Positions 1 to 64,000 of a stretch of 64,000 nucleotides of DNA are shown here, one piece after another. The notes below the pieces were generated by a model, which had not been told where the DNA came from, did not search any database, and saw only the letters and a list, made by a program, of their open reading frames with translations. Both the position numbers and the translations under genes were made by a program. Positions within the stretch are counted from its first letter, which is position 1. Each line of letters starts with the position of its first letter. Location: contig NZ_JAGSYI010000002.1 in assembly GCF_025685625.1 (NCBI RefSeq), forward strand, positions 1,736,001 to 1,800,000. The letters are read 5' to 3'. Origin of the DNA: Acidicapsa acidisoli. GTDB lineage: Bacteria; Acidobacteriota; Terriglobia; Terriglobales; Acidobacteriaceae.

Positions 1-1200
1 GAAGACGAATTGAAACAGTTGCTTGTCGGCAAACAGCTCTTTCTGCGCGGCGGCTACCTGGGCGATTCCCTCAGCTTCACCGAGCACGGCTCCCCAACCG
101 GCCATCCGACCGCAGGCTCGTACACGCTCAGCGGCGTCGAAATCGAAAAAGTACACCTCACCAAACACAAAGTCGAACTTGTCGGCGCGCGTTACGCCCT
201 GCATTTTCTGGGTGCGCTGCCCTACGAAGATGCCTCCAATGCCGTCGACCGGGTAAAGATCACCCCGAAGAAAAAGGTCCTCCGGATCACCATCGACCGC
301 GAACAGGTGGTCAAGCCCAAGAAGGCCAAAGAGGCAAAGGAAAACAAAGCGGACCAAGGCAAGAATCCGTCCAAGACCGCACCAACATCAGGCGAAACAC
401 CAAAAGAGATCGTCGCGTCCTCGGAGACCGACGTCGCTGCGCCAACGCAATCCAGCCCGAGCCAATCCCAATCCAGTCCGGCACCGTCTGAATCCGCCCA
501 ACCTCAGGCCAAACCCGCGCCTGCAGCGAGCCAGCCCGCGGACCAGACTCCGGAAGAAGCCGCAGACCAAAGAGGAGATCAGGCCGGAGATCAGGCCGCA
601 GACCAGTCCAGCGTCACCACCACCATCTCACCCGCCCACGCGGCAAAAGTGCTCCGCGACGCCCTCGACCGCATCTTTGCCGAGGGGTTGGACACCAAAG
701 TCATGGCCCAGATGCCGCAGTTCTGGCAGCTCTACTATCAGGCCCAGGCTGCGGGAGCTGACTATCGACCGAAAGATCCAGCCGTGCTCCGCTCCAGCGC
801 CGCCGACCAGCAGGCAAAAGTTCTCTCCTCCATCGCTCCGGACTCGAACGAGTTTGCCCAGGCCAACGGAATCGCAGGCCGTGCGCTTTATCGCGCCGTG
901 ATCGGAACCGATGGCAAGCCGGGCGAGATCGCCGTCGTGCGCCCCATCGGCTTTGGACTGGACGAAAACGCCGTCGCTGCAATTCGCAAAGCCACCTTCC
1001 AGCCTGCGGTGAAAAACGGACAGCCAGTCGCTGAGACCCTCGATCTGGCCGTTCTCTTCCGCATCTACTCCAAGCGCACCTCCGTTGCGGCCTCCGAAGT
1101 CAAGGCAGCCGAGCCGGTCAAGCCCGGCCCCTATACCGTGAAGGCCCAGCAGCAACCGCAACAAAATCAACCGCAACAGGATCAACAGCAGCCACAATGA
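1..1200 (+). CDS. TonB C-terminal family protein (5' partial)
   Basis: The frame is open from the first base, so the N-terminus (probably with a signal peptide) lies outside the window. The visible N-terminal ~100 residues are a compact domain of unknown function. A long low-complexity linker rich in Pro, Ala, Gln, Ser and Lys follows (about residues 105-205), the kind of periplasm-spanning linker seen in TonB-like proteins. The C-terminal ~90 residues fit the TonB energy-transducer C-terminal fold (GKPGEIAVVRPIGFG, then FQPAVKNGQPV). A Gln/Pro-rich tail closes the protein. TonB-type proteins couple the proton-motive force to outer-membrane transport; in Acidobacteria many such proteins have unknown partners. 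The stop codon overlaps the next gene by 4 nt (ATGA), suggesting translational coupling. Domain call is from pattern recognition only. Confidence 0.8.
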   Translation, partial: EDELKQLLVGKQLFLRGGYLGDSLSFTEHGSPTGHPTAGSYTLSGVEIEKVHLTKHKVELVGARYALHFLGALPYEDASNAVDRVKITPKKKVLRITIDREQVVKPKKAKEAKENKADQGKNPSKTAPTSGETPKEIVASSETDVAAPTQSSPSQSQSSPAPSESAQPQAKPAPAASQPADQTPEEAADQRGDQAGDQAADQSSVTTTISPAHAAKVLRDALDRIFAEGLDTKVMAQMPQFWQLYYQAQAAGADYRPKDPAVLRSSAADQQAKVLSSIAPDSNEFAQANGIAGRALYRAVIGTDGKPGEIAVVRPIGFGLDENAVAAIRKATFQPAVKNGQPVAETLDLAVLFRIYSKRTSVAASEVKAAEPVKPGPYTVKAQQQPQQNQPQQDQQQPQ

Positions 1201-1880
1201 GCCAGCAACTCCTGAAATTCATCCAACGCGGCGCGACTGCTGAAGTAGCCGACGCCGTCGCCGCCGATCCCGAATTACTAACTTGGCGCGATGCTCAGGG
1301 AGTCTCAGCCCTTCAATGGTCCATCTACAGCGGCCAGGCGCTGGTTCGCGACTTCTTCCGAACCGAAATGGCGCGTACGGGTATCGCCTTGGACATCTTT
1401 GAAGCGGCTTCGGCGGGCGATCTGGCGTCGCTTCGCAGGGCGCTCGACGCGTCCCCCGGCTCCATCAACGCGTTTTCATCGGACGGATGGACACCGCTGC
1501 ATCTCGCCGCCGCTTTCGGAACGCCGGAAGCCGTCCAGCTCCTGCTCGAATCCGGCGCTTCAGTCAGCGCCGTCTCAAAGAACGCGCAAACCAATCAGCC
1601 GCTGCACGCAGCCCTGGCTCTCGGCCGAAACACAGAAACCATCCGGCTGCTCCTCGACGCAGGCGCCGACCCAAACGCCCGCCAGACCGCCGGCTTCACG
1701 GCAATTTTTTCCGCCGCCGCAGCCAATCGCCGCGATCTCTGCGAACTTCTGGTCGGCCACGGGGCCAGCCCCGGAATTCTCAACGATTTCGGCCAATCGG
1801 CAGCCGGATTTGCCCGTGAACGCGGGCACGCAGAACTAGCCGATTGGCTTGAAGCACTCAAGATCAACGGATCAAGCTAA
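1197..1880 (+). CDS. Ankyrin-repeat protein
   Basis: 227-residue protein made mainly of ankyrin repeats. The typical repeat core is visible around residues 97-115 (GWTPLHLAAAFGTPEAVQL), and again in the following repeats (PLHAALALGRN, then GFTAIFSAAAANRRDLCELL). No signal peptide or membrane segment is seen, so a cytoplasmic protein-protein interaction role is likely. The start overlaps the stop of the TonB-like gene by 4 nt, so the two are probably co-translated. The partner protein cannot be read from sequence. Confidence 0.88.
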   Translation: MSQQLLKFIQRGATAEVADAVAADPELLTWRDAQGVSALQWSIYSGQALVRDFFRTEMARTGIALDIFEAASAGDLASLRRALDASPGSINAFSSDGWTPLHLAAAFGTPEAVQLLLESGASVSAVSKNAQTNQPLHAALALGRNTETIRLLLDAGADPNARQTAGFTAIFSAAAANRRDLCELLVGHGASPGILNDFGQSAAGFARERGHAELADWLEALKINGSS

Positions 1881-1922
1881 CCGGCCTACCTGCGAACCCG
1901 CTGACTCACCAGCCTGCCGCAC

Positions 1923-2288
1923 TTACTTGGGTTCCCACAGCTCTACTCGATTCCCTTCAGGGTCCGAGAACCACGCAAACCGCCCGAATGGATAATCTTC
2001 CTGCTTCGGATCGACGCGCGCCCCGGCAGACGCAAGCCGTTCTAGCACCTCATCCAGCGAATCTACGCGGAAATTCACCATCGCCCGCTGCCTCTCCTCG
2101 CCAAAATAGCTCGTATTCTCCGCGAAAAATGAGAAGGTGGTTATGCCCTGAGCTTCCGGACCGTCGAAGCTGGTATAGCCATCCGTCAATGGAATGCCAA
2201 GATGCTGGTGATACCACGCCTGCAATCCCTTTGGATCCTTCGCTTTGAAGAAAACCCCGCCAACGCCGACCGCCTTGCCCATGGTCAC
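1923..2288 (-). CDS. VOC/glyoxalase-like protein
   Basis: Single-domain vicinal-oxygen-chelate protein of 121 residues. It shows the typical opening (VGGVFFKAKDPKGLQAWYHQ), a middle FSFFAENTSYFG strand, and the C-terminal FSDPEGNRVELWEP block that carries a metal-ligand Glu in the family. The substrate is unknown; such proteins include glyoxalases, antibiotic-resistance proteins and dioxygenases. The chosen GTG start overlaps the stop of the upstream 61-residue gene (GTGA); an in-frame ATG two codons later (2282) is an equally possible start. It forms a two-gene minus-strand operon with the gene at 2285-2470. Confidence 0.85.
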   Translation of the reverse strand: MTMGKAVGVGGVFFKAKDPKGLQAWYHQHLGIPLTDGYTSFDGPEAQGITTFSFFAENTSYFGEERQRAMVNFRVDSLDEVLERLASAGARVDPKQEDYPFGRFAWFSDPEGNRVELWEPK

Positions 2289-2470
2289 TCTCCTGCCTCT
2301 TCTGAGGATTCGATCAAATCTACCAGACTCGGCTTGTGCTTGCTCTCCCGTCCGTCGCCTTTTGGCCGGTCTTCGACAATCCGGCTGGGCTTGGGTTGGC
2401 CCACCTGATCCCGCGCATTCGACTTCACCGCCTTGGTTACCGAGAACTTCTCAATTTTTCGCTTCGTCAT
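2285..2470 (-). CDS. Small hypothetical protein (61 aa), coupled to VOC gene
   Basis: Short, very hydrophilic and lysine/arginine/glutamate-rich protein (starts MTKRKIEKFSVTKAVKSNAR) with no recognisable domain. It is called as real because a strong Shine-Dalgarno sequence (AGGGAG) sits just upstream of its ATG, and its stop overlaps the GTG start of the VOC gene by 4 nt. The longer open frame running upstream to 2695 lacks this signal and overlaps the plus-strand zinc-ribbon gene, so the shorter form is preferred. Function unknown. Confidence 0.65.
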   Translation of the reverse strand: MTKRKIEKFSVTKAVKSNARDQVGQPKPSRIVEDRPKGDGRESKHKPSLVDLIESSEEAGE

Positions 2471-2525
2471 GGCGCTCCCTAGTATGGAATACTTTGGAAC
2501 GGGAAGATAGTTGGAGTTGACCCCG

Positions 2526-2801
2526 ATGATGGAAGAGCGCGATTTTTTTACCGAAACAAACGAGATGAAGACCCACACGCTGGTTTGCCCGCACTGTGGA
2601 CAGCCAAGTGAACACCAGATCAACTGGGTAGTTCGGCGCAAGCGGACGCAGTTGCCGCGTAACGCCGATGAGCGGGACCGCGCCCGATTCGCCAAGGCGC
2701 AACCCTACATGGTGCGGCGCGACGACCTCGTAGCCTGTGGAAACATCCGCTGCCGCAAGCGCTTTGAAATCACGCAACTGCAGACGCTCGCGTTCCTGTA
2801 A
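2526..2801 (+). CDS. Small zinc-ribbon-like protein
   Basis: 91-residue cytoplasmic protein with two cysteine pairs, CPHCG (near residue 22) and CGNIRCRKRF (near residue 75), spaced as in treble-clef/zinc-ribbon proteins. The middle is strongly charged. The start is taken at the first of two tandem ATGs (2526, 2529) with a GGAG about 10 nt upstream; an upstream in-frame TTG at 2511 is less likely. It is divergent from the 2285-2470 gene. Function unknown. Confidence 0.7.
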   Translation: MMEERDFFTETNEMKTHTLVCPHCGQPSEHQINWVVRRKRTQLPRNADERDRARFAKAQPYMVRRDDLVACGNIRCRKRFEITQLQTLAFL

Positions 2802-3009
2802 GCCACATTGCGGGACCGCCAGGCGGCTCGCAACGGCAATTTCATTCGGGCGCGCTGGATCGAAACTGGATCAATCGCAAGTGGGCCATGTTCTTCGCAG
2901 TCGGCATCCACGCGGGACGGTTGCGGACTGGTTGCGTTCTTGCCCCGGATGGGATTTACAATCTCTGGGTACAGAAAATCAAAATCGAATAACCCTGGAG
3001 AAAACCCTC

Positions 3010-3288
3010 ATGGCAAACGCCCTGCTGCCCGTCGAAGAACGCAACCTGACCCCCGACCAGGTCGAAGCTCTGGACAAGCGCCGCCACTGGGGTCTGACCC
3101 TGCAGGTGATCGCCGGACAATTTGCCGTGATCTCAGTCGTCCTTTCCCTCTGGGTCGGTCAGGATCTCACGTACTCTCCCGGCTGGGCTCATCCCATGGC
3201 CTATTACATGGCCGTCGCGCTGAGCATCGTTTTCGTCTGCGGAGTCACCGGCACATTGATGCGCCGGGGCGTTCCCAGTCTGGATTAG
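3010..3288 (+). CDS. Small inner-membrane protein (2 TM)
   Basis: 92 residues with two predicted membrane helices (about residues 30-50, LQVIAGQFAVISVVLSLWVG, and 62-85, MAYYMAVALSIVFVCGVTGT). The N-terminus is charged and likely cytoplasmic. A GGAG motif lies about 10 nt before the ATG. No family is recognised. A longer open frame upstream (from 2737) overlaps the zinc-ribbon gene and has no better start. Confidence 0.7.
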   Translation: MANALLPVEERNLTPDQVEALDKRRHWGLTLQVIAGQFAVISVVLSLWVGQDLTYSPGWAHPMAYYMAVALSIVFVCGVTGTLMRRGVPSLD

Positions 3289-3422
3289 TCTCTCCCGGGT
3301 TAGTCCGCCCGATTATCTGGCTGTTCGAAACTTCCGGCTATCGTACCGCATCAGAACAGTGTGGCCCTTTTGCGTATATCGTGGGGGAGCACAGCTTTTT
3401 GTTCTTCGCGATAGCCTAAAGA

Positions 3423-4472
3423 ATGGCAACCCTTCCCCAAATCGACCAAATGCCAGTAGATTTATCCGCTCGCGTCCAAGGGCGCCTCTTTGACAGCCAC
3501 GGGCGCGTGATCACGGATTTGCGCGTGTCGATCACCGACCGTTGCAATTACAAATGTGTCTATTGCCGGACCGGCCAGGTCGGCGCTCAGTACGCTGAGC
3601 TGACAACCGCCGAATACCTGCGCATGATTCGCGCTTTCGTCGAGCTTGGAATCGAAAAGGTGCGGCTCACCGGCGGCGAACCGCTGTTGCGCAAAGATTT
3701 GCTCCAGATGGTCCGCGAGCTTTCAAGCTGGCGCACAACTTCGGGCCAGCCGCTCGACCTCGCCATCACCACCAATGGACATCTGCTCGAAAGCCTTGCC
3801 AGGCCGCTCAAAGAAGCCGGCTTGACCCGCATCACGGTCAGTATGGACGCCGTCGATGAAGCGACCTTTGAGCGTGTCACTCGCATCCACGGAAGCTTTC
3901 ATGCCGTCGTGCGAGGCATTCGGGCCGCGCAGCAAGCCGGCATGGGGCGCGTCAAGGTCAACTGCGTTCTGCTCCGCGGCTTCAACGACGATCAGATCGA
4001 GGGCTTTGCCGAATTCGCCCGGCGCGAAGACGTCATCGTCCGCTTCATCGAATTCATGCCTCTCGGAGAGGATCGTCTATGGTCTCCAGAGATAGTTGTC
4101 CCCCTGCGTGAGATCGTCAACCGCCTCAGCGCGGTATTTCCGCTCCTGCCACTGACACCGAATTCGGCGAGCGAAACTGCCCGCCGCTACGGCTTTTCGG
4201 ACGGCGTCGGCGAAATCGGTATCATCGCTCCTGTCACACAAGCCTTCTGCGGCGCTTGCAGCCGCGTCCGTCTCACCTCCGACGGAAAGATCCGCACCTG
4301 CCTCTTCTCAAACTTCGAACACGACCTCTATCGCCAGATGCGAAACGGAGCAAGCGACGAAGGGCTTCAGGAGTACATCCTCCGCGCAGTAGACAAAAAA
4401 GAAGCCCGGCATCATATCGGCGAACCCGGCTTCCTCAAGCCTTCCCGCTCCATGGTGCATATCGGCGGCTGA
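3423..4472 (+). CDS. moaA: GTP 3',8-cyclase MoaA
   Basis: 349-residue radical-SAM enzyme of molybdenum cofactor biosynthesis, converting GTP to 3',8-cyclo-GTP. The SAM-binding 4Fe-4S motif is seen as CNYKCVYC (about residues 40-47) after DLRVSITDR, the GGEP motif of radical-SAM enzymes follows (LTGGEPLLR), and the C-terminal cluster ligands appear in FCGACSRVRLTSDGKIRTCLF. The protein ends in Gly-Gly (VHIGG), the conserved MoaA tail needed for activity. Length is as usual for the family. No other moa gene is next to it. Confidence 0.96.
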   Translation: MATLPQIDQMPVDLSARVQGRLFDSHGRVITDLRVSITDRCNYKCVYCRTGQVGAQYAELTTAEYLRMIRAFVELGIEKVRLTGGEPLLRKDLLQMVRELSSWRTTSGQPLDLAITTNGHLLESLARPLKEAGLTRITVSMDAVDEATFERVTRIHGSFHAVVRGIRAAQQAGMGRVKVNCVLLRGFNDDQIEGFAEFARREDVIVRFIEFMPLGEDRLWSPEIVVPLREIVNRLSAVFPLLPLTPNSASETARRYGFSDGVGEIGIIAPVTQAFCGACSRVRLTSDGKIRTCLFSNFEHDLYRQMRNGASDEGLQEYILRAVDKKEARHHIGEPGFLKPSRSMVHIGG

Positions 4473-4621
4473 GCCGTATCCGCGGTGCGTATGAATTAAA
4501 ATTTTGTTTACCCTTATTTCTAATTGAGTATGATTGCGTGACAACACACTTGCTTATCTTTCGTACACACAGCAATTTCACACGGGTCCATCTGCAACTC
4601 CTATAGCCGTAAATCGCACAA

Positions 4622-5644
4622 ATGCCCAGGAGCAGCGCAAATCGAGGGGCCCTGGATGACCTTCTGGTCTTCCATGAGTTGGCGCGTTCGCTCACGTCCA
4701 CTTTGGACCTCAATTCGATCCTGCGCACCATTCTTGAGTACATGGAACGCTTCATCAACGCGGATCTATGGGCCTTGCTGATGGTCGACCCCCTGCGCCA
4801 GGAACTTTACTACGTCTCCCGGGAAGGCGCGGAAGACCCGAGGCTGGCTGACATCCGGGTCAAAGTCGGTGAGGGACTTGCCGGCTGGGTGGCCCACCAC
4901 GGCGAAACCCTCATCATTCCTGAAGCAGCGACCGACCCGAGAATGGCCGATGCCGCCAGCAGCCAAAGCTTTGCTGTCCGCTCGGCAATCGGCCTGCCGA
5001 TTCGCGGACGCAAAGGCACCCATGGCGTTCTGGAAATCTTCAACCCTCACATTGACGAACACTCGGACTACACCGTCGCGTTTCTGCATATGCTGGTCGA
5101 CTATGCAGCCATCGCCATCGAAAACGCGCAGGACATTGCCCAGGTGCAGCAACTCACCATCACCGACGACGTAACCGGCCTCTATAACGCCCGACATCTT
5201 TACGCCGTCCTCGAAAGGGAATTGGAGAAAGCCCGCCACGAATCCAAATCGCTCAGCCTCGTCTTTCTTGACCTCGACCGCTTCAAGCTCGTCAACGACG
5301 CAAACGGGCACCTGATCGGAAGCCAACTCCTGGGCCTGGTCGGCAAGCGCATTCGAGAGCTTTGCCGCACAACCGACCTCTGCTTCCGCTATGGAGGAGA
5401 CGAATTCGTGATCCTGATGCCGGTCACAACGCGAGAAGAGGCACTCCGCCTGACGCGCTCCATCCATTCCAATCTCACTCACAGCGTCTTTACAGTTGGA
5501 AAAGGCCTGGAACTGACCATAGGAGCAAGCGCCGGCATCGCCACCTACCCAGGCGACGGCCGTTCCGTACACGCAATCCTCGGAGCAGCGGACAAACGCA
5601 TGTATTCCGTAAAAAGCACTGGCCGAGGCCGCGTAGAAGCCTGA
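4622..5644 (+). CDS. GAF-GGDEF diguanylate cyclase
   Basis: 340-residue cytoplasmic protein: GAF sensor domain (about residues 12-170, with VGEGLAGWVAHHGE and a VRSAIGLPIRGRKGTHGVLEIF block) then a GGDEF domain (about 178-338). The active-site signature RYGGDEF is intact and an RxxD inhibitory site (RTTD) stands five residues before it, so product-inhibited c-di-GMP synthesis is expected. No membrane segment. No clear Shine-Dalgarno before the ATG. It follows moaA on the same strand after ~150 bp and is probably a separate transcription unit. Confidence 0.93.
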   Translation: MPRSSANRGALDDLLVFHELARSLTSTLDLNSILRTILEYMERFINADLWALLMVDPLRQELYYVSREGAEDPRLADIRVKVGEGLAGWVAHHGETLIIPEAATDPRMADAASSQSFAVRSAIGLPIRGRKGTHGVLEIFNPHIDEHSDYTVAFLHMLVDYAAIAIENAQDIAQVQQLTITDDVTGLYNARHLYAVLERELEKARHESKSLSLVFLDLDRFKLVNDANGHLIGSQLLGLVGKRIRELCRTTDLCFRYGGDEFVILMPVTTREEALRLTRSIHSNLTHSVFTVGKGLELTIGASAGIATYPGDGRSVHAILGAADKRMYSVKSTGRGRVEA

Positions 5645-5822
5645 TCATCGTCCCACAAAGCACACCTACACCGGTTCTCGCGTCCAGGACGCAGGTTTTC
5701 GACGATGAGCGAGCATTTACTTCTCGCTCTAAAGAAAAGCGTTGCACCTTGCCGCGATCGTCTGCAACTTCAGCATCTGGCTGATCTGGATGGTCTGTGC
5801 TGCCTCGATATAATCGCTCAAT

Positions 5823-6865
5823 ATGCCACATGTTTTGGTTACCGGTGCCTCCGGGTTCTTTGGCGGAATTCTCAAGCGCAGGCTATTACGCGAGGGGCAC
5901 ACGGTAGTCAATCTCGATCTTGAGCACGACGATGATGTTGCAGAGGGACTCACCAGCATTCAGGGAGATCTGCGCAACCGGGAACTGGTAAAGGCACCTT
6001 TGCCGAGCATCGTTTCGACGCGGTCTACCACGCTGCGGCCCAGTTGGCGCACAGCATGAAAATGGACGAACATCTGATCTGGACGTCTAATGTCGACGCG
6101 ACAAAGCTGCTGGCGGAGACTGCGCGTGAAGCCGGAGTGCGGCCATTCGTCTTCATTTCATCCAACTGTTTGTGGGCTGCAAATCTGGGCCATCCCGTGC
6201 ACGAAGACCACGACGTCCCCAACCCGGTGGAGTTGTACGGCAAGTCCAAGCTTGCCGGTGAACAGCTTCTACTGCAACTCGCCAGCGATTTGGATGTAGT
6301 GATCCTGCGCTGTCCAACGATCATGGACGCGGGACGGCTGGGCCTGCTGGCAATTCTCTATGAATTCATCGACGACCACAAGACAGTGTGGGTTGTGGGC
6401 AAGGGCGACAACCGCTATCAATTCATCTACGCCGACGACCTCGCCACCGCCTGCATCCAGGCGGCCTCCTACGGAAAATCAGATCTATTCCACATTGGTT
6501 CTGACAATGTTCAGTCGATGCGGGCTGTTTACGAAGCAGTGATCCGAAACTCCGGCAGCCGCTCGAAGGTGCAGTCGCTACCCAAAGGTCCGACCATTGC
6601 AGCCATGACCTTGGCGCATAAACTGCGTGTCTCGCCGCTTGGTCCCTATCACTACAAGATGATCGCTGAGAGCTTTGTCTTCGATACAGCGCGCATCAAG
6701 GAGCGGCTTGTCTGGAGACCTACGCTCACCAACGAAGAGATGCTCCTCAAGGCCTATGACTATTACTCCACACATCGTTCGGAGATCACAGCCCGCACCG
6801 GTGTTTCAGCCCATCGCAAGCCTGCCTCCATGGGCATCATAAGGATGTTGAAATGGATTTCGTAA
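5823..6865 (+). pseudogene. NAD-dependent epimerase/dehydratase, frameshifted
   Basis: Two overlapping frames together make one sugar-nucleotide epimerase-type SDR. The first (5823-6059) has the Rossmann start MPHVLVTGASGFFGG and reads through NRELVKA; the correct continuation (FAEHRFDAVYHAAAQLAHS) is in another frame and joins the second (to 6865), which carries FVFISSN and the catalytic YGKSK. The break is a one-base loss (or two-base gain) at about 5990-5997. The end overlaps the membrane protein gene at 6853, so both probably belonged to one cell-surface glycan operon. A sequencing or assembly error is the main alternative to true inactivation. Confidence 0.85.
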
Positions 6866-8466
6866 GAAGAGCTCGCCCGCATCGTTTCGCGGTGCCTGAG
6901 GCGATCTCCCTCACCTGTTACGCGGTGCTGGTTACATTCCTCACGTGGTTCCATCAACCGTGGGTGGATGAATCCCAGGCTTGGCTCCTCGCACGCGACA
7001 ACAGTCTGGGCGACATATTTCTCAAGCGGCTTCACTATGAAGGGACACCGGGACTCTGGCATCTCTTACTTTGGATCGCATCCCGTCTCCATCTCAGCTT
7101 CACGGCGATGCACTGGTTCACCGCTCTGATCGGCGTAGCAACCGCCTGGGTAATTCTCCGCCATTCCCCGTTCCCTCGCATTGCCCGTATAGGCCTGCCT
7201 TTCATCTTCGGCTTTGTCTACCAGACCGCAATCATTGCGCGCAGCTACAGCCTGGTGCCGTTGCTGGCATTCACGCTTTGCATCCTCTTAACCGGCAAAA
7301 AGGATCGTCCGGTCGCATTCGCCGCAGTTGCAGGTCTTCTTGCGAACTGCGCCTTGGTGCCCGCGGTCATGTCTTCCGGCTTTGTGGCGCTCTACATCCT
7401 GCGACGGCTTTCTCAGCGATGCCAGCGCCCTGCGCAGACAGAACAATCGACTTTGCAGAAGGCAGCGCAGCCCCACCTCGCACTAGCTGGAGCAGTCTTG
7501 CTGCTTCTATGGGCCGGAGCAATTTATACCGCACTTCCGGCCCCGGATGTCACCTTTGGACGCGCAGGCCTCATCACCTCGCATCCGCAGTTTGCCCGTG
7601 CGCTCAGCTATCTCACCAACATTCCTCTTTCCCATGCAGCGGCAGTTACCCCGTTATCGAGCCCATTGGCGACTCCAGCACCACCGCCAGTGAGTAGGGC
7701 GAGATTCCTTCTGAATCACGCCATGTTTGTCTTTTATCCCATCTCTTCTTCCATCATTCTGGGAGTGGCCTTTTATTTACTCTTCTTTCTCTGGATATTT
7801 CGGCAACGTGCCCTTGCCGCGCTTCTGCCATTCCTTGTGACCCTCATTGCCTGCCCTGCCCTTGCCTTCTCGACGCATCACGCCTCGTTGCCGCTGACTG
7901 CCCTGGTCGCAACTCTTTGGATTGCCTGGGATGTTGCAGCAGCGCCCATCCGTTCCGACTGGAAAGACCGGGCCTTTGCCGCCGTTCTGTTGATCGTTAT
8001 GGTCGAACAAATCGGCTGGACGGCCGCCGCCGTGCGCCTCGGAATGCGTGTCCCATTCGACGGCAGCCGGGACGCCGCTCAATTTATCGCAACCGAGGTC
8101 GGTTCGCAGAGAATTGCCGGCTTTGAGTACTATTCCGTCGCCGTTGAACCATACTCTGAAAGCCGAGTCTTCCCCAATCAAGACACAGCATACTGGCCAT
8201 GGCGAAACGCGATCGACCCGGACAACCATCTGCCGCAAGTCGTCCAGGAAAGACCCGCCTACATACTCCTGGGCGAACGCTTCGAGGGAACAGTCAACCA
8301 GTACGGTCCGCCGCTACCGCAATCCGTCCGCGAAGCGCCAAGTGCGATGCACCAGTACATCCTCGAACACGGCTATCACATAACGCATCGCTTCTGTGGA
8401 ACCCAGCCGGCACACTTCGGCAATTCCGAGGAAATATGCGAAGTCATCTTTCAGCCGGAAAGCTGA
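6853..8466 (+). CDS. GT-C-type membrane glycosyltransferase-like protein
   Basis: 537-residue polytopic membrane protein with roughly ten hydrophobic segments. After the first helix comes PWVDESQAWLLAR (about residues 35-47); an acidic pair in this first periplasmic loop is typical of the GT-C fold (PMT/ArnT/RgtA-type enzymes that use polyprenyl-phosphate sugars). HYEGTPGLWHLLLW follows, also a family-type segment. The C-terminal ~150 residues are soluble and likely periplasmic. It overlaps the 3' end of the broken epimerase by 13 nt, suggesting a role in lipid- or protein-linked glycan assembly. Acceptor and sugar unknown. Confidence 0.72.
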   Translation: MDFVRRARPHRFAVPEAISLTCYAVLVTFLTWFHQPWVDESQAWLLARDNSLGDIFLKRLHYEGTPGLWHLLLWIASRLHLSFTAMHWFTALIGVATAWVILRHSPFPRIARIGLPFIFGFVYQTAIIARSYSLVPLLAFTLCILLTGKKDRPVAFAAVAGLLANCALVPAVMSSGFVALYILRRLSQRCQRPAQTEQSTLQKAAQPHLALAGAVLLLLWAGAIYTALPAPDVTFGRAGLITSHPQFARALSYLTNIPLSHAAAVTPLSSPLATPAPPPVSRARFLLNHAMFVFYPISSSIILGVAFYLLFFLWIFRQRALAALLPFLVTLIACPALAFSTHHASLPLTALVATLWIAWDVAAAPIRSDWKDRAFAAVLLIVMVEQIGWTAAAVRLGMRVPFDGSRDAAQFIATEVGSQRIAGFEYYSVAVEPYSESRVFPNQDTAYWPWRNAIDPDNHLPQVVQERPAYILLGERFEGTVNQYGPPLPQSVREAPSAMHQYILEHGYHITHRFCGTQPAHFGNSEEICEVIFQPES

Positions 8467-8539
8467 CCGAAGTGGTGGTTGACTCAACGCCGCAATCGCA
8501 AAGATTGAACCATGCCGTTGAGGCCCCGACTCGCGTCGC

Positions 8540-9667
8540 CTATTCCTCTGAGGCCGTGTCTTCGGCCTCAACAGCCTGCCGAGCAGCCATATCTTCCAGT
8601 TGCTTGCGCCAGTCGAGCGTGTCGATAAATCCCCGCGACTCTCGCCAGCCCGGCTCCACAATCACATGCAGTTCCAGATAGACCCGCGTCCCTAGCAGCG
8701 ATTCGATCTCCTTGCGCGCGCTCGTTCCAATCGCCTTCAGCTTTGCCCCGCCCTTGCCGATCAGAATCGCCTTCTGCCCATCGCGCTCGCAATAAATCAC
8801 CGCCGAAATATTGGTCACCGGCAGCTTCTGCTCGGCAAACCCTCCGCCCTTCAGCGGCCGAGGCTTCTTCGGCTTGGCTGAATCGGGCTGCACCTGCGGT
8901 TCCTCGAATCTTTCAATCACCACCGCGGCGGCATACGGAACCTCCTCGCCAGTCTCCATCAAAATCCGTTCGCGAATGAGTTCCGCCACCAGAAACCGCT
9001 CCGGCTGGTCCGTAAACTGCTCCGGCGGAAAATACCGTTCTCCCTGCGGCAATCGATCCACCAGCTTTTCGATAAGCGTGTCGAGGCCGTCCCGTTTGCG
9101 CGCGCTGATCGGAATGACTTCCGCAAAAGTAACCTGCTTCCTCAGCGAATCAATCAACGGCAACAGCGCCTCCCGCCGGATGAGATCGATCTTGTTGATT
9201 ACCAGAAAAACCGGGCAATCCAGCTTACGCACCAGATTCAAAACAAACTCATCTTCGCTCCTCCAACCGCCTCTTTCGGAGGAAGATTCAGCGGGTGCCC
9301 CAGGTCTCGATTCTGAGACCTGGGTTCCATCAGCGTCGCCAGAATCAGACGCACTCAACTGCATCTCCCGGCTCGCATCCACAAGCAGAATCACAATGTC
9401 GCGCGTCTCCAGCGCATCGTAGACCTCCTGCATCATCCGCCGGTCAAGCTGCGTTCCCGGCTTGTGCACCCCAGGAGTATCAACAAAAACAATCTGCGCC
9501 GCCGGCCTCTTGCTTTTCGCAGGCACTTCGAGCACGCCCGTAATGCGGTTCCGCGTCGTCTGCGGCTTGCTCGTGACAATAGCCACCTTTTCGCCCACCA
9601 GCGCATTCAGCAGCGTGCTTTTACCGGCGTTCGGCCGGCCAAGAATCGATACAAATCCAGAACGCAA
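8540..9667 (-). CDS. era: GTPase Era, with an in-frame insertion
   Basis: Ribosome-assembly GTPase binding 16S rRNA. G1 GRPNAGKST (residues 9-17), G3 VDTPGVHKPG, G4 NKIDL and the C-terminal KH domain (AILIGKGGAKLKAIG, then ELHVIVEPGWRE) are all present. At 375 residues it is ~70 longer than usual Era (~300). Extra sequence lies between the DASREM strand and NKID (an acidic Ser/Gly/Pro-rich loop of about 40 residues), before the KH domain (EEPQVQPDSAKPKKPRPLKGG), and in a C-terminal tail. The first insertion contains a 26-bp DNA palindrome (9299-9324). Last gene of the phoH-ybeY-corC-era operon; 5 nt after the CorC-like gene. Confidence 0.95.
   Translation of the reverse strand: MRSGFVSILGRPNAGKSTLLNALVGEKVAIVTSKPQTTRNRITGVLEVPAKSKRPAAQIVFVDTPGVHKPGTQLDRRMMQEVYDALETRDIVILLVDASREMQLSASDSGDADGTQVSESRPGAPAESSSERGGWRSEDEFVLNLVRKLDCPVFLVINKIDLIRREALLPLIDSLRKQVTFAEVIPISARKRDGLDTLIEKLVDRLPQGERYFPPEQFTDQPERFLVAELIRERILMETGEEVPYAAAVVIERFEEPQVQPDSAKPKKPRPLKGGGFAEQKLPVTNISAVIYCERDGQKAILIGKGGAKLKAIGTSARKEIESLLGTRVYLELHVIVEPGWRESRGFIDTLDWRKQLEDMAARQAVEAEDTASEE
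9299..9324. repeat. REP-like palindrome inside era
   Basis: Perfect inverted repeat with arms CCCAGGTCTC and GAGACCTGGG and a 6-nt loop. It lies within the era coding sequence and is translated in frame as part of the extra acidic loop. The flanks (GGTGCCC on one side, GTTCC on the other) resemble short palindromic repeats scattered in acidobacterial genomes, from memory and not verified here. Confidence 0.6.
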
Positions 9668-9672
9668 TCTCT

Positions 9673-11082
9673 TTACTCCACTTCTATTCCACTTGTCCCA
9701 TTTGAACCATTTGTCCCGCTTGCCCCATTGCCACCACGTAAGCGCAACGCCCGCTCATCTCCGAAATCCTCCTGAGCCTCGTCCGCATTCGCCTCCAGCT
9801 CCACAGGACGGACAGCGCTGACCCTCACCTGCTCCACACGCCGATCCGAAGACGCAACAACTTCAATGCGCAGCGTCCCCACTTCCACCACTTCCCCGGC
9901 ATGAGGAATGCGCCCCTCGGCCTCGCTCACCAGCCCCCCAACCGTCTGGGCTTCATAGCTCTCTTCTGGATGCCAGTCCTCGCCCGCCAGCTCCTCCAGC
10001 CGATCCACAGGAAATCCCCCTGGAACCAGCCAGACTCCCTCGCCTTCAGGCTGCGCATCCTCAACCCGCGCATCTTCCTCATCTTCATGCTCGTCGCCGA
10101 TGTTGCCGACAATCTGCTCCAGCAGATCCTCAATCGTGACCAGCCCCGCAACTTCGCCATACTCATCGATCACGATGCGCATGTGCTGCTTCTCGCGCTG
10201 CATCTCGCGCAGCAGCTCATATCCCTTCTTGGTCTCCGGCACCAGCGCCACAAGCCGCTGAATCGTGGCAACCGTCCGCGTCCGAGCTTCCTCATCGGTA
10301 ATCTGCAGCAGATCATGCGCAAAGGCGATTCCAGTAATTGCATCCAGAGTCCCCGCATAAACCGGAACGCGAGAGAAGTTGTTCTCCCGCAAAGCCTCCA
10401 GAAACGCCTCCAGCGACATCGACTCCGGCACCGCAAATATCTTCGGCCTCGGCGTCATCACATCCCGCACCAGCTTGTCGCCAAACTCCACTGCGGACCG
10501 CACCAGTTCGCGGTCACTCTTCTCCAAAATCCCTTCTTCTTCGCCCGCTTCGAGCAAAGCCTCCACATCTCCGGCAGCCTCTTCCTCCGCCGTCACCGGC
10601 TCCTCGGCAAGGGTAGCGATCGAGAGCAGAAAGCTGACAAACAGCGTGACCGGAAAAACCACCACGAACAAAACCCGGACAACCCAAAGCAATCGCACTA
10701 CCCAAAGTCCGCGCGTTCGCTGAAAAAGCAGAAACGGCGCCACTTGCGTGCAAAAAACTACCGCCAGAATCACCGCCAGCACGGCCTGGAAAATCTCCTC
10801 CATCGTGGGCCGCGCAACCTGCGTCGCCCGGTCAAAGAGGAACGCCCCAATCTCCAGCGCCAGAAATCCCATGCCAAGGTGCATCAGCACCGAAGACGCC
10901 AGCGCAGCCTGCTCCCGCGGCATCCACAGATACGGCTCGACATGCTGCTCCCACGCATCCAGATTGTCCTGAACCTCGCGAGATAGAATCTTGCCGAACT
11001 CCGAGTACACCCGCGCCATGTAAGCCGCAAGCGTGACCACGCCAGCCAGAAACACGATCAGGCATAACGAATAAGGACTCAT
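9673..11082 (-). CDS. CNNM/CorC-HlyC family membrane protein with CBS domains
   Basis: 469 residues. N-terminal membrane part with helices near residues 3-23 (LCLIVFLAGVVTLAAYMARV), 60-85, 95-118 and 125-152, then a CBS pair (about 205-330: VRDVMTPRPKIFAVPESMSL; HMRIVIDEYGEVAGLVTIEDLLEQIVG) and a CorC_HlyC C-terminal domain (about 345-420: VPGGFPVDRLEEL). Such proteins act in Mg2+/Co2+ homeostasis in the inner membrane. The ATG overlaps the ybeY stop by 4 nt, as in many bacteria where this gene follows ybeY and precedes era. The tail after residue 430 is low complexity. Confidence 0.9.
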   Translation of the reverse strand: MSPYSLCLIVFLAGVVTLAAYMARVYSEFGKILSREVQDNLDAWEQHVEPYLWMPREQAALASSVLMHLGMGFLALEIGAFLFDRATQVARPTMEEIFQAVLAVILAVVFCTQVAPFLLFQRTRGLWVVRLLWVVRVLFVVVFPVTLFVSFLLSIATLAEEPVTAEEEAAGDVEALLEAGEEEGILEKSDRELVRSAVEFGDKLVRDVMTPRPKIFAVPESMSLEAFLEALRENNFSRVPVYAGTLDAITGIAFAHDLLQITDEEARTRTVATIQRLVALVPETKKGYELLREMQREKQHMRIVIDEYGEVAGLVTIEDLLEQIVGNIGDEHEDEEDARVEDAQPEGEGVWLVPGGFPVDRLEELAGEDWHPEESYEAQTVGGLVSEAEGRIPHAGEVVEVGTLRIEVVASSDRRVEQVRVSAVRPVELEANADEAQEDFGDERALRLRGGNGASGTNGSNGTSGIEVE

Positions 11083-11666
11083 CGCGCGCCGCCCCGGAGT
11101 CGCTTCCCGGCTCGTTTCCCGGCGGGCTTGCGCGTCCGAACCGCTGCCGGTTTCTCCACCCGCTCGATTACCCGCTCGATCAAGCCCTGCGGCAACCGGA
11201 GCTTTGCGCGAAGACGTCGTTCTTTGCGCGCCATCTCTCCGTCATCGGCCTCATGGTCATAACCGGCCAAATGCAGCAAACCGTGCAGTATCAACACGCG
11301 CAGCTCCACCGAAAGCCTGTGCCCCTGCTCCTGCGCCTGACGCGCAGCCGTCTCGACCGAGATCGCGAGATCCCCCGCGTAGCCAAAGCTCGCATCCTCC
11401 ACAGGAAACGAAAGCACATCGGTAGCCTTATTTTTCTTGCGAAAACGCCGATTGAGTCCACGGACACCGACGTCGGTTGTGAGCAGGACGGAAACCTCAC
11501 CCTTCAGCCCCACAGCAGCCTTGGTCTCGCGCAAATAACGCATGAGAGTCGCTTTAGTTGGAAGCGCAGAACGTGCCGACGCGCCCGCAGGCAGCGAAGA
11601 GGAGTGAGCGGCGAACTGAGGAAAGCCCTCAGCCGCCACCGGTTGGTCTGGGTCAAATAAGATCAT
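11079..11666 (-). CDS. ybeY: Endoribonuclease YbeY
   Basis: rRNA-maturation metalloenzyme. The zinc-binding signature HxxxHxxxxxH is intact in LHGLLHLAGYDHEADDGEM. The upstream half holds LNRRFRKKNKATDVLSFP, also diagnostic. Start chosen at the ATG at 11666 (195 aa) because GGAG lies 6 nt upstream; an open frame continues 20 codons further to 11726 but without such a signal. The C-terminal ~45 residues are a basic, Arg/Lys-rich extension. The Shine-Dalgarno sequence touches a 12-bp hairpin (11672-11700). Second gene of the phoH operon. Confidence 0.94.
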   Translation of the reverse strand: MILFDPDQPVAAEGFPQFAAHSSSLPAGASARSALPTKATLMRYLRETKAAVGLKGEVSVLLTTDVGVRGLNRRFRKKNKATDVLSFPVEDASFGYAGDLAISVETAARQAQEQGHRLSVELRVLILHGLLHLAGYDHEADDGEMARKERRLRAKLRLPQGLIERVIERVEKPAAVRTRKPAGKRAGKRLRGGAR

Positions 11667-11671
11667 CGTGC

Positions 11672-11700
11672 TCCGGGGCAGCCATACAGGCTGCCCCGGA
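11672..11700 (-). promoter_or_regulatory. Hairpin overlapping the ybeY ribosome-binding site
   Basis: Perfect 12-bp inverted repeat (TCCGGGGCAGCC and its complement) with a 5-nt loop between phoH and ybeY. In the minus-strand mRNA the last stem bases form the first part of the ybeY Shine-Dalgarno GGAG, six bases before the ATG. It is very GC-rich and could limit ybeY translation or act as a processing site. It has no U-tract, so it is not a standard terminator. It could also be a REP-like repeat that landed here. Confidence 0.6.
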
Positions 11701-11728
11701 TACCTTTGATGATACGGTAAAACCAAAT

Positions 11729-12778
11729 TTACTGCGGTTTAGAGGACGGTTTCACCAGGATGCGCGGCCGTTGCGAAGTCTGGTTCTCCGGCCCGTCGCC
11801 CAGCCCCAACGGTAGTTCCCGCTGCTGCGACTTGCCCTCGTAAGCCCGGATAATCCGCTGCACCAGGCTGTGCCGCACCACATCGACATCCTCAAAGTGG
11901 CAGAATTTAATACCTTCCACCCCTTCCAGCAGATTAATCGCCTCCACCAGCCCAGATTTCTTCGGATTCGGCAGATCGATCTGTGTGATGTCGCCCGTAA
12001 TCACCGCCTTGGAATTAGCCCCGAGGCGGGTCAGGAACATCTTCATCTGCTCGGTCGTCGTGTTCTGCGCCTCGTCCATGATGATGAAGGCATCGCTCAA
12101 TGTCCGTCCGCGCATGAAGGCCAGCGGAGCGACCTCGATGATGTTTTTCTCAAGCATCTTGTCGACCTTTTCCGGATCGCAAAGATCGTACAGCGCGTCA
12201 TACAACGGCCGCAGATACGGATCGACCTTTTCCTGCAAACTACCTGGCAAAAAGCCCAGCCGCTCGCCCGCTTCTACCGCCGGCCTCACCAGCACGATGC
12301 GGCTCACCTTCTTTGCGTTCATCGCCGCAACCGCCATGGCCACAGCCAGATACGTCTTGCCCGTACCCGCCGGTCCCACGCCGAAGACCATGTCGTTCTG
12401 TTCGATTGCTTCCAGATAGCGGCCCTGATTCACCGACCGCGGCTGCACCGTTCCCGACGTCCCTCGCTTCATTCCCGTCGATCGCTGCTTCGCCGCCTCC
12501 GCAAGCCCGCGCAGCGTAACCAGTGGATCGGCGACAACCAGCTTCAGCATCCCATGCAACTCGCCGTTGTGCGGATGCACCCCGGCCCGCCGCAACGACT
12601 CAAAGTCCGCGAAGATGCGCTTCACCCTGCCAACGCTCTCCTCCGAACCTTGTACGTGAACCGCGTCGGAGCGGAGATCAATCCGCACACCAAGCGCGTC
12701 TTCCATCAGTCTCAGGTTTTCGTCGCGGGTCCCGAACAGGGGCTCGAGGTTGGGCGTGATCTCCAGAGCGATCTTCAA
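11729..12778 (-). CDS. phoH: PhoH family ATPase
   Basis: 349-residue P-loop protein of the PhoH/YbeZ type, RNA-related ATPase partner of YbeY. Walker A is GPAGTGKTYLA (about residues 137-147) and Walker B is AFIIMDEAQNTT (about 230-241); the N-terminal ~115 residues match the usual PhoH leader region with a KH-like segment. Start is a TTG; an ATT codon two codons upstream, six bases after GGAGG, is an alternative. A 9-bp hairpin lies just upstream in the leader (12799-12819). First gene of phoH-ybeY-corC-era. Confidence 0.94.
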   Translation of the reverse strand: MKIALEITPNLEPLFGTRDENLRLMEDALGVRIDLRSDAVHVQGSEESVGRVKRIFADFESLRRAGVHPHNGELHGMLKLVVADPLVTLRGLAEAAKQRSTGMKRGTSGTVQPRSVNQGRYLEAIEQNDMVFGVGPAGTGKTYLAVAMAVAAMNAKKVSRIVLVRPAVEAGERLGFLPGSLQEKVDPYLRPLYDALYDLCDPEKVDKMLEKNIIEVAPLAFMRGRTLSDAFIIMDEAQNTTTEQMKMFLTRLGANSKAVITGDITQIDLPNPKKSGLVEAINLLEGVEGIKFCHFEDVDVVRHSLVQRIIRAYEGKSQQRELPLGLGDGPENQTSQRPRILVKPSSKPQ

Positions 12779-12798
12779 TGGAATAAATGGCCTCCGTG

Positions 12799-12819
12799 GC
12801 TGACTGCGCAGCAGTCAGC
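12799..12819 (-). repeat. Inverted repeat in the phoH leader
   Basis: Perfect 9-bp arms GCTGACTGC/GCAGTCAGC with a 3-nt loop, 21 nt upstream of the phoH start. The rest of the 295-bp interval to the next gene (12,779-13,073) shows no further feature. The hairpin could affect phoH expression; no U-run follows it. Confidence 0.5.
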
Positions 12820-13073
12820 GGGTGATGTTAGGTGGTATATCGGTTGTTTTTGGGGGCTTCGTGAGGAGTGTACAGAATTCCAGTGGGCCAGAACGGCACA
12901 GGTCGCGCCGTGTGCGGCCAGACTGCTAAACGGGATGGCGTAGGCGGCCAAATCCTCTATCTGCGAAGAGAGTAGCGCGGTCAGCCCAGCGAGTCAATCC
13001 CACCTGTGTGAATTTGCACTACCCAGTTTGGTTCGCTCTTCGCCTGCAATCACGATTCGGACTCGCATCTCCT

Positions 13074-16000
13074 TCAAGTCAAATCCGCCGTAGAAGCAGT
13101 CGCCTTTTCGCTCTGCCCGACTGGCGGCTTCACGCCATGAACCTTACGCGGTATCTTCAGAAATTCATCCAAAACATACCCCGCAGCCCGCGCCGCCTTG
13201 CAAGCCGTCGCTACCGCCGCTTCTACCTCGCGAACGGACTGTGCCGCGCCCGGCTCCGCTCCGGCAGCCGCCAGCAAAGCAGGCAGTTGCAGCCAGCAAA
13301 CCAGTTCCTCAAAATGCTCCTTATTCAGATAAGTCGTGCCCCCGTGCTCATTCACCCCAGCTAGCCACCGAACATCCGGATCGGCAAAGAACTCCTCCGA
13401 TTCAATCGAGATAGCCGGCTTCTCCGCCAGCCGCAAAAGCAATCGCACCTGCGCCGCCGCTCGCCACGGCCTGTCGCCTTCCAATCCCATCGAAGAGAAG
13501 GCCTCGGCAAGCGACGACCTGAGCTGAAGCCGGTCAAATAGCGCCGTTCGCACTCCCGGCATAGGCACGCTGTGCAACACCGCCCACGCCAGCACCGGCG
13601 CCCAGGTCTGCTCCATCGGAGCACCCGGCTCATTGCTGGGCAGCGTATAGCGCACCGCCGGCGGCCACACCATCGAAAAACTCCTCTCCAGATGCGGCAG
13701 CCGAACCGCCGCCATCACCGCCGCCTCGCACGCTTCCCTATACCGCTGCTTCGAATCGGCATCCCCATCCTCAGGATGCTCCGACGCATCTCTCAAATCC
13801 GCAGGCAGATACTCCATGATCCGGTCGAAACACAACTGGCTCCTGTCGACAAACCCCCTCAACCTGAAATCGACCAACTCCGCAACAAGATCAGCAGTCT
13901 CCGCTTCGGTCTCAGGCTTGTGCTTCTCCGGCGTCTTCGCCCCAGCAGAGCCTTTGGCAAGATCCATCTTCGCCACTTCAACCGCGCCATGCGTCTTCTC
14001 GGCCTTGGCCTCGATCTTCTTCCTCGCCGGCTCCCCTGCAACCTCCGCAAACCGCCGCGCATTCGCCGTGCTGATCACCTCGCGCAGAGCCTCATGCAAA
14101 GGCCGCAGCCGCAAACTCAACAGCGCCTCATCCAGGCTATGCACACCGCGTCCCTCAAGCCCATCACAAAGCCTGTCCCATGGATACTCCGCCGTCGACC
14201 GCAGTTCGCGCCAGTTCAGCAGCACCACCGACTGATACCCGCGCAGATCAAGGCTCAGTCCGTGATAATGCAAATCCGTGGAGCGGCGCAGATACTCAAG
14301 CCCGCTCGCCACATCGCGATACGCAACAATCACCGCATCCTCGACCGGCAGCGCCAGCCCCTGCGTCAGACTCGTCTGCTTCAAATGCCCGCTGCCCTTG
14401 TCCATCGCCGCAACCGACACATGGATCGCCCCCTGCGTACTTCCATAACGATTGTTATAAACAACCACCGACCGCTGACCATGCAGCTGGTTCGAATACG
14501 CAAAGACGTTCTCATCCACCGTTCCGTGATGCGTCCAGAAGTCATACAGCACAAAGTTTGTGCTCTCCGCAAACATCCACCGATTCTTCAACAGCGGCGC
14601 AATATCATGCTGATGGCGCGCGATCAGGCCCTCATTCTCGTGCTCCTCCATCCGCGCCCGCTTGAACTCCATCCCATACCGCTCCGTGAACCCCTCAATC
14701 TGCCCATGCCCAAACATCGGCAACCCCGGCAGCGTAGCCATCAGCGTGCACACACCAAAAAACTTATCGCCCCAGCCAAACTGATCAATCGCCGTCCGTT
14801 CATCCGGATTGCTCATGAAGTTCACATACCGCTTCAAAATATCTGGATCGAACTCAATCGTCTTCTTGAGATAAGAACGGTACTTCGCATTCTCCTCATC
14901 GCGCAGCATATTCATGAACGCACTGTTGTACACGCGATGCATCCCCAGCGTGCGAACGAAGTACCCCTCCAGCATCCAGAAAGCCTCCGCCAGCAGCAGC
15001 GTTCCCGGAACCTCGACCGCCACGCGATCCACCACCTCGCGCCAGAACTCATGCGGCATCAGCGCATCGAATTCCTCCTGAGAAAGCGCACTCTCCGCCC
15101 GTGACGGAATCGACCCACCGGCCCCCGGCAGCGGAAACCACAGCCTCTGCACATGCCGCTTCGCCAGCACCATCGCCGCATCAAACCGAATAATCGGAAA
15201 CTGCCGCGCCACATGCAGAATTGTCTGAATCACATGCTCCCGCACATGCGCCTTCGAGTAATCCAGTTGCGCCGTATCGTTCCACGCAAACGAAGTCCCA
15301 TCGTTGCCGTGATAGATATAGCGCGTCGTTCCGTCATAGCGATGCCGCAGCCGAAAGACCACCGCCGCATCCGTCTGATCGTAGTAATGGTCCTCGATCT
15401 TGATCTCCGCCCGATGATCCGGCGAGATATCCGGCCCCGAAAAACTATACGAAGGATACGGACTATCAGGCCGCGAAATAAACCAGTCCGGATGCTCGAT
15501 CACCCAATTCGAATCGATGCCCATATGGTTCGGCACCATGTCGCTCGCCAGCCTCAATCCATGCCACGCCGCCCGGTCGCGCAGATTCGCATACGCATGA
15601 CCGCCGCCCAGATCCTCCGCAATGTTGTACTCCTTCAGCGAATACGCCGAAGCCACCGCATCGCTATGCCCGCGCAGCCGCTTAATCGTCCGCGAAGCCA
15701 CACTCCGCTCCCACAACCCGATCAGCCACAACCCGGTGATTCCGCGATCCGCCAGCAGTTGCAGCTCCTCATCCGGAATATGATCCAGATGATGTATATG
15801 CCGCCCATACTTCTTCGATAACTGCTCCAGCCACACATACGTGCTCTTCGCAATCAGCACCACATTCGGCATCCACGCCTGATCCGCGCTGAAAGCCTCA
15901 TACTCCACCAGCGGAGCCTGATACCCGGCCGCATACCGGCGCGTCCTCACCCCATCCGGCCCAACGATGTACTCATCGTCAAACCCGACATACTCATCCC

Positions 16001-16829
16001 CAACAAACCCCTCGCCGCCAAACCCCGGCGCAGCATGACGATGCCGATCCGGCCCCGGCGGATTAAACCGCATCCAGATCGCCAGATCCTCTTCCTTGAT
16101 CACATCGATCGCCAGCAGAACCCGCCGCAGATCCTCACCCAGATACTTCGCCCAATGCTCGCGAATGAAATCCAGTTGCCCCGCAAGCGAATCCGGTGAA
16201 GCCAGCATCGGCGCGGAAAGCGCCTTGATCAGGCTACCCACCTCCGGCGAAAGCGGCGGACGCGTCTCAAAGTAAGCCGGCAGCGCCGCCGTCACGCTCT
16301 CATACTGCGTCCTGACCTTCAAATCCCGGTCATCGAACAACTCGCGAAACGTCCCAAACGCCGGATTGCGATTCGTCAGCCAGAGCAGCATCAACTCTTC
16401 CAGCGCCGCCTCGCGATTCGACAAACCATCGCTGGCCCCCGCCAGCCACTCCGCGCCAGTAACCTTCCCCCGGTAAACCTCGACATTCGGAAACTGGTCC
16501 ACAAACGAGAGCAGCAACCGTTCCACATTCTCCGGCCCAACCTTCCCCTGAAACCACCGAATCGCCTCCGTAAGCGCCGCCGGATCGATCTCCCGGCGAT
16601 ACCGCGCCACCAGCGCATGATTCAGCTCATCAATCATGCCCATGGCAAACAAAGCACCAGCATTCACGGTCTTCGCCGGATCAGTCCCGGTTCCGCGCAA
16701 CTCATTCAGCTCATTCGCCATCTTCCGGCTGGCAGCCACATTCGCAAAAATCACATTGCCGGTATAGCTGAACAGCAAACCGTCGATCTTGAGTCGTTCT
16801 CGAATTGCCCGGGAAATATGAAATTGCAT
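13074..16829 (-). CDS. Large GH13 alpha-amylase-family protein
   Basis: About 1251 residues. The GH13 motifs are in the middle: region I DMVPNHMG (~residue 430), region II IRFDAAM with the Asp nucleophile (~548), region III LLLAEAF with the Glu acid (~614) and region IV SNPDERT with the stabilising Asp (~675), so the active site looks complete. The first ~330 residues and last ~400 residues match no domain I recognise; the C-terminus carries a Lys/Glu/Ala-rich stretch. No signal peptide, hence cytoplasmic; a role in storage glucan or trehalose metabolism is possible. The ATG at 16829 has GGAG 9 nt upstream and is preferred over a TTG at 16844. Confidence 0.85.
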   Translation of the reverse strand: MQFHISRAIRERLKIDGLLFSYTGNVIFANVAASRKMANELNELRGTGTDPAKTVNAGALFAMGMIDELNHALVARYRREIDPAALTEAIRWFQGKVGPENVERLLLSFVDQFPNVEVYRGKVTGAEWLAGASDGLSNREAALEELMLLWLTNRNPAFGTFRELFDDRDLKVRTQYESVTAALPAYFETRPPLSPEVGSLIKALSAPMLASPDSLAGQLDFIREHWAKYLGEDLRRVLLAIDVIKEEDLAIWMRFNPPGPDRHRHAAPGFGGEGFVGDEYVGFDDEYIVGPDGVRTRRYAAGYQAPLVEYEAFSADQAWMPNVVLIAKSTYVWLEQLSKKYGRHIHHLDHIPDEELQLLADRGITGLWLIGLWERSVASRTIKRLRGHSDAVASAYSLKEYNIAEDLGGGHAYANLRDRAAWHGLRLASDMVPNHMGIDSNWVIEHPDWFISRPDSPYPSYSFSGPDISPDHRAEIKIEDHYYDQTDAAVVFRLRHRYDGTTRYIYHGNDGTSFAWNDTAQLDYSKAHVREHVIQTILHVARQFPIIRFDAAMVLAKRHVQRLWFPLPGAGGSIPSRAESALSQEEFDALMPHEFWREVVDRVAVEVPGTLLLAEAFWMLEGYFVRTLGMHRVYNSAFMNMLRDEENAKYRSYLKKTIEFDPDILKRYVNFMSNPDERTAIDQFGWGDKFFGVCTLMATLPGLPMFGHGQIEGFTERYGMEFKRARMEEHENEGLIARHQHDIAPLLKNRWMFAESTNFVLYDFWTHHGTVDENVFAYSNQLHGQRSVVVYNNRYGSTQGAIHVSVAAMDKGSGHLKQTSLTQGLALPVEDAVIVAYRDVASGLEYLRRSTDLHYHGLSLDLRGYQSVVLLNWRELRSTAEYPWDRLCDGLEGRGVHSLDEALLSLRLRPLHEALREVISTANARRFAEVAGEPARKKIEAKAEKTHGAVEVAKMDLAKGSAGAKTPEKHKPETEAETADLVAELVDFRLRGFVDRSQLCFDRIMEYLPADLRDASEHPEDGDADSKQRYREACEAAVMAAVRLPHLERSFSMVWPPAVRYTLPSNEPGAPMEQTWAPVLAWAVLHSVPMPGVRTALFDRLQLRSSLAEAFSSMGLEGDRPWRAAAQVRLLLRLAEKPAISIESEEFFADPDVRWLAGVNEHGGTTYLNKEHFEELVCWLQLPALLAAAGAEPGAAQSVREVEAAVATACKAARAAGYVLDEFLKIPRKVHGVKPPVGQSEKATASTADLT

Positions 16830-17064
16830 CGCGCGTGGCTCCAATTCAGTTCAATCCGTCAAATCATAGCCTAAGAACTTCACCACGCGTCACTAGCCCG
16901 CATTTCCCCCTGTTCTTCTCGAAGGCAATCCGCCTTTGCATTTGCCTTTCTGTCTGTCATTCCCGAAGGGAAGCTGCTTCTGCTGGGATGATTAAGAGCA
17001 GTTCCGCTGCCCCCGAGTGCACACACTTCCACGTCGAAGTAAGAGCATCCGGGGGCAAAATGAG

Positions 17065-17931
17065 TCAGCAGCCGCGGAAGGAGATGAAGTCCCCGAGCGG
17101 GTTGGGCAGGGTTGGGTTAAAGGGTTCGAATGGGAAGGATTGCAAGGTGTCAAAGCCCGCGGCCTTGGCAGCGTTGAAGTTTACAAAAGGTGTGAGCGCG
17201 GCTAACGCCTGATCGATCGAAGTCCAGCACAACGTTCTTTCGTAGCCGTTGTTATTCGGAGGAGCGATACTCTCTGAGACTCCCTGAATGCCGGTGATCG
17301 AGCTGATCGGACCGCCAAACTGCGGAGTCACGTCGCCTCCTACAACTCGTGCCAGGGTTCGGTGGTCGCTCTCGATACCCATAATGCGAGCTGCGGTCAC
17401 TCGCAGGTTGCGAGTGGAGAAGTTGCGCACGCCAACCAGATAGGCGGCGATAAATGCGTCCTCGAGCGTGACCAGAATGTTGAGGGTGGTCTGAGCGTCC
17501 GAGAACATCTTAGGGGGATAGAAGAACTGAGTGAACGGAGTGAACTGGTCGGTTACAGACTGTTCGAGAAGATAGTGGGACATCTCCTCCTGGCGAGCGC
17601 CGATCAGGTAGCCTTGGTCGTCCTCAGGGATGGTTTTGAAGAAGGGAGAGGAGTCGATGATGTTGGAGTAGGTGGTGACGGCGAGCGCTTCGGCGATCTG
17701 CGCAGCAACGAGGATCTCGCGATCGCCTCTCCTCAGATGATCGTGTTCGTACTGCATGCTCTCTGTCTCTTCTTGCTGTTCTTCTGCCGAGGCGACGGCG
17801 GAGAGTGCGCCAAGAGCGGCGAAGCTTGTGGCTCCGGTAAGCGCTGCGCCTTTGAGAAACGATCGTCGGGAGGAGCCTGACTGGCTTTGTTTTGATAAAC
17901 GCACGGCTTCAACTTCGTTCGGTGTGTTCAT
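17065..17931 (-). CDS. Tat-exported ferritin-like domain protein
   Basis: 288 residues. A twin-arginine signal (SSRRSFLKGAALTGATSFAA, about residues 20-39) predicts export through Tat. The mature part has ferritin-like helices with candidate metal ligands in the pattern of this family: QIAEALAVTTYSNI, GARQEEMSHYLLEQ and GIESDHRTLARVV. The start at 17931 has AAGGAG ten bases upstream; the frame extends further upstream but without support. Role unknown; such proteins are frequent in Acidobacteria and may bind iron or act as oxidoreductases. It is divergent from the DUF3857 gene. Confidence 0.8.
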   Translation of the reverse strand: MNTPNEVEAVRLSKQSQSGSSRRSFLKGAALTGATSFAALGALSAVASAEEQQEETESMQYEHDHLRRGDREILVAAQIAEALAVTTYSNIIDSSPFFKTIPEDDQGYLIGARQEEMSHYLLEQSVTDQFTPFTQFFYPPKMFSDAQTTLNILVTLEDAFIAAYLVGVRNFSTRNLRVTAARIMGIESDHRTLARVVGGDVTPQFGGPISSITGIQGVSESIAPPNNNGYERTLCWTSIDQALAALTPFVNFNAAKAAGFDTLQSFPFEPFNPTLPNPLGDFISFRGC

Positions 17932-18207
17932 TTCCGTAAATCTCCTTTCAATTCCCGGAAAGTTCACTATCCACTTCCTTTTTGGGGAGCCTTGGGCCTC
18001 GGAGAACTTCCAGGTTGCATGAGTAACGCACCGGGCAACCAACCGGATGTCACGGAATTGTCAAATTCGGGAAAGATATACCAGAGGAGATCCCGACAAC
18101 CAATCTGGGTGTGGGTGCCCATCCTTGACGCGCTTTTGCGGCAAAGGTGGGATGCTACAAAAGTCACAGTTACGTGCCTTTTCGTCTGAATTACAGTAAA
18201 AATAAGT

Positions 18208-21200
18208 ATGCCTCGCATAACGTTTCTTATAACTCTGATTTGTCTGCAAGTTTTGTCTGCACGGCTCGGACTTGCCAGTCAGGATGGATCAAAGAGAGTT
18301 AGCCCCGTCCCTGACTACTCCAAAGAATCGTTCATAGTGAACAAGACAGCCACCCATGTGCGCTTTTTGGCTGACGCCACCTCCGTCCGAACCCAGAGCA
18401 GCAGCGTGAAGATGCTTTCTGAAGCAGGCGTTAACGGCTGGGCAGTCCTGCAGTTCCCATACGCATCCGAGACCGAGCACATCGACGTCCATTATGTGAG
18501 GGTGAAGAAGGCAGATGGCAGCACAGTTGCAACCCCAGCGGCGAATGCTCTCGATCTGCCCTCCGATGTCACCCGCACAGCACCTATGTACAGCGACCTG
18601 AAACAGAAACAGATTCCAGTCAAAGCCCTTGGCATAGGAGACACACTGGAGTTTGAGGTTGTCTACATTGAGGACAAACCTCTTGTACCCGGACAATTCT
18701 GGTTCTCTTATAGTTTCGGCCGTTCCTTCGTCGTTCTCAACGAAACCCTCGAAGTCCGATTCCCGCGCGAAAAGCAACCCAAGGTAGCCAACGCCGATCT
18801 ACAGCCCACAATTAGGGATGACGGCGCCGAATGTGTTTATACATGGACCACCGCAAACATCGAGCCCACCAAGCCTGATGGCACCGGCGAGAAAGTCGAT
18901 GAAGCAGAAAAGCCTTCCGTCCAGATCAGCACATTCTCCAGTTGGCAGCAAGTGGGCGAGTGGTATAGTAAGCTGGCTCAGTCGCAAGTTAAAGTCACTC
19001 CCGAGATTCAGGCTAAAGCCGACGTCCTGGTAAAAGGCATCCCACCCGGCGCTGCACAGATCGAAGCGATCTATAACTTCGTTTCTACCCACATCCATTA
19101 CATTGGCCTTTCTTTCGGCGTAGGCAGATACCAGCCCCACACCGCGACGGACGTGCTTGAAAACGAATACGGCGACTGCAAGGACAAACACACTTTGCTC
19201 GCCGCACTGCTCAAGGCCGAAGGCGTGGAAGCATGGCCCGTCCTCATCAATAGTTCAACAAAGCTGTATGAAGACGTTCCGTCTCCCGGCCAGTTCGATC
19301 ACCTCATCACCATCCTTCCTCAAGGCAAACAATATCTCTGGCTAGACTCCACCCCGGAGATTGCACCCTACGGAATGCTGCTGAGCAACCTGCGAGACAA
19401 ACAGGCCCTGGTCGTAGCTGGGACAGGCGCACCGTTTTTGCTGAAAACGCCAACCGACCCACCATTCCCCACAGAAGACCATCTCGTCATGCGCGGCGCC
19501 CTGGACGATGCGGGCACATTCAAAGGACACGGCGAGCTAGTAATGCGTGGCGACAGCGAAGTGATCTATCGCTCTATCTTCCATGCAAACGCCAAAGCCA
19601 AATGGCAAGACCTCATGCAGGCGATCTCCTATCGCCTCGGCTTTGGCGGCGAGGTAAGCAATGTTCAAGTGGACGACCCGGATATTACTCGACAGCCCTT
19701 CCACCTTGCTTGGGATTACCAACGAAAAAAATACGGCGACTGGGACAACCGGCAGATTACCCCTCCCACCGGAGGTATCCCGATCAACATCATCAGCGAA
19801 GACAAGAAGCCTGAGTTCCCCATCCAGGTCGGTTCGCGCGGAACCACGATTTACACCGCAGAGCTGACTCTTCCCCCGGGAGCAAGCATGGACCCGCCCG
19901 CCGATGTTGACCTCAAAACGGCGTTTGCTGAATATCACGCGAAGTACTCCGTCGCCAATGGAAAGTTCCTCACTGAGAGACGGCTCACCGTCTTCCAAAA
20001 AGAGGTTACCGTCTCCGACTGGCAAGGTTACATCGCATTTCAGAAAGAACTCACGACCGACTTTGGGCATATGAGCACCATCGCGACCTCCGGAGCAGCA
20101 TTACCCACCGGCTCCAAAGACATCGGCGAAGCTGCCGATCTTATCCAATCCGCCATGCAATCCTGTCAGGCAGGGGAACGAACCCGCTGCGAAGATCAGC
20201 TAGACAAGGCCAAAAAGCTCAACCCCCACCAAACTAACCTCAACGCCTCCTACGGCAGCCTCTACATGATCCAGGGCAAGATGGACTTGGGGCTGGAAGC
20301 CTTCCGTACTGAACTCAAGGAGCATCCGGACAACCTCAGAGTTGCCCGCTGGTTCGCCCAGATGCTGAGCCGGATGAAACGCGACGACGACGCCATCGAC
20401 ATCTATCGCACCGTTCTCAAGTCAGTCCCCGACGATGTCGATGCTAACTCCGAACTAGCTCGCACTTTGGTCGCAAAGGAAGACTGGAAAGACGCCCAGC
20501 CCATTCTCGAAAAAACCATCCAACTCCGCCCCGACAATGCTCAGGTACAGATGTGGTACGGTCAATCCTGCCTCCAGAATGGTAAGGAAGCCGAAGGACT
20601 CGACGCACTCAAAACCGCAGCGGGACAAACTTCTGACCCCACTTCCCTCGCCTCCATCGCCTCGGCAATTGCCAGCTCTGGCAAGGATCTCGATTTGGCC
20701 GGAACACTTGCCAAGACTGCCGTCACGCTCGTCGAGCAGCAGACCGGAAGCCTCTCGCTCACCGACATCACAAATGCCCAGATAAAGAAGATGGTCGACC
20801 TCGCTCAAGCTTGGAACAGCATGAGCCTTACCGCCTTCAGATCAGGCAACCTCGCCATAGCAGAAAAGTATGCCCTTGCCGCATGGACCCTCGCCCAGGA
20901 ACCCAGCGCAGGCGATCGCCTCGCGCAGATTTACGAGAAGCAAGGCAAGCTTGCACAGGCGCTGGACACATATAAACTGGCGAAAGCTCGCGCCTACCCG
21001 CCTGTGCCCGGAATCGACATCCGCATCAGTGCGCTCGAAAAACGCTTGGGCCATGTAAGCCCGATCGGTGATACCGGAGCCAGCCGCCTGCAGGACCTTC
21101 GCATGGTGCATCTGGCACGCGGAAAACCCTTGTCGGCTTCCGGGGATTTTCTCGTCATGTTCGCGGACGGCAAGCTCAGTGACGTGAAGATGCTTGGTGG

Positions 21201-21429
21201 CGATCCCAAGATCGAACCTTACGCAAACCTGCTCAAGGAGGCCAAGTTCAACATCGCATTTCCGGATGAAGGACCAGAACACGTCATTCGCCAAGGCATT
21301 CTCTCCTGCTCCGTATACGATCCGAACTGCATGTTCTTGATGATGCTTCCGGCAGATGCCAGCACTGAATCGCGAGGCTATGTTCCCATGCGGGCAGGGG
21401 AAACAAAGACGATCCAGCTAAAACCGTGA
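18208..21429 (+). CDS. DUF3857/transglutaminase-like/TPR protein
   Basis: 1073 residues with a signal peptide (first ~25 residues, ITFLITLICLQVLSARLGLA). Order: DUF3857 domain (~45-210), transglutaminase-like domain with a complete Cys-His-Asp triad (EYGDCKDKH at ~320, FDHLI at ~362, LWLDS at ~378), a beta-rich region (~400-630), then TPR-type repeats (~640-930), and a C-terminal ~120-residue domain. Probably periplasmic or outer-membrane associated; such proteins may cleave or crosslink peptides, but the substrate is unknown. Stands alone on the plus strand. Confidence 0.85.
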   Translation: MPRITFLITLICLQVLSARLGLASQDGSKRVSPVPDYSKESFIVNKTATHVRFLADATSVRTQSSSVKMLSEAGVNGWAVLQFPYASETEHIDVHYVRVKKADGSTVATPAANALDLPSDVTRTAPMYSDLKQKQIPVKALGIGDTLEFEVVYIEDKPLVPGQFWFSYSFGRSFVVLNETLEVRFPREKQPKVANADLQPTIRDDGAECVYTWTTANIEPTKPDGTGEKVDEAEKPSVQISTFSSWQQVGEWYSKLAQSQVKVTPEIQAKADVLVKGIPPGAAQIEAIYNFVSTHIHYIGLSFGVGRYQPHTATDVLENEYGDCKDKHTLLAALLKAEGVEAWPVLINSSTKLYEDVPSPGQFDHLITILPQGKQYLWLDSTPEIAPYGMLLSNLRDKQALVVAGTGAPFLLKTPTDPPFPTEDHLVMRGALDDAGTFKGHGELVMRGDSEVIYRSIFHANAKAKWQDLMQAISYRLGFGGEVSNVQVDDPDITRQPFHLAWDYQRKKYGDWDNRQITPPTGGIPINIISEDKKPEFPIQVGSRGTTIYTAELTLPPGASMDPPADVDLKTAFAEYHAKYSVANGKFLTERRLTVFQKEVTVSDWQGYIAFQKELTTDFGHMSTIATSGAALPTGSKDIGEAADLIQSAMQSCQAGERTRCEDQLDKAKKLNPHQTNLNASYGSLYMIQGKMDLGLEAFRTELKEHPDNLRVARWFAQMLSRMKRDDDAIDIYRTVLKSVPDDVDANSELARTLVAKEDWKDAQPILEKTIQLRPDNAQVQMWYGQSCLQNGKEAEGLDALKTAAGQTSDPTSLASIASAIASSGKDLDLAGTLAKTAVTLVEQQTGSLSLTDITNAQIKKMVDLAQAWNSMSLTAFRSGNLAIAEKYALAAWTLAQEPSAGDRLAQIYEKQGKLAQALDTYKLAKARAYPPVPGIDIRISALEKRLGHVSPIGDTGASRLQDLRMVHLARGKPLSASGDFLVMFADGKLSDVKMLGGDPKIEPYANLLKEAKFNIAFPDEGPEHVIRQGILSCSVYDPNCMFLMMLPADASTESRGYVPMRAGETKTIQLKP

Positions 21430-21516
21430 CGACCGTTCGGCACTCATAGCACCCAATATAGACTTCAAATTGCAATATCTCCGACTCCCGAACCGAACTG
21501 GTCGACCGGATTCACA

Positions 21517-21545
21517 TTGACCCGCCACCAGCCTTCGCGTAGACT
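21517..21545 (+). promoter_or_regulatory. Sigma-70-type promoter of rpsT
   Basis: TTGACC, then 17 bp, then TAGACT: close to the consensus -35/-10 pair with ideal spacing. It lies ~90 bp before the rpsT start, leaving a leader that could carry S20 autoregulation. Confidence 0.65.
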
Positions 21546-21633
21546 AGGAAATTGCGAGGGATGCGGCTGAATCTGCATTCTGGCCAGCATTCCGCCCCGG
21601 AATCGGGGACAAAGATAAGGATCAGATTCAACA

Positions 21634-21918
21634 ATGGCAAATCACGTTTCGTCGCTCAAGCGCGCCCGTCAGACCGTCGTCAAGACTGAAGTGAACCGCG
21701 CCAACCGTACCCGCGTTCGCGGCAGCCTGCGCCTGATGCGCGAAGCCCTCGTCAAGGGCGACGTCAAAGCCGCCCAGGCCCAGTTCCGCGAAACCGTCTC
21801 CGCACTCGACAAGAGCGTCCAGAAGGGCGTTCTGCACAAGAACACCGTTTCGCGTTACAAGAGCCGCCTGAATGCCCGTCTCAAGACGCTCGTTCTAGCC
21901 GCTCCCGCTAAGGCATAA
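21634..21918 (+). CDS. rpsT: 30S ribosomal protein S20
   Basis: 94-residue, Lys/Arg/Ala-rich helical protein with the S20 pattern: [14 protein letters not shown] start, [20 protein letters not shown], and [20 protein letters not shown] near the C-terminus. Binds 16S rRNA early in 30S assembly. AAGGA precedes the ATG. Monocistronic: own promoter upstream and a strong terminator 20 bp after the stop. Confidence 0.97.
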
Positions 21919-21939
21919 CCAAACCGACATTCGAAACAC

Positions 21940-21975
21940 AAAAAGGCAGGATGCGTGTTTGCATCCTGCCTTTTT
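21940..21975 (+). terminator. Rho-independent terminator after rpsT
   Basis: Perfect 15-bp stem (AAAAAGGCAGGATGC with its complement), 6-nt loop, ending in a run of five T. The A-tract on the other side means it can work in both directions and may also serve fadA reading from the opposite strand. Confidence 0.95.
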
Positions 21976-22149
21976 CACGCTCTGGACAGCCTACAAACCT
22001 GGCGACAGCTAAAACCGTCAAATCGTCTAACAATCAACGTTAAATATCCGCCACTCAATGCAACAAATCCCACAATCAACGTAAGAAATCTGGCAATTTA
22101 TGTTGCCGATCCCGCCTGTCAGGCCCAGCTTTCGGAAGCACAAACGAGC

Positions 22150-23334
22150 CTAACTCAACCTCTCGAAAATCCCGGCCGCTCCCATTCCCCCGCCGACGCA
22201 CATCGTGACCATCCCGTAACGCACCTGCCGCCGCCCCATCTCCGCCAAAATAGAAGCCGTCAGCTTCGACCCAGTACACCCGAGCGGATGCCCCAGAGCG
22301 ATCGCCCCGCCATTCACATTCACCTTGGCCGGGTCGATTCCCAGCGTCCGAATCACAGCCAGCGCCTGCGCCGCAAATGCCTCATTCAATTCAATTAATC
22401 CGATGTCGTCAAGCGTCAGACCAGCTAGCTTTAGCACCTTCGGAACCGCAAAAATTGGCCCCGTGCCCATCTCCTCCGGCAGGCAGCCGACCGTAGCGTA
22501 AGCCACAAAACGGGCCAGCGGAGCAAGACCCAACTCCGCCGCGCGACCCGCAGACATGACAACAACAGCGGCAGCGCCATCTGAAGTTTGCGAAGAGTTC
22601 CCCGCCGTCACGCTTCCCTGCGCGTGGAAGGCTGGTTTCAGCTTCGCCAAAGCTGGCAAGGAAGTATCGGCACGCGGTCCTTCATCTTTGGAAACAACAA
22701 CTTGCGAGATATTCGGCGACCCCGGCTTCCCGTTCGGAACCGCAAAATCAACCGCAACCGGCACAATCTCATCATCAAATCGTCCGGCAGCCTGAGCAGC
22801 GAGAGCCTTTTCATGGCTGGCCAGTGAAAAAGCGTCCTGATCCTCGCGCGAGACGTTGTAATGCCGCGCCACGCGTTCGGCGGTAAGTCCCATAGTTAGA
22901 AGCGCTTGCGGATAGTGTTCCGAAAGCCACGGATTGGGGCTGGGCTTGTTGCCGCTCATCGGAACCATGCTCATCGATTCCGCACCGCCAGCCACAGCCG
23001 CCGTAACCCTCCCGGAATGAACCTGATACGCCGCCTGAGCGATAGCCTCAAGGCCGGAAGCGCAAAGGCGATTCACCGTAACCCCGCCGATTTCGACCGG
23101 CAAGCCTGTGCGCAGCACAACATTCCGCGCCAGATTCCATCCCTGCTCGCCCTCAGGCATGGCGCAACCGAGGATCAAGTCTCCTATCTCCTTTGTTTCA
23201 AGCGCGGGGACGCGATCCAGCGCTGCTCGAACTACGACGGCGGCCAGATCGTCCGGGCGAGTTGTCGCAAATGCTCCTTTTCCGGAACGCCCAACCGGGG
23301 TGCGAACAGCGCTGACAATCACCGCATCATTCAT
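22150..23334 (-). CDS. fadA: Acetyl-CoA acyltransferase (thiolase)
   Basis: 394 residues, the usual length. Catalytic residues are present: Cys in NRLCASGLEAIAQ (~90), NEAFAAQ, His in GGAIALGHPLGCTG and the second Cys in CVGGGMGA. Catalyses the thiolytic step of fatty-acid beta-oxidation. The ATG at 23334 is preceded by GAGGAG; the longer open frame upstream overlaps the next gene and is not used. Third gene of a minus-strand operon after the fadN-like gene and a secreted protein. Confidence 0.94.
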   Translation of the reverse strand: MNDAVIVSAVRTPVGRSGKGAFATTRPDDLAAVVVRAALDRVPALETKEIGDLILGCAMPEGEQGWNLARNVVLRTGLPVEIGGVTVNRLCASGLEAIAQAAYQVHSGRVTAAVAGGAESMSMVPMSGNKPSPNPWLSEHYPQALLTMGLTAERVARHYNVSREDQDAFSLASHEKALAAQAAGRFDDEIVPVAVDFAVPNGKPGSPNISQVVVSKDEGPRADTSLPALAKLKPAFHAQGSVTAGNSSQTSDGAAAVVVMSAGRAAELGLAPLARFVAYATVGCLPEEMGTGPIFAVPKVLKLAGLTLDDIGLIELNEAFAAQALAVIRTLGIDPAKVNVNGGAIALGHPLGCTGSKLTASILAEMGRRQVRYGMVTMCVGGGMGAAGIFERLS

Positions 23335-23383
23335 AAAATCAATCTCCTCAATTTGGCGGGCTCGTCGTGGTTCTCCGGAGAGA

Positions 23384-24034
23384 TCACTCCAGATCGAGCT
23401 TCTCCCACGCGCCATTACGATACAGATGATAGACGGTCTTGTGGTCGACAGTCGTATCGGCCAGACAGTCGTGGTCAGGCGCTGGCGGACGGTGAGCCAT
23501 TCCTGCTTGAGCATCATGAATCCTGCTGGGGCTCGCGGGGTCGATCCCCCAGTTGAATCCCAACTCGCCGCTCGCATCATGAGCCTGAAGGCGATCGGTT
23601 TCGGCGGCAGCGCTAAGAATTGAAGGATTGGCCGGAGACGCGTTGGCAAAGAAGACCAGCAACGAAACTCTTCCCTGAGTCGAACACAAAACCGCCCAAT
23701 CATTGGAGCCGGGGCCTTCGAGGCTTGCATGAATCACATTTTCCGGGTGCTTGGCTTCGTAGGTCTGCGGAATGAGGCAACCGCGTGTGGTGAGCGCATC
23801 CGCGACGTCCGATGGAAGCTCAGGAAAAGAACTGACCGGCAAATTGCGAATTCGGTAGGGCACTTCACGACCTGCGATGGAAAGATATCCGGTCTCTACG
23901 AGGGATGAGGGTTTCATCATCTGTCCCGCTTCTGGCGAAGCGCCCCCAGTGTGGGCGCACAACAGCAGCGTTGCTGCCATCGCGAGCTGAAACGAAATAG
24001 TACGCTGAACCGGCGTCTTGAATCTGCGAAGCAT
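23384..24034 (-). CDS. Predicted secreted protein inside the beta-oxidation operon
   Basis: 216 residues with an N-terminal signal peptide (TISFQLAMAATLLLCAHTGG). The mature part has no recognised domain; it contains DWAVLCSTQGRVSLLVFF and two isolated cysteines, and ends in DHKTVYHLYRNGAWEKLDLE, which resembles a small beta-sheet repeat. The start is two bases after the stop of the fadN-like gene and it is followed by fadA after 49 bp, so it is co-transcribed with lipid-degradation enzymes, an odd place for an exported protein. Function unknown. Confidence 0.7.
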   Translation of the reverse strand: MLRRFKTPVQRTISFQLAMAATLLLCAHTGGASPEAGQMMKPSSLVETGYLSIAGREVPYRIRNLPVSSFPELPSDVADALTTRGCLIPQTYEAKHPENVIHASLEGPGSNDWAVLCSTQGRVSLLVFFANASPANPSILSAAAETDRLQAHDASGELGFNWGIDPASPSRIHDAQAGMAHRPPAPDHDCLADTTVDHKTVYHLYRNGAWEKLDLE

Positions 24035-24036
24035 GG

Positions 24037-26526
24037 CTAATTCCTGAGCGGTTTGCCGGTTTTGAGCGTGTGGGCAATTCGCTCCTGGGTCTTGCGTTCG
24101 CCGCAGAGGGAGAGAAACGCCTCGCGTTCCAGATCGAGAAGGTATTGCTCGGAGACCGGGCTTCCGGGCGTCAGTCGGCCGCCGCAGAGAACATCCGCGG
24201 TTTTGCGAGCGACTTTCTGGTCGTGTTCGGAAGCAAAGCCAGCCTCGCCCATCAGGAATATGCCGGTTTCGAGCGTCGACAGAGCCGCCAAACCTGCGAC
24301 TGGAATCTGCGACCTCGGAATGGGCGGCACGTACCCCTGCTCGGCTAGCAGGATAGCTTGCGCCTTCGCATCGAGCAACAGGCGCGCGCGGTTGCGAGTA
24401 ACGGAATCCGAGGGAGCGAGGAGTCCGAGGCTGCGGGCTTCGGCTGCTGAGGTCGAGACTTTGGCCATGGCGATGGTTTCGAGCGCGCGTTTCAGGGCTG
24501 TCGCGTACTCGCCGGATTGGGCGAATTTGGCTGGAGGGTCGCGCGGCTCGGGTGGAACGAGCGCCACGGCGAGATCGTGGGCGCGCAGGGCCATCTCTTT
24601 AGTGCCACCGCCGCCGGGAATCAGCCCAACTCCAGCCTCGACCAGCCCCATGTAGAGCTCAGCGTGAACCTGGCGCGTGGTGGCGTGCATGCAGATTTCT
24701 GTGCCTCCGCCGAGACACATGCCAAACGGCGCGACCACGACAGGGCGCGGGCAGAACTTGATGGCTGCGGTCATCTGCTGGAAGTTGCGAATGGCGAGGT
24801 TCACATCGCTCCACTCGCCCTCCTGCATCGCCAGCAGAAGCTGCATGAGATTTGCGCCGACGGAGAAGTTCTCTTGGTCGCTGGAGATGACGAAGCCGCG
24901 AAAATCGCGGACTGCGTCGCTTGTGGGGTTAAGAACGGAACTGAGCAGCGAGACCACGTCGCCGCCGATGGCGCTTTTGACGGAATGCAGTTGCAGGCAG
25001 CCGATTCCGTCGCCTAGATCAACCAGGGACGCGCCGGTGTTCTTTCTGACGACGCCCTGACGTGTTCCGGCTGCGGAGCGGAAGTCTGCGATGGTGGCGT
25101 GGCCGGGGATTTTGGCTACTTGCTCCATCTGGCCAGTGATCGGCGAATAGCAGGATGATCCATCGGTGGAATACCAGCTTATGAAGCCGGAGGAAAGCAG
25201 CGCTTCGACTCTTGGGCTGACCGGCAGGCCCAATTCTTTCAGGCGCGCTACTGTGCCGGGCACGCCTGCTGCGTCCCACATGGCAAATGGGCCGAGTTCC
25301 CAGTTGAAACCGGCGCAGATGGCGCGATCGATGGACGGCGCATCGTCGGCTACTTCGCCGATGCGGTCGGCGGCGTAACTCCACAGGTTGGCCAGCAGAG
25401 GCAAGAGGTATGCGGCGGCCTTGTCCTTTTTCGGATCGTTCGCGAGCAACATGCGAAGGCGCTCGGGAAGGCTGGCTGCGTTTTTGGCCATCTCCAATGA
25501 GGGAATTTTGGCTTTGGCGAGCGGGCGATACTCCAAGGTGTTGAGGTCAAGAGCGAGGCGTTCTTCTTCGCCGCCAGCATTGCGAGCCTTTTTGTAGAAG
25601 CCCTGGCCGGTCTTGTCGCCGAGCCAGCGGCGCTCGACCATGGAGCCGATCAACTGTTGAGCGCTGTCATTTGTCGAGTCTTCTCGGAAATTGCTTGCCA
25701 CATGGGCGAGGATGTCGATTCCGACCATGTCGGCGAGACGGAAGGTGCCTGTTCTAGGCCAGCCGATGGCTGTTCCTGTCAGTGCGTCCACTTCTTCGAC
25801 AGTCAACCCTTGCTGCTGCATCAGGGTTAGCGCGGCGAACATGTTGGAAGTGCCGATGCGGTTGGCGATGAAGTTGGGGGTGTCGTGCGCGAGGACGACC
25901 TGCTTGCCGAGGATGCGGTCCGCGAAGGCACTCAATGCGGCTACGATTGCGGGGTCCGTGTCGGTTGTTGGGATCACTTCCAGCAGGCGCATGTAGCGCG
26001 GTGGATTGAAGAAGTGGGTTCCGAACCAGCGTTTGGAAAAGGACGGCGTGAAGGCATTGCCGAGGCTTTTGGCGATCTGCGCTATGGGCAGGCCTGAGGT
26101 GTTTGTGGTGAGGATTGCGCTGGGGCCGATGTGAGGCAGAACGCGGGTCAGGAGAGATTGCTTTACTTCGAGATTCTCGGTGACTGCTTCGATGACCCAG
26201 TCGCAGCTTGCCAGTTTGGGGAGATCGTCTTCGAAATTGCCCGGTGTAACGAGGCGGGCGAGATTTGGCTCGTAAAAGGCGGCTGGTTTGGCCTTGAGCA
26301 GCGCCTCGATTGCTGAAGTTGCCAGTTTGTTTCGGGAATCCGCTTCTGTGGCGGGAACGATGTCGAGCAGCAGGACGGGAATGCCGCAGTTGGCCAGGTG
26401 GGCGGCGATGCGCGAGCCCATTGTGCCTGCTCCGAGGACGGCGGCGCTGCGAATAAGCATGGGTTCGGCGTTCGGCATCGGTTTGAGGGCTTGCTCAGAG
26501 ATTTCTGCCGTCGCTGCTGTGGTCAT
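24037..26526 (-). CDS. fadN: 3-hydroxyacyl-CoA dehydrogenase/enoyl-CoA hydratase fusion (FadN-like)
   Basis: 829-residue bifunctional beta-oxidation enzyme. The dehydrogenase comes first: NAD-binding GAGTMGSRIAAHLANCG (~residue 34), NTSGLPI and HFFNPPRYMRLLEVIP; a second HAD C-terminal half follows. The enoyl-CoA hydratase module is C-terminal (~500-720: FSVGANLMQLL and CLGGGTEICMHA, then GVGLIPGGGGTKEM). This order is that of Bacillus FadN and the reverse of E. coli FadB. Its stop is directly followed by the secreted protein gene and then fadA, matching a fadN-fadA operon. Confidence 0.92.
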   Translation of the reverse strand: MTTAATAEISEQALKPMPNAEPMLIRSAAVLGAGTMGSRIAAHLANCGIPVLLLDIVPATEADSRNKLATSAIEALLKAKPAAFYEPNLARLVTPGNFEDDLPKLASCDWVIEAVTENLEVKQSLLTRVLPHIGPSAILTTNTSGLPIAQIAKSLGNAFTPSFSKRWFGTHFFNPPRYMRLLEVIPTTDTDPAIVAALSAFADRILGKQVVLAHDTPNFIANRIGTSNMFAALTLMQQQGLTVEEVDALTGTAIGWPRTGTFRLADMVGIDILAHVASNFREDSTNDSAQQLIGSMVERRWLGDKTGQGFYKKARNAGGEEERLALDLNTLEYRPLAKAKIPSLEMAKNAASLPERLRMLLANDPKKDKAAAYLLPLLANLWSYAADRIGEVADDAPSIDRAICAGFNWELGPFAMWDAAGVPGTVARLKELGLPVSPRVEALLSSGFISWYSTDGSSCYSPITGQMEQVAKIPGHATIADFRSAAGTRQGVVRKNTGASLVDLGDGIGCLQLHSVKSAIGGDVVSLLSSVLNPTSDAVRDFRGFVISSDQENFSVGANLMQLLLAMQEGEWSDVNLAIRNFQQMTAAIKFCPRPVVVAPFGMCLGGGTEICMHATTRQVHAELYMGLVEAGVGLIPGGGGTKEMALRAHDLAVALVPPEPRDPPAKFAQSGEYATALKRALETIAMAKVSTSAAEARSLGLLAPSDSVTRNRARLLLDAKAQAILLAEQGYVPPIPRSQIPVAGLAALSTLETGIFLMGEAGFASEHDQKVARKTADVLCGGRLTPGSPVSEQYLLDLEREAFLSLCGERKTQERIAHTLKTGKPLRN

Positions 26527-26834
26527 GAGTCTCCCATCTGGCTTGGATTTCTGGCCTGGATTTTGACAGAGTCAGACCGAGCCTGAACGATCCCGAGCAT
26601 ACGAGGATGTGCGGGTTGGGGTCAAGGCTTGGACTAGATGCCAATAGCAAATTGAGGCCTGGTCATTGAAGTTACATGAAATGCGACTTTGCAAGCGCTT
26701 TTCGAGTGCCTCTTCGCTCGTTTCTCAGCAAGCGCATTGGCTATTTGTCATAAACTGAGGCTTGCCCCAGACCATTTCCGGATTGCTGATCATCAAGGAA
26801 GATGGTTCGATCTCATGCTGTCCGAATCCGAGTA
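26527..26834. other. Intergenic region, nothing seen
   Basis: 308 bp between the fadN-like gene start and the 3' end of the next minus-strand gene. Open frames here are short and have no support. The fadN promoter should lie here but no clear -35/-10 pair was found. Confidence 0.4.
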
Positions 26835-27329
26835 TTATTCCTTGCTTCGGTGCAGACGAAAGGTATCTTCCCTTGTCCGCCCATCTTTGACTCGCCGCAG
26901 CGTACTCACCAACTCATCTCCACTCCGTTGATATCGAAGGGAAAGACTGCCATCTGGTTTTGAGAACAAAATATCTTGCAAACCGCTGACAGATAGGCTA
27001 AGACGAACCATATCGGATTTGTCCTCCCAGCCAAGTAAGCCGCGATCGAAATGCTTCATCTTGAAGACGGCCTTGCCATCCTCCACCTCAATGGCCCAGA
27101 ATTCGTAGAAGACGGCATCGCCATCCTTCACCACGCGGAAGGTGCCTACCATACTTCGCCCTGTTGGTTGCGACCAGTACTCTTCTTCCTGTCCTTCTAT
27201 GGGATCACTGGTCCATCGACCTGACAAAAAAGCCAAAGGCTGCAATGCTGAATCTGCCTTCTGTGAGAAGGCCGCTAAGGGATTCATGTGCAGTACGAGA
27301 ATCAACGCCAGGAAGAAAAGTCGCCTCAT
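26835..27329 (-). CDS. Secreted lipocalin-like protein (DUF6265-like)
   Basis: 164 residues from the ATG at 27329, which has AGGGGG upstream and begins a signal peptide (RRLFFLALILVLHMNPLAAF). The mature part starts LQPLAFLSGRWTSDP and continues as alternating beta strands with EEYWSQPTGRSMVGTFRVV, the pattern of small lipocalin-like DUF proteins. Probably periplasmic; ligand unknown. A longer frame to 27395 lacks a start signal. Confidence 0.72.
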   Translation of the reverse strand: MRRLFFLALILVLHMNPLAAFSQKADSALQPLAFLSGRWTSDPIEGQEEEYWSQPTGRSMVGTFRVVKDGDAVFYEFWAIEVEDGKAVFKMKHFDRGLLGWEDKSDMVRLSLSVSGLQDILFSKPDGSLSLRYQRSGDELVSTLRRVKDGRTREDTFRLHRSKE

Positions 27330-27571
27330 ACAGACCCCCTGAGAACATGATGCTATGAATCTATACCGAGAAGGAGAAGTTCCGCTCCGTTCCAATCACG
27401 ATAATGCAGGGTGATTTTTCAGACTCCCGAATCACGCGCAAACCGGGAACGATCGTCGAAGTGCCCACATTATTCTCAGTTGTTGCAACAAGCCGATGCG
27501 CTCACCCAGGTATGCCTCGACGACGGCTGCGGTTTTGAGCGCGGACCACAGCGACAGGGATGCAGCAAGGG

Positions 27572-28855
27572 TCAGCGTTGATAGATCACACGGCCGGAGC
27601 GGATGGTCATTCGGACTTTGGAAAAGGACAGTGGGTCTTGCGCGGGATCTCCGTCGAGGATGGTCAGGTCGGCTAGTTTGCCGGGAGTTACGGTGCCCTT
27701 GGCGTTTGAAACGCCGAAACGGCTGGCGGGGTTGGTGGTGAGCATGGCCAGTGTGTCCATTGGCGAGAGGCCGCACTTGCCCAGCGCTTCGAACTCATCC
27801 TGCGTGGAGTAGTCGGTCATGTAGCCGACGTCGGTGCCGAAGATGAGTTGGCCGCCGAGCGCGTGGAACTGGCGGACTTCGGCGTAGATGGGGTCCAGAT
27901 AGGCGGGATCTTTTGTCACTGTGGTTGCGAACATCTTGAGCGTGGGAATCATGGCCATGTTCTGGTGAACCATGGTGGTGAAGAGGGCGCGGTCGATGCC
28001 TTCAGGACTGTCGGGAGCGTGGGCGAGGACATCCACGCCGGATTGAATTGCGATCTGGGTTCCGGCGAGGTTTGAGGGATGGCTGAAGACCAGGCGTCCG
28101 TTCAGGTGGGTACGTTCGACGGCGGCTTTGGCGATGTCGAACGGCATGGGGAGGACTTTGCCGTGCGCTATCCAGGAGCCGGTGAAGAGTTTGGTGATGT
28201 CTGCGCCCTTGTTCAGGTTGCGTTGAACGTCGTCGACGGCTGCGCGGGGCGTGTTTGGCTGCGAGAAGAAGAGCTTCAGCCAGCTCGGCGCGGCGATGTA
28301 ATAGGGGATTCCGTGGGGCGGATAGAGCGGGCCGCCGGCGGTGTAGATGAATGGGCCGGCGAGTTCTCCGCTCTCGATGCGGCGGCGGATGGGCAAGGTG
28401 TCGATTAGGTTGGAGCCGGTGTCGACGACGGTGGTAAAACCGCGGCTGGTCAGCATGTCGGCTAGCTGGGCGTTCAGTTCGCCGGTCAGTTTCCATTCGG
28501 CGAGGCTCCACTTTGGCTCGGTGAAGTGGACGTGGGCGTTCCAGAAGCCTGCGGTGACGGTACAGTGATCGCATGGGAGGATCGTCGCACCGGGCGGTAC
28601 GGCTGCGCCCGGCGCTGCGTCAGGCCCGACGGCGGCGATGCGTCCGTCGACGATGACTACTGTGCCGTCCGGGATTGGCGGATCGGTGGGAGAGATGTAG
28701 ATGCGCGCGTGTTGGATGGCCAGAGTTCCGTGCGCCAACTGCAATGGCGGATGCGCTACGCGGCGCGGCCAGTAGGTGAGCATCCAGATTGCGATGGCGG
28801 CCACCACAATGGCAACTGCGAGAATACGAACCAGCCGGATACCCCATCGACGCAT
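27572..28855 (-). CDS. Membrane-anchored amidohydrolase
   Basis: 427 residues. One N-terminal membrane helix (VRILAVAIVVAAIAIWMLTY) leads to a periplasmic amidohydrolase. Metal-site motifs: NAHVHF (HxH), the candidate carboxylated Lys in GADITKLFTGSW, VFSHPSN, LAHAPDSPEG and the Asp in FGTDVGYM, plus the C-terminal GKLADLTILDGDPAQ strand. The family covers prolidases, imidazolonepropionases and dihydroorotase-like enzymes; the substrate cannot be told. Start at 28855 has GGGAG; the longer frame upstream runs into the glmU leader. Divergent from glmU. Confidence 0.87.
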   Translation of the reverse strand: MRRWGIRLVRILAVAIVVAAIAIWMLTYWPRRVAHPPLQLAHGTLAIQHARIYISPTDPPIPDGTVVIVDGRIAAVGPDAAPGAAVPPGATILPCDHCTVTAGFWNAHVHFTEPKWSLAEWKLTGELNAQLADMLTSRGFTTVVDTGSNLIDTLPIRRRIESGELAGPFIYTAGGPLYPPHGIPYYIAAPSWLKLFFSQPNTPRAAVDDVQRNLNKGADITKLFTGSWIAHGKVLPMPFDIAKAAVERTHLNGRLVFSHPSNLAGTQIAIQSGVDVLAHAPDSPEGIDRALFTTMVHQNMAMIPTLKMFATTVTKDPAYLDPIYAEVRQFHALGGQLIFGTDVGYMTDYSTQDEFEALGKCGLSPMDTLAMLTTNPASRFGVSNAKGTVTPGKLADLTILDGDPAQDPLSFSKVRMTIRSGRVIYQR

Positions 28856-29069
28856 TGGAAACTCCCGTTCAGGGACTATACGAGATGGGCTGGGGTTCGG
28901 TTCGATCGGGACTATGAATCTTCGAGGAATCTTTGGGGAATCTTTGCGGAAGCTCGACGATTGCCTCCGTTTTGGCTCCCGCATAGTTTCAAATGTGGAG
29001 AGGCGGACGAGGTCAAGCTGATCCGCCGACGTTGGGAGATTGTATGCAGAGCAGGATGAGGTGGGTTCG

Positions 29070-30464
29070 GTGAGTCTGGCGGTTGTCATCATGGCGGCGG
29101 GTAAAGGAACGCGGCTGAAGTCGCGCCGGCCGAAGGTGCTGCACGAGATCGGAGGCAAGCCGCTGCTGGCGCATGTGATCGCGGCGGCGAGCAAGATCGT
29201 GCCAGCGGCGGATATTCATGTCGTTGTCGGGCATGAGGCTGAACGGGTGCAGACGGCGGTTGCTGGCACTAACGTCAATTTTGTATTGCAGGCAGAGCAG
29301 CTGGGTACCGGTCATGCGATTCAGTGTGCGCGTGAGGCGATTGCGGGTTATAACGACGTGCTGGTGCTTTCGGGGGATGTGCCGTTGATTCGGCCTGAGA
29401 CTCTGGAAATGCTGTTGGAGTACCACCGGCTGGGATCGGCAATGACGATTCTTACGGCGCTGCCTAAAGATCCGTTTGGATATGGCCGAATCGTGCGCCG
29501 CGAAAGTGAAAATGCCCTTGAAGTTGAAGCAATCGTGGAACAGAAGTTCCTGAGGTCGGAGCAGTTGAGAATTCCCGAGATCAACACTGGGATATATGTA
29601 TTTCAGACAAAGCCTCTTATCTCTCACTTGAAATGGCTAATCTCGAACGATGAGAACGGCGAATATTATCTGACTGATCTGGCTCGGATATTCGTTCGAG
29701 AAGGGGAACTTGTGACGGCCGTTGAGGCCGCAGATGCGGATGAGGTGCTGGGCGCGAATACGATTCCGGAGTTGGTTGCGCTGGATGCAAGTCTGCGCGC
29801 CAAAACGGCGCTGCGGCTGATGCTGCAGGGAGTCACGATTTTTCGCCCTGAAACTTGCGTGATCGACGCGGAGGTTGAGGTCGGGCCGGATACGGTGATT
29901 GAGCCGTACGTGCAACTGTTGGGGCGAACGAAAATCGGCTCCGATTGCATGATTCGTTCGAGCACGGTCATCGAAAACTCGGTTCTCGCCGATAACGTAC
30001 TTATTCGCCAGAGTTGCATCATTGCGGACTCTGAGATCGGCGGCGGGGCCAAGATCGGGCCGTTTGCCCATCTTCGGCCGGGAAGCGAGATTGGCGAGGA
30101 CGTGCATATCGGCAATTTCGTCGAGACGAAGAAAGCTAAACTCGGCAAAGGAGCCAAGGCCAGCCATTTGACGTATCTCGGAGATGCCGTGGTTGGAGCC
30201 GGTTCGAATATCGGCGCGGGTGTGATCACGTGCAACTATGACGGGGTGAATAAGCACACGACGACCATCGGCGAGGGAGTCTTTGTGGGCAGCGACTCGA
30301 CGCTGGTGGCTCCCATTCTGATCGGCGACGGAGCCTATATCGGAGCTGGGTCCTGCATCACGCGGGAGGTGCCTGCGGATGCGCTGGCTGTGGGCAGAAG
30401 CCGGCAGGTCACCAAAGACGGATGGGCTGCTGCAAGACGGGAACAGCGAGGAAAGCAGAGCTGA
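29070..30464 (+). CDS. glmU: Bifunctional UDP-GlcNAc pyrophosphorylase/GlcN-1-P acetyltransferase
   Basis: About 464 residues. N-terminal pyrophosphorylase: VIMAAGKGTRLKSRRPKVLH, then LSGDVPLI and NTGIYVF. C-terminal left-handed beta-helix acetyltransferase with hexapeptide repeats (IGPFAHLRPGSEIGEDVHIG) and NYDGVNKHTT with catalytic-loop features. Makes UDP-GlcNAc for peptidoglycan. No ATG is available; GTG at 29070 fits the family's N-terminus best, with GTG 29061 and TTG 29040 as alternatives. Confidence 0.94.
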   Translation: MSLAVVIMAAGKGTRLKSRRPKVLHEIGGKPLLAHVIAAASKIVPAADIHVVVGHEAERVQTAVAGTNVNFVLQAEQLGTGHAIQCAREAIAGYNDVLVLSGDVPLIRPETLEMLLEYHRLGSAMTILTALPKDPFGYGRIVRRESENALEVEAIVEQKFLRSEQLRIPEINTGIYVFQTKPLISHLKWLISNDENGEYYLTDLARIFVREGELVTAVEAADADEVLGANTIPELVALDASLRAKTALRLMLQGVTIFRPETCVIDAEVEVGPDTVIEPYVQLLGRTKIGSDCMIRSSTVIENSVLADNVLIRQSCIIADSEIGGGAKIGPFAHLRPGSEIGEDVHIGNFVETKKAKLGKGAKASHLTYLGDAVVGAGSNIGAGVITCNYDGVNKHTTTIGEGVFVGSDSTLVAPILIGDGAYIGAGSCITREVPADALAVGRSRQVTKDGWAAARREQRGKQS

Positions 30465-30735
30465 GGAGCCGCGATTCCGGTACAGATGCATTCGCCCAGG
30501 GAACGAAAAATGGTATGGTTCCGTTAGTAATGGGATGCGGGGGTTGAGAAATTTGATTTCGCCTCGTCATTTGCCTTTGAATATGGAATATGCAGGAAAG
30601 ATCTGGGGATTGTCCGAACGTGCCAGTTACCGAAAGTGCCGAAGGTCACCCCAATGGGCCAAAGTGCAGTTTCTACGGTGCGTATCTGCGTAATAATGGC
30701 AAACAGACGCTGGGATGCGGGTACGGGAGGAGCGT

Positions 30736-31842
30736 ATGGGGTCACCTGCAAGAATTCTGATCGTTGACGATGAGCCCCATGTGCGCGCCATGCTGGGCGC
30801 GACTCTGGAGCGGCAGAATTACGTCACTGTTCTGGCCGGCAGTAATTCAGAGGCTTTTGAACTGATCGATCGGCAGCACTTCGACCTCGTCCTGACGGAC
30901 ATGGTGATGCGGGACGGCAACGGAATCGGTCTGCTGGAGCGCCTTCACATCGATCAACCACAGACGCCGGTGGTCATGGTCACGGCGATCCAAGACATCA
31001 GCGTAGCCATCACGGCGATGCGCAAAGGCGCTTACGACTACCTTCTTAAACCCTTCGAACGCGACCAGTTACTGACCACCGTGCGGCGCGCGCTGGACCA
31101 TCGCAAGACGCTGCGCGAAAACGAAAGCTATCAGCAGAATCTCGAACAGATTGTGCAGGCCCGCACCGAGTTGCTGCACCAGGCTATCGTGGATCTGGAA
31201 CGGTCTTACGACATTACGCTGGAGGCTTTGGGTGACGCGCTGGATTTGAAGGACTCCGAAACGGAGGGTCACTCGAAGCGGGTGACTGCGTACACCATCG
31301 CCCTCGCTCGTGCGATGGGAATTGGTTCGGACGCAATCAAGGTGATCGCGCGCGGAGCCTTTTTGCATGACATTGGCAAGATGGCCATCCCGGACGCGAT
31401 TTTGCGCAAGCCCGGCAAACTCACGCTCGCGGAGCAGACGCTGATGCGGGAGCATTGTGAGCGCGGATATAACATCCTGCACAAGATTCCGTTTTTGAAC
31501 GAGGCTGCGGAAATCGTTTACGCCCATCAGGAGCATTACGACGGCAGCGGCTATCCCCGGGGTCTGCGCGGCAATGCCATTCCGATCGGAGCGAGGATCT
31601 TTGCGATCGCGGACACCCTGGATGCGATTACCAGCGACCGGCCCTACCGTGGAGCAAAGAGTTTTGACGTCGCGCGGTTGGAGATTCTGCGGTGCTCCGG
31701 AACTCAGTTTGATCCGTCGGTGGTTGAGGTTTTCCTCAAGATTCCAAATGAGCTTTGGGTTGAACTCAGGACGGAGATTACAGGAACAACCCCCGCATTT
31801 GCCGACCTGAATGCCGCCCAGGTCACTGCGCCTTCCCGGTAG
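30736..31842 (+). CDS. HD-GYP domain response regulator
   Basis: 368 residues. Receiver domain (~5-120: ILIVDDEPHV, phospho-Asp in LVLTDMVMRDG, Thr in MVTAIQD, Lys in LLKPFERD), a coiled-coil-like linker (~120-165), then HD-GYP (~170-345) with EGHSKRV, FLHDIGKMAIPD and the HQEHYDGSGYPRGL signature. Predicted c-di-GMP phosphodiesterase controlled by phosphorylation. Start at 30736 follows GGGAGGAG; an ATG seven codons earlier is less likely. The 271-bp gap to glmU holds no recognised feature. Confidence 0.93.
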   Translation: MGSPARILIVDDEPHVRAMLGATLERQNYVTVLAGSNSEAFELIDRQHFDLVLTDMVMRDGNGIGLLERLHIDQPQTPVVMVTAIQDISVAITAMRKGAYDYLLKPFERDQLLTTVRRALDHRKTLRENESYQQNLEQIVQARTELLHQAIVDLERSYDITLEALGDALDLKDSETEGHSKRVTAYTIALARAMGIGSDAIKVIARGAFLHDIGKMAIPDAILRKPGKLTLAEQTLMREHCERGYNILHKIPFLNEAAEIVYAHQEHYDGSGYPRGLRGNAIPIGARIFAIADTLDAITSDRPYRGAKSFDVARLEILRCSGTQFDPSVVEVFLKIPNELWVELRTEITGTTPAFADLNAAQVTAPSR

Positions 31843-31883
31843 ATTCCGGCCAAGCGGGAATTCTCTAGAGACAGGAGCCAGTC

Positions 31884-32162
31884 ATGCCAGCATTCTCCTC
31901 GGCGGAAATTGAGCAGGGCCTCGCGACACTTCCGGATTGGAAGCTGAACGATGGCAACCTGGTGAGGAATTTTTCGTTTACGGATTTTCGGGAAGCAATG
32001 AGCTTCGTCAACTCGGTTGCTGCGCTTGCGGAGCGGGCTGGACATCACCCGGATATCGACATCCGTTACAACAAGGTCAATCTGGCGTTGTCGAGCCACG
32101 ATGCCGGTGGTATCACTGAGCGGGACTTCTCGCTCGCCGCTGGGATCGACAAAATCCTTTAG
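31884..32162 (+). CDS. phhB: Pterin-4a-carbinolamine dehydratase
   Basis: 92 residues, standard length. The family signature is visible: FVNSVAALAERAGHHPDIDIRYN with the paired His, then VNLALSSHDAGGITERDFSLA. Recycles tetrahydrobiopterin cofactor for aromatic amino-acid hydroxylases, or acts as a pterin-linked helper in bacteria. An AGGAG motif precedes the ATG. No hydroxylase gene is adjacent. Confidence 0.93.
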   Translation: MPAFSSAEIEQGLATLPDWKLNDGNLVRNFSFTDFREAMSFVNSVAALAERAGHHPDIDIRYNKVNLALSSHDAGGITERDFSLAAGIDKIL

Positions 32163-32167
32163 GTACC

Positions 32168-32425
32168 TCAATCCTGCGATTCGAGCGGGGCGGTTTCGCG
32201 CTCAGCAGATTCACGGTCGGATTTCTCGAATTCGGGTTGCGGGTGATTTACAGAAACTATGGGATTCTGGAGTTTGGTGAGCGTTTTGCGATACCACCAA
32301 GCAACGGCCAATCCTCCTGCAATTGCCGAGGCTGCGGAGACGAACCCCAGGCCGAGAACCTTGGATACCTTCCTGGCGGAAGATATGTCCTGACGGTAAA
32401 TCTCATCATTACTATCGTTTGCCAA
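32168..32425 (-). CDS. Small single-span membrane protein
   Basis: 85 residues: charged N-terminus, one membrane helix (~26-46, LGFVSAASAIAGGLAVAWWY), then a hydrophilic Glu/Ser/Arg-rich tail. No family recognised. Convergent with phhB, 5 bp between the stops. Confidence 0.55.
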   Translation of the reverse strand: MANDSNDEIYRQDISSARKVSKVLGLGFVSAASAIAGGLAVAWWYRKTLTKLQNPIVSVNHPQPEFEKSDRESAERETAPLESQD

Positions 32426-32540
32426 TGTTCGTCTCCAAGGGCAAATACTGCCGGCGTTACCCTGTCAAGAAAGATTGTACGCGGCTGGAGCATCCAAAAA
32501 CTTGCCTGCTTTTGACCTCACTCCTGCAAATATTTTGATT

Positions 32541-32570
32541 TTGGTATTTGCTTTCTTTCAAATCTATAGT
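32541..32570 (+). promoter_or_regulatory. Candidate promoter of the leader RNA
   Basis: TTGGTA, 18 bp, TATAGT. Would start transcription near 32577, giving a ~150-nt leader before the PCYCGC gene. Confidence 0.5.
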
Positions 32571-32576
32571 AAGGTG

Positions 32577-32684
32577 TAGATATTGCAGTTGGAGATGGCA
32601 CTGAGTCTCCCATCTTCAGCGGCAAGTAAGTTGCGTCACTGGCCTCCCGGCACGAACAGAGAACCGTTCGTGCCGTCTTTTTTT
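32577..32684 (+). promoter_or_regulatory. Structured 5' leader with terminator (attenuator/riboswitch candidate)
   Basis: Between the promoter-like sequence and the PCYCGC gene start lies an RNA with a first hairpin (GGAGA/TCTCC, near 32591-32612), a short GCAA/TTGC hairpin, and a strong intrinsic terminator (10-bp stem 32648-32657 with 32666-32675 and a T-rich tract). GGA..GGC in the first part could instead pair with GCCTCC just before the terminator. This is the layout of transcription-attenuation leaders. The opening GGAGATGGCA resembles the start of fluoride riboswitches, but I could not find the required pseudoknot partner, so the class is left open. Confidence 0.45.
32648..32684 (+). 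terminator. Intrinsic terminator upstream of the PCYCGC gene
   Basis: Perfect 10-bp stem CGGCACGAAC/GTTCGTGCCG, 8-nt loop, followed by TCTTTTTTT. It sits 41 bp before the coding start, so it must be bypassed for expression of the downstream gene unless there is another promoter. Confidence 0.88.
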
Positions 32685-32725
32685 GTCTACCGTATGGCGC
32701 TAGAATGATGAGGCGAGGTTCGACG

Positions 32726-33178
32726 ATGAAAAGTTGGGGTTTTTCGCGCCTGGCTTTGGCGCTCCTGCTGGCTGGCGCGACGGCTATCAGTTACGCACAA
32801 TGGATGAATCCAGCCGACGATATTCCTGCATATCACCCGTCGGCGCCTCTCAAGGTTAGTTCGTTACCTCCAATTTTGAGCGGAGCCAAACTCACGGGCG
32901 AGAGTTTCCGGTATCCGTGGCAAGTACACGTTTACCAGGATGCCGCGAAGGTCTCAGCTGTGCTGTATCAGTTACCTTGCAATTGCCGATGTGACCGCTC
33001 CCTTGGCCATACCAGCCTGCGCAGCTGCTTCGAAGGACTGCACGGCACGGAGTGCTCAACCTGTGCGAAAGAGGGCTTCTTTGCGTATCAGCAGACCAAG
33101 CTCGGCAAGACGCCGGTCGAGATACGCGCCGCGATTGAACGCCATGAATACGAAAAGATCCCGCTTGAAAGTCAGTAA
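32726..33178 (+). CDS. PCYCGC/CYCXC-family exported protein
   Basis: 150 residues. Signal peptide (WGFSRLALALLLAGATAISYA). The mature protein carries the family cysteine cluster LPCNCRC (~residue 91), followed by HTSLRSCFEG, GTECSTCAKEG and a C-terminal helix KTPVEIRAAIERHEYEK. The family (PCYCGC motif) is of unknown function, probably metal- or redox-related at the cell surface. Start chosen at 32726 because of CGAGG seven bases upstream and the clean signal peptide; ATGs at 32705/32708 are possible. Expression is probably controlled by the leader terminator. Confidence 0.78.
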   Translation: MKSWGFSRLALALLLAGATAISYAQWMNPADDIPAYHPSAPLKVSSLPPILSGAKLTGESFRYPWQVHVYQDAAKVSAVLYQLPCNCRCDRSLGHTSLRSCFEGLHGTECSTCAKEGFFAYQQTKLGKTPVEIRAAIERHEYEKIPLESQ

Positions 33179-33281
33179 GCGACGGCAAGAGTTTGCCCAG
33201 GCGGCCGCAATCCGGGGGGAAAGAGCGTACAATTACGTATGCAGCGCGCGCCTTAGGGCCCGGCTGATGTCCTGCCCAAGT

Positions 33282-33631
33282 GGGGGCGTCACGGTTTCGA
33301 CGGGATTGCAAGCAGCAGAGAGGCATGCCGGGGTGTGGGCACCCGTAATCGCTTACAAAAACACAATTGCCAACGACAATCTGGCACTTGCTGCTTAATT
33401 AAATAGGCAGCCGTCCTCCTCATCTTTGCCTGTGGGCTGAGAGCGGGCGTCGCACAGCAGGCTGGTTGTTGCCGCTCGGTCCGTGTGGCAACAATAAGAT
33501 CATCGGACTAGTTTCCGGCGTTTCTTGTCCGTTCTGAGCGCTGGAAGCGAATTTTCTGAACTGGACTAAGCATGGAGTCTCTCGGCTGACTACGATTTCG
33601 GACGCGGGTTCGACTCCCGCCGCCTCCACCA
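33282..33631 (+). ncRNA. ssrA: Transfer-messenger RNA (tmRNA)
   Basis: Both tRNA-like ends are clear: 5' GGGGGCGTCACGGTTTCGAC and 3' GGACGCGGGTTCGACTCCCG followed by CCGCCTCCACCA, and the 7-bp acceptor stem pairs with one G-U. The tag reading frame starts at 33351 after GTAATC and encodes AYKNTIANDNLALAA with stop TAA at 33396-33398; the ANDNLALAA end is a canonical degradation tag. Length ~350 nt is normal. A TACAAT box at 33228 may be the -10 of its promoter. Its 3' end is the border of the accessory region, as is common where integrases target ssrA. Confidence 0.97.
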
Positions 33632-33869
33632 TTAAATTGTTTATTTTCAATAATTTACGCATAAATTCATTAAGACCTATCACGAACCGACGTCACCATC
33701 GCTAGTCGCTGTAATTTCATATACTTAGAGAAACAATAGAAAACAGTGCTGGTCCTTGTGATCAAATTTGTGACCGTTTTGTGACCAAACGGCTCATGGT
33801 ACCAAAAGCCTCCCGAAAATTTTGCCCCATTTCAGCCTTCCGGACACGTCCCACTGCCTTGTGAACTCG

Positions 33870-34031
33870 TTCGCCTTTACCCGCCACACTTCCGATTGCA
33901 AATACAAACACGACCGCCAGTACCGTCAGTGCAACTGCCCTAAGTGGGTCGAGGCTCGTGTAAACGGAGAACGCATCCGCAAGAGCGTTTCGAGCCGCAT
34001 CTGGGATGAGGCGGAGTTGTTCCGGCAAGGC
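33870..34031 (+). pseudogene. Tyrosine integrase N-terminal remnant
   Basis: A ~50-residue stretch (TRHTSDCKYKHDRQYRQCNC, then PKWVEARVNGERIRKSVSS and IWDEAELFRQ) matches the cysteine-containing N-terminal arm of phage-type integrases common in Acidobacteria. The core-binding and catalytic domains are missing: after LFRQ the frame loses similarity. It lies 240 bp beyond the tmRNA 3' end, in the position expected for an integrase that used ssrA as attachment site. The rest of the 33,632-34,519 interval holds no other gene, only element A and its tail. Confidence 0.65.
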
Positions 34032-34258
34032 TCGAAGATTTCGTCGCCCAGGGCCGCCAATTGCCTCCAGAACAGCCCGATCGTCTCGTCAAACTCTGAC
34101 CAGCACCTCCCCGGAACCGGTTCCGGCTATGGCAGCACAAGTCGTTTTACCTCGGAAACACTAGGCTGTCGGGTACGACACGTCTTCCAGGCGCTCAATG
34201 AGCACATTGGAGACAACGCGCTCATCGAGAGAGCCGAAACGGTTGAATCTGCGTTATT

Positions 34259-34292
34259 CATTTGTCCGGGTTGCCGGTTTTTCGACCACCTG
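34259..34292. repeat. 34-bp dyad element A (type 2)
   Basis: First copy of the dispersed family. It aligns ungapped with element H, 28.6 kb away, sharing the CCACCTG end and GCCGGTT core. Type 2 has GCCGGT at positions 15-20. It lies between the integrase remnant and the Gly-Gly/DUF4132 module. It is followed by a tail (34301-34336) that matches the tail of element C at 28 of 36 positions. Confidence 0.75.
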
Positions 34293-34519
34293 CCCAGAAC
34301 ACTGATCGACTTGAATAGATCAATGAGAGCGTTGCCTTGTTGGCAACCATGGAGAGCCTAATCATTCCTGCGTAATGGCCGACTCATCCCTATCGATTTC
34401 GCGACATGTCTTTGCGATAAACTGGATTCCAATTCCAGACGAACTTCGGGCCTGCCAATGCTCGGTCGATCCGCGGCCCTGTCTTTCGCATCGGTTTTGT
34501 GCTGAAGTGGGAGAAGCTC

Positions 34520-34909
34520 ATGGCGATCTTGATCTTCGACGCACCCCTTCAAGGCGAGCGGAAACCTGCCGATGGAATTCGGCTGGGCGCAGGTTTAGTG
34601 ACGCTGCGGGATTTGATCCGTGCCCGCCTCCAACAAGAGGTGGAACGCTATAACCAGGCACTTCCGGATGCGTTTCAGGGGTTGGTACAGCCGGAAGAAT
34701 CGGAGCAGATTCTGAACGGATTCCGGCTAAAGACTAAGCGGCCGCTCAATTGGGAAGTGCAATGCCGACGCGCTTGGTCGAGTTTCGAGAAGAACGGTTT
34801 TCTTGTGCTTGTCGATGGAAGGCAAGTTACGGAATTGGACGAGCGGCTAGATCTTAAAGAGAATTCGGAGATCGACTTCATCAAGCTGGTCCCGCTCGTC
34901 GGAGGATGA
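34520..34909 (+). CDS. Small protein with C-terminal Gly-Gly (possible beta-grasp/ubiquitin-like tail)
   Basis: 129 residues. No recognised domain in the N-terminal half. The C-terminal ~40 residues (FLVLVDGRQVTELDERLDLK, then SEIDFIKLVPLVGG) read like the last strands of a MoaD/ThiS-type beta-grasp fold and finish exactly in Gly-Gly at the stop codon, as in sulfur carriers and ubiquitin-like modifiers. This similarity is inferred from pattern only. Start at 34520 has GGGAG; the upstream frame to 34499 lacks it. The two Gly codons (GGAGGA) form the Shine-Dalgarno of the DUF4132 gene, which begins one base after the TGA, so the two are tightly coupled. Confidence 0.8.
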   Translation: MAILIFDAPLQGERKPADGIRLGAGLVTLRDLIRARLQQEVERYNQALPDAFQGLVQPEESEQILNGFRLKTKRPLNWEVQCRRAWSSFEKNGFLVLVDGRQVTELDERLDLKENSEIDFIKLVPLVGG

Positions 34910-34910
34910 A

Positions 34911-37412
34911 ATGGCGGTTGATCCTGAAGCGCTGCAGCGGGCCTTGCGTTCCCAATTTCCCGCGCCCGAAGTCTCCCCGAACTCAAGCGATTGGATGTTC
35001 GAACTGGTCAGCATCTTCGGATCCAATCCGTTCGTCAACCGGGAGCGAGATGTACTCAGGTTGGCGGAAGCGCCCGTGAGCCGGCTGAAAGCCGAGCCGT
35101 CGGAGGTGCGCGTAGGCGTCGTCTTTGAGGCGCTCAACGAGATCATCCATAGCCAGGCGTTTCATTTCAAGATCGTTTTGAAGATTGTTGCGGCTACTCT
35201 TCTGCGGAGCGGCGTGGAACTGAACTCTCTCGAGGCGGTGCGGTTGGTGGAGCTTGTCTCGAAGCCGCAGCTGCCGTTTCCTTTCAAAGCAATCCTATCG
35301 GCAATCGATTGTGTTCCCAGGACCCCAGCCCTGGTTACGGCGCTGTATCGGTTGCGCGGCTGCGTCACCCGATATCACGGCGAGCCTGAGATGAAGGAGA
35401 TCCACGAGCGAATCGACGTTCTTATCGGCGGGCCCAAGGAAAAACCTGTTACGCCCGCCGGCGCATGGAGTCGAATCGTTTTCGAGGAGGTCGCCACATT
35501 TGAAAAGAAGTTCGATTGGCATGCGCTTCTGCTTCATGCGCGATCACTCACGCAGAGCACAGCTTCGAAGAAATGGCAGAGCAAAGCCGTGAATCTGGCC
35601 TCGCGAATCGGACCGGCAGAGGTTCTGGACGCGGCTCGGCGTTGGCTGGCGTTGGGGCCTACCCCAGGCGAAAAGATGATCCAGACTTCCGAGGCGGAGG
35701 CGGATTACCAGAAGGGATTCATTTGGGTGCTTGGCACGCTCGGCGACGTTTCCATCGCGCCGGATATCGCGGACTTCGCATTCGGCTGTTTTCGGAAGAT
35801 ACCGATGATCGGCGCCGTTTCGCATCGCGTGGGCAATGCGTGCGTGAATGCGCTGGCCGCCATGCCGGGTCTCGCGGGTGTGTCGCAATTGAGCCGCCTG
35901 GCAGGGAGGGTCAAATATGACGTGGCCCGCAGACTCATCGAAAAGGCGATGAACGAGGCTGCCGAGCGCAATCAGGTATCCCGCGACGATCTAGAGGCAA
36001 TGGCGGTTCCGACATTCGGACTGGATGCGGCGGGCGGCCGAATTGAGCAGGCTGGGGATTGCGAAGCGAGGCTCGCAATTGGCCGCGATGGGGCATCGCT
36101 AACCTGGAGCCGCGAAGGCAAAACCTTGAAGAGCGTGCCGGCGAGCGTCAAAGAGGAGCACGCCGAACTGCTCAAGGACTTGAACCGTAGCGTCAAGGAG
36201 CTCGACGGACAGATCGCGGCGCAGCGGTTCCGGCTTGAGCGCCAGTTGATTTCGCATGGCACTTGTTCTTACGAGCGGTGGAAGCAGTGGTATCTCGATC
36301 ATCCGCTGGTCTCGCACTTCGCGGCTCGCCTTATCTGGGAGTTCGAGGACGGCGGTGAAACGCGAACCGCCATTCTCTGGCAAGGCGGTCTCGTGGATTG
36401 GTCGAGCCATGCTATCCAGCCATCTCTTGAGGCACGCGTGCGGCTGTGGCATCCGATCCGGTCCGACGTCCAGACGATCCTGAACTGGCGTTGCTGGCTG
36501 GAGGATCATCAGGTGCGCCAGCCGTTCAAGCAGGCGCATCGCGAGGTCTACTTGCTGACCGACGCCGAACGCAAAACGGAGACCTACTCCAATCGTTTCG
36601 CGTCGCACGTCATTCGCCAGCACCAGTTCGTTTCTCTTTGCCGTGAGCGAGGCTGGAAGTTCAAGGCGATGGGTAGCTGGGACTCGCACAATACACCGTC
36701 GCTCGAGCTCAGCCAGTACAACCTAGTCGCGAAGTTCGATGTGGAGTTTCCTGAGGCGGAGGATGGAGACGACGAATCCACCACCGCGCACGGCGTGTAT
36801 CTGGCCATTGGCACGGGCCGCGTTGAATTCGTTCCGCTCAAGGTTGCCGAGCCGAATAACGCGGAAAACGGACCCTTCGGAATACGGTTGCCGAGAAAGT
36901 TTCTTGGTCTTCGTCGAGCCGCGGCCCTTCGCCTCGAGGAGATCCCTGTGCTGGTCTTCTCCGAGGTGATGCGTGACTGCGACCTGTTCGTTGGTGTGAC
37001 AAGCATCGGTGCAGACCCAGCCTGGAATCGTGATCACGCGGACGATCCGCATTCACCCTACTGGCAGCAATTCGCATTTGGCGATTTGAACACTGCGTCA
37101 GAGAACCGGAGAACGGTTCTTGAAAGTCTGCTGCCGAAACTGGCCATTCGAGACCGGTGCCGGCTGGATGGCCGATTCCTCGTGGTTCGCGGGGACCTCC
37201 ACGAGTACCGCATCCACATCGGCAGCGCCAATGTCCTCATTGAGCCGGGCAGCCGCTATCTGTGCATCGTGCACGGTCCAGGCGATACGGCGGCGAATCT
37301 GCCCCTGCCGTTTGAGGGCGACCGCATCCTTGGCTTGGTTCTCAGCAAGGCGCTTCTGCTGATGAGCGATACGAAAATCAAGGACCCCACCATCGCGCGT
37401 CAGTTGTCTTAG
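34911..37412 (+). CDS. DUF4132 domain protein
   Basis: 833 residues, cytoplasmic. The first ~400 residues are mainly helical, HEAT-like. The C-terminal ~330 residues match DUF4132, the domain also found in E. coli MolR: RQPFKQAHREVYLLTDAE, YSNRFASHVIRQHQF, VLVFSEVMRDCDLFVG, RFLVVRGDLHEYRIHIG and the closing ILGLVLSKALLLMSD then IKDPTIARQLS. Biochemical function unknown. GGAGG stands five bases before the ATG, within the last codons of the Gly-Gly gene. The pair is flanked by dyad elements A and B/C, so it is probably one transferable module. Confidence 0.88.
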   Translation: MAVDPEALQRALRSQFPAPEVSPNSSDWMFELVSIFGSNPFVNRERDVLRLAEAPVSRLKAEPSEVRVGVVFEALNEIIHSQAFHFKIVLKIVAATLLRSGVELNSLEAVRLVELVSKPQLPFPFKAILSAIDCVPRTPALVTALYRLRGCVTRYHGEPEMKEIHERIDVLIGGPKEKPVTPAGAWSRIVFEEVATFEKKFDWHALLLHARSLTQSTASKKWQSKAVNLASRIGPAEVLDAARRWLALGPTPGEKMIQTSEAEADYQKGFIWVLGTLGDVSIAPDIADFAFGCFRKIPMIGAVSHRVGNACVNALAAMPGLAGVSQLSRLAGRVKYDVARRLIEKAMNEAAERNQVSRDDLEAMAVPTFGLDAAGGRIEQAGDCEARLAIGRDGASLTWSREGKTLKSVPASVKEEHAELLKDLNRSVKELDGQIAAQRFRLERQLISHGTCSYERWKQWYLDHPLVSHFAARLIWEFEDGGETRTAILWQGGLVDWSSHAIQPSLEARVRLWHPIRSDVQTILNWRCWLEDHQVRQPFKQAHREVYLLTDAERKTETYSNRFASHVIRQHQFVSLCRERGWKFKAMGSWDSHNTPSLELSQYNLVAKFDVEFPEAEDGDDESTTAHGVYLAIGTGRVEFVPLKVAEPNNAENGPFGIRLPRKFLGLRRAAALRLEEIPVLVFSEVMRDCDLFVGVTSIGADPAWNRDHADDPHSPYWQQFAFGDLNTASENRRTVLESLLPKLAIRDRCRLDGRFLVVRGDLHEYRIHIGSANVLIEPGSRYLCIVHGPGDTAANLPLPFEGDRILGLVLSKALLLMSDTKIKDPTIARQLS

Positions 37413-37498
37413 TTAGCCAGGCTCCGCCCCTTCTCCGGCATGGCGAGTTCGCGCAAAAATGGTGTACCTGGACGGCTGGCTGCAGTATCTGACTGTAC

Positions 37499-37524
37499 TG
37501 AGTTGGCCGTAAATCGCCAACTCA
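37499..37524. repeat. Inverted repeat after the DUF4132 gene
   Basis: Perfect 9-bp arms TGAGTTGGC/GCCAACTCA with an 8-nt loop, 87 bp after the DUF4132 stop. No T-run, so not a classical terminator. It lies 24 bp before element B and may be part of the same repeat unit. Confidence 0.5.
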
Positions 37525-37547
37525 CCCATCAATAAATGAGATCAAGC

Positions 37548-37589
37548 CAGTTTGCCGAATAGTCGGCAAGTCGGCTTTGCGTCCAGTTG
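37548..37589. repeat. Dyad element B (type 1, with central 8-bp duplication)
   Basis: CAGTTTGCCGAATAGTCGGC, then AAGTCGGC, then TTTGCGTCCAGTTG. It matches the 34-bp family if the extra 8 bp in the centre are removed; the extra bases partly repeat the core AGTCGGC. First member of a type 1-type 2 pair with element C. Confidence 0.7.
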
Positions 37590-37611
37590 GTTTTGCGGGA
37601 AAAGCCCGGGC

Positions 37612-37645
37612 CTAATCGCCGCTAAGCCGGTTATACGGCAACTTG
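37612..37645. repeat. 34-bp dyad element C (type 2)
   Basis: Core AAGCCGGTTATACGG with CAACTTG end. It begins 56 bp after the aligned start of B. Tail at 37654-37689 resembles the tail after element A. The remaining gap to 37,804 shows no gene. Confidence 0.75.
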
Positions 37646-37804
37646 CCGAAGACACAGATCGATCTGAATAGGTCAATCAGCGCGTCGTCGTGTTGTCGCC
37701 ATTCAAGCTTTTGCAATACGAGATGATTGCAGAGTTTGATTGGCAGCTGATTTTTGATTCAAGATCGATTCATTTAGGCAAACCCACTATGGTCTTGCAG
37801 GTAT

Positions 37805-38023
37805 TCATTCAGCGAGTGCAGCGTGCATTGAAATCCAGTAATATCGCCGCCAACAAAAGACACAGCGGACTGGACGAAGGGCAAACATGCTAAGAAGACC
37901 ATCGAACGGCCGCAACTCAGCCTGTTTGAATGAGACGGAGTTGCAACGAGGACATTCTCGTCGTCGCCAAAGTAATTGCGGTGCCGAGTTCAGCCTTTGC
38001 CTGATAGTTTCATTCACGCTCAT
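37805..38023 (-). CDS. Small zinc-ribbon protein
   Basis: 72 residues with a CPRC ... CVFC pair separated by 24 residues: RECPRCNSVSFKQAELRPFD then RPVRCVFCWRRYYW. The spacing and the basic aromatic end are typical of small acidobacterial zinc-ribbon proteins. The ATG overlaps the GH130 stop by 4 nt (ATGA), making it the third gene of the GT4-GH130 operon. An open frame on the other strand here is a shadow. Function unknown. Confidence 0.72.
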   Translation of the reverse strand: MSVNETIRQRLNSAPQLLWRRRECPRCNSVSFKQAELRPFDGLLSMFALRPVRCVFCWRRYYWISMHAALAE

Positions 38024-39081
38024 TCACTCCGGGTTTCGTGTTGATTTGAAAAGTGGCTGGTGCTTGAGGATTCAGGGTCTGAGTTCGATTCCAACCACGA
38101 GAGCAAGCGACGAATACTGCCGGTGGCCAGAGCTACAGAAGAATCCGCTGCTCCGTAGTACAGGTAGATCGTGTCTCCATCTACACCGATGGTTTGTCCG
38201 CAAGGGAAGACAACATCGTTCACGTCTCCGCTTCGCTCATAAGGGGCTTCCGGTCCAAAGATCCAGGAATCTCCGCGTTGCAGGCAGATATCGGGGCGTT
38301 CCAGATCAAAAAGCGCTAGCCCGAGACGATAGATACTTCCGGAAGCCGTTTGCCTCACGCCGTGATAGATGGTGAGCCATCCCTTGGATGTTTCGATCGG
38401 TGGAGAGCACAGTCCAATCTTGTTTGCATCCCACCATCCGCCCCGCCGCGCTTCGAGGATGATCTTGTGGCTCCCCCAATGCCTCAAATCCCGCGAGTAG
38501 GAGATCCACATATGAGCGCCCAGGGTCGTAACTGGGCGATGAATCAGCGCCCAGCTGCCGTTAATTCTTCTCGGCAAAAGCGCTGCGTCCTTGTCCTCCG
38601 GCGGCATGATCACACCGTAGCGATTAAATGTCTTGAAGTCCTTTGTCAGAGCCAGGGATACCCCGGGACCACCGCGCGCGAACGATGTATAGGCGACCGC
38701 ATACTGATCGAGCTCCGGGACAAAAGTGATGCGGGGGTCTTCAATGCCCCATAGCTCTTCCGGGTACCCCTGAGGACTTGCTGGAAGTGTCGGCTCAGGA
38801 TCGATGCGCCACCCATCAATTCCATTGCTGGAGCGGGCAGCGCATAGATGGGAAAGTCCACGCCGGTCTTCCACGCGGCAAAGAAGTAGAGTGTCTCCAT
38901 CCGCCAGGCGAACGGCGGCCGCGTTGAACACGCTATTGATCTGGTAAGGCCAATCTTCCCGGCTGAGGATAGGGTTTCCGGGATGCCGCTCAAAAAGTGG
39001 AGCCTCGACTGAGGCTTTCCGTACCAGCTGTTCGGGAACGGATGAATCGGGCAGTAATGTTGCTGAAGAATCCCTATTCAA
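38020..39081 (-). CDS. GH130-type glycoside phosphorylase/hydrolase
   Basis: 353-residue five-bladed beta-propeller protein. HPGNPILSREDWPYQINSVFN opening and the family's catalytic-Asp region WGIEDPRITF (~residue 115) are visible, followed by HRPVTTLGAHMWISYSRDLR and GLCSPPIETSKGWLTIYHGV. GH130 enzymes phosphorolyse or hydrolyse beta-mannosides. No signal peptide. It overlaps the end of the GT4 gene by 4 nt and the start of the zinc-ribbon gene by 4 nt. Exact glycan unknown. Confidence 0.9.
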   Translation of the reverse strand: MNRDSSATLLPDSSVPEQLVRKASVEAPLFERHPGNPILSREDWPYQINSVFNAAAVRLADGDTLLLCRVEDRRGLSHLCAARSSNGIDGWRIDPEPTLPASPQGYPEELWGIEDPRITFVPELDQYAVAYTSFARGGPGVSLALTKDFKTFNRYGVIMPPEDKDAALLPRRINGSWALIHRPVTTLGAHMWISYSRDLRHWGSHKIILEARRGGWWDANKIGLCSPPIETSKGWLTIYHGVRQTASGSIYRLGLALFDLERPDICLQRGDSWIFGPEAPYERSGDVNDVVFPCGQTIGVDGDTIYLYYGAADSSVALATGSIRRLLSWLESNSDPESSSTSHFSNQHETRSE

Positions 39082-41378
39082 GAAGACACACTCATTTCCT
39101 GGTGCAATTCATTCATGTTTGCAGCTTCCGCAGCCTGCATATCGAGTAGAGCCATCAGGAACGAAATGGTAGACTCCGCGCCCTGGTTTTCATTCACCCG
39201 GTCAGGGTGAAGGCCATCACGGCACCCACCTGTAATCGGGTCATACAACGGCGCAAGCAGATCATTCTTGCCAAGGAACCAGCGGAAGGCCCGTCGTGCT
39301 TCCGTTTGCCAATGGCTGTCTCTGGTGAGACGGTAGACTTCCTGGCAAGCGGAAACCGTGGCGCATGCTTCCACGGGCTGCTGATCGAAACGAGCTTTTT
39401 CTGCTCCCTGTGCAAAAAATCCATTGGAGCCGATGGGAACGAAGGTCTCTCCGTCTCCCCCGTGCTGTGCGGCCACCAGCCATTCCAGCGACTCAATGCC
39501 AGCCTCGACCATTCGCTTGTTGTTGCTGCGCCATCCAGTCAAAATGAGCGCCTGTGGCAGCCTGGCGTTCGAATACGACAAGCTCTCTTCGAACCAATGC
39601 CAGCTATCGGAGCGGCAGCGGTCGTATATGTCCAGCAGTCGATTGGCAAGCGTGTTGCGAATACCCTGCATCAGGCGGTCGCCTGGAAACCAGTCGAGGT
39701 ATGCCTGCAATCCTAGAATACTGAAAGCCCATGCACGCGGACTGCTGAAGGTGAGTGCCGCCGGTACCGCAGCTTCAAACAGCCTGCCCGCTGCACCGCG
39801 CAACCCTGCATCCTGCGAACGCCCAAGTACGGAGCCCAGGGCCCACAATGCACGTCCATGACTGTCTTCCGAACCAATATTCTCCAGCCATTGCCTGTCA
39901 TAGCCGAGAAAGTTGCGAAACCGTCCACTCTCGGAATGAAAGGCCAGCCAAAGGAAGGCCAGGTAGCGGCGTGAGAGATTCGGATGCTCCCCATTGCCTC
40001 CATATATGAAGTTCTCATCAAGCTGGGTGGACACCATGAGAGCACGTGCGTTGTCATCGGTCGTGTATCCCTCGCGTGTGTTCGGCACCGAGAAGATCGC
40101 ATGCTGCAGGATGCCTGTGTCGTCCGTCAGGGCCAGTAGATGGCCCGTATTCAAAGCAGGCAGACAATCCGTTCCATCCATCAGGCCTGTGGCCGCATCC
40201 AGCGATTGCGCCGGCCTTGGCTGCAGGGATCGCTCGAAGCGCGCGCGCTGAAAGCTCTCCATGTACGCATGCGCCGTCTTTGGCCAGGTCGTTCCGCGAG
40301 AGTGCAGATAGGCGCGCTTGCGCATGGCATGACGTTCTGCATCGTTCTCAAGCAGCGCGAGAATTGCTTCTGCAATAGAATCTGAACGCTCAAAGGGAAC
40401 AATCACACCGCGCTTCTCCGCAAGCAGTTCCTTGGCATGCCAATACGGCGTCGAGATAATGGCCTTTCCTGCGCCAAAGGCAATCGCGAGCGTTCCGGAA
40501 ACCACCTGCGCCTCCTGCTGGTAAGGCGTAATGTATATGTCTGCTGCGCCTACATGCTCCACAAGCTCTTCGTTGCTGATGAACCGATTGTTGAAGATCA
40601 GGTGATCGGAAACTCCCAGCCGCGCAGCTAATGATTGCAATTCTTCGCGGTATCGTTCGCCGTCCCTCTTCCGGATATGAGGGTGCGTTACACCCGAGAC
40701 GATATACACCACATTCGGATGCCGGGCCAGCACTGCGGGCAAAGCGCGAATCACGTTCTCTATGCCTTTGTTTGGAGACAACAAGCCAAAGGTCAAAAGA
40801 ACCGACTTGCCTTCCGTGCCAAACTTGTCCTTGAAGTAATTCGGATCCATAAACGGCAAATCGGGCACGCCATGTGGAATGACGTCGATCTTGCCGCTGG
40901 GAATTGCATACACTTCGCGAAGCAGTCGAGCCGCCAGCTCACTCATCACAACCAGACGATCCGAAAGTTGCGCGATCTCTTCGAGGACTGCGCGTTGATT
41001 GGCATTGGGCTCGCGTAACACGGTATGCAGTGTCGTGACAATCGGCATCTTCAATCTGCGCAGCATGGTCAGAATATGAAGCCCGGCGACCCCTCCGTAG
41101 ATGCCGTACTCATGCTGCAAGCACACGAGGTCGTTCCCGTTGAAGTTGAGAAAATCAGCAGCTCGTTCATAAGACGCCAAATCATCCTGCGTAATCTCCA
41201 GGCGTACCTGCTCCGGGTATTCATAACTCGAATCGGGATCATTCACCGGAATCGCAAACAACCGCGCTGAACCATATTCAACCGCAAGAGCATTACACAG
41301 ATCTGTCGTGAATGTGGCGATGCCGCACTCCCGAGGTAGATAATTTCCGACGAATGCGATGCGTGTTGGCAAAGACAA
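39078..41378 (-). CDS. GT4 glycosyltransferase fused to an alpha/alpha-barrel domain
   Basis: About 766 residues. N-terminal GT-B glycosyltransferase (1-~390): TRIAFVGNYLPRECGIATFT, GLLSPNKGIENVIRALPAVL and AFGAGKAIISTPYWHAKELL with EKRGVIVPF. The C-terminal half (~420-750) is a helical-repeat domain (GYTTDDNARALMVS; WFEESLSYSNARLPQALI; EACATVSACQEVYRL), similar to alpha/alpha-toroid glycoside-active proteins. No ATG fits; TTG 41378 has AAGGAG six bases upstream. It begins the GT4-GH130-zinc-ribbon operon. A glycan-making plus glycan-cleaving pair suggests synthesis or turnover of a mannose-type oligosaccharide. Confidence 0.87.
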   Translation of the reverse strand: MSLPTRIAFVGNYLPRECGIATFTTDLCNALAVEYGSARLFAIPVNDPDSSYEYPEQVRLEITQDDLASYERAADFLNFNGNDLVCLQHEYGIYGGVAGLHILTMLRRLKMPIVTTLHTVLREPNANQRAVLEEIAQLSDRLVVMSELAARLLREVYAIPSGKIDVIPHGVPDLPFMDPNYFKDKFGTEGKSVLLTFGLLSPNKGIENVIRALPAVLARHPNVVYIVSGVTHPHIRKRDGERYREELQSLAARLGVSDHLIFNNRFISNEELVEHVGAADIYITPYQQEAQVVSGTLAIAFGAGKAIISTPYWHAKELLAEKRGVIVPFERSDSIAEAILALLENDAERHAMRKRAYLHSRGTTWPKTAHAYMESFQRARFERSLQPRPAQSLDAATGLMDGTDCLPALNTGHLLALTDDTGILQHAIFSVPNTREGYTTDDNARALMVSTQLDENFIYGGNGEHPNLSRRYLAFLWLAFHSESGRFRNFLGYDRQWLENIGSEDSHGRALWALGSVLGRSQDAGLRGAAGRLFEAAVPAALTFSSPRAWAFSILGLQAYLDWFPGDRLMQGIRNTLANRLLDIYDRCRSDSWHWFEESLSYSNARLPQALILTGWRSNNKRMVEAGIESLEWLVAAQHGGDGETFVPIGSNGFFAQGAEKARFDQQPVEACATVSACQEVYRLTRDSHWQTEARRAFRWFLGKNDLLAPLYDPITGGCRDGLHPDRVNENQGAESTISFLMALLDMQAAEAANMNELHQEMSVSS

Positions 41379-41467
41379 GTTACTCTCCTTCACATGACAG
41401 GCTGACGGATAACGCGTCGATCCCAACCGCCATTCGGAGGCTCGGAATGGGATACCATGCGGCATCG

Positions 41468-41486
41468 AGTCTCCAGATTGGAGACT
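41468..41486 (-). repeat. Inverted repeat upstream of the GT4 gene
   Basis: Perfect 8-bp arms AGTCTCCA/TGGAGACT with 3-nt loop, 90 bp before the GT4 start. Possible operator or leader hairpin. Nothing else is seen in 41,379-41,804. Confidence 0.4.
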
Positions 41487-41804
41487 GATTGCAAACTAAT
41501 CTCTTCGGTTGTGTACTTTGGAGGACGCTCGTCTGAAGCGATGCCTGGTGTGCCGGAGGCGAGGAAGGAAAAGCGGACTACTATTCCTTGAGGATACACC
41601 CACTTGAGATCTTTTGCAGGCAACGATTGGGAAACGTCCCGCAGCAAGGCGATGAGTAGCTGCTTTTACGTTGTGATCACTTGTATGACGGTCGATCGGC
41701 TTTGACAGATCGCGAAAGTATTGGCAGCCAAGCTCAGGAGGATTTCTCTGGACTATCAATTGACGCTAGATCGCCAATGCGCTCACTGACAATGAAATGC
41801 GAGC

Positions 41805-41838
41805 CACATGGCCGATTAGTCGCCTTCTCGTCAACTTG
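41805..41838. repeat. 34-bp dyad element D1 (type 1)
   Basis: CACATGGCCGATTAGTCGCC followed by TTCTCGTCAACTTG. Type 1 core AGTCGC. First of a pair with D2, start-to-start 68 bp, between the GT4 operon and the small membrane-protein gene. Confidence 0.75.
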
Positions 41839-41872
41839 AACTTGAGTTGGCTGCCTTCGCTGGTAAAGCGGT

Positions 41873-41906
41873 CAAATCTACGCGAAGCCGGTTATACGCC
41901 CACATG
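41873..41906. repeat. 34-bp dyad element D2 (type 2)
   Basis: Right part AAGCCGGTTATACGCCCACATG is nearly identical to that of elements C and H. The left arm (CAAATCTACG) is the least conserved of the family. Confidence 0.72.
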
Positions 41907-41969
41907 GATACTTTCTGTATTGCCCGTGACTCGGAGTAATCGAGGTAATAATGGTGCAAGAGGACGAGA

Positions 41970-42443
41970 ATGGGACGGCGGCATTTCCCTGCAAATGGTG
42001 AAATCGAGATGGTTTTGCTCGCTCTCCAAGTACTTCAGGTTCTCTTTCTCTGGGTTCACGACTGGATTCCCCTTGGACGTCTCAACGATGTCGCAGCGGT
42101 ACGCAGCCAGGATACGACACGCCGTCTCGTCACTGTAACTCTCATTCAAGGCGTACCGCGGACCATCGGGCTGTGCTTTAGCCTGTTGCACTTTAGACAA
42201 CCTTATCCGGACTGGCTTTACGACTGGCTCGTGATTAGCTATGGCCTGCTCTTGATTGGGCAAATCCGCGCCTGGTGGATACCTTATCTTTTCCGACCGG
42301 AACCGAAGCGAGCTGCTCGCTATCAAATCATGTTCGGCAAAACGCATTCCTTCTTGCCGGTGCGCAATGGAATGGTCCCAAACACTGCGCATATCCTGCT
42401 TCATCTGGCGACCGCCGCCACCTTGATCGTTCTTCTGAGGTGA
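41970..42443 (+). CDS. Hypothetical membrane protein
   Basis: 157 residues with about four hydrophobic segments (VLLALQVLQVLFLWVHDWIP; LVTVTLIQGVPRTIGLCFSL; WLYDWLVISYGLLLIGQIRA; a C-terminal TAHILLHLATAATLIVLL). No family recognised. The ATG at 41970 has AGAGGA upstream; a start at 42009 directly before the first helix is an alternative. It lies just after elements D1/D2. The overlapping 263-codon minus-strand frame is a shadow. The 309 bp after it carry no supported gene. Confidence 0.62.
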   Translation: MGRRHFPANGEIEMVLLALQVLQVLFLWVHDWIPLGRLNDVAAVRSQDTTRRLVTVTLIQGVPRTIGLCFSLLHFRQPYPDWLYDWLVISYGLLLIGQIRAWWIPYLFRPEPKRAARYQIMFGKTHSFLPVRNGMVPNTAHILLHLATAATLIVLLR

Positions 42444-42752
42444 GGAGACGGCAATCAGTCCACGATCGAAGCTCCCGATGTCGCGGTCCAAAGCAAATAC
42501 GGTGGAACCACCATGTTGCGCGTGGGACTTCCCTATATTGCCGTTGTTTGAGCGGCGGAAAGCCACTTGTACGAGTCCCTTGTATCGATTAGCTTTCGCC
42601 GACAAGAGCCATCCAACTCGCCAAGTGATTCGAAAATACAGAGGTGTATCGAAAGAGACAGCTTTCTCTAAAGGCAGATGCAACGGTTAGTTGCGCACCC
42701 GCGCTGCAGCGATCCTTCATTGAAGCGGTCAATGCTGAAACGACGTGGAAGC

Positions 42753-43433
42753 ATGCGGCCCCTGCTCTTGATTCTCCACATTCTCGCTGGCACCGTCGGC
42801 TTGCTGTCCGGCACATTCGCGATTGCTGTCCGCAAAGGCAGCCGCCTCCATCGCGCCTCAGGAAACATCTTCACCGTCGCTATGATTACCCTGGCCTCAA
42901 GCGCCCTCTGTCTCGCCATCATGAAGTCGCAACACGGCAACATCATCGGCAGCATCATCACCTTCTACATGGTCAGCACGGCGTGGCTCGCTGGTCGCGG
43001 CCGAGGCATAGGCCGGCTTGACCTCGCCGCACTTCTCGTCGGCACCTGCGGGGCCGCCGCCATCATCATGCTCGGCGTCTGGACCATCCACCACCCAGAC
43101 AAGAACGCCCCCGCTGCTATGTGCTTTTTCATGGCGGCCGTCCTCCTGGTCGCCGCCGCAGGAGACATCCGCATGCTTGCCTGCGGTGGCATCTCCGACA
43201 GAGGGCGAACTACGCGTCATTTATGGCGGATGTGCTTTGGACTCTTCATTGCAACAGGATCTTTCTTCCTTGGCCAGCAACAGGTCTTTCCCGCTTTCCT
43301 GCGCGGCTCCATCTTCCTTACGATCCTCGCCGTTCTCCCATTCCCCTTGATGATCTATTGGCTCTTTCGCGTCCGCTTCGGCAAGGCTTATAGAATCCAA
43401 TCACAGGCCCATCCCACTCCAATTTTTCCTTGA
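42753..43433 (+). CDS. DUF2306-like membrane protein
   Basis: About 226 residues with six to seven hydrophobic helices. The opening RPLLLILHILAGTVGLLSGT then KGSRLHRASGNIF matches the heme/copper-less DUF2306-type membrane family, where a His in the first helix and RLHRxxG are typical. Later helices: LLVGTCGAAAIIMLGVWTIH and IFLTILAVLPFPLMIYWLF. Function unknown. Start uncertain: ATGs at 42753, 42732 and 42678 are in frame and none has a strong ribosome site. Confidence 0.68.
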   Translation: MRPLLLILHILAGTVGLLSGTFAIAVRKGSRLHRASGNIFTVAMITLASSALCLAIMKSQHGNIIGSIITFYMVSTAWLAGRGRGIGRLDLAALLVGTCGAAAIIMLGVWTIHHPDKNAPAAMCFFMAAVLLVAAAGDIRMLACGGISDRGRTTRHLWRMCFGLFIATGSFFLGQQQVFPAFLRGSIFLTILAVLPFPLMIYWLFRVRFGKAYRIQSQAHPTPIFP

Positions 43434-43565
43434 AGTCGTTCGCTCGCGTTCCTTTCGAATTGAAGGGGAAATTGATCAAAGCGATTGTCACCGCTCGATG
43501 CGAGGGACCGGAGGAATTTGCGGGAGAATCATTGATTGGGGCGTGACCTGAATCGCTTCCGCTAT

Positions 43566-43578
43566 GCCGACTTATGAG
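43566..43578 (+). repeat. 13-bp direct repeat, left of the CPBP gene
   Basis: GCCGACTTATGAG, repeated exactly at 44597-44609, flanking the CPBP protease gene. The left copy with its neighbours (CTATGCCGACTTATGAGCAT) faintly resembles the type 2 dyad element. Confidence 0.5.
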
Positions 43579-43652
43579 CATCCATCAGGCGTATGCTGTG
43601 TGTAGTGCGGCGGAATTAGTGGCCTTCGCGATTCGCTTCCGAGGAGGCAAGG

Positions 43653-44513
43653 GTGCCAGAAACTCCGTTGCATGGTTCCTTTAACGATGAGCGTGGCTCC
43701 TCTTCCGAATGGGGCCCGATCCTGGCCTTCATCGTTCTCGTCAACGCCGTCGGATGGTGGGCCTGCTTACTTTTACGCCCGACGTTTGCAGCAGGGCATC
43801 TGTGGGCATTCTTTACATTCGTGTTCGTCACGGTATGGTCGCCAACTGTGATTGCATTGGCCCTGTCCTTCTCTTTTGAGGGCACTTCGGGGATCCGTAA
43901 CCTACTCGGTCTTCTGTTTCGACGATTTCCGAAGAACAAGTTGTGGTACCTGATCGGCATCCTGATTCCAGTCGCAACCGTAGTTTGTGCGGTTATCATC
44001 GCGAGGCACTTGCACTCCGGAGCCGCTTTTCTTCCGGTTGCGGCTCTGCCCCTTACCCTTGGGCTGCAAGTGTTTACTGGCGCAATGGGCGAGGAACTGG
44101 GATGGAGAGGCTTCCTTCTTTCCCACCTTGAACGCAAGCTTAGCCCTCGGGTCGCGGCACTCGTAATGGCGATCACGTGGGCACTCTGGCACATTCCAGC
44201 TTTCTTTTTTCCCGGTATGGCGCAACAGCACATGCCTCCCATAGCGTTCCTCCTTATAGTTGCTGCGTTCGGCATTTTCTTAGCGTTGCTCTTCAACCAC
44301 ACGAGAGGCCATCTCGTGAGCACAATGCTGGCACACTTCTCATTCAATATGAGCCTTGCCGCCGGAGGAGCAATCCTCGGTTCAGTCTTCATCTGGACTC
44401 TGGCGTTCATCTTCTCGATCGTTGCGATCTTTAGCCTCGCCAAGCTCCCGGCATCGCCCATCCGCGTAGCCCGAACGGGTGAGGTCTTTGATCCTCTCGG
44501 GACGGACATTTAG
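43653..44513 (+). CDS. CPBP family intramembrane metalloprotease
   Basis: 286-residue polytopic protein with the three motifs of the CAAX-protease/bacteriocin-processing family: GEELGWRGFLL (EExxxR, ~150), ITWALWHIPAFFFPG (motif with catalytic His, ~178) and GHLVSTMLAHFSFN (~225). GTG start with GAGGAGG six to seven bases upstream. Members act in peptide maturation, bacteriocin immunity or prenyl-protein cleavage; none of these partners is nearby. The gene is framed by a perfect 13-bp direct repeat. Confidence 0.9.
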   Translation: MPETPLHGSFNDERGSSSEWGPILAFIVLVNAVGWWACLLLRPTFAAGHLWAFFTFVFVTVWSPTVIALALSFSFEGTSGIRNLLGLLFRRFPKNKLWYLIGILIPVATVVCAVIIARHLHSGAAFLPVAALPLTLGLQVFTGAMGEELGWRGFLLSHLERKLSPRVAALVMAITWALWHIPAFFFPGMAQQHMPPIAFLLIVAAFGIFLALLFNHTRGHLVSTMLAHFSFNMSLAAGGAILGSVFIWTLAFIFSIVAIFSLAKLPASPIRVARTGEVFDPLGTDI

Positions 44514-44596
44514 TTGTGATTTGGACGATCCGCATTCGCGGACAAGAGTTTACTATCGAAAACGCTGTTGTCGTAAGAAGCAATGTCTACAGACAA

Positions 44597-44609
44597 GCCG
44601 ACTTATGAG
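44597..44609 (+). repeat. 13-bp direct repeat, right of the CPBP gene
   Basis: Second exact copy of GCCGACTTATGAG, 83 bp after the CPBP stop. Confidence 0.5.
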
Positions 44610-44714
44610 GACGGGCTACCAGCCGCTTAGGCTGTGAATCTTTTCCATTCTCCCTCGGATACTAGTTCAACAGAATCGCCGATCACCTTGATGGCGGTCT
44701 GATCATCAATTGCG

Positions 44715-45199
44715 TATACAGGGACGGGTAGACGACCCAGTCGTGGTGGAACAGCACGACTGCCATGCGTTGAAGGCTCGCGGTTGGGCAAGAGAAACGA
44801 GCTTACCGTGGAACTGGACTTCACCTCGACGGAAGGCGGCGCGGAGTCCAGTGACGAACTTGCCGCGGAAGACACGGCTGAGCACGCCGATGGGCAGGAA
44901 GAAAGATCGTCGCGAGGAGATCCATCTGGAGCGATCCGGAGCGAGGCCGCCGGCTGCAACGACGCAGTGGATGTGAGGATGAAACTGCAGGCGTTGATTC
45001 CACGAGTGGAGCACGCTGAAGAAACCAATCTCGGCTCCCAGGTGACGAGGATCGCGGGCGATCTCAAGCAGCGTCTCGGCGCTGGCGTGAAAGAGCAGGT
45101 TGTAAATCAGCCGCTTGTTCTGCAATGGGAGCGGGGCCAGTTCCCGCGGCAGAGTGAATACTGCCGGGACATAGCGGGTGGGCAGCAGTTCCGGAGAAC
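44715..45199 (-). pseudogene. IS91-type transposase fragment
   Basis: Internal piece of an IS91-family (HUH/Y1-type) transposase. On the minus strand it reads ELLPTRYVPAVFTLPRELAP, QNKRLIYNLLFHASAETLLE, HLGAEIGFFSVLHSWNQRLQ and FHPHIHCVVAAGGL, where HPHIHC contains the HUH metal-binding motif. After FNAWQ a frameshift leads to LFHHDWVVYP and then similarity ends. Both ends of the gene are missing. It abuts the stop of the PP2C gene (45,228), so a past insertion or deletion shaped this junction. Long frames on the plus strand here are shadows. Confidence 0.82.
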
Positions 45200-45227
45200 C
45201 GACTCAATCCTAGTTGATCCCGATAAC

Positions 45228-47183
45228 TTAAGCGACTTCATTAAGACGAGTGACGGTGAGGACGGTAATGTCATCTTCCTGGCCGAAGTTTTGAGCTGCG
45301 GTTGCGAGACCGGCTGCGTTCGTGGACTGGCGAAGATGTTCAATAATGCGGTCGAAGCCGAAGAGTTCACCGTTTGGTTTTTGCGCTTCAAGTATGCCGT
45401 CAGAGATCAACGTCAGCGTGTCGCCGGGTGCGATTTTGAATTTAAGGACCGGGAAGTCAATGTTCGGTATTGTACCCAGCGGGAGAGCGCCTTCCATGGG
45501 AAGTTCTATCCCGTTGAGGTAAGGCGGGAGGTGGCCTGCATTCACCAATGTCGCGGCACCGTCAGATCCAACACGAAGAGCTAGGCACGTGGCATTGCCT
45601 TTGCCGTTGAGTCGATTGTTCAGCGTTGACAGGATGGTGATAGGATCGCGGGTGAAAGTAGCGGCGGTGCGCATGGCTCCCACCAACAATGTGGCAAGCA
45701 TCCCTGCTTGCATACCCTTGCCCGCTACATCGCCTATTAGGATCAAGGTGCTCCCGTCACTCGTGTCCGGAATTACTTGGAAGAAATCGCCACCTACTTC
45801 GCGGGCGGGGCGATAATCGCTTTCAATGGTCAAGCCGGGGATTTCGGGTAGGTCCTCGGGAATAAGGAATTGCTGGACGGAACGTGCGCCTTCGACTTCG
45901 GTCGCGTAGCGTTCCTCTTCGCTGCGCGTGCGGGTGAAACGAAGGATTAGGACCGCGAAGATACTAAGCAATGAAAGCAAGTCAATTACATGGCCGAGCT
46001 CTATGTGCATTGGTTGGTTGCTAAGGGTAATAGCTGGCCAAGTGATCACAGATTGCCAGCCGATCAAGGCGGTGATGTTGGCGGCCTGGAAGAAAATCGT
46101 AGTCGAGATACTTAGTAATACCGGTACAAGCAGCAAGCGTGCGTCAAGCGAATTGCGAACCGCAGCTTTGACCAATACATAGACGATCCAGACAAATGCG
46201 GGAAGCATGAGGAGAGACGAGATCAAAGCCGCAAGAGAAGGGCTTAAAATTCGAGGGGTTAAATAAGCTATTGGACCAAAAGGCAACGAAACGACAATTA
46301 AACCCACTAACAGTGTGAGCAATGGGCTGTGATGAAGCCTGAGCAGTGCACGATAAAAAGCAATCGAAGCAAGGATCGTGGCGGCGGAGAGGCCATTTGC
46401 CACGATGTCATATATGATCGAGGGCCAAGGTATGAAGAACGCGGTCATCTGAGCGCATTTTGAAGCAGCCTGAAAAATCAGCGCGAGCCCGTACCACAAG
46501 TATTCTGTTTCCTTTCGCCTCAGGGCATAAAGAGCCAATACGCCGAATCCGGCTAGAAGCTCGACGAATCCGACGGTTTGTTCGCCAGCCAGATACCAGT
46601 GCCAACGAGATAAAATTCCTATTCCAATAAATCTAACCCAACGTGAATCCCCTAGAAGAGACCCTCCCCCCTGGTCAATTCCACCATCCTGCGTCAATTC
46701 CTCGATTGGCGAATACCATACTCGTATCGATATTTCCACCAATCCCCGAAACTTCTGGCCCGGTGGAACGGTGAAGATGCGGATGTTTCCGCCGGTATTA
46801 GGCTCTTCATTCGGAGGCATCTTGCCCTGTGCCCCGATAAGCTGTCCGTTGGCGTAGACCTCGTAGGAAGTAAAAATCCGTGGCAGGAGAAGAGAGACCC
46901 GCTCCATCTTGGCGGGGATGTTTATGCGAAAGCGATACCATGCCATACCGGACATGCCACGATAACCCTGAGATGACCAACCCTCGGTCGACTTGAGGAG
47001 AGACCAATCTGAGTCGTCGAAATTGGGGTCTGTCCAAGCTGGGTTATCGCCGGCGTGAAACCGCCACAATCCGTCGAGGGAGACAAGTGGGGGGTGATTG
47101 GCATCGAGATTGTAAGTCTGGGCGGCTGCAGACGTGCTGATGCTCAGCACGAAAGGAGCCAAAAGTATGAGTAGTTTTCTCAT
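45228..47183 (-). CDS. Membrane PP2C/SpoIIE-type phosphatase with extracytoplasmic sensor
   Basis: 651 residues. Signal peptide (RKLLILLAPFVLSISTSAAA), a periplasmic beta-sandwich like the sugar-binding domain of GH2 enzymes (~30-175: SLDGLWRFHAGDNPAW, WYRFRINIPAKM, SYEVYANGQLIG), seven to eight membrane helices (~190-400), then a cytoplasmic PP2C domain (~430-650: REVGGDFFQV, LIGDVAGKGMQAGML, LTLISDGILEAQ, EDDITVLTV). Layout is that of 7TM-DISM-like receptor phosphatases. Probably dephosphorylates an anti-sigma antagonist in response to a periplasmic ligand. The last codons run into the IS91 remnant. Confidence 0.88.
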   Translation of the reverse strand: MRKLLILLAPFVLSISTSAAAQTYNLDANHPPLVSLDGLWRFHAGDNPAWTDPNFDDSDWSLLKSTEGWSSQGYRGMSGMAWYRFRINIPAKMERVSLLLPRIFTSYEVYANGQLIGAQGKMPPNEEPNTGGNIRIFTVPPGQKFRGLVEISIRVWYSPIEELTQDGGIDQGGGSLLGDSRWVRFIGIGILSRWHWYLAGEQTVGFVELLAGFGVLALYALRRKETEYLWYGLALIFQAASKCAQMTAFFIPWPSIIYDIVANGLSAATILASIAFYRALLRLHHSPLLTLLVGLIVVSLPFGPIAYLTPRILSPSLAALISSLLMLPAFVWIVYVLVKAAVRNSLDARLLLVPVLLSISTTIFFQAANITALIGWQSVITWPAITLSNQPMHIELGHVIDLLSLLSIFAVLILRFTRTRSEEERYATEVEGARSVQQFLIPEDLPEIPGLTIESDYRPAREVGGDFFQVIPDTSDGSTLILIGDVAGKGMQAGMLATLLVGAMRTAATFTRDPITILSTLNNRLNGKGNATCLALRVGSDGAATLVNAGHLPPYLNGIELPMEGALPLGTIPNIDFPVLKFKIAPGDTLTLISDGILEAQKPNGELFGFDRIIEHLRQSTNAAGLATAAQNFGQEDDITVLTVTRLNEVA

Positions 47184-47598
47184 CTTCGATCCGGATCATA
47201 GTAATTCGAGCGTGAGTTTCCAGCCAGAAAATGTTCGCCGTAGCGTCGCGAGAGGTAGCTGGTTTATTTCGCTCTGCATGGAAGACCTGTTTAATGAATG
47301 TAAGGATGGGGCAAAAATCCCTTGCAGGTTGAACATAGCTCCTTATAATCCGCCAGGTTGCAACCCAAATAATGGAAGAAAATATGGCTCAAGCGCAGAG
47401 AAACGAGGCAGCAAATGACGAACAATGAGGCTCATCGCGTCCCGTGAAGTCATTCAGGCAAGGCGGCGCGCCTCTGATTCTACCCTCACTATGAGCCAGT
47501 GGACCAACCACCAACTAGTTCTTCACATATTCTCACTCTGCCGGGTACTCAACGGGGCGTCGCGGTGCTATCCTTCTCCCCTAAATCCGAGGTGACTC
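47184..47598. other. Intergenic region, nothing seen
   Basis: 415 bp between the divergent PP2C and 302-residue hypothetical genes. Only short unsupported frames; no repeat element or clear promoter recognised. Confidence 0.4.
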
Positions 47599-48507
47599 TT
47601 GAGCCAACTCCAACTTCGCATTTTTGATGGGACGCGTCAGCTGTTTCCTTTGCCTGCGAGCTTCCTTGTAACGATTACCGATGGAGAACAAACCCAGCAT
47701 TTTCGGGATTTCATCGAAGTCAATGATTGCGTTTTTGATCTGCCTTTTTTCGACAATGCATTTGACAACTATTCGATAGTGGTCTTTCTCGACAGGCACA
47801 AACAGGCAGGATTCGTTCCTGTTAAGCTTTCGGATGATAATCCAGTCACTTTGGACATCATGCTGATTTCTGACGATTCCGGCTTCAACTTTGCGGATGC
47901 ATCATGGGAGGCCGCCAAGGCGAAGTATCCCATGCTGGGGAGTGATGTTGACGATGCCACCGGAGCGACCCGATATGGAGCTTTGGAAGAAAGTCAGAAG
48001 CCACTCGCATGCTTCTTTAATATCGCCGAGGCGATGAGCCAGATCTCCTTTCCTGATGGGACAGGTCCATTGGATTACATCAAGCAGCTTCGCTGGGATG
48101 GCTTATACGTGCCGGCGCAGGACCGTTTCTTCGCTTGGTGCGATAGACGTCTCATCGGCGCAGTAAAAGCGGCCGCAGATGTCAAGCAGTTTGCCGTTGA
48201 GCTGAATCCCGGCCTACTGCATCCGGGCGCAACGTCCAGCTGGAAGCAGATCGAGTTCGGAGAAGCAAATGTGCAACTGACTTTCCATGAGGGGGAGTCG
48301 AAAGCCATTGACGGAATTGAGTGCACAACGGTCGAGCCGGACATCGACTATTACAAGGACCTCGGCGCGCATATTTTGCTTGAAGTGATTCCGAACAAAG
48401 TCACCAATACCCTAACGGAGCCGGCCGAGGTCTACGTGCTTCGCTGGATTGCCGCGCGAGCTGCGGGTGCCCCGGAGTTTGCTCCGCTGTATACAATCAC
48501 ATCCTAG
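47599..48507 (+). CDS. Hypothetical protein (302 aa)
   Basis: Soluble acidic protein without a recognised domain. The first ~100 residues look like a beta-sandwich (LQLRIFDGTRQLFPLPASFL; NYSIVVFLDRHKQAGFVPVK), the rest is mixed. No signal peptide or membrane segment. Start is a TTG with GAGG seven bases upstream; no ATG fits the length. The N-terminal part resembles a small carrier or ligand-binding module, but the function is unknown. Confidence 0.65.
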   Translation: MSQLQLRIFDGTRQLFPLPASFLVTITDGEQTQHFRDFIEVNDCVFDLPFFDNAFDNYSIVVFLDRHKQAGFVPVKLSDDNPVTLDIMLISDDSGFNFADASWEAAKAKYPMLGSDVDDATGATRYGALEESQKPLACFFNIAEAMSQISFPDGTGPLDYIKQLRWDGLYVPAQDRFFAWCDRRLIGAVKAAADVKQFAVELNPGLLHPGATSSWKQIEFGEANVQLTFHEGESKAIDGIECTTVEPDIDYYKDLGAHILLEVIPNKVTNTLTEPAEVYVLRWIAARAAGAPEFAPLYTITS

Positions 48508-48599
48508 GAACGCCCCAGCTCTGCCATCCACGGAGCATAGCGTCCCCAGTCCTGAAGTCAGCGGAGGATGGGTGTGGTGGATACGTAGGTGCGGACATC

Positions 48600-48880
48600 T
48601 CAAGATTTCGCGGCATTGGACTTACAGGCAGCTAATTTGTCGCACAAAAACGTCGCGTATCCAACAAGAAGCGTGAAGCCACACTGATGTAGAAAGGACT
48701 CAAGTGACAATCCCCGCAACACAACACCGAGGCCGAGCATGATAACAACAGCATCCAAAATGGCAGTAACATCTGAAAAGTAAAACACGATCCTCAGTAT
48801 CCAGCTCAGGATAACCAGGCAAGCAACACCGCGAGGTCGATATAACAGAAGAACCTTGCGCCATTGTGCAAAATCGCCAA
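48600..48880 (-). pseudogene. Truncated membrane protein fragment
   Basis: On the minus strand an open frame from a TGA near 48,886 reads WRKVLLLYRPRGVACLVILS, then LRIVFYFSDVTAILDAVVIM and LGLGVVLRGL, with two hydrophobic segments and no usable start before a GTG at 48788. It looks like the C-terminal part of a larger membrane protein that was cut about 20 bp from dyad element E1. A short intact protein from 48788 (62 aa) cannot be excluded. Confidence 0.4.
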
Positions 48881-48904
48881 GTCACTCGTTGGCGGCGCGA
48901 ATTT

Positions 48905-48938
48905 CACATGGCTGAATAGTCGGCATGTCGTACACCTG
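48905..48938. repeat. 34-bp dyad element E1 (type 1)
   Basis: CACATGGCTGAATAGTCGGC followed by ATGTCGTACACCTG. First of a pair with E2 (start-to-start 57 bp). Marks the border between the hypothetical/PP2C module and the MFS/TetR module. Confidence 0.78.
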
Positions 48939-48961
48939 CCAAACAGAGCCATCCTGAGATC

Positions 48962-48995
48962 CACTTTTCAGGTTTGCCGGTTTTGCGTCCAAGTG
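48962..48995. repeat. 34-bp dyad element E2 (type 2)
   Basis: CACTTTTCAGGTTTGCCGGT followed by TTTGCGTCCAAGTG; ends match the CACTT/AAGTG dyad of element G. Confidence 0.78.
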
Positions 48996-49000
48996 AATAA

Positions 49001-49037
49001 CTTCCGGTTTGCCCGTAATCCGCCCGCAAGCCGGAAG
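49001..49037. repeat. 37-bp imperfect palindrome next to E2
   Basis: Outer arms CTTCCGG/CCGGAAG are perfect; inner bases GTTTGC/GCAAG pair partly. Begins 6 bp after E2 and may be a third, diverged dyad site. The gap to 49,175 carries no gene. Confidence 0.5.
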
Positions 49038-49175
49038 CTTAGGTTGATCGGGGCAACTGAGGCGTTTGGTGATTGAATCAGCGGTTTACAACAACCGAGC
49101 CGTCCTCGGTATTTTGATTGACACATCGACGTTGCCTAGACCCGTCCAATGAGTGAATGGCTTCCAGAAGTTCAA

Positions 49176-50639
49176 TTAATCAGACATCATCTCCAATAAG
49201 GCAGGCGATTCTTCTGGAAGATGTCCTTCCGTCCCCTTGTCCAGAGAAAGAGGTAGTCTCAGGGCGGTGGCAAACAGGAAAGCGTGTAATCCGCAGAGGA
49301 GACGAAACGCATCGGTAAATGCGTTGGAGGGGCTGACGCTGGATTCTGCCAGCCCCAACCTCCATCCCAGGAAGGTTGCGCAGAGCGTGGTCAGGGTCGG
49401 GCCGCCGAGACGCTGCACGATGTTGAGTGAGGTTGTTGCCATCGGCAGGTCCTGCTTTCTGACGGAAGCGTATGCAGCCGAGATGGAGGGAATGCCGACC
49501 GCGCTGAGGCCTATCCCACGCACAAAGAGAGCACACGCGAGCACGGTGAGTACAAGTCCGTGACTGGCCAGCCAGATAAATGGCAGGGTGGCAGCGAAGG
49601 CCAGAAGCGCGCCTCCAGCCGATACCCTTCGTATCCCGAACCGCTGCGTCAGGGCTCCTATCCATGGATAGGAACAGATCATCCCCACTCCAAGGGGAGC
49701 CAGCAACCAGCCCGTCGCACTCGGTGATTGTCCACAGGCGCGGATTAGATAGATCGGAATCAGCATTTGGCCCGCGAACGAGATTCCGTTCGACATGAAC
49801 TGCGTGGTGGCGGACGCAGAGAAGGTTTTTCTCTTGAATAGCTTAAGATCGATGAGCGCCTTGTCCCCTTTTCGAATGGCCATCCTGAAGAAGGCCGCAA
49901 ACAGAACGATCGAAATCAGAAGAGTCGTAAGACCGGTGCGCTTGCCCAGATGATCCGATCCGTACAGGAAGAGCACGAGTCCAGGAGAGAGCAGGGCGAA
50001 GCCAGGAAGATCGAGTTCTCTTGACCTGGTCTCTTCGCGATCATTGGGCAGAAAGAGAACCGCCAGGACGATTGCCAATACACCGACCGGCAGGTTGACC
50101 AGGAAAAGCCAGCGCCAAGAGGCGTGTTGCAGAATGGCACCAGCGATGACCGGGCCAAGGATCGGCCCCATCAGGATTGGCACAGCCGCGTAGCCCATGA
50201 GGCGCGCCATATGCTTTCCGGCAACACGCGCCATCATCATCTGCGTCATCGGAGCCATCAGTCCGCCGCTCATGCCCTGGAGGATGCGAAACGCGATCAG
50301 GGAGTTCGCCGACCAGGCCAGCCCGCATAAAGCTGAGGAGAGCGTGAAGACTGAGAAGCACCAGAGGTAGAGAGATTTCGCTCCAATGCGCTCCACCAGC
50401 CAGCCGTTGAGCGGGAGCATAAGAGCGAGTGCCAGAAGATAGCCGCTGGTGACCCATTGAATCGCCGTGAGGCTGCTGTGCAGATCCACGGCGAGACTGG
50501 AGAGCGATACGTTGACGACGGTTGCATCGAGCTGCGCGAGAAAAGAGCCGAGCACCGCGACGGCCGTGATCTTCCAGACCAATGGGTCGAGCCCGCCGGA
50601 TTCGTTGGAGGCCTTAGGCAAGGGAGGCCAGGACTTCAC
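49176..50639 (-). CDS. MFS drug exporter, DHA2 (EmrB/QacA-like)
   Basis: About 487 residues, 14 predicted helices. Motif A-like GWLVERIGAKSLYLW, motif C-like PILGPVIAGAILQHASWRWL, and helix 1 motif LGSFLAQLDATVVNVSLSSL, all typical of DHA2 14-TM proton antiporters for drugs or small acids. The GTG start at 50639 overlaps the 3' end of the isochorismatase-like gene; TTG 50621 is an alternative and longer frames upstream run through that gene. Two-gene operon under a divergent TetR, a standard efflux arrangement. Confidence 0.88.
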   Translation of the reverse strand: MKSWPPLPKASNESGGLDPLVWKITAVAVLGSFLAQLDATVVNVSLSSLAVDLHSSLTAIQWVTSGYLLALALMLPLNGWLVERIGAKSLYLWCFSVFTLSSALCGLAWSANSLIAFRILQGMSGGLMAPMTQMMMARVAGKHMARLMGYAAVPILMGPILGPVIAGAILQHASWRWLFLVNLPVGVLAIVLAVLFLPNDREETRSRELDLPGFALLSPGLVLFLYGSDHLGKRTGLTTLLISIVLFAAFFRMAIRKGDKALIDLKLFKRKTFSASATTQFMSNGISFAGQMLIPIYLIRACGQSPSATGWLLAPLGVGMICSYPWIGALTQRFGIRRVSAGGALLAFAATLPFIWLASHGLVLTVLACALFVRGIGLSAVGIPSISAAYASVRKQDLPMATTSLNIVQRLGGPTLTTLCATFLGWRLGLAESSVSPSNAFTDAFRLLCGLHAFLFATALRLPLSLDKGTEGHLPEESPALLEMMSD

Positions 50640-51183
50640 TGGTGGTGCGAACGCGGGCCAGACGCGGGAAGATGTTTTCAAAGGCGAAGCGATGGTGTTC
50701 GGCGCTTTGGGCGGAGCAAGCATCTTCGACGAGCACAATGGCAAAGCCGAGGCCAGTACCCTGACGCGCGGTGGACTCGACGCCTACATTGGTGGAGATG
50801 CCTGTGAGGACGACCGTGTCGATGCCGCGGGATTTAAGCTGCTGCTCGAGGTCGGTTCCGGCGAAGGCGCCCCAGTGGCGCTTAGTGACGAGGATGTCGC
50901 CGGTCTGGAAACCAGCGGAAGGAGTGATCTCCGATGCCGCGGCGGGCAGTGGCTTCTCGCCCAGGTTGTGCGGCTGGTCGACGGGAAGATTCATGAAGTC
51001 GTTGAGATCGACGCGGACGTAGACGACAGGAGCGCCGTGAGCGCGGAGGGCGTCGGCAAGTTTTTTGGAGTTTTCTACAACCTGTGCGGCCGTATGCGGC
51101 ATCGGGTTCATGCCCACGATGGCATTCTGCAGGTCGATGAGAACGAGTGAGGTCTTTTTGGGGTCGAGCTGGAGTTCTGCCAT
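50614..51183 (-). CDS. Isochorismatase-fold protein lacking the usual Cys
   Basis: 189 residues of the cysteine-hydrolase/isochorismatase family (TSLVLIDLQNAIVGM with the catalytic Asp; a Lys in VTKRHWGAFAGTDLE; VVLTGISTNVGVESTARQGT). At the position of the nucleophilic Cys (usually TxxCV) there is Asn in ISTNVGVEST, a variant seen in a subgroup of the family; so it may not be a hydrolase or uses another mechanism. AGAGGA precedes the ATG. First gene of the operon with the MFS exporter. Confidence 0.88.
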   Translation of the reverse strand: MAELQLDPKKTSLVLIDLQNAIVGMNPMPHTAAQVVENSKKLADALRAHGAPVVYVRVDLNDFMNLPVDQPHNLGEKPLPAAASEITPSAGFQTGDILVTKRHWGAFAGTDLEQQLKSRGIDTVVLTGISTNVGVESTARQGTGLGFAIVLVEDACSAQSAEHHRFAFENIFPRLARVRTTSEVLASLA

Positions 51184-51208
51184 GGTTCCTCTTTGTTGAA
51201 AATATTTG

Positions 51209-51232
51209 AAAATCGAGGATTTCCTCGATTTT
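51209..51232. promoter_or_regulatory. 24-bp perfect palindrome, candidate TetR operator
   Basis: Arms AAAATCGAGGA/TCCTCGATTTT separated by TT, centred in the 63-bp gap between the isochorismatase-like/MFS operon and the TetR gene. A further half-site CCTCGATTTCG lies at the TetR start. Size and position fit autoregulatory repression of both divergent promoters. Confidence 0.82.
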
Positions 51233-51246
51233 TCTGAATTTAGAAT

Positions 51247-51882
51247 ATGAGGATGCCCTCGATTTCGTCAAATCCCGTTCGCGTCGCACCGCAGCAGGAG
51301 CGCTCGACGCGCCGGTTGGCAGGTTTTCTGGACGCAGCTGCGGAACTCTTTGTCGAAGTCGGCTACGAAGCAGCGACTATGACGGCGGTAGCGGAGCGAA
51401 GCGGGTCTTCGATCGGCGCGCTCTACAACTACTTTCCGGATAAACAGTCCATCGCATTCACGCTGGTAAATCAATATTCCCAAGAGATTGAGGCGCATTG
51501 GAAGCCGTTGATGGAGCAGGCGGAGATACTGACCCATGCGGAGTTCGCCGATCTGTTCATCGAGCGCATCACCCAATTCGTTCGGGAGCGTCCCGCTTAT
51601 CTGAGTCTGCTTGTCGCGCCAATCCGTTTTCGCCGCGACCCTGCTGCCCGAAAGGCTACCCGCATCGCAATCGCAAATGCCTTTCAGGCCAAGAATCCTT
51701 CGCTTTCGAGGGAACAGTCTCTGCTCGCTGCAAACGTCTCTCTCCAGATAGTCCGGGGCATGATGACACTGTATGGGGAAGCAGATTCCAAAGGCAAAGT
51801 CCTCGTTGTGTCTGAGTTTAAGAAGTTGCTGACGTTGTATCTGAGAGGCGTCTTGTCCGAGGACGCGGTGCTAGCGAAGTAG
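51247..51882 (+). CDS. TetR/AcrR family regulator
   Basis: 211 residues. N-terminal helix-turn-helix: AAELFVEVGYEAATMTAVAE then SGSSIGALYNYFPDKQSIAF. C-terminal ligand domain is divergent. Two possible ATGs (51247, 51253), neither with a clear ribosome site; possibly leaderless. Predicted to control itself and the divergent exporter operon through the palindrome at 51209-51232. Confidence 0.92.
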   Translation: MRMPSISSNPVRVAPQQERSTRRLAGFLDAAAELFVEVGYEAATMTAVAERSGSSIGALYNYFPDKQSIAFTLVNQYSQEIEAHWKPLMEQAEILTHAEFADLFIERITQFVRERPAYLSLLVAPIRFRRDPAARKATRIAIANAFQAKNPSLSREQSLLAANVSLQIVRGMMTLYGEADSKGKVLVVSEFKKLLTLYLRGVLSEDAVLAK

Positions 51883-51990
51883 AGTCGGCCAGCGTCTACT
51901 GAGGAGTTCGCTACCGATCCAGGATGTCTGCTGGTACCAACAAGGCGAGTCGCTACTCAGGAGTTCACGTTGACCTGTCGGTGTAACCGG

Positions 51991-52024
51991 CCAACTTCCG
52001 GATAGCCGGTTTCACGTCCAGGTG
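51991..52024. repeat. 34-bp dyad element F (type 2)
   Basis: CCAACTTCCGGATAGCCGGT followed by TTCACGTCCAGGTG. A degenerate type 1 right half (AGTCGGC, CGTC) lies at ~51884, directly after the TetR stop. A weak relative (CACTCGCCGACATCCCGGC) starts at 52040. The rest of 51,883-52,246 shows no gene. Confidence 0.75.
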
Positions 52025-52246
52025 GATCGGATTTGTAAACACTCGCCGACATCCCGGCACTAATCTGGGTCAGTGAGCGCATCGGTGATAATGTGTAAAT
52101 CCAGGAACATTCCAGTCGATGCGAGGTTTCGCAATTTCGATTTCATAATCGTTGGGCCGCAACGAAAGCAGGTACCGTCGCGGAACTTTCGAAATGCTTC
52201 GCTGATACGCTGATACGCGTGCGCAATTCGATGATCGGGAAGTCGT

Positions 52247-52877
52247 CTATTCGGAAAATGGTGCATTCGCGACGACATCGGCAAAGTTGGGGGATGTGTA
52301 CCCCTTGACATATCGAACGCCGAAATCCCGAACGATGTTGTCAAAGGTGGACTCCGGCTTCCGACGAGCGATGTTGCAAAGGCACTCTTTGAGTCCGTTC
52401 TTAAGTGCCAGGCGCGGAAATTCGGCTAGGATCGCGCCTTGTTTGTCCTGCGGAATTCGATCAAGGCCTGCCCCGCAGAACATCCGCCGTTATTCCCGAA
52501 TGGGTCATAGCCACTTCGGGCTCTTTGTGAAGAGCGATAGATCGTGTGGTATGAAGCGCGATGGCATCCCAAACAACTTGCATTTGCTGCGTCGAGATGC
52601 CTCGCCCTTTCAGAAACGAGCGCGCAGCATTGGCGCCATCCACCTCGAAACGATCTTCCGCCGTATAGCGGTCAGTCAAGCCCAGATCGTGCAGAATCGT
52701 GGCAACTGCCAACAACTCGGCATCCGGAGCACGTTCAGCGTTTTCTGAAAGCAATACGCCGAATAGCCAGGAGCGCATCGCATGGTTGAAGAGAAATGGC
52801 TCTGACGCGCTCCGTGACAGAGCAATCGCATCGCGAACCAGAACTGTGTCGGGTACTTTGATTCCTGCTAAAACCAT
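52247..52877 (-). pseudogene. HD-domain protein, frameshifted
   Basis: Two frames form one protein of ~205 residues. The first (from ATG 52877) reads RDAIALSRSASEPFLFNHAM, ATILHDLGLTDRY (HD pair) and ends with THSGITADV; the continuation (MFCGAGLDRIPQDK then EFPRLALKNGLKE and NIVRDFGVRYVKGY) is in another frame. The shift is near 52475-52483. The intact family is an HD-superfamily cyanamide hydratase-like protein (from memory). Sequencing error is the alternative. Confidence 0.75.
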
Positions 52878-52950
52878 TCCCTGCCTCTCTCGCTTTCATA
52901 TAGTCCGTGGCCGGCGATTGGCTTAATCCGCCGTTCAGTTCGTGCACAGA

Positions 52951-53095
52951 TCAGTTATCGCGCCGACCGATGATGAAGACGTATGCTCCTTCCGCTACGA
53001 AGCGTTTCGCGGTAGCAAGACCAAACCGCTTGTCCCACCAGTGACGAGTGCGATCTTTCCTTCCAGCTTGCAGCCATTTTCTCGTCGGTCGTCAT
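52951..53095 (-). pseudogene. Short-chain dehydrogenase N-terminal remnant
   Basis: Minus-strand frames give KLEGKIALVTGGTSG, then in another frame GLATAKRFVAEGAYVFIIGRR and a stop: the cofactor-binding start of an SDR protein. One base is missing right after TSG, another shift lies near the ATG (53095), and everything after residue ~45 is lost. Upstream to 53,272 nothing is recognised. Confidence 0.7.
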
Positions 53096-53272
53096 TCTTT
53101 GCCTCTTTCAACCATGTCGTCACCGCCAATCCGTTCGAGCTTTCTCTTCTTGCCGCTCCCTAGACAGGCCGAGTGCACCAAACCAAAGTGGGAAGCGTAT
53201 CGATGACCTGCCTGAGATTATCCTCCGACTTTTGGGAATCGACCGAGAGCATACGTCCTGCCTCTCACCGAA

Positions 53273-54034
53273 TTAGAATTTGCCGTTGCTATTCTTCCAT
53301 TGATCGCGAGGTGGGATCGCTTCGAGTGTGTCCCAGTGTTCAGCGATCTTGCCGCTTTCAATGCGGAATAGATCGTAGATGGCGGTGGGCACGCCACCAA
53401 ACGTAGCCTCAGCAACGACAAGGACGAAATTACCTTCGCCAAGCACCATATGCAGACGGTTGTAGACGACTGCCTGCCCCTTGGCGGCAAGAGACTGTAG
53501 ACCGGCAATCAGTCCCGGGATGGTGTCGGCGACCCATGGGTTGTGCTGAATGTATGCGATTCCGTTGAAGTAGCTCGGAAAGGTCTCGCGACGGCCTGCG
53601 AGAAGGTCGTCCATGTAGCGTTGCATGAGCGCCTTATTCGCCTGTGTCCGGTCGAGATCGGACACCGCGGTGGGGCCATCGATCATCGTGTGGCCACTGG
53701 GGCTGAGTTCGGTCGCGGTCTCCTGCAAATTGTCCCAATGCTCGACGATCAGGCCATCTTCGAAGCGAAAGATGTCGAAGCCAATCTTCGGCCCGAAGAA
53801 GTTGTACTCGGTATGAGCGAAGACATAATCGCCGTCTTCAAAGACACGGATGGTGTTGACCGATGCATCGGGCGGCAGGTTCTGAATCAGGGCGGCTACA
53901 CCTTCAGGGCCAGGTCCCACCTGCAGGTTGTGCTGGATGTACTTGTTCGGGTTGACATACGCGAACGGGACTGGATTTTTAGTCTCAAGCGACTTCAAGA
54001 GATCTACGACCTGCTGTTTACGGGTAGGGGGCAT
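53273..54034 (-). CDS. Tandem SnoaL/NTF2-like protein
   Basis: 253 residues made of two SnoaL-like halves: NPNKYIQHNLQVGPGPEGVA ... VFAHTEYNFFGPKIGFDIFR ... EHWDNLQE, then FNGIAYIQHNPWVADTIPGL ... FVLVVAEATFGGVPTAIYDL ... EHWDTLEAIP. Each half repeats the YIQHN and EHWD signatures, so it arose by duplication. Such folds act as isomerases, hydrolases or binding proteins; function unknown. Divergent from a TetR gene with an operator-like palindrome between. Confidence 0.85.
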   Translation of the reverse strand: MPPTRKQQVVDLLKSLETKNPVPFAYVNPNKYIQHNLQVGPGPEGVAALIQNLPPDASVNTIRVFEDGDYVFAHTEYNFFGPKIGFDIFRFEDGLIVEHWDNLQETATELSPSGHTMIDGPTAVSDLDRTQANKALMQRYMDDLLAGRRETFPSYFNGIAYIQHNPWVADTIPGLIAGLQSLAAKGQAVVYNRLHMVLGEGNFVLVVAEATFGGVPTAIYDLFRIESGKIAEHWDTLEAIPPRDQWKNSNGKF

Positions 54035-54070
54035 GGGTCCTCCAAGGACAAGTTCGCTCTCTGAAATAGT

Positions 54071-54084
54071 GGACCATTTGGTCC
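54071..54084. promoter_or_regulatory. Operator-like palindrome GGACCATTTGGTCC
   Basis: Perfect 14-bp palindrome in the 92-bp gap between the SnoaL-like and TetR genes; GGACCAnnTGGTCC resembles operators of YxaF/AcrR-type regulators. Confidence 0.75.
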
Positions 54085-54126
54085 TTTATATGCAAGCCCT
54101 CAAGTGAACTGACCGATAATATTGCA

Positions 54127-54681
54127 ATGGGACGACGAAAACTGTTCACCCGAGAAGATGTCCTCGACAAAGCGATCGCCATCTTCTGGAAGCACGGCTT
54201 CGCTGAGACGAGTGTTCAGGACCTTGAACGGGCCACCGGTGTGCGCAAATCGGGCTTGTATGCGGAATTCAAGGACAAAGAAGATCTGTTTGTGCAGAGT
54301 ATGCGCAGGTATTTCGACGTTCTGATGGCACGCGGACACCTGACGAAACAGCCTCTGGGTTGGACCAACGTTGAGAGTTTTCTCAAGGTCTGCTATGGGA
54401 GTTGGGGACAGAAGGGCTGCTTCTCGGTGAACTCTATGCGCGAGTTCGCAGACCTTCCCCCAAAAGCCCGCCAGATCATGGTCGCGAGCGTAATGAAAGC
54501 CCATCAGCTGCTCATCGACAATCTAGCTGCAGCGCGTGGAGTTTGTGATGATAATGATTCTCTCGCTGGCTTGATCATCACGTTCTTTAGCGGAATTTGC
54601 CTAGAGCAGAATTTCGGTCCCGACCAGGCGAGAATTACGAACAAGATCGACGCCTTCATGCGGTTGATTCGCGGGATGTGA
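54127..54681 (+). CDS. TetR/AcrR family regulator
   Basis: 184 residues. HTH: TREDVLDKAIAIFWKHGFAE then TSVQDLERATGVRKSGLYAE and FKDKEDLF. The GxRKSGLYAEF recognition helix and the GCFSVNSMREFADLP block resemble regulators linked to stress or oxidoreductase genes. Likely represses the divergent SnoaL-like gene through the GGACCA palindrome. Confidence 0.92.
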   Translation: MGRRKLFTREDVLDKAIAIFWKHGFAETSVQDLERATGVRKSGLYAEFKDKEDLFVQSMRRYFDVLMARGHLTKQPLGWTNVESFLKVCYGSWGQKGCFSVNSMREFADLPPKARQIMVASVMKAHQLLIDNLAAARGVCDDNDSLAGLIITFFSGICLEQNFGPDQARITNKIDAFMRLIRGM

Positions 54682-54786
54682 TTGATCGTACCGAGTGGCG
54701 TTCCGCTCGTGCTTACTTCGGAAACGAGTCGCCGAACTGATCGCCAATCCGCGCCTTGCAACTACGGGCTGATGTCCGCCGCTACG

Positions 54787-55620
54787 TCACTCCGTCTCAA
54801 AATCGGTGGAGACACTGAGTTCCTTCCATATTCGTGCTTCCTCTAATCGCGCAAGATCGTTCTTCTCTACCACAGCGTACGCATCGCTGCCGAGCAACAG
54901 CCGCAACGGAGGGTTTCGCTCCCGCGTCAGCTGGATGATCGCCTGAGCCGCCTTTTTCGGATCACCAGGCTGCTTCCCGTTGTAATTGCGCTGAAATCTT
55001 GCGGTAGCTCCAACAGTCGAGTCGTATGCGGGATGACCTTCGCTCAGTTCGGAGGAACTCCCCGCGAAGTCCGTACGGAACCCACCGGGTTCAACAATTG
55101 TGACCTTGATGCCGAGTGGTGCTACTTCGCGCGACAGCACTTCAGAGAAGCCTTCGACACCCCATTTCGCCGCCGAATAAGGCCCACGTCCCGGAGGGCC
55201 GATCCTTCCGCCCACCGACGAAAACTGAATGAAGTGGCCTGTTTTCTTTTCGCGAAAATACGTAAGAGCTGCCTTGGTCACAATAATCGTTCCGAAGAGA
55301 TTTGTTTCGATCTGTGCCCGGAATTCCGATAGAGGCGTGTCTTCGATGGACGAAAGATTGCCGTATCCCGCATTGTTGATGACCACATCCAGCGAGCCAA
55401 ATAGATCGATCGCCGACATTACCGCGTTTGCTGCTGCTGCTTCGTCGGTAACATCCAACGCGAAGAGCTTGACCTGATCACCATATCGTTCCGACAGATC
55501 AGCCAGCGACTCAATGCCCCGAGCTGTCGCCAACACCTTATTGCCCGCAGCAAGTCCCGCTTCAACAATTGCGCGACCCAGACCGCGAGAGCTGCCGGTG
55601 ACTAACCATACCTGCGCCAT
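54787..55620 (-). CDS. Short-chain dehydrogenase/reductase
   Basis: 277 residues. NAD(P)-binding VWLVTGSSRGLGRAIVEAGL, NNAGYG, catalytic Ser in IQFSSVGGRIG, and YSAAKWG. Classical SDR length; C-terminal EARIWKELSVSTDFE tail as in many oxidoreductases next to HxlR or LysR regulators. Substrate unknown. Convergent with the TetR gene, divergent from the HxlR gene. Confidence 0.92.
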   Translation of the reverse strand: MAQVWLVTGSSRGLGRAIVEAGLAAGNKVLATARGIESLADLSERYGDQVKLFALDVTDEAAAANAVMSAIDLFGSLDVVINNAGYGNLSSIEDTPLSEFRAQIETNLFGTIIVTKAALTYFREKKTGHFIQFSSVGGRIGPPGRGPYSAAKWGVEGFSEVLSREVAPLGIKVTIVEPGGFRTDFAGSSSELSEGHPAYDSTVGATARFQRNYNGKQPGDPKKAAQAIIQLTRERNPPLRLLLGSDAYAVVEKNDLARLEEARIWKELSVSTDFETE

Positions 55621-55659
55621 TCATCCTCCTTTATCGAAGCCAACCACCCGGATATTCTG

Positions 55660-55671
55660 GAGAAGCTTCTC
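55660..55671. promoter_or_regulatory. 12-bp palindrome, candidate HxlR operator
   Basis: Perfect GAGAAGCTTCTC in the 72-bp gap between the SDR and HxlR genes, a typical position for a shared operator. Confidence 0.55.
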
Positions 55672-55692
55672 AAACTCAGGATTGGATGCGCG

Positions 55693-56094
55693 ATGGGTAT
55701 ACGAACGGACTTGTTAGTTACGGAGGAAATCGCCGAATCTTCAGATCTCAGGGCGACTCCCTTCGAGTTCGAGAGAGCCAAGAGGGTTGAGGCGGCGCTC
55801 TCCATTCTCGAAGGCAAATGGAAGATCGTGATTCTGAACCGGCTCTTCGCGCGCCCGGTCTGGCGATTCTCTGAGCTTGAACGCGCCGTCCCCGGCATTT
55901 CACAACGTATGCTGTCGCAACAGCTGCGTCTCCTTGAGAAGTGCGAGTTGGTGAAGCGAACCGTTCATCCTCAATTTCCACCAAAGGTGGAATATGAACT
56001 CACCGAGTTTGGGAAAACGCTCTGTCCGGCGATGAAGACGCTCGTCGATTGGGCGATGACCTTCCCCAAGACCCGCGAAACGTCCCGGTATTAA
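55693..56094 (+). CDS. HxlR-type winged-helix regulator
   Basis: 133 residues. Family core: ALSILEGKWKIVILNRLFAR, then FSELERAVPGISQRMLSQQL and RLLEKCELVKRTVHPQFPPK with VEYELTEFGKTL. The N-terminal ~30 residues are extra. No Cys in a redox position is evident, so ligand sensing is open. Likely controls the divergent SDR. Confidence 0.92.
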   Translation: MGIRTDLLVTEEIAESSDLRATPFEFERAKRVEAALSILEGKWKIVILNRLFARPVWRFSELERAVPGISQRMLSQQLRLLEKCELVKRTVHPQFPPKVEYELTEFGKTLCPAMKTLVDWAMTFPKTRETSRY

Positions 56095-56266
56095 CCGAGA
56101 AAGGCTCGAAAAGCCTTTTAGTGTTTTGAGCTCGTGATTAGGGGAAGGTGCAGGAGGAGGCACTTGACACCTGCCGAGCCACCGGCGAGCGAGAGATGAA
56201 CTTTATTGAAGAGGACCTTTCTATCGCTCTCTCCCCTACCGTTCACTTTCGGTAAGCGGAAATAAT

Positions 56267-57295
56267 CTAGGACAAACTGGAAACCCCGGTTTCTTTCCAA
56301 TCGGTTCTCCGCTGCGACGGCGTGGTTCCCTCCCAGTTGCGAAAGGCACGATAGAAGGAGTTTGTATCTTCGTAACCCAACTGGAAAGCCACTTCATTGA
56401 TTTGTACTCCAGGCTGGGCCAAGTATTTTCTCACGAGTTCCTGGCGTATCCCCAGTAGAAGATCCCGGAACGTTGTCCCTTCCTCGACAATGCGGCGCTG
56501 TAGGGTCCGAACGCTCAATCCGAGTTCGCGCGCAACATCCGTGATGTCAGGCCGGCCGCCGGCGAGCATTTGCCTCAACAGCCATTTCACCTGCTCGCTC
56601 GCGGATGTTTCCGCGCGACATCCTCTCGTCTTCTTCTCAAGGGCACTTTGTACCATCTCCAGGAGTTCGGCATTGTAGGTTACAAACGGGCGATCCAAAT
56701 CCTGTCTGTCAAACACGATCGCATTGCGCGATGCACGGAAATTGATCGGGCAATTGAAGTACTCCTCGTGTGCACTTCCGCGCTCTCGCTGCTGTGTCAA
56801 ATCGATCCGTTTGGGCCTTATAGAAAATTGGGCTCCCCTGCGTCCCAATTCGACAAGAAGAGCCAAGCCCGCATCGACCAACAGTCGTGGCTCTTCCTCA
56901 ATGGCGTACGGCCATTTTTTCAAAATCACGCATTCGTCTCTTCGCTCCTGAATACGCATATCCGCCGGCGCGCAGAGTTGATGGAATCGTGCCTGCCGGG
57001 TAAGCGCGTCTCGATAATCGCGAGCATGGTACGACGCCAGGTTCGCCAGCGGGAGTGCCGCAAAATCAACCTGTGCGGCAAAATTTAAGCCAAAAGCAGG
57101 ATCCGGACACATTTCACCGATGCTTCGCCAGAGAGCAAAGAACTGCGCCGTAGTAAGAAGGTATGTCTCGTCTTCGTAAGCGACGAGGGGAAGATGCGCG
57201 TGGCGCAACGCCGCCGCGGGTACAAGATCGTATTTCTGAAGCCATGTCCAGAACTGTCGGGGCACTTTGATGCGATCGGGTGTCGAACAGGCCAT
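56267..57295 (-). CDS. AraC family regulator (Arabinose_bd/OruR-like)
   Basis: About 342 residues. N-terminal ~200 residues fit the arabinose-binding-like sensor of the OruR/ArgR group (FGLNFAAQVDFAALPLANLA; DYRDALTRQARFHQL); C-terminal ~100 residues hold two HTHs (ITDVARELGLSVRTLQRRIV; INEVAFQLGYEDTNSFYRAF). ATG 57295 preferred over TTG 57310. The divergent NmrA-like gene is the likely target, with a cluster of TGCCAA motifs between. Confidence 0.9.
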   Translation of the reverse strand: MACSTPDRIKVPRQFWTWLQKYDLVPAAALRHAHLPLVAYEDETYLLTTAQFFALWRSIGEMCPDPAFGLNFAAQVDFAALPLANLASYHARDYRDALTRQARFHQLCAPADMRIQERRDECVILKKWPYAIEEEPRLLVDAGLALLVELGRRGAQFSIRPKRIDLTQQRERGSAHEEYFNCPINFRASRNAIVFDRQDLDRPFVTYNAELLEMVQSALEKKTRGCRAETSASEQVKWLLRQMLAGGRPDITDVARELGLSVRTLQRRIVEEGTTFRDLLLGIRQELVRKYLAQPGVQINEVAFQLGYEDTNSFYRAFRNWEGTTPSQRRTDWKETGVSSLS

Positions 57296-57405
57296 TTCAA
57301 ACTCGCACAATGCAAAGCATTTATGGCGTAGCCCGAACTCAATTGAGAGCTCAGTCCGCAGACCTCATTGTTGCCCTCCAGGGTGCCTTTGTCACTAGCA
57401 AAGTG

Positions 57406-57475
57406 TGCCAAACTTCTTGCCAATTATGCCATCGGTCCCGCAACAAACACCACGTTAGTTTGGCAGCTTTGGCAA
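57406..57475. promoter_or_regulatory. TGCCAA motif cluster, candidate AraC-type operator
   Basis: Two TGCCAA boxes (57406, 57418) and a related TGCCAT (57427) on one strand, then the inverse TTGGCA twice (57460, 57469). The arrangement, direct repeats facing inverted ones in a divergent gap, suits an AraC-type regulator. The rest of 57,296-57,662 shows no gene. Confidence 0.5.
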
Positions 57476-57662
57476 GAGTTTCGGCGTGGATCGCTAGTTA
57501 CGAGTGCAGACGATTTCGGCACAATCAATCTCACCCGACGAATCCCTGACCGCGCAACAGTTAGGCGTCGTGAGGACCATCCACCGGTGAAAGCACCACG
57601 CTCTCACAGAATCGAAGGCTGGATTTCGAACTACTCAAAGCAAGTATTGAAAGGAGATTCAA

Positions 57663-58556
57663 ATGCACAGTTCAAGCAACCTGCTTGTGTTGGGTGCAAC
57701 GGGCCAAGTAGGAAAACTTGTCGCCAAAAACTTAAAACGCCGTGGAGCAAGCTTTTCGGTTGGGTCGCGAAAGAGAGGGAATCTGGAAGAGCTTGCAGAT
57801 CAATTTGGGACCTCGCGGTTCATCGATCTCGATGATCCTCGAACTTTCGACGAGGCTTTGGAGAACATCACAGGCATTTTTCTAATAACTGGTTATACCG
57901 TCGACATGCTAGTGCAGAGCAAATCACTTATCGATGCGGCAAAACGCAACGGTGTAAAACATGTCGTGCACCTGGGCGCATTCACGCGAGACCATGACGC
58001 CTATGCTACGGTTTTCGCCTGGCATCAGATGATTGAAACCTATCTTCGCGAGAGCGGCGTTGCGTGGACGAATTTACATCCAAACATGTTCATGCAGAAT
58101 TTGCTGACATATCACGCCGTCACAGGCGCTTTGTTCAACGCATACACCTCCAAAGCTCTTGGCTACACCGCGTTGGAAGATGTGGCAGAGTCTGCTGCCG
58201 TAATTCTCCTGGAAGGGCCGGAGAGACACAGCGAAAAGGATTATTGGTTTTCAGCGGACTCACTTACTCCGGAGCAAGTGGCTGAAACTCTAACTGTGGC
58301 GACCGGTCGTACATTCACGTCAGCAGTTCGTGGTGATGGAAGCTTCCAAAGGGATGCGGCACAGTCCGGTTCAGTATTCGAAAACGCGTATGCAAAGGGA
58401 GGGCTCGAATTCTTCCGCTACGTCGAGGACGGAAGAATGGCTTACGCTGGAAGCGTAAAAGACGATACAAAGCAAATTCTAGGTCGCGAGCCATTTTTGC
58501 TGAAGGAATGGGCAAAACTACACGCCAACGAGTTACTGGAGATTGCGGGTAGCTGA
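57663..58556 (+). CDS. NmrA-like NAD(P)-binding protein
   Basis: 297 residues. Rossmann start LLVLGATGQVGKLVAKNLKR, then HVVHLGAFTRDHDAYA and HPNMFMQNLL, the pattern of NmrA/quinone-oxidoreductase-type SDRs that lack the YxxxK pair. May be a redox sensor or quinone reductase. AAAGGAG six bases before the ATG. Divergent from the AraC regulator. Confidence 0.9.
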   Translation: MHSSSNLLVLGATGQVGKLVAKNLKRRGASFSVGSRKRGNLEELADQFGTSRFIDLDDPRTFDEALENITGIFLITGYTVDMLVQSKSLIDAAKRNGVKHVVHLGAFTRDHDAYATVFAWHQMIETYLRESGVAWTNLHPNMFMQNLLTYHAVTGALFNAYTSKALGYTALEDVAESAAVILLEGPERHSEKDYWFSADSLTPEQVAETLTVATGRTFTSAVRGDGSFQRDAAQSGSVFENAYAKGGLEFFRYVEDGRMAYAGSVKDDTKQILGREPFLLKEWAKLHANELLEIAGS

Positions 58557-58714
58557 CGCAGTGGGCTGTCTCGCTTTACTTGAAACGGACCGTGGAATCG
58601 CGTTAGGAGGCCTCCGGTCAAACAACGTCAGTACCCAGCACTATTCCTCCGATCTTGCTCACCGCGGGTCCAAGACTGTCGAAAGAGAGCCAAAGAACAC
58701 AAGAAGGTTGGAAT

Positions 58715-58998
58715 ATGACTCAAAATGAACTTTACGGCGTCCGACCATCATCCCCACATCTCGCCCCCCCTTGCCTCGGGGGAGCGAGATGCCGAGTCAC
58801 GCCTCCTCATCGCTAGCATTGGCCCCAGCGTCACTGACAACACCTTCGACACGCTGATACGTCATCCCGACCTCCTCCGCCAATGGATGCCCTTCACTGT
58901 CGCTCTGGCAGTCACCGGGGGTGATCTCGCCCCATCTTCGGGAGATTGCCATCCTCCGCACGGACTGGCTGTGCCGAGCCGAGTACGAGCGGAGATAG
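58715..58998 (+). pseudogene. Carboxymuconolactone decarboxylase-like remnant
   Basis: Frames give DAESRLLIASIGPSVTDNTF, DTLIRHPDLLRQWMPFTVAL and, after a shift, HLREIAILRTDWLCRAEYERR and a stop: the N-terminal half of an AhpD/CMD-family protein, normally continuing EYEWGQHV. At least two frameshifts, and the gene ends 20 bp before dyad element G. From 58,557 to 58,714 nothing is recognised. Confidence 0.75.
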
Positions 58999-59018
58999 AC
59001 GGCTAACCGGAACTTATC

Positions 59019-59052
59019 CACTTGGCCGAATAGTCGGCTTTCCGGACAAGTG
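59019..59052. repeat. 34-bp dyad element G (type 1)
   Basis: Best dyad of the family: CACTTGGCCGAATAGTC paired with GGCTTTCCGGACAAGTG, palindromic at most positions. It lies between the broken CMD gene and the phosphatase/kinase module; the remaining bases to 59,212 carry no gene. Confidence 0.8.
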
Positions 59053-59212
59053 ATCCTCTCGTTCAACTGTTACTAACAGATCAATGCGTCCATCGAGGAA
59101 CCATCGATTCGTGTTCGGGTTTGATGGTCAGCTAACGCACCTTACTCCCCTGAGTTCGAACCGGACATCGTCCTGAGCGAACCGCAAAAACCTGTGGGTT
59201 CTGCAATACAAA

Positions 59213-60082
59213 TCATCGTTGAATCACTGTCAAACTTACGTCGTCGCAAAGCGAACTACCGTTCGCGAAGTCCTGTAGGGTGGCGAGGAGCATCATGAGT
59301 GTGGCCTGAGCGGATGACGAATCAGCGTGTCGTAATGCCGCAAGTATCCGATCCAACCCGAACTCTTCCTCTGAAGTGTTGCGGCATTCAAGAACACCAT
59401 CGGAGTATGCGACAAGCGTGTCTCCGGGTTCGAGATTCAGTTCGCCCAACTCGAACTCCGCACCTTCGATAGCGCCCAGCAATGGGCCGCCTCTCTCGAG
59501 CAGATCTGCCCGACCATCCGCGCGGAGCAATATTGGCGGGCAATGTCCGGCATTACAGTAGCTAAGTTCTCCAAGATGGCAGTTAATCTGCGCGAGAAAT
59601 ACCGTGGCGAACGGCGCAACCGGCCGTAGACAGCAGAGGTGGCGGTTGATTTCCGAGGCGATCCTCGCCGGGTCAGAATAAGGACGGCCGTAACGTTGCA
59701 AGAGGCCTGCTAGATTGGTGAACCACATGCCAGCCGCAATACCCTTTCCGGCAATGTCACCGTGGGCCATAAGAACCTTGGAACCGTTTTTCAGGAACGT
59801 CGTGAAATCCCCGGAGAGAAAGCGCGCCGCGAAGACCTCGCTTGCGAACTGTAAACTGCCGTGGCGAAACTCACGCGGGCCGCTTAGTTTGCGCTGGATC
59901 TGTGCGGCCTCAAACAGTTCTGAATGGAAATCAAGTTTCTCTCGCAGAAGGGAGTCAACCTCGTCCCGCAATGGCACACTCGATGGCCGCGGCGGCATCG
60001 ACGCCACGATCGAGGATCGGCCCGCGCCGTTAGTCCGGAATTTGCCTTCGGCTCTTGGTAGTACTCCCCTGTCGCTCATCAT
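59213..60082 (-). CDS. PP2C/SpoIIE-type phosphatase
   Basis: 289 residues, soluble. Phosphatase domain (~70-288): RFLSGDFTTFL, MAHGDIAGKGIAAGMW, LSYCNAGHCPPILL, LVAYSDGVLECR and LCDDVSLTV, i.e. the metal-binding Asp residues are present. The N-terminal 60 residues are basic and low complexity. Third gene after the kinase and response regulator, 27 bp from the latter, so it probably works as an output of that pathway. Start at 60082 or 60079. Confidence 0.9.
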   Translation of the reverse strand: MMSDRGVLPRAEGKFRTNGAGRSSIVASMPPRPSSVPLRDEVDSLLREKLDFHSELFEAAQIQRKLSGPREFRHGSLQFASEVFAARFLSGDFTTFLKNGSKVLMAHGDIAGKGIAAGMWFTNLAGLLQRYGRPYSDPARIASEINRHLCCLRPVAPFATVFLAQINCHLGELSYCNAGHCPPILLRADGRADLLERGGPLLGAIEGAEFELGELNLEPGDTLVAYSDGVLECRNTSEEEFGLDRILAALRHADSSSAQATLMMLLATLQDFANGSSLCDDVSLTVIQR

Positions 60083-60109
60083 TCACCCTCTTAGATTCCC
60101 ATCGTTGCT

Positions 60110-60832
60110 CTAGCCGACGAACCGATAACCTGTTCCATGCACTGTCAGGAAATACTGTGGTTGTTCGGGATCAGGCTCGAGTTTTTGGCGCAGACGTACC
60201 AGGTGTGTATCCACCGTCCGGGTAGTCGGAAAATGCTCGTATCCCCAAACCTCTTCCAGAAGGCGATCGCGACTAAGCGTTTCGCCGGAATGACAGATGA
60301 AATACTTCAACAGCTCGAATTCTTTGGACGAAACCTCGAGAGCTTTGCCTGATCTGAGCACTCGCTGACGGCGCAGATCGACTTCCACGTCACCGAAGGA
60401 ATGTTGATCCAGGTGCTTGGGAACGACGGCTGTGCGTCGCAGCACGGCCTTCACTCGCGCTAGCAACTCGCGGATTGAGAACGGCTTGGTCACATAGTCG
60501 TCGGCGCCGAGTTCGAGGCCCACCACTTTGTCCAGTTCCTGGCCGCGGGCAGTCAGCATGATGATCGGGATGGAACCGCGTTGAGCGCGTAACTGCTTGC
60601 ATACTTCCAGTCCGCTCATCCGAGGCATCATGACATCCAGGACCACAAGGTCGGGAGACTCCTCAAGAGCTCGTCTAAGACCTTCGATCCCATCGCCCGC
60701 TGTAATCACTTCGTAGCCGTCGAACTCGAAATTGTCTCGAAGTCCCGCCACCATATTGGGCTCGTCCTCCACGACAAGAATTTTCGCTGGCCTCGGTGCT
60801 TCAGTTATCTTCGCCTTCTCTCGCTGTCTCAT
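60110..60832 (-). CDS. OmpR-type response regulator
   Basis: 240 residues. Receiver (~17-130): ILVVEDEPNMVAGL, phospho-Asp in DLVVLDVMMPRMSG, Thr in MLTARG, Lys in YVTKPFS. Winged-helix DNA-binding domain (~145-240): LSRDRLLEEVWGYEHFP, TRTVDTHLVRLRQKLE, VHGTGYRF. ATG overlaps the kinase stop by 4 nt. Confidence 0.95.
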   Translation of the reverse strand: MRQREKAKITEAPRPAKILVVEDEPNMVAGLRDNFEFDGYEVITAGDGIEGLRRALEESPDLVVLDVMMPRMSGLEVCKQLRAQRGSIPIIMLTARGQELDKVVGLELGADDYVTKPFSIRELLARVKAVLRRTAVVPKHLDQHSFGDVEVDLRRQRVLRSGKALEVSSKEFELLKYFICHSGETLSRDRLLEEVWGYEHFPTTRTVDTHLVRLRQKLEPDPEQPQYFLTVHGTGYRFVG

Positions 60833-62535
60833 GCCGATGTCCCTTTCGCCTGCTGAACCTTTGGAGTCTGCACCGGCAGAGTAATGATGAACTTGCTGCC
60901 GTGACCGGGCTCGCTTTCAACCGCAACTTCACCTCCATGCGCCTGCACGATGTGGCGCACGAGAGAGAGCCCCAGTCCGCTTCCCTTGGTGTTATGCACC
61001 AGCGGATCGCACACTCGATAGAACTTCTCGAAGACTTTGGGCTGTTCCTTTGCGGGAATGCCGATTCCATGATCGACCACCTCAAGGTTGACGCCGCCAT
61101 TGTGCCGGTAGAGGTTTACCCCAAGGTATTTCTCAGTCGTCGAGTACTTCACCGCGTTGTTCACCAGATTCAGGAGCGAACGCGCAATCGCTTCGCGATC
61201 CACCCACACTTGTGGTAGATCGCTATCGATCTTCTGCTCGAACTGGAACCCGTTTTGCTCGATTTCGAAACGATAAGATTCCAGCGTGCCCCGCACCAGA
61301 TCGGCTACATCGGTTTCGCGGAAGCTGTATTCTTTCTTGCCCGACTCGATACGCGAGAAGTCCAGAATATTGTTGATCAGCGAAGTCAACCGTTCACTCT
61401 CTTTGCGAATGATCTCGTAATATTCTTGACGCTTTCCTGGGTTGGATATGCGTCCCAGTTCAAGCGTCTCTGCGTAAAGGCGGATGAGCGCCAGAGGCGT
61501 TCTCAGCTCGTGCGAGACATTAGAGACAAAATCTGACTTCAGCTTCGCCAGTGCAAGCTCGCGGGCAATGTTTCGGTAGGCAAGTAGCATTCCCCCACCC
61601 ATCAGCAGCGAAAGCGCTCCGAGAATAATGTAGGCGGTCCTCGCAAACTGGTTGCTGATGTTCGCAATCGTGGTCCCGCGCAGCTTAATTCCCAGAATCA
61701 GTCCCGGGAACACACTTTCAAAACTACGCTCTACTTCAGGCGAACCTCCATCCCAACAGATAGAAGCAGCCAAAGGTGTGTGATCCTTTGCAGTCCGTAC
61801 CATGATCACTGGTTGAGAATGGGATGTATCATTTGCGTTCTGATTTGGCAGCACTTCGCTCAGCGCTTGCGGAAAGAACTTGCTGCCAAGATAGTCGGTA
61901 TCGTAGACAAACCCTGCCAGAGCGGGATGCGCTGCGGTCGAACCGCGAGGCATGAATAGCACCAAAGACTGATAATGCCATTTGTCACCGCTTTCTACCC
62001 AATTGGAGGTGAAGTAGACGCGCCGCCCTTCTGTTGCCTTGATCTTCTTCAGCTTGGCAATCCAGTCGTCAGTGTCCAAATCAAACCAATGTCCGGCCAT
62101 AGATGAGATATCCCTACCTTCTTCCACAAATTGAGGATCGCTCATCCGATCAGGCTGAGATTGAGTCTTTAGGCGGCCCTTCCCGGTCCAGAGGAACGCA
62201 TGTGCAATGTCTGAGTGTGCCGCTAGGAAAGTCGAGAGTTCGTCACCTTGCTCCGCATCGGGAAATTGCGTGCTGGCTTCCTCGGCGATCTCATAAGCGC
62301 GCGCATCAATCCGCTTTTCGGCGATAGCTAAGACTTGTTGAAACTCCCGTTGAACGACGGCCTCGATCGCTCTGTCACGCTGTATAGTCCTGAGATGCCA
62401 CACGCCGGCCACGATGAGCGCGGTCGCAGGCAGCATAACTCCAAGCATGAATACCAGCATGCGTGGACGCTCGGACCAACGTCGAACAAGAAACTTCAAC
62501 ATATGTACGCTTTCGGAGGGAAGCGCCACTTCCAT
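60829..62535 (-). CDS. Sensor histidine kinase
   Basis: 568 residues. One N-terminal helix (~26-46, LVFMLGVMLPATALIVAGVW), a periplasmic sensor of ~250 residues, a second helix (~298-320), then HisKA with phospho-His in SHELRTPLALIRLY (~345) and an HATPase domain (DREAIARSLLNLVNNAVKYS, DHGIGIPAKEQ, GSGLGLSLVRHIVQAHGG). No HAMP domain is evident. Forms an operon with the response regulator and PP2C gene. Start uncertain: 62535 or the Met at 62502 before helix 1. Confidence 0.94.
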   Translation of the reverse strand: MEVALPSESVHMLKFLVRRWSERPRMLVFMLGVMLPATALIVAGVWHLRTIQRDRAIEAVVQREFQQVLAIAEKRIDARAYEIAEEASTQFPDAEQGDELSTFLAAHSDIAHAFLWTGKGRLKTQSQPDRMSDPQFVEEGRDISSMAGHWFDLDTDDWIAKLKKIKATEGRRVYFTSNWVESGDKWHYQSLVLFMPRGSTAAHPALAGFVYDTDYLGSKFFPQALSEVLPNQNANDTSHSQPVIMVRTAKDHTPLAASICWDGGSPEVERSFESVFPGLILGIKLRGTTIANISNQFARTAYIILGALSLLMGGGMLLAYRNIARELALAKLKSDFVSNVSHELRTPLALIRLYAETLELGRISNPGKRQEYYEIIRKESERLTSLINNILDFSRIESGKKEYSFRETDVADLVRGTLESYRFEIEQNGFQFEQKIDSDLPQVWVDREAIARSLLNLVNNAVKYSTTEKYLGVNLYRHNGGVNLEVVDHGIGIPAKEQPKVFEKFYRVCDPLVHNTKGSGLGLSLVRHIVQAHGGEVAVESEPGHGSKFIITLPVQTPKVQQAKGTSA

Positions 62536-62886
62536 CGGATTGAAGAATAAGCCAGGAAAGTCGGCAGCATGTCACAACAATGCAACAAATTGCAAAAAGT
62601 TGTGAACTTACAAGATCATCGGAAACGGATGCCCCCGGGTAGGATGTTCCACTCAAACCTCTTTGCAAGATTAGAGAGCCCGTATCGGAGAATTTAAAAG
62701 GAATAGTGAGCCGAGTGAGGCGCAAATCACTCACCTCAACACAACTTGAAAGGTGCCCACTCGTGCACAACCAAGCGGTAAAGAAAGAGTTGGGGTCAGC
62801 CGTCCAGAATTCGATTTCTGGCTTGGTGAGTGACTCGGCGATTTACCACTCGTCGAGGAAATCGTAGCGGGTCAAATGGCAAAGAT

Positions 62887-62920
62887 CACTTGTCCGATAT
62901 GCCGGTTATACATCCACCTG
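62887..62920. repeat. 34-bp dyad element H (type 2)
   Basis: CACTTGTCCGATATGCCGGT followed by TATACATCCACCTG. Last copy found. A short relative (GCCGACATTCGG) follows at 62947. The rest of 62,536-63,402 has only short unsupported frames. Confidence 0.78.
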
Positions 62921-63402
62921 AACTAGAGTCAATCCGTAAATAGAAGCCGACATTCGGGGAGCAATCATAAGGAGAACCTGTAACGAGCAGAAAATACTAG
63001 CGTTATTCAGATTCTAGTTTTACTGCATGCATTGGCTGCACGATTCTGGCTGGAATCAATTCTGCCTCCCAGTAGGGTGAATTGCTCCTTCCAAGACTGT
63101 CGTTGCACCCAGCACGGCTACCGTACCGGAGACGTGTTGGGTAGTTCACAAGTGCTAACTGCCGAACAGCCAGCCATACGAACGGAACTCGAACATTTGG
63201 GCATGCTCTGCCTGCTGTCGCCAATGAGTGGCTTCGCGAGGATGCACCGCGTATCTTCAGACAGTGCGTCAATTGGCTATGGCGAAAAGTTCTGACTCGT
63301 CGCAGCCAACGCCTGGATACGCCTTTGGAGTGATTCCGTTGATTCCGAAGGCCCATTGATCGGAGGTCCCCACCCATCATTTAGCAGTGGGGTTGCAGCG
63401 AA

Positions 63403-64000
63403 CTACCGTTGACGCTTTCCGGTTGTGCGTGGATGAGCGTTGACTTGGCCTTCATCTACGGAAGTAGCGCCGACGGTATCGAAGGTTGCACCAGCCGGAA
63501 TCAGAACCGCGGTTACCATCTTTTCATCCTGAGAGCCGGTGTAGACGGCAATTCGCGATGAATCGATGCCCTTCTCGCCGACGAGGTAGGCCTTGGTGTT
63601 GACTGCGCGCTCGGCACTAAGCTTCTTGTCGCGACTCTCCCCGCTGGACACATTTCCGATGAGGGCAAGTTTCGCATCGGAGGTCCTTTGCAGATTGAGC
63701 GCGATATCGTCGAGGCACGCCTTCGCTTCGTTATCCACGCGAGATGGGCGACGGACGTCGCGCTCAAAATGAATGGAGCACAGCGAGCTGGTCACAGGCT
63801 GGGGGGCGATGGCCGGAGCCTGCACTGTTACCGAAGTTGGGGCGGAAGCAGTCTGACCCTTGTCATCTACGACATTGCAGGTCACGGTGACGATCCCCGG
63901 CGCTACGCCTGCCGCAGAAAACATGGCGGTCGAGCCGGTTCCGCTCACCGAACCGGAAGTCGAGCTATAGCTGTAAGTCAAAGGACGGTTCTGTGGGCTT
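63403..64000 (-). CDS. OmpA-like domain protein with Ig-like repeat (5' partial)
   Basis: The reading frame continues past the window edge, so only the C-terminal ~200 residues are visible. An Ig/PKD-like repeat comes first (RPLTYSYSSTSGSVSGTGST then GIVTVTCNVVDDKGQTASAP), followed by an OmpA C-terminal domain: SLCSIHFERDVRRPSRVDNE, ALIGNVSSGESRDKKLSAER and IDSSRIAVYTGSQD. Probably an outer-membrane or surface protein that binds peptidoglycan. The N-terminal signal peptide lies outside the window. Confidence 0.85.
   Translation of the reverse strand, partial: SPQNRPLTYSYSSTSGSVSGTGSTAMFSAAGVAPGIVTVTCNVVDDKGQTASAPTSVTVQAPAIAPQPVTSSLCSIHFERDVRRPSRVDNEAKACLDDIALNLQRTSDAKLALIGNVSSGESRDKKLSAERAVNTKAYLVGEKGIDSSRIAVYTGSQDEKMVTAVLIPAGATFDTVGATSVDEGQVNAHPRTTGKRQR

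Follow-up and report, generated by a model that had tools for sequence, protein, structure and literature searches.

In the window, a stretch of 64,000 nucleotides of the Acidicapsa acidisoli genome, a short gene whose product ends in Gly-Gly lies immediately upstream of a DUF4132 gene. We know of no chemistry for DUF4132, a domain of MolR/YehI. Does this pair constitute a ubiquitin-like system, and which residues would carry its reaction? The features of the locus are as follows.

34520..34909, + strand: ubiquitin-like protein (Ubl, P0001), 129 aa, ending in Gly-Gly (ORF, predicted β-grasp fold, aligned relatives)
34901..34906, + strand: codons GGA GGA of the C-terminal Gly-Gly, also containing GGAGG, a possible Shine-Dalgarno sequence of the next gene (sequence)
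34911..37412, + strand: DUF4132 partner (P0002), 833 aa (ORF, Pfam, predicted model)
34974..36008, + strand: N-terminal helical-repeat (HEAT/ARM-like) part, residues about 22–366 (fold search with the model; highest VIA Z 9.4, a middling value for repeats)
36117..36656, + strand: DUF4132 domain PF13569, residues 403–582 (Pfam, E 5.6e-50)
37101..37406, + strand: DUF7737 domain PF24879, residues 731–832 (Pfam)
37263..37265, + strand: Cys785 (TGC) in the DUF7737 domain, the sole invariant Cys in alignment A4 (45 DUF4132 proteins)

The Ubl ORF extends from the ATG at 34520 to the last base of the TGA (34907–34909) and encodes 129 residues with the C terminus ...FIKLVPLVGG. The ATG of the DUF4132 gene is at 34911, leaving a gap of one base, and these coordinates confirm the original observation of a 129-residue protein that stops exactly after Gly-Gly. 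An alternative GTG start at 34499 would give a Ubl of 136 residues. The predicted model of the Ubl has the order β-β-α-[helical insert]-β-β-β followed by a floppy tail (residues 125–129), with a pLDDT of 73.8 (moderate confidence) and values under 50 in the tail. It was aligned with a human MoaD homologue (5mpo_A; VIA Z 8.1, 79 aligned residues, 3.2 Å) and with ubiquitin (1ubq; VIA Z 6.7, 73 aligned residues, 2.4 Å), and the best E value in Foldseek was only 0.019. The strand pattern originally likened to MoaD/ThiS corresponds to a β-grasp fold that is predicted with moderate confidence. The exact stop and the low pLDDT of the tail indicate that the C-terminal Gly-Gly is exposed. By sequence, the Urm1 model NF053661 gave 15.1 bits for P0001 against a curated cut-off of 70; among 48 Ubl members, it matched four (E 0.02 or worse) and the Urm1 model PF09138 matched one (E 0.062). 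No MoaD or ThiS model of Pfam or NCBIfam matched P0001, or any of the 48 members at E up to 1. Among solved structures, sequence searches with P0001 gave matches at chance level only, and those with P0002 and the Ubl profile gave none.

The Gly-Gly could be a by-product of the Shine-Dalgarno sequence of the next gene, arising from translational coupling, as GGAGGA stands directly before the DUF4132 ATG. The proposed double use of these codons holds at the window locus and fails in general: GGAGG arises from the two Gly codons in just 23 of 78 relatives, and GGT GGC is the most frequent combination (32/78), so translational coupling does not explain the Gly-Gly. In addition, the Gly-Gly disappears together with Cys785 in one Bacteroidota group described below. 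In 11 loci, no DUF4132 start was measured within 30 bases and the Gly-Gly is still there, a weak argument since nearly all of these loci come from a GG pattern. Given the codon counts, a Shine-Dalgarno origin is extremely improbable.

The pair of Ubl and DUF4132 protein recurs in at least eight phyla. Among 473 Ubl relatives, a set of 80 loci was compiled, and a DUF4132 match lay downstream on the same strand in 73 of them; for 68 of these, the spacing is −8 to +20 bases. The ORF stops exactly after GG in 78 of the 80 loci, one of the others being cut by a contig end and one reading GGIR; this count is biased towards GG because the GG-independent scan pattern is present in only 3/80, and it therefore shows only the absence of residues after GG. 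Nine adjacent class I Ubls were found without using Gly-Gly, three by protein searches (L004, L005, and L114) and six via DUF7737 (L095, L096, L097, L103, L108, and L110), and all nine end in Gly-Gly. The ORFs of Nonomuraea (L004, L008) and Novosphingobium (L005) were read directly by script, not from annotation. The Gly-Gly ending in class I Ubls is more than chance, and a survey of DUF4132 neighborhoods, suggested at the outset as a check, found it retained in the class I homologues. The expectation that all homologues keep it does not extend to class II, defined as a Ubl with a DUF5724-DUF4132 protein, in which eight Bacteroidota Ubls end in G-x-[YLI]-W. Of 297 genomes sampled from the same phylum, two had the Ubl and the same two had DUF7737; only one of them is independent, the other being the genome of the window. 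Four loci (L045, L048, L063, and L012, the last cut by a contig end) have no DUF4132 after the Ubl and a DUF7737 protein elsewhere in the genome, and for the Ubls of L039 and L060 no DUF7737 was found in the searched genome. The protein beside L045, taken by eye for a SWIM protein, was identified by Pfam as an ATP-dependent DNA ligase. The 21 pattern matches included no viral relative of the Ubl, the DUF4132 protein occurred in no phage record, and a phage link was discarded.

In the partner protein, the C-terminal tail of the Ubl has a possible counterpart. A fold search with the whole model of the DUF4132 protein returned helical repeats and gave no informative structural match for the region around Cys785. 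Among 95 tabulated partners, 84 combine a GG Ubl with the Cys and one a GGIR Ubl with the Cys; eight with a non-GG Ubl, and two without an adjacent Ubl, lack it. The partners of the eight Bacteroidota class II Ubls have lost Cys785. We compared 51 positions of the C-terminal half, selected for at least 95% conservation in A4 (45 DUF4132 proteins) and for retention in at least five of the six class II proteins that go with a Gly-Gly Ubl. In the six Bacteroidota class II proteins (five next to a non-Gly-Gly Ubl, and L102 with none found), A552 and C785 are the only ones of these positions missing throughout, and the presence of the conserved lysines K540 and K813 is not tied to the Gly-Gly. Judged from the alignments, the loss of Cys785 with the Gly-Gly is specific (2/51 conserved positions) and suggests that the Ubl tail works with Cys785 of the partner. 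The link rests on two changes in the tree, one in the Bacteroidota clade and one on a very long branch in Acetobacter; the latter has no adjacent Ubl, so Gly-Gly and Cys change together in one clade only. Outside the table, Cys785 also occurs without an adjacent same-strand Ubl in L107, L109, L112, L008, and the second copies in L020 and L073; in L008, L107, L020, and L073 a Ubl is present elsewhere in the same genome or locus.

These observations could be explained by an arrangement like ATG12–ATG5, in which DUF4132 would be the sole partner of the Ubl and the two would function as one complex, held together covalently or otherwise and noncovalent in Bacteroidota class II. One-to-one pairing in most loci and the replacement of Gly-Gly by G-x-[YLI]-W together with the Cys loss agree with it, but more than one DUF7737 protein is found in some genomes, which suits a shared modifier as well, and no stable conjugate is known; we consider it unlikely. 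The Bacteroidota class II forms may mirror, in bacteria, the way ATG12 lost its covalent linkage.

As originally stated, no E1, E2, or JAB gene adjoins the pair: Pfam detected none in the ten neighboring ORFs (27575–44510). It had been concluded that any activation would need a partner in trans or a new mechanism. In six Bacteroidota loci (6/80), the third gene encodes a MoeB/ThiF-type E1 (ThiF family, E 2.9e-69 in L037, from Flavobacterium orientale) and overlaps the DUF4132 gene by 1–4 bases. The flavobacterial E1 is MoeB/ThiF-like. Residues of the E1 that align with the MoeB nucleotide site are retained, as is the Cys conserved in MoeB/ThiF. The host genome contains a MoeB-rhodanese protein as a candidate E1 in trans and, away from the pair, separate JAB-E1 and Prok-E2_E genes. 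Neighbors of the relatives were compared as unannotated clusters, not all searched by profile, in the 38 loci outside the 42 marked as Streptomycetes. Only the E1, second copies of DUF4132, one antisense artefact, and a further protein judged membrane-like by eye formed clusters shared by at least three of the 38. The simple longest-ORF caller used gives antisense artefacts in high-GC loci, so Streptomyces operon partners could be missed.

Here, we propose, with a probability of roughly 0.5, an E1-activated ubiquitin-like system in which Cys785 of the DUF4132 partner receives the Ubl C terminus or serves as its docking site. The Ubl would be made with its Gly-Gly already exposed, and therefore no processing protease would be needed. 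A MoeB/ThiF/MoeZ-type E1, supplied by the third gene in some Bacteroidota and elsewhere in trans, e.g., by the host MoeB-rhodanese protein, would adenylate the C-terminal glycine. Once activated, the C terminus would move onto Cys785 in the DUF7737 domain or dock there, and a substrate may be held by the helical repeats of the DUF4132 protein. Both Gly-Gly and Cys are gone in Bacteroidota class II, where the conserved terminal Trp may hold a noncovalent complex. This proposal draws on sequence data (the pair, the exact Gly-Gly, the operon E1, and the co-loss in one clade) and on modeled folds, from which we infer adenylation, the covalent step, and any substrate. The original idea of a two-gene ubiquitin-like system is supported in that the β-grasp prediction and the class I Gly-Gly withstood the checks. 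Against the E1-activated system stand the operon E1 in just 6/80 loci, the co-change of Cys and Gly-Gly in one clade, the Cys785 proteins with no adjacent same-strand Ubl, the absence of DUF7737 from the searched genomes of L039 and L060, the Foldseek E value and moderate model confidence of the Ubl, the uninformative fold search around Cys785, and the contacts of tagged DR_A0165 described below. Cys785 is a candidate catalytic Cys for an E2/HECT-like thioester. A tentative extension is that DUF4132-DUF7737 is a cysteine-dependent Ubl transferase, E2 and E3 in one helical-repeat protein, which would receive the Ubl from a MoeB-type E1 and modify proteins in DNA damage or oxidative stress in many phyla, with one lineage having become noncovalent.

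Another reading is a sulfur carrier whose Gly-Gly would become a thiocarboxylate and supply sulfur for a reaction that DUF4132 carries out, with Cys785 forming a persulfide or acyl-disulfide. The closest folds include MoaD, the flavobacterial E1 is of the MoeB/ThiF kind, and the E1 candidate of the host has a rhodanese domain; a MoaD-like predicted fold and binding to the thioredoxin DR_A0164 are described for the Deinococcus homologue DR_A0165 in PMC9650054. Such a role is rather unlikely, as MoaE, ThiG, and thiolation partners did not recur in the neighbor clusters of the 38 loci (not all profile-searched), and the modeled helical-repeat N-terminal half of the partner suits a scaffold.

In Urm1–Uba4 and archaeal SAMP–UbaA, the Ubl is activated by a MoeB-like E1 with no dedicated E2 known. 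The present system resembles them in its predicted β-grasp Ubl ending in Gly-Gly, the MoeB/ThiF-type E1 of some operons, and the weak Urm1 matches, but differs in the 129-residue length with a helical insert, the dedicated DUF4132 partner with a Gly-Gly-coupled Cys, and scores below family cut-offs. MoaD–MoaE and ThiS–ThiG share the predicted fold, the C-terminal Gly-Gly, and the E1 type of some operons, whereas the place of MoaE or ThiG is taken here by a DUF4132 protein of 833 (class I) or about 1650 (class II) residues. Bacterial Ubl conjugation operons (E1 + E2 + JAB; CBASS Cap2/Cap3) have the Ubl and the proposed E1 logic in common, but neither E2 nor JAB is among the ten window neighbors. 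MolR/YehI proteins (WGR-DUF4132 with MoxR, vWA, and SWIM genes) share the DUF4132 domain; the two examples, E. coli YehI and a Sinorhizobium protein, had no detectable DUF7737 and no Gly-Gly Ubl adjoining the gene. P0002 has no WGR domain at E up to 10, and no MoxR, vWA, or SWIM gene is among the ten window ORFs around the pair. No result gave a hint of a MolR or molybdate link. In the open-access literature searched, three papers mention DUF4132, none of them together with "ubiquitin-like," and none mentions DUF5724. The Ubl family is widespread and unnamed by the Pfam and NCBIfam models searched, and DUF4132 gains a concrete biochemical hypothesis.

A defense or stress role had been considered possible. 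Defense found no support; PADLOC matched neither the Ubl nor the DUF4132 protein with a known model, and a search for island ends found no repeat of the tmRNA 3′ end within the window. For stress, the case to compare is Deinococcus radiodurans, whose DR_A0165–DR_A0166 operon, a DNA-damage operon (PMC8533742), most likely is a class II pair. It would be the class II form of the pair in the window, with Gly-Gly and Cys both kept and DUF5724 added to the partner. We located the operator of this operon in the sequence, and the operon belongs to the DNA-damage regulon. Of the experimental settings, DNA damage and oxidative stress in Deinococcus come closest, not defense (PMC8533742, PMC9650054). 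The suggested joint action of the Ubl tail and Cys785 points to an overlooked ubiquitin-like pathway in many bacterial phyla that is switched on by DNA damage in Deinococcus. PMC9650054 calls DR_A0165 a Deinococcus-only small peptide and reports that its N- and C-terminally tagged forms co-purified a shared set of 157 proteins; because the C-terminally tagged form shares them, a free Gly-Gly is not needed for these contacts. The Ubl Gly-Gly and Cys785 form a directly testable residue pair, for which DR_A0165–DR_A0166, already tied to the DNA-damage response, offers a model operon.

That the small protein stops exactly after Gly-Gly, with a DUF4132 gene beginning one base later, was the original prediction, and the ORF coordinates agree with it.

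34520-34909, forward strand: gene of the 129-residue small protein (Ubl), C-terminus ...LVPLVGG, stop codon immediately after
34911-37412, forward strand: partner gene, starting 1 base past the Ubl stop; 833 residues, DUF4132 at 403-582 and DUF7737 at 731-832 (Pfam)

The Ubl had no match in Pfam up to an E value of 10 and a sub-threshold Urm1-like match in NCBIfam (residues 91-121, 15.1 bits, cut-off 70). Its AlphaFold2 model, built from an input alignment of 46 sequences (mean pLDDT 73.8, pTM 0.69), consists of strands 2-9 and 15-21, a helix (29-47) and a helical insert (60-64, 78-90) in the N-terminal part, and strands 94-98, 101-103, 109-112 and 117-122 in the C-terminal part, followed by a low-confidence tail (125-129). 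MoaD, Urm1, ubiquitin, and further proteins of the ubiquitin-like type made up most of the 50 Foldseek rows listed, and no match fell below E 0.001 (best 0.019). VIA-align gave Z scores of 8.1 with MOCS2A (79 aligned, 3.2 Å) and 6.7 with ubiquitin (73 aligned, 2.4 Å); Z was at least 5 for 569 of 998 chains, and values of about 6.7-8.1 would be middling if taken alone. We regard the Ubl as a β-grasp protein because the topology, the C-terminal Gly-Gly and the partners agree, and the MoaD/ThiS-like strand pattern that had been suspected is borne out by the predicted fold. A published structure prediction for its Deinococcus relative DR_A0165 likewise gave 5MPO and SAMP1 (PMC9650054). We consider the small protein to be a Ubl with a functional Gly-Gly (probability about 0.95). 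In the partner model (pLDDT 86.4), residues about 22-366 form a helical repeat at the N-terminus; the C-terminal half is mixed, and the structural matches listed all fall on one domain and are uninformative about that half.

A scan of genome contigs gave 473 Ubl relatives, the best 80 of which were retained as loci for later counts. By record title, these 80 include Acidobacteria, Armatimonadetes, Verrucomicrobia, Uabimicrobium and Phycisphaerae (Planctomycetota), Streptomyces, other Actinomycetota, Bacteroidota, cyanobacteria, and one Anaerolineales; the pair also occurs in Nonomuraea and Novosphingobium. DUF4132 lies downstream on the same strand in 73/80 loci, with a spacing of -8 to +20 bases in 68 of the 73. 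Among the seven exceptions, one locus ends at a contig end (L012) and three have no DUF4132 after the Ubl (L045, L048, and L063), all four genomes having DUF7737 elsewhere; in L087, the two genes are divergent, and for L039 and L060, DUF7737 was not found in the searched genome. Gly-Gly stands at the Ubl end in 78/80 loci, a count that shows that nothing follows Gly-Gly but cannot prove its conservation, because only 3/80 hold the scan pattern that is independent of Gly-Gly. Over all 80 loci, 86 of 2090 ORFs of 100-200 residues end in Gly-Gly, the Ubls themselves counted in. In one class I locus (L015, 9563-10381), the frame runs on from Gly-Gly through Ile-Arg to the stop codon, which reflects a genuine extension or else a fault in the assembly.

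The pair is rare and patchy in whole-genome samples. In Acidobacteriota, the phylum of the window, the Ubl and DUF7737 were each found in 2/297 genomes, the identical two. DUF7737 was found in 9/296 genomes of a Bacteroidota sample and in 3/159, 6/244, 9/196 (overlapping the Bacteroidota sample), and 1/36 genomes of further samples, all five being centred on genomes with DUF7737 already known. Among 14 control genomes, DUF4132 matched one (E. coli) and DUF7737 none. Unlike the partner, two WGR-DUF4132 proteins of the MolR type, from E. coli and Sinorhizobium, lack DUF7737, and their genes showed no adjoining Gly-Gly Ubl.

Homologs beside DUF4132 keep the terminal Gly-Gly in class I (DUF4132-DUF7737 partners; 9/9 Ubls found without Gly-Gly as a criterion) but not in Bacteroidota class II (DUF5724-DUF4132-DUF7737 partners). 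The class II Ubls of D. radiodurans (C-terminus LAGG) and Bacteroides (LSGRLW) matched the class I Ubl profile with hhalign E values of 2.9e-13 and 2.4e-8, respectively. Gly-Gly and Cys785, a DUF7737 residue of the partner, are both retained in class II of four Deinococcus records, one Actinomycetota-sample genome, and one cyanobacterial-sample genome. Nine Bacteroidota class II partners lack Cys785; eight adjoin Ubls ending in G-[SRT]-[YLI]-W with an invariant terminal Trp (L007, L098-L101, and L118-L120), and no Ubl was found at the ninth, L102. Cys785 is the sole invariant Cys among 45 aligned DUF4132 proteins. Of 51 positions conserved in these 45 and in at least 5/6 Gly-Gly class II proteins, six class II proteins from Bacteroidota still hold 49 between them, and none of the six has Ala552 or Cys785. 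Among 95 tabulated partners, those with the Cys accompany a Gly-Gly Ubl (84) or the Gly-Gly-Ile-Arg Ubl (1), and those without it accompany a non-Gly-Gly Ubl (8) or have no adjacent Ubl (2; Acetobacter and L102), but the tree requires just two Cys changes, and thus no significance is claimed. Outside the table, six Cys-bearing partners have no same-strand adjacent Ubl (L008, L107, L109, L112, and second copies in L020 and L073), indicating that the Cys does not need an adjacent Ubl; for four of the six, a Ubl lies at another place in the genome or locus concerned. L113 (3077-5173), a putative and highly divergent family member (DUF7737 match at E 1e-9), has neither the Cys nor an upstream Gly-Gly ORF.

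We favor a mechanism in which an E1 activates the Ubl C-terminus, followed by a step at Cys785 of the partner, either thioester formation or docking. Activation by an E1 is very probable, and the chances that the step at Cys785 is covalent are about even. As had been predicted, E1, E2, and JAB genes are not adjacent: Pfam detected none of these, nor MoxR, vWA, or SWIM, among ten neighboring ORFs (27575-44510). In six Bacteroidota loci (L037, L044, L050, L068, L070, and L084), a third gene directly follows DUF4132 with an overlap of one to four bases and encodes 232-237 residues. The two products run against Pfam belong to the ThiF family (L037, E 2.9e-69; L070, E 9.6e-67), and three run against NCBIfam matched MoeB and ThiF best, under both models' cut-offs. 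Positions that align to the nucleotide site of MoeB and to the Cys conserved in MoeB/ThiF are retained; the MoeB-type CxxC pairs are not. Querying the 80 loci with the L037 protein turned up no further gene of this type. The host genome has three ThiF-family proteins away from the pair. The ThiF-rhodanese protein (L089) would be the natural in-trans E1 candidate for the window Ubl. A JAB-ThiF fusion adjoining a Prok-E2_E gene (L090, 1318-3266, contig C4) appears to form a separate, canonical-looking Ubl-conjugation locus. The third (L091, 934-2460, contig C1; 508 residues) is ThiF alone by Pfam, with an N-terminal part that is JAB-like by eye.

The D. radiodurans class II pair is most likely DR_A0165-DR_A0166. 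At its locus (L093), a thioredoxin gene lies upstream of the Ubl and DUF4132 downstream, and an exact match to the DdrO operator that PMC8533742 gives for DRA0165 occupies 1552-1571, ahead of the Ubl start at 1634. Ahead of the pair, D. psychrotolerans and D. ficus carry motifs like this operator, with one mismatch (equaled in matches by 5/200 shuffles) and two mismatches (by 8/200 shuffles), respectively. DdrO depletion upregulates the DR_A0165-DR_A0166 operon, and mitomycin C increases DRA0166 protein in an IrrE-dependent manner (PMC8533742). DR_A0165, studied as peptide SEP068184, rises upon exposure to gamma rays and to H2O2 and binds the thioredoxin DR_A0164, and cells deleted for it survive H2O2 better (PMC9650054). 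According to the available text of that paper, no operator could be identified and the protein occurs in Deinococcus alone; the operator match and the relatives beyond Deinococcus disagree with this. The word "ubiquitin" is absent from its main text as available. All four tagged DR_A0165 forms co-purified 157 proteins, with 1 mM DTT in the lysis buffer (PMC9650054), and the sharing of partners by N- and C-tagged forms speaks against Gly-Gly conjugation as the basis of those contacts. Transfer of the Ubl onto other proteins is conceivable but somewhat doubtful.

Bacterial ubiquitin-like systems are of an already known kind. As far as our searches go, the Ubl as a family, the DUF4132/DUF7737 partner, and the Gly-Gly/Cys coupling and its loss are new. 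No open-access paper was found that treats DUF4132 together with "ubiquitin-like"; MolR and WGR are absent from the available text of a 2006 survey of prokaryotic Ubls (PMC1779556), as are YehI and WGR from that of a 2020 conflict-system paper (PMC7159879).

The ten ORFs around the pair are ordinary by Pfam, including an amidohydrolase, a GlmU-like protein, a response regulator-HD protein, a pterin dehydratase, glycoside hydrolase 130, a glycosyltransferase, and an Rce1-like protein. A tmRNA gene (33282-33631) lies shortly upstream, a possible island site; a second copy of its 3' end is absent from the window. The ORF at 33822-34361 has no Pfam match and recalls, in our estimation, a tyrosine integrase N-terminus. 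Short imperfect repeats of 37 bases (five copies) and 21 bases (four copies), with palindromic cores resembling GCCGAATAGTCGGC, are scattered over 37553-62920.
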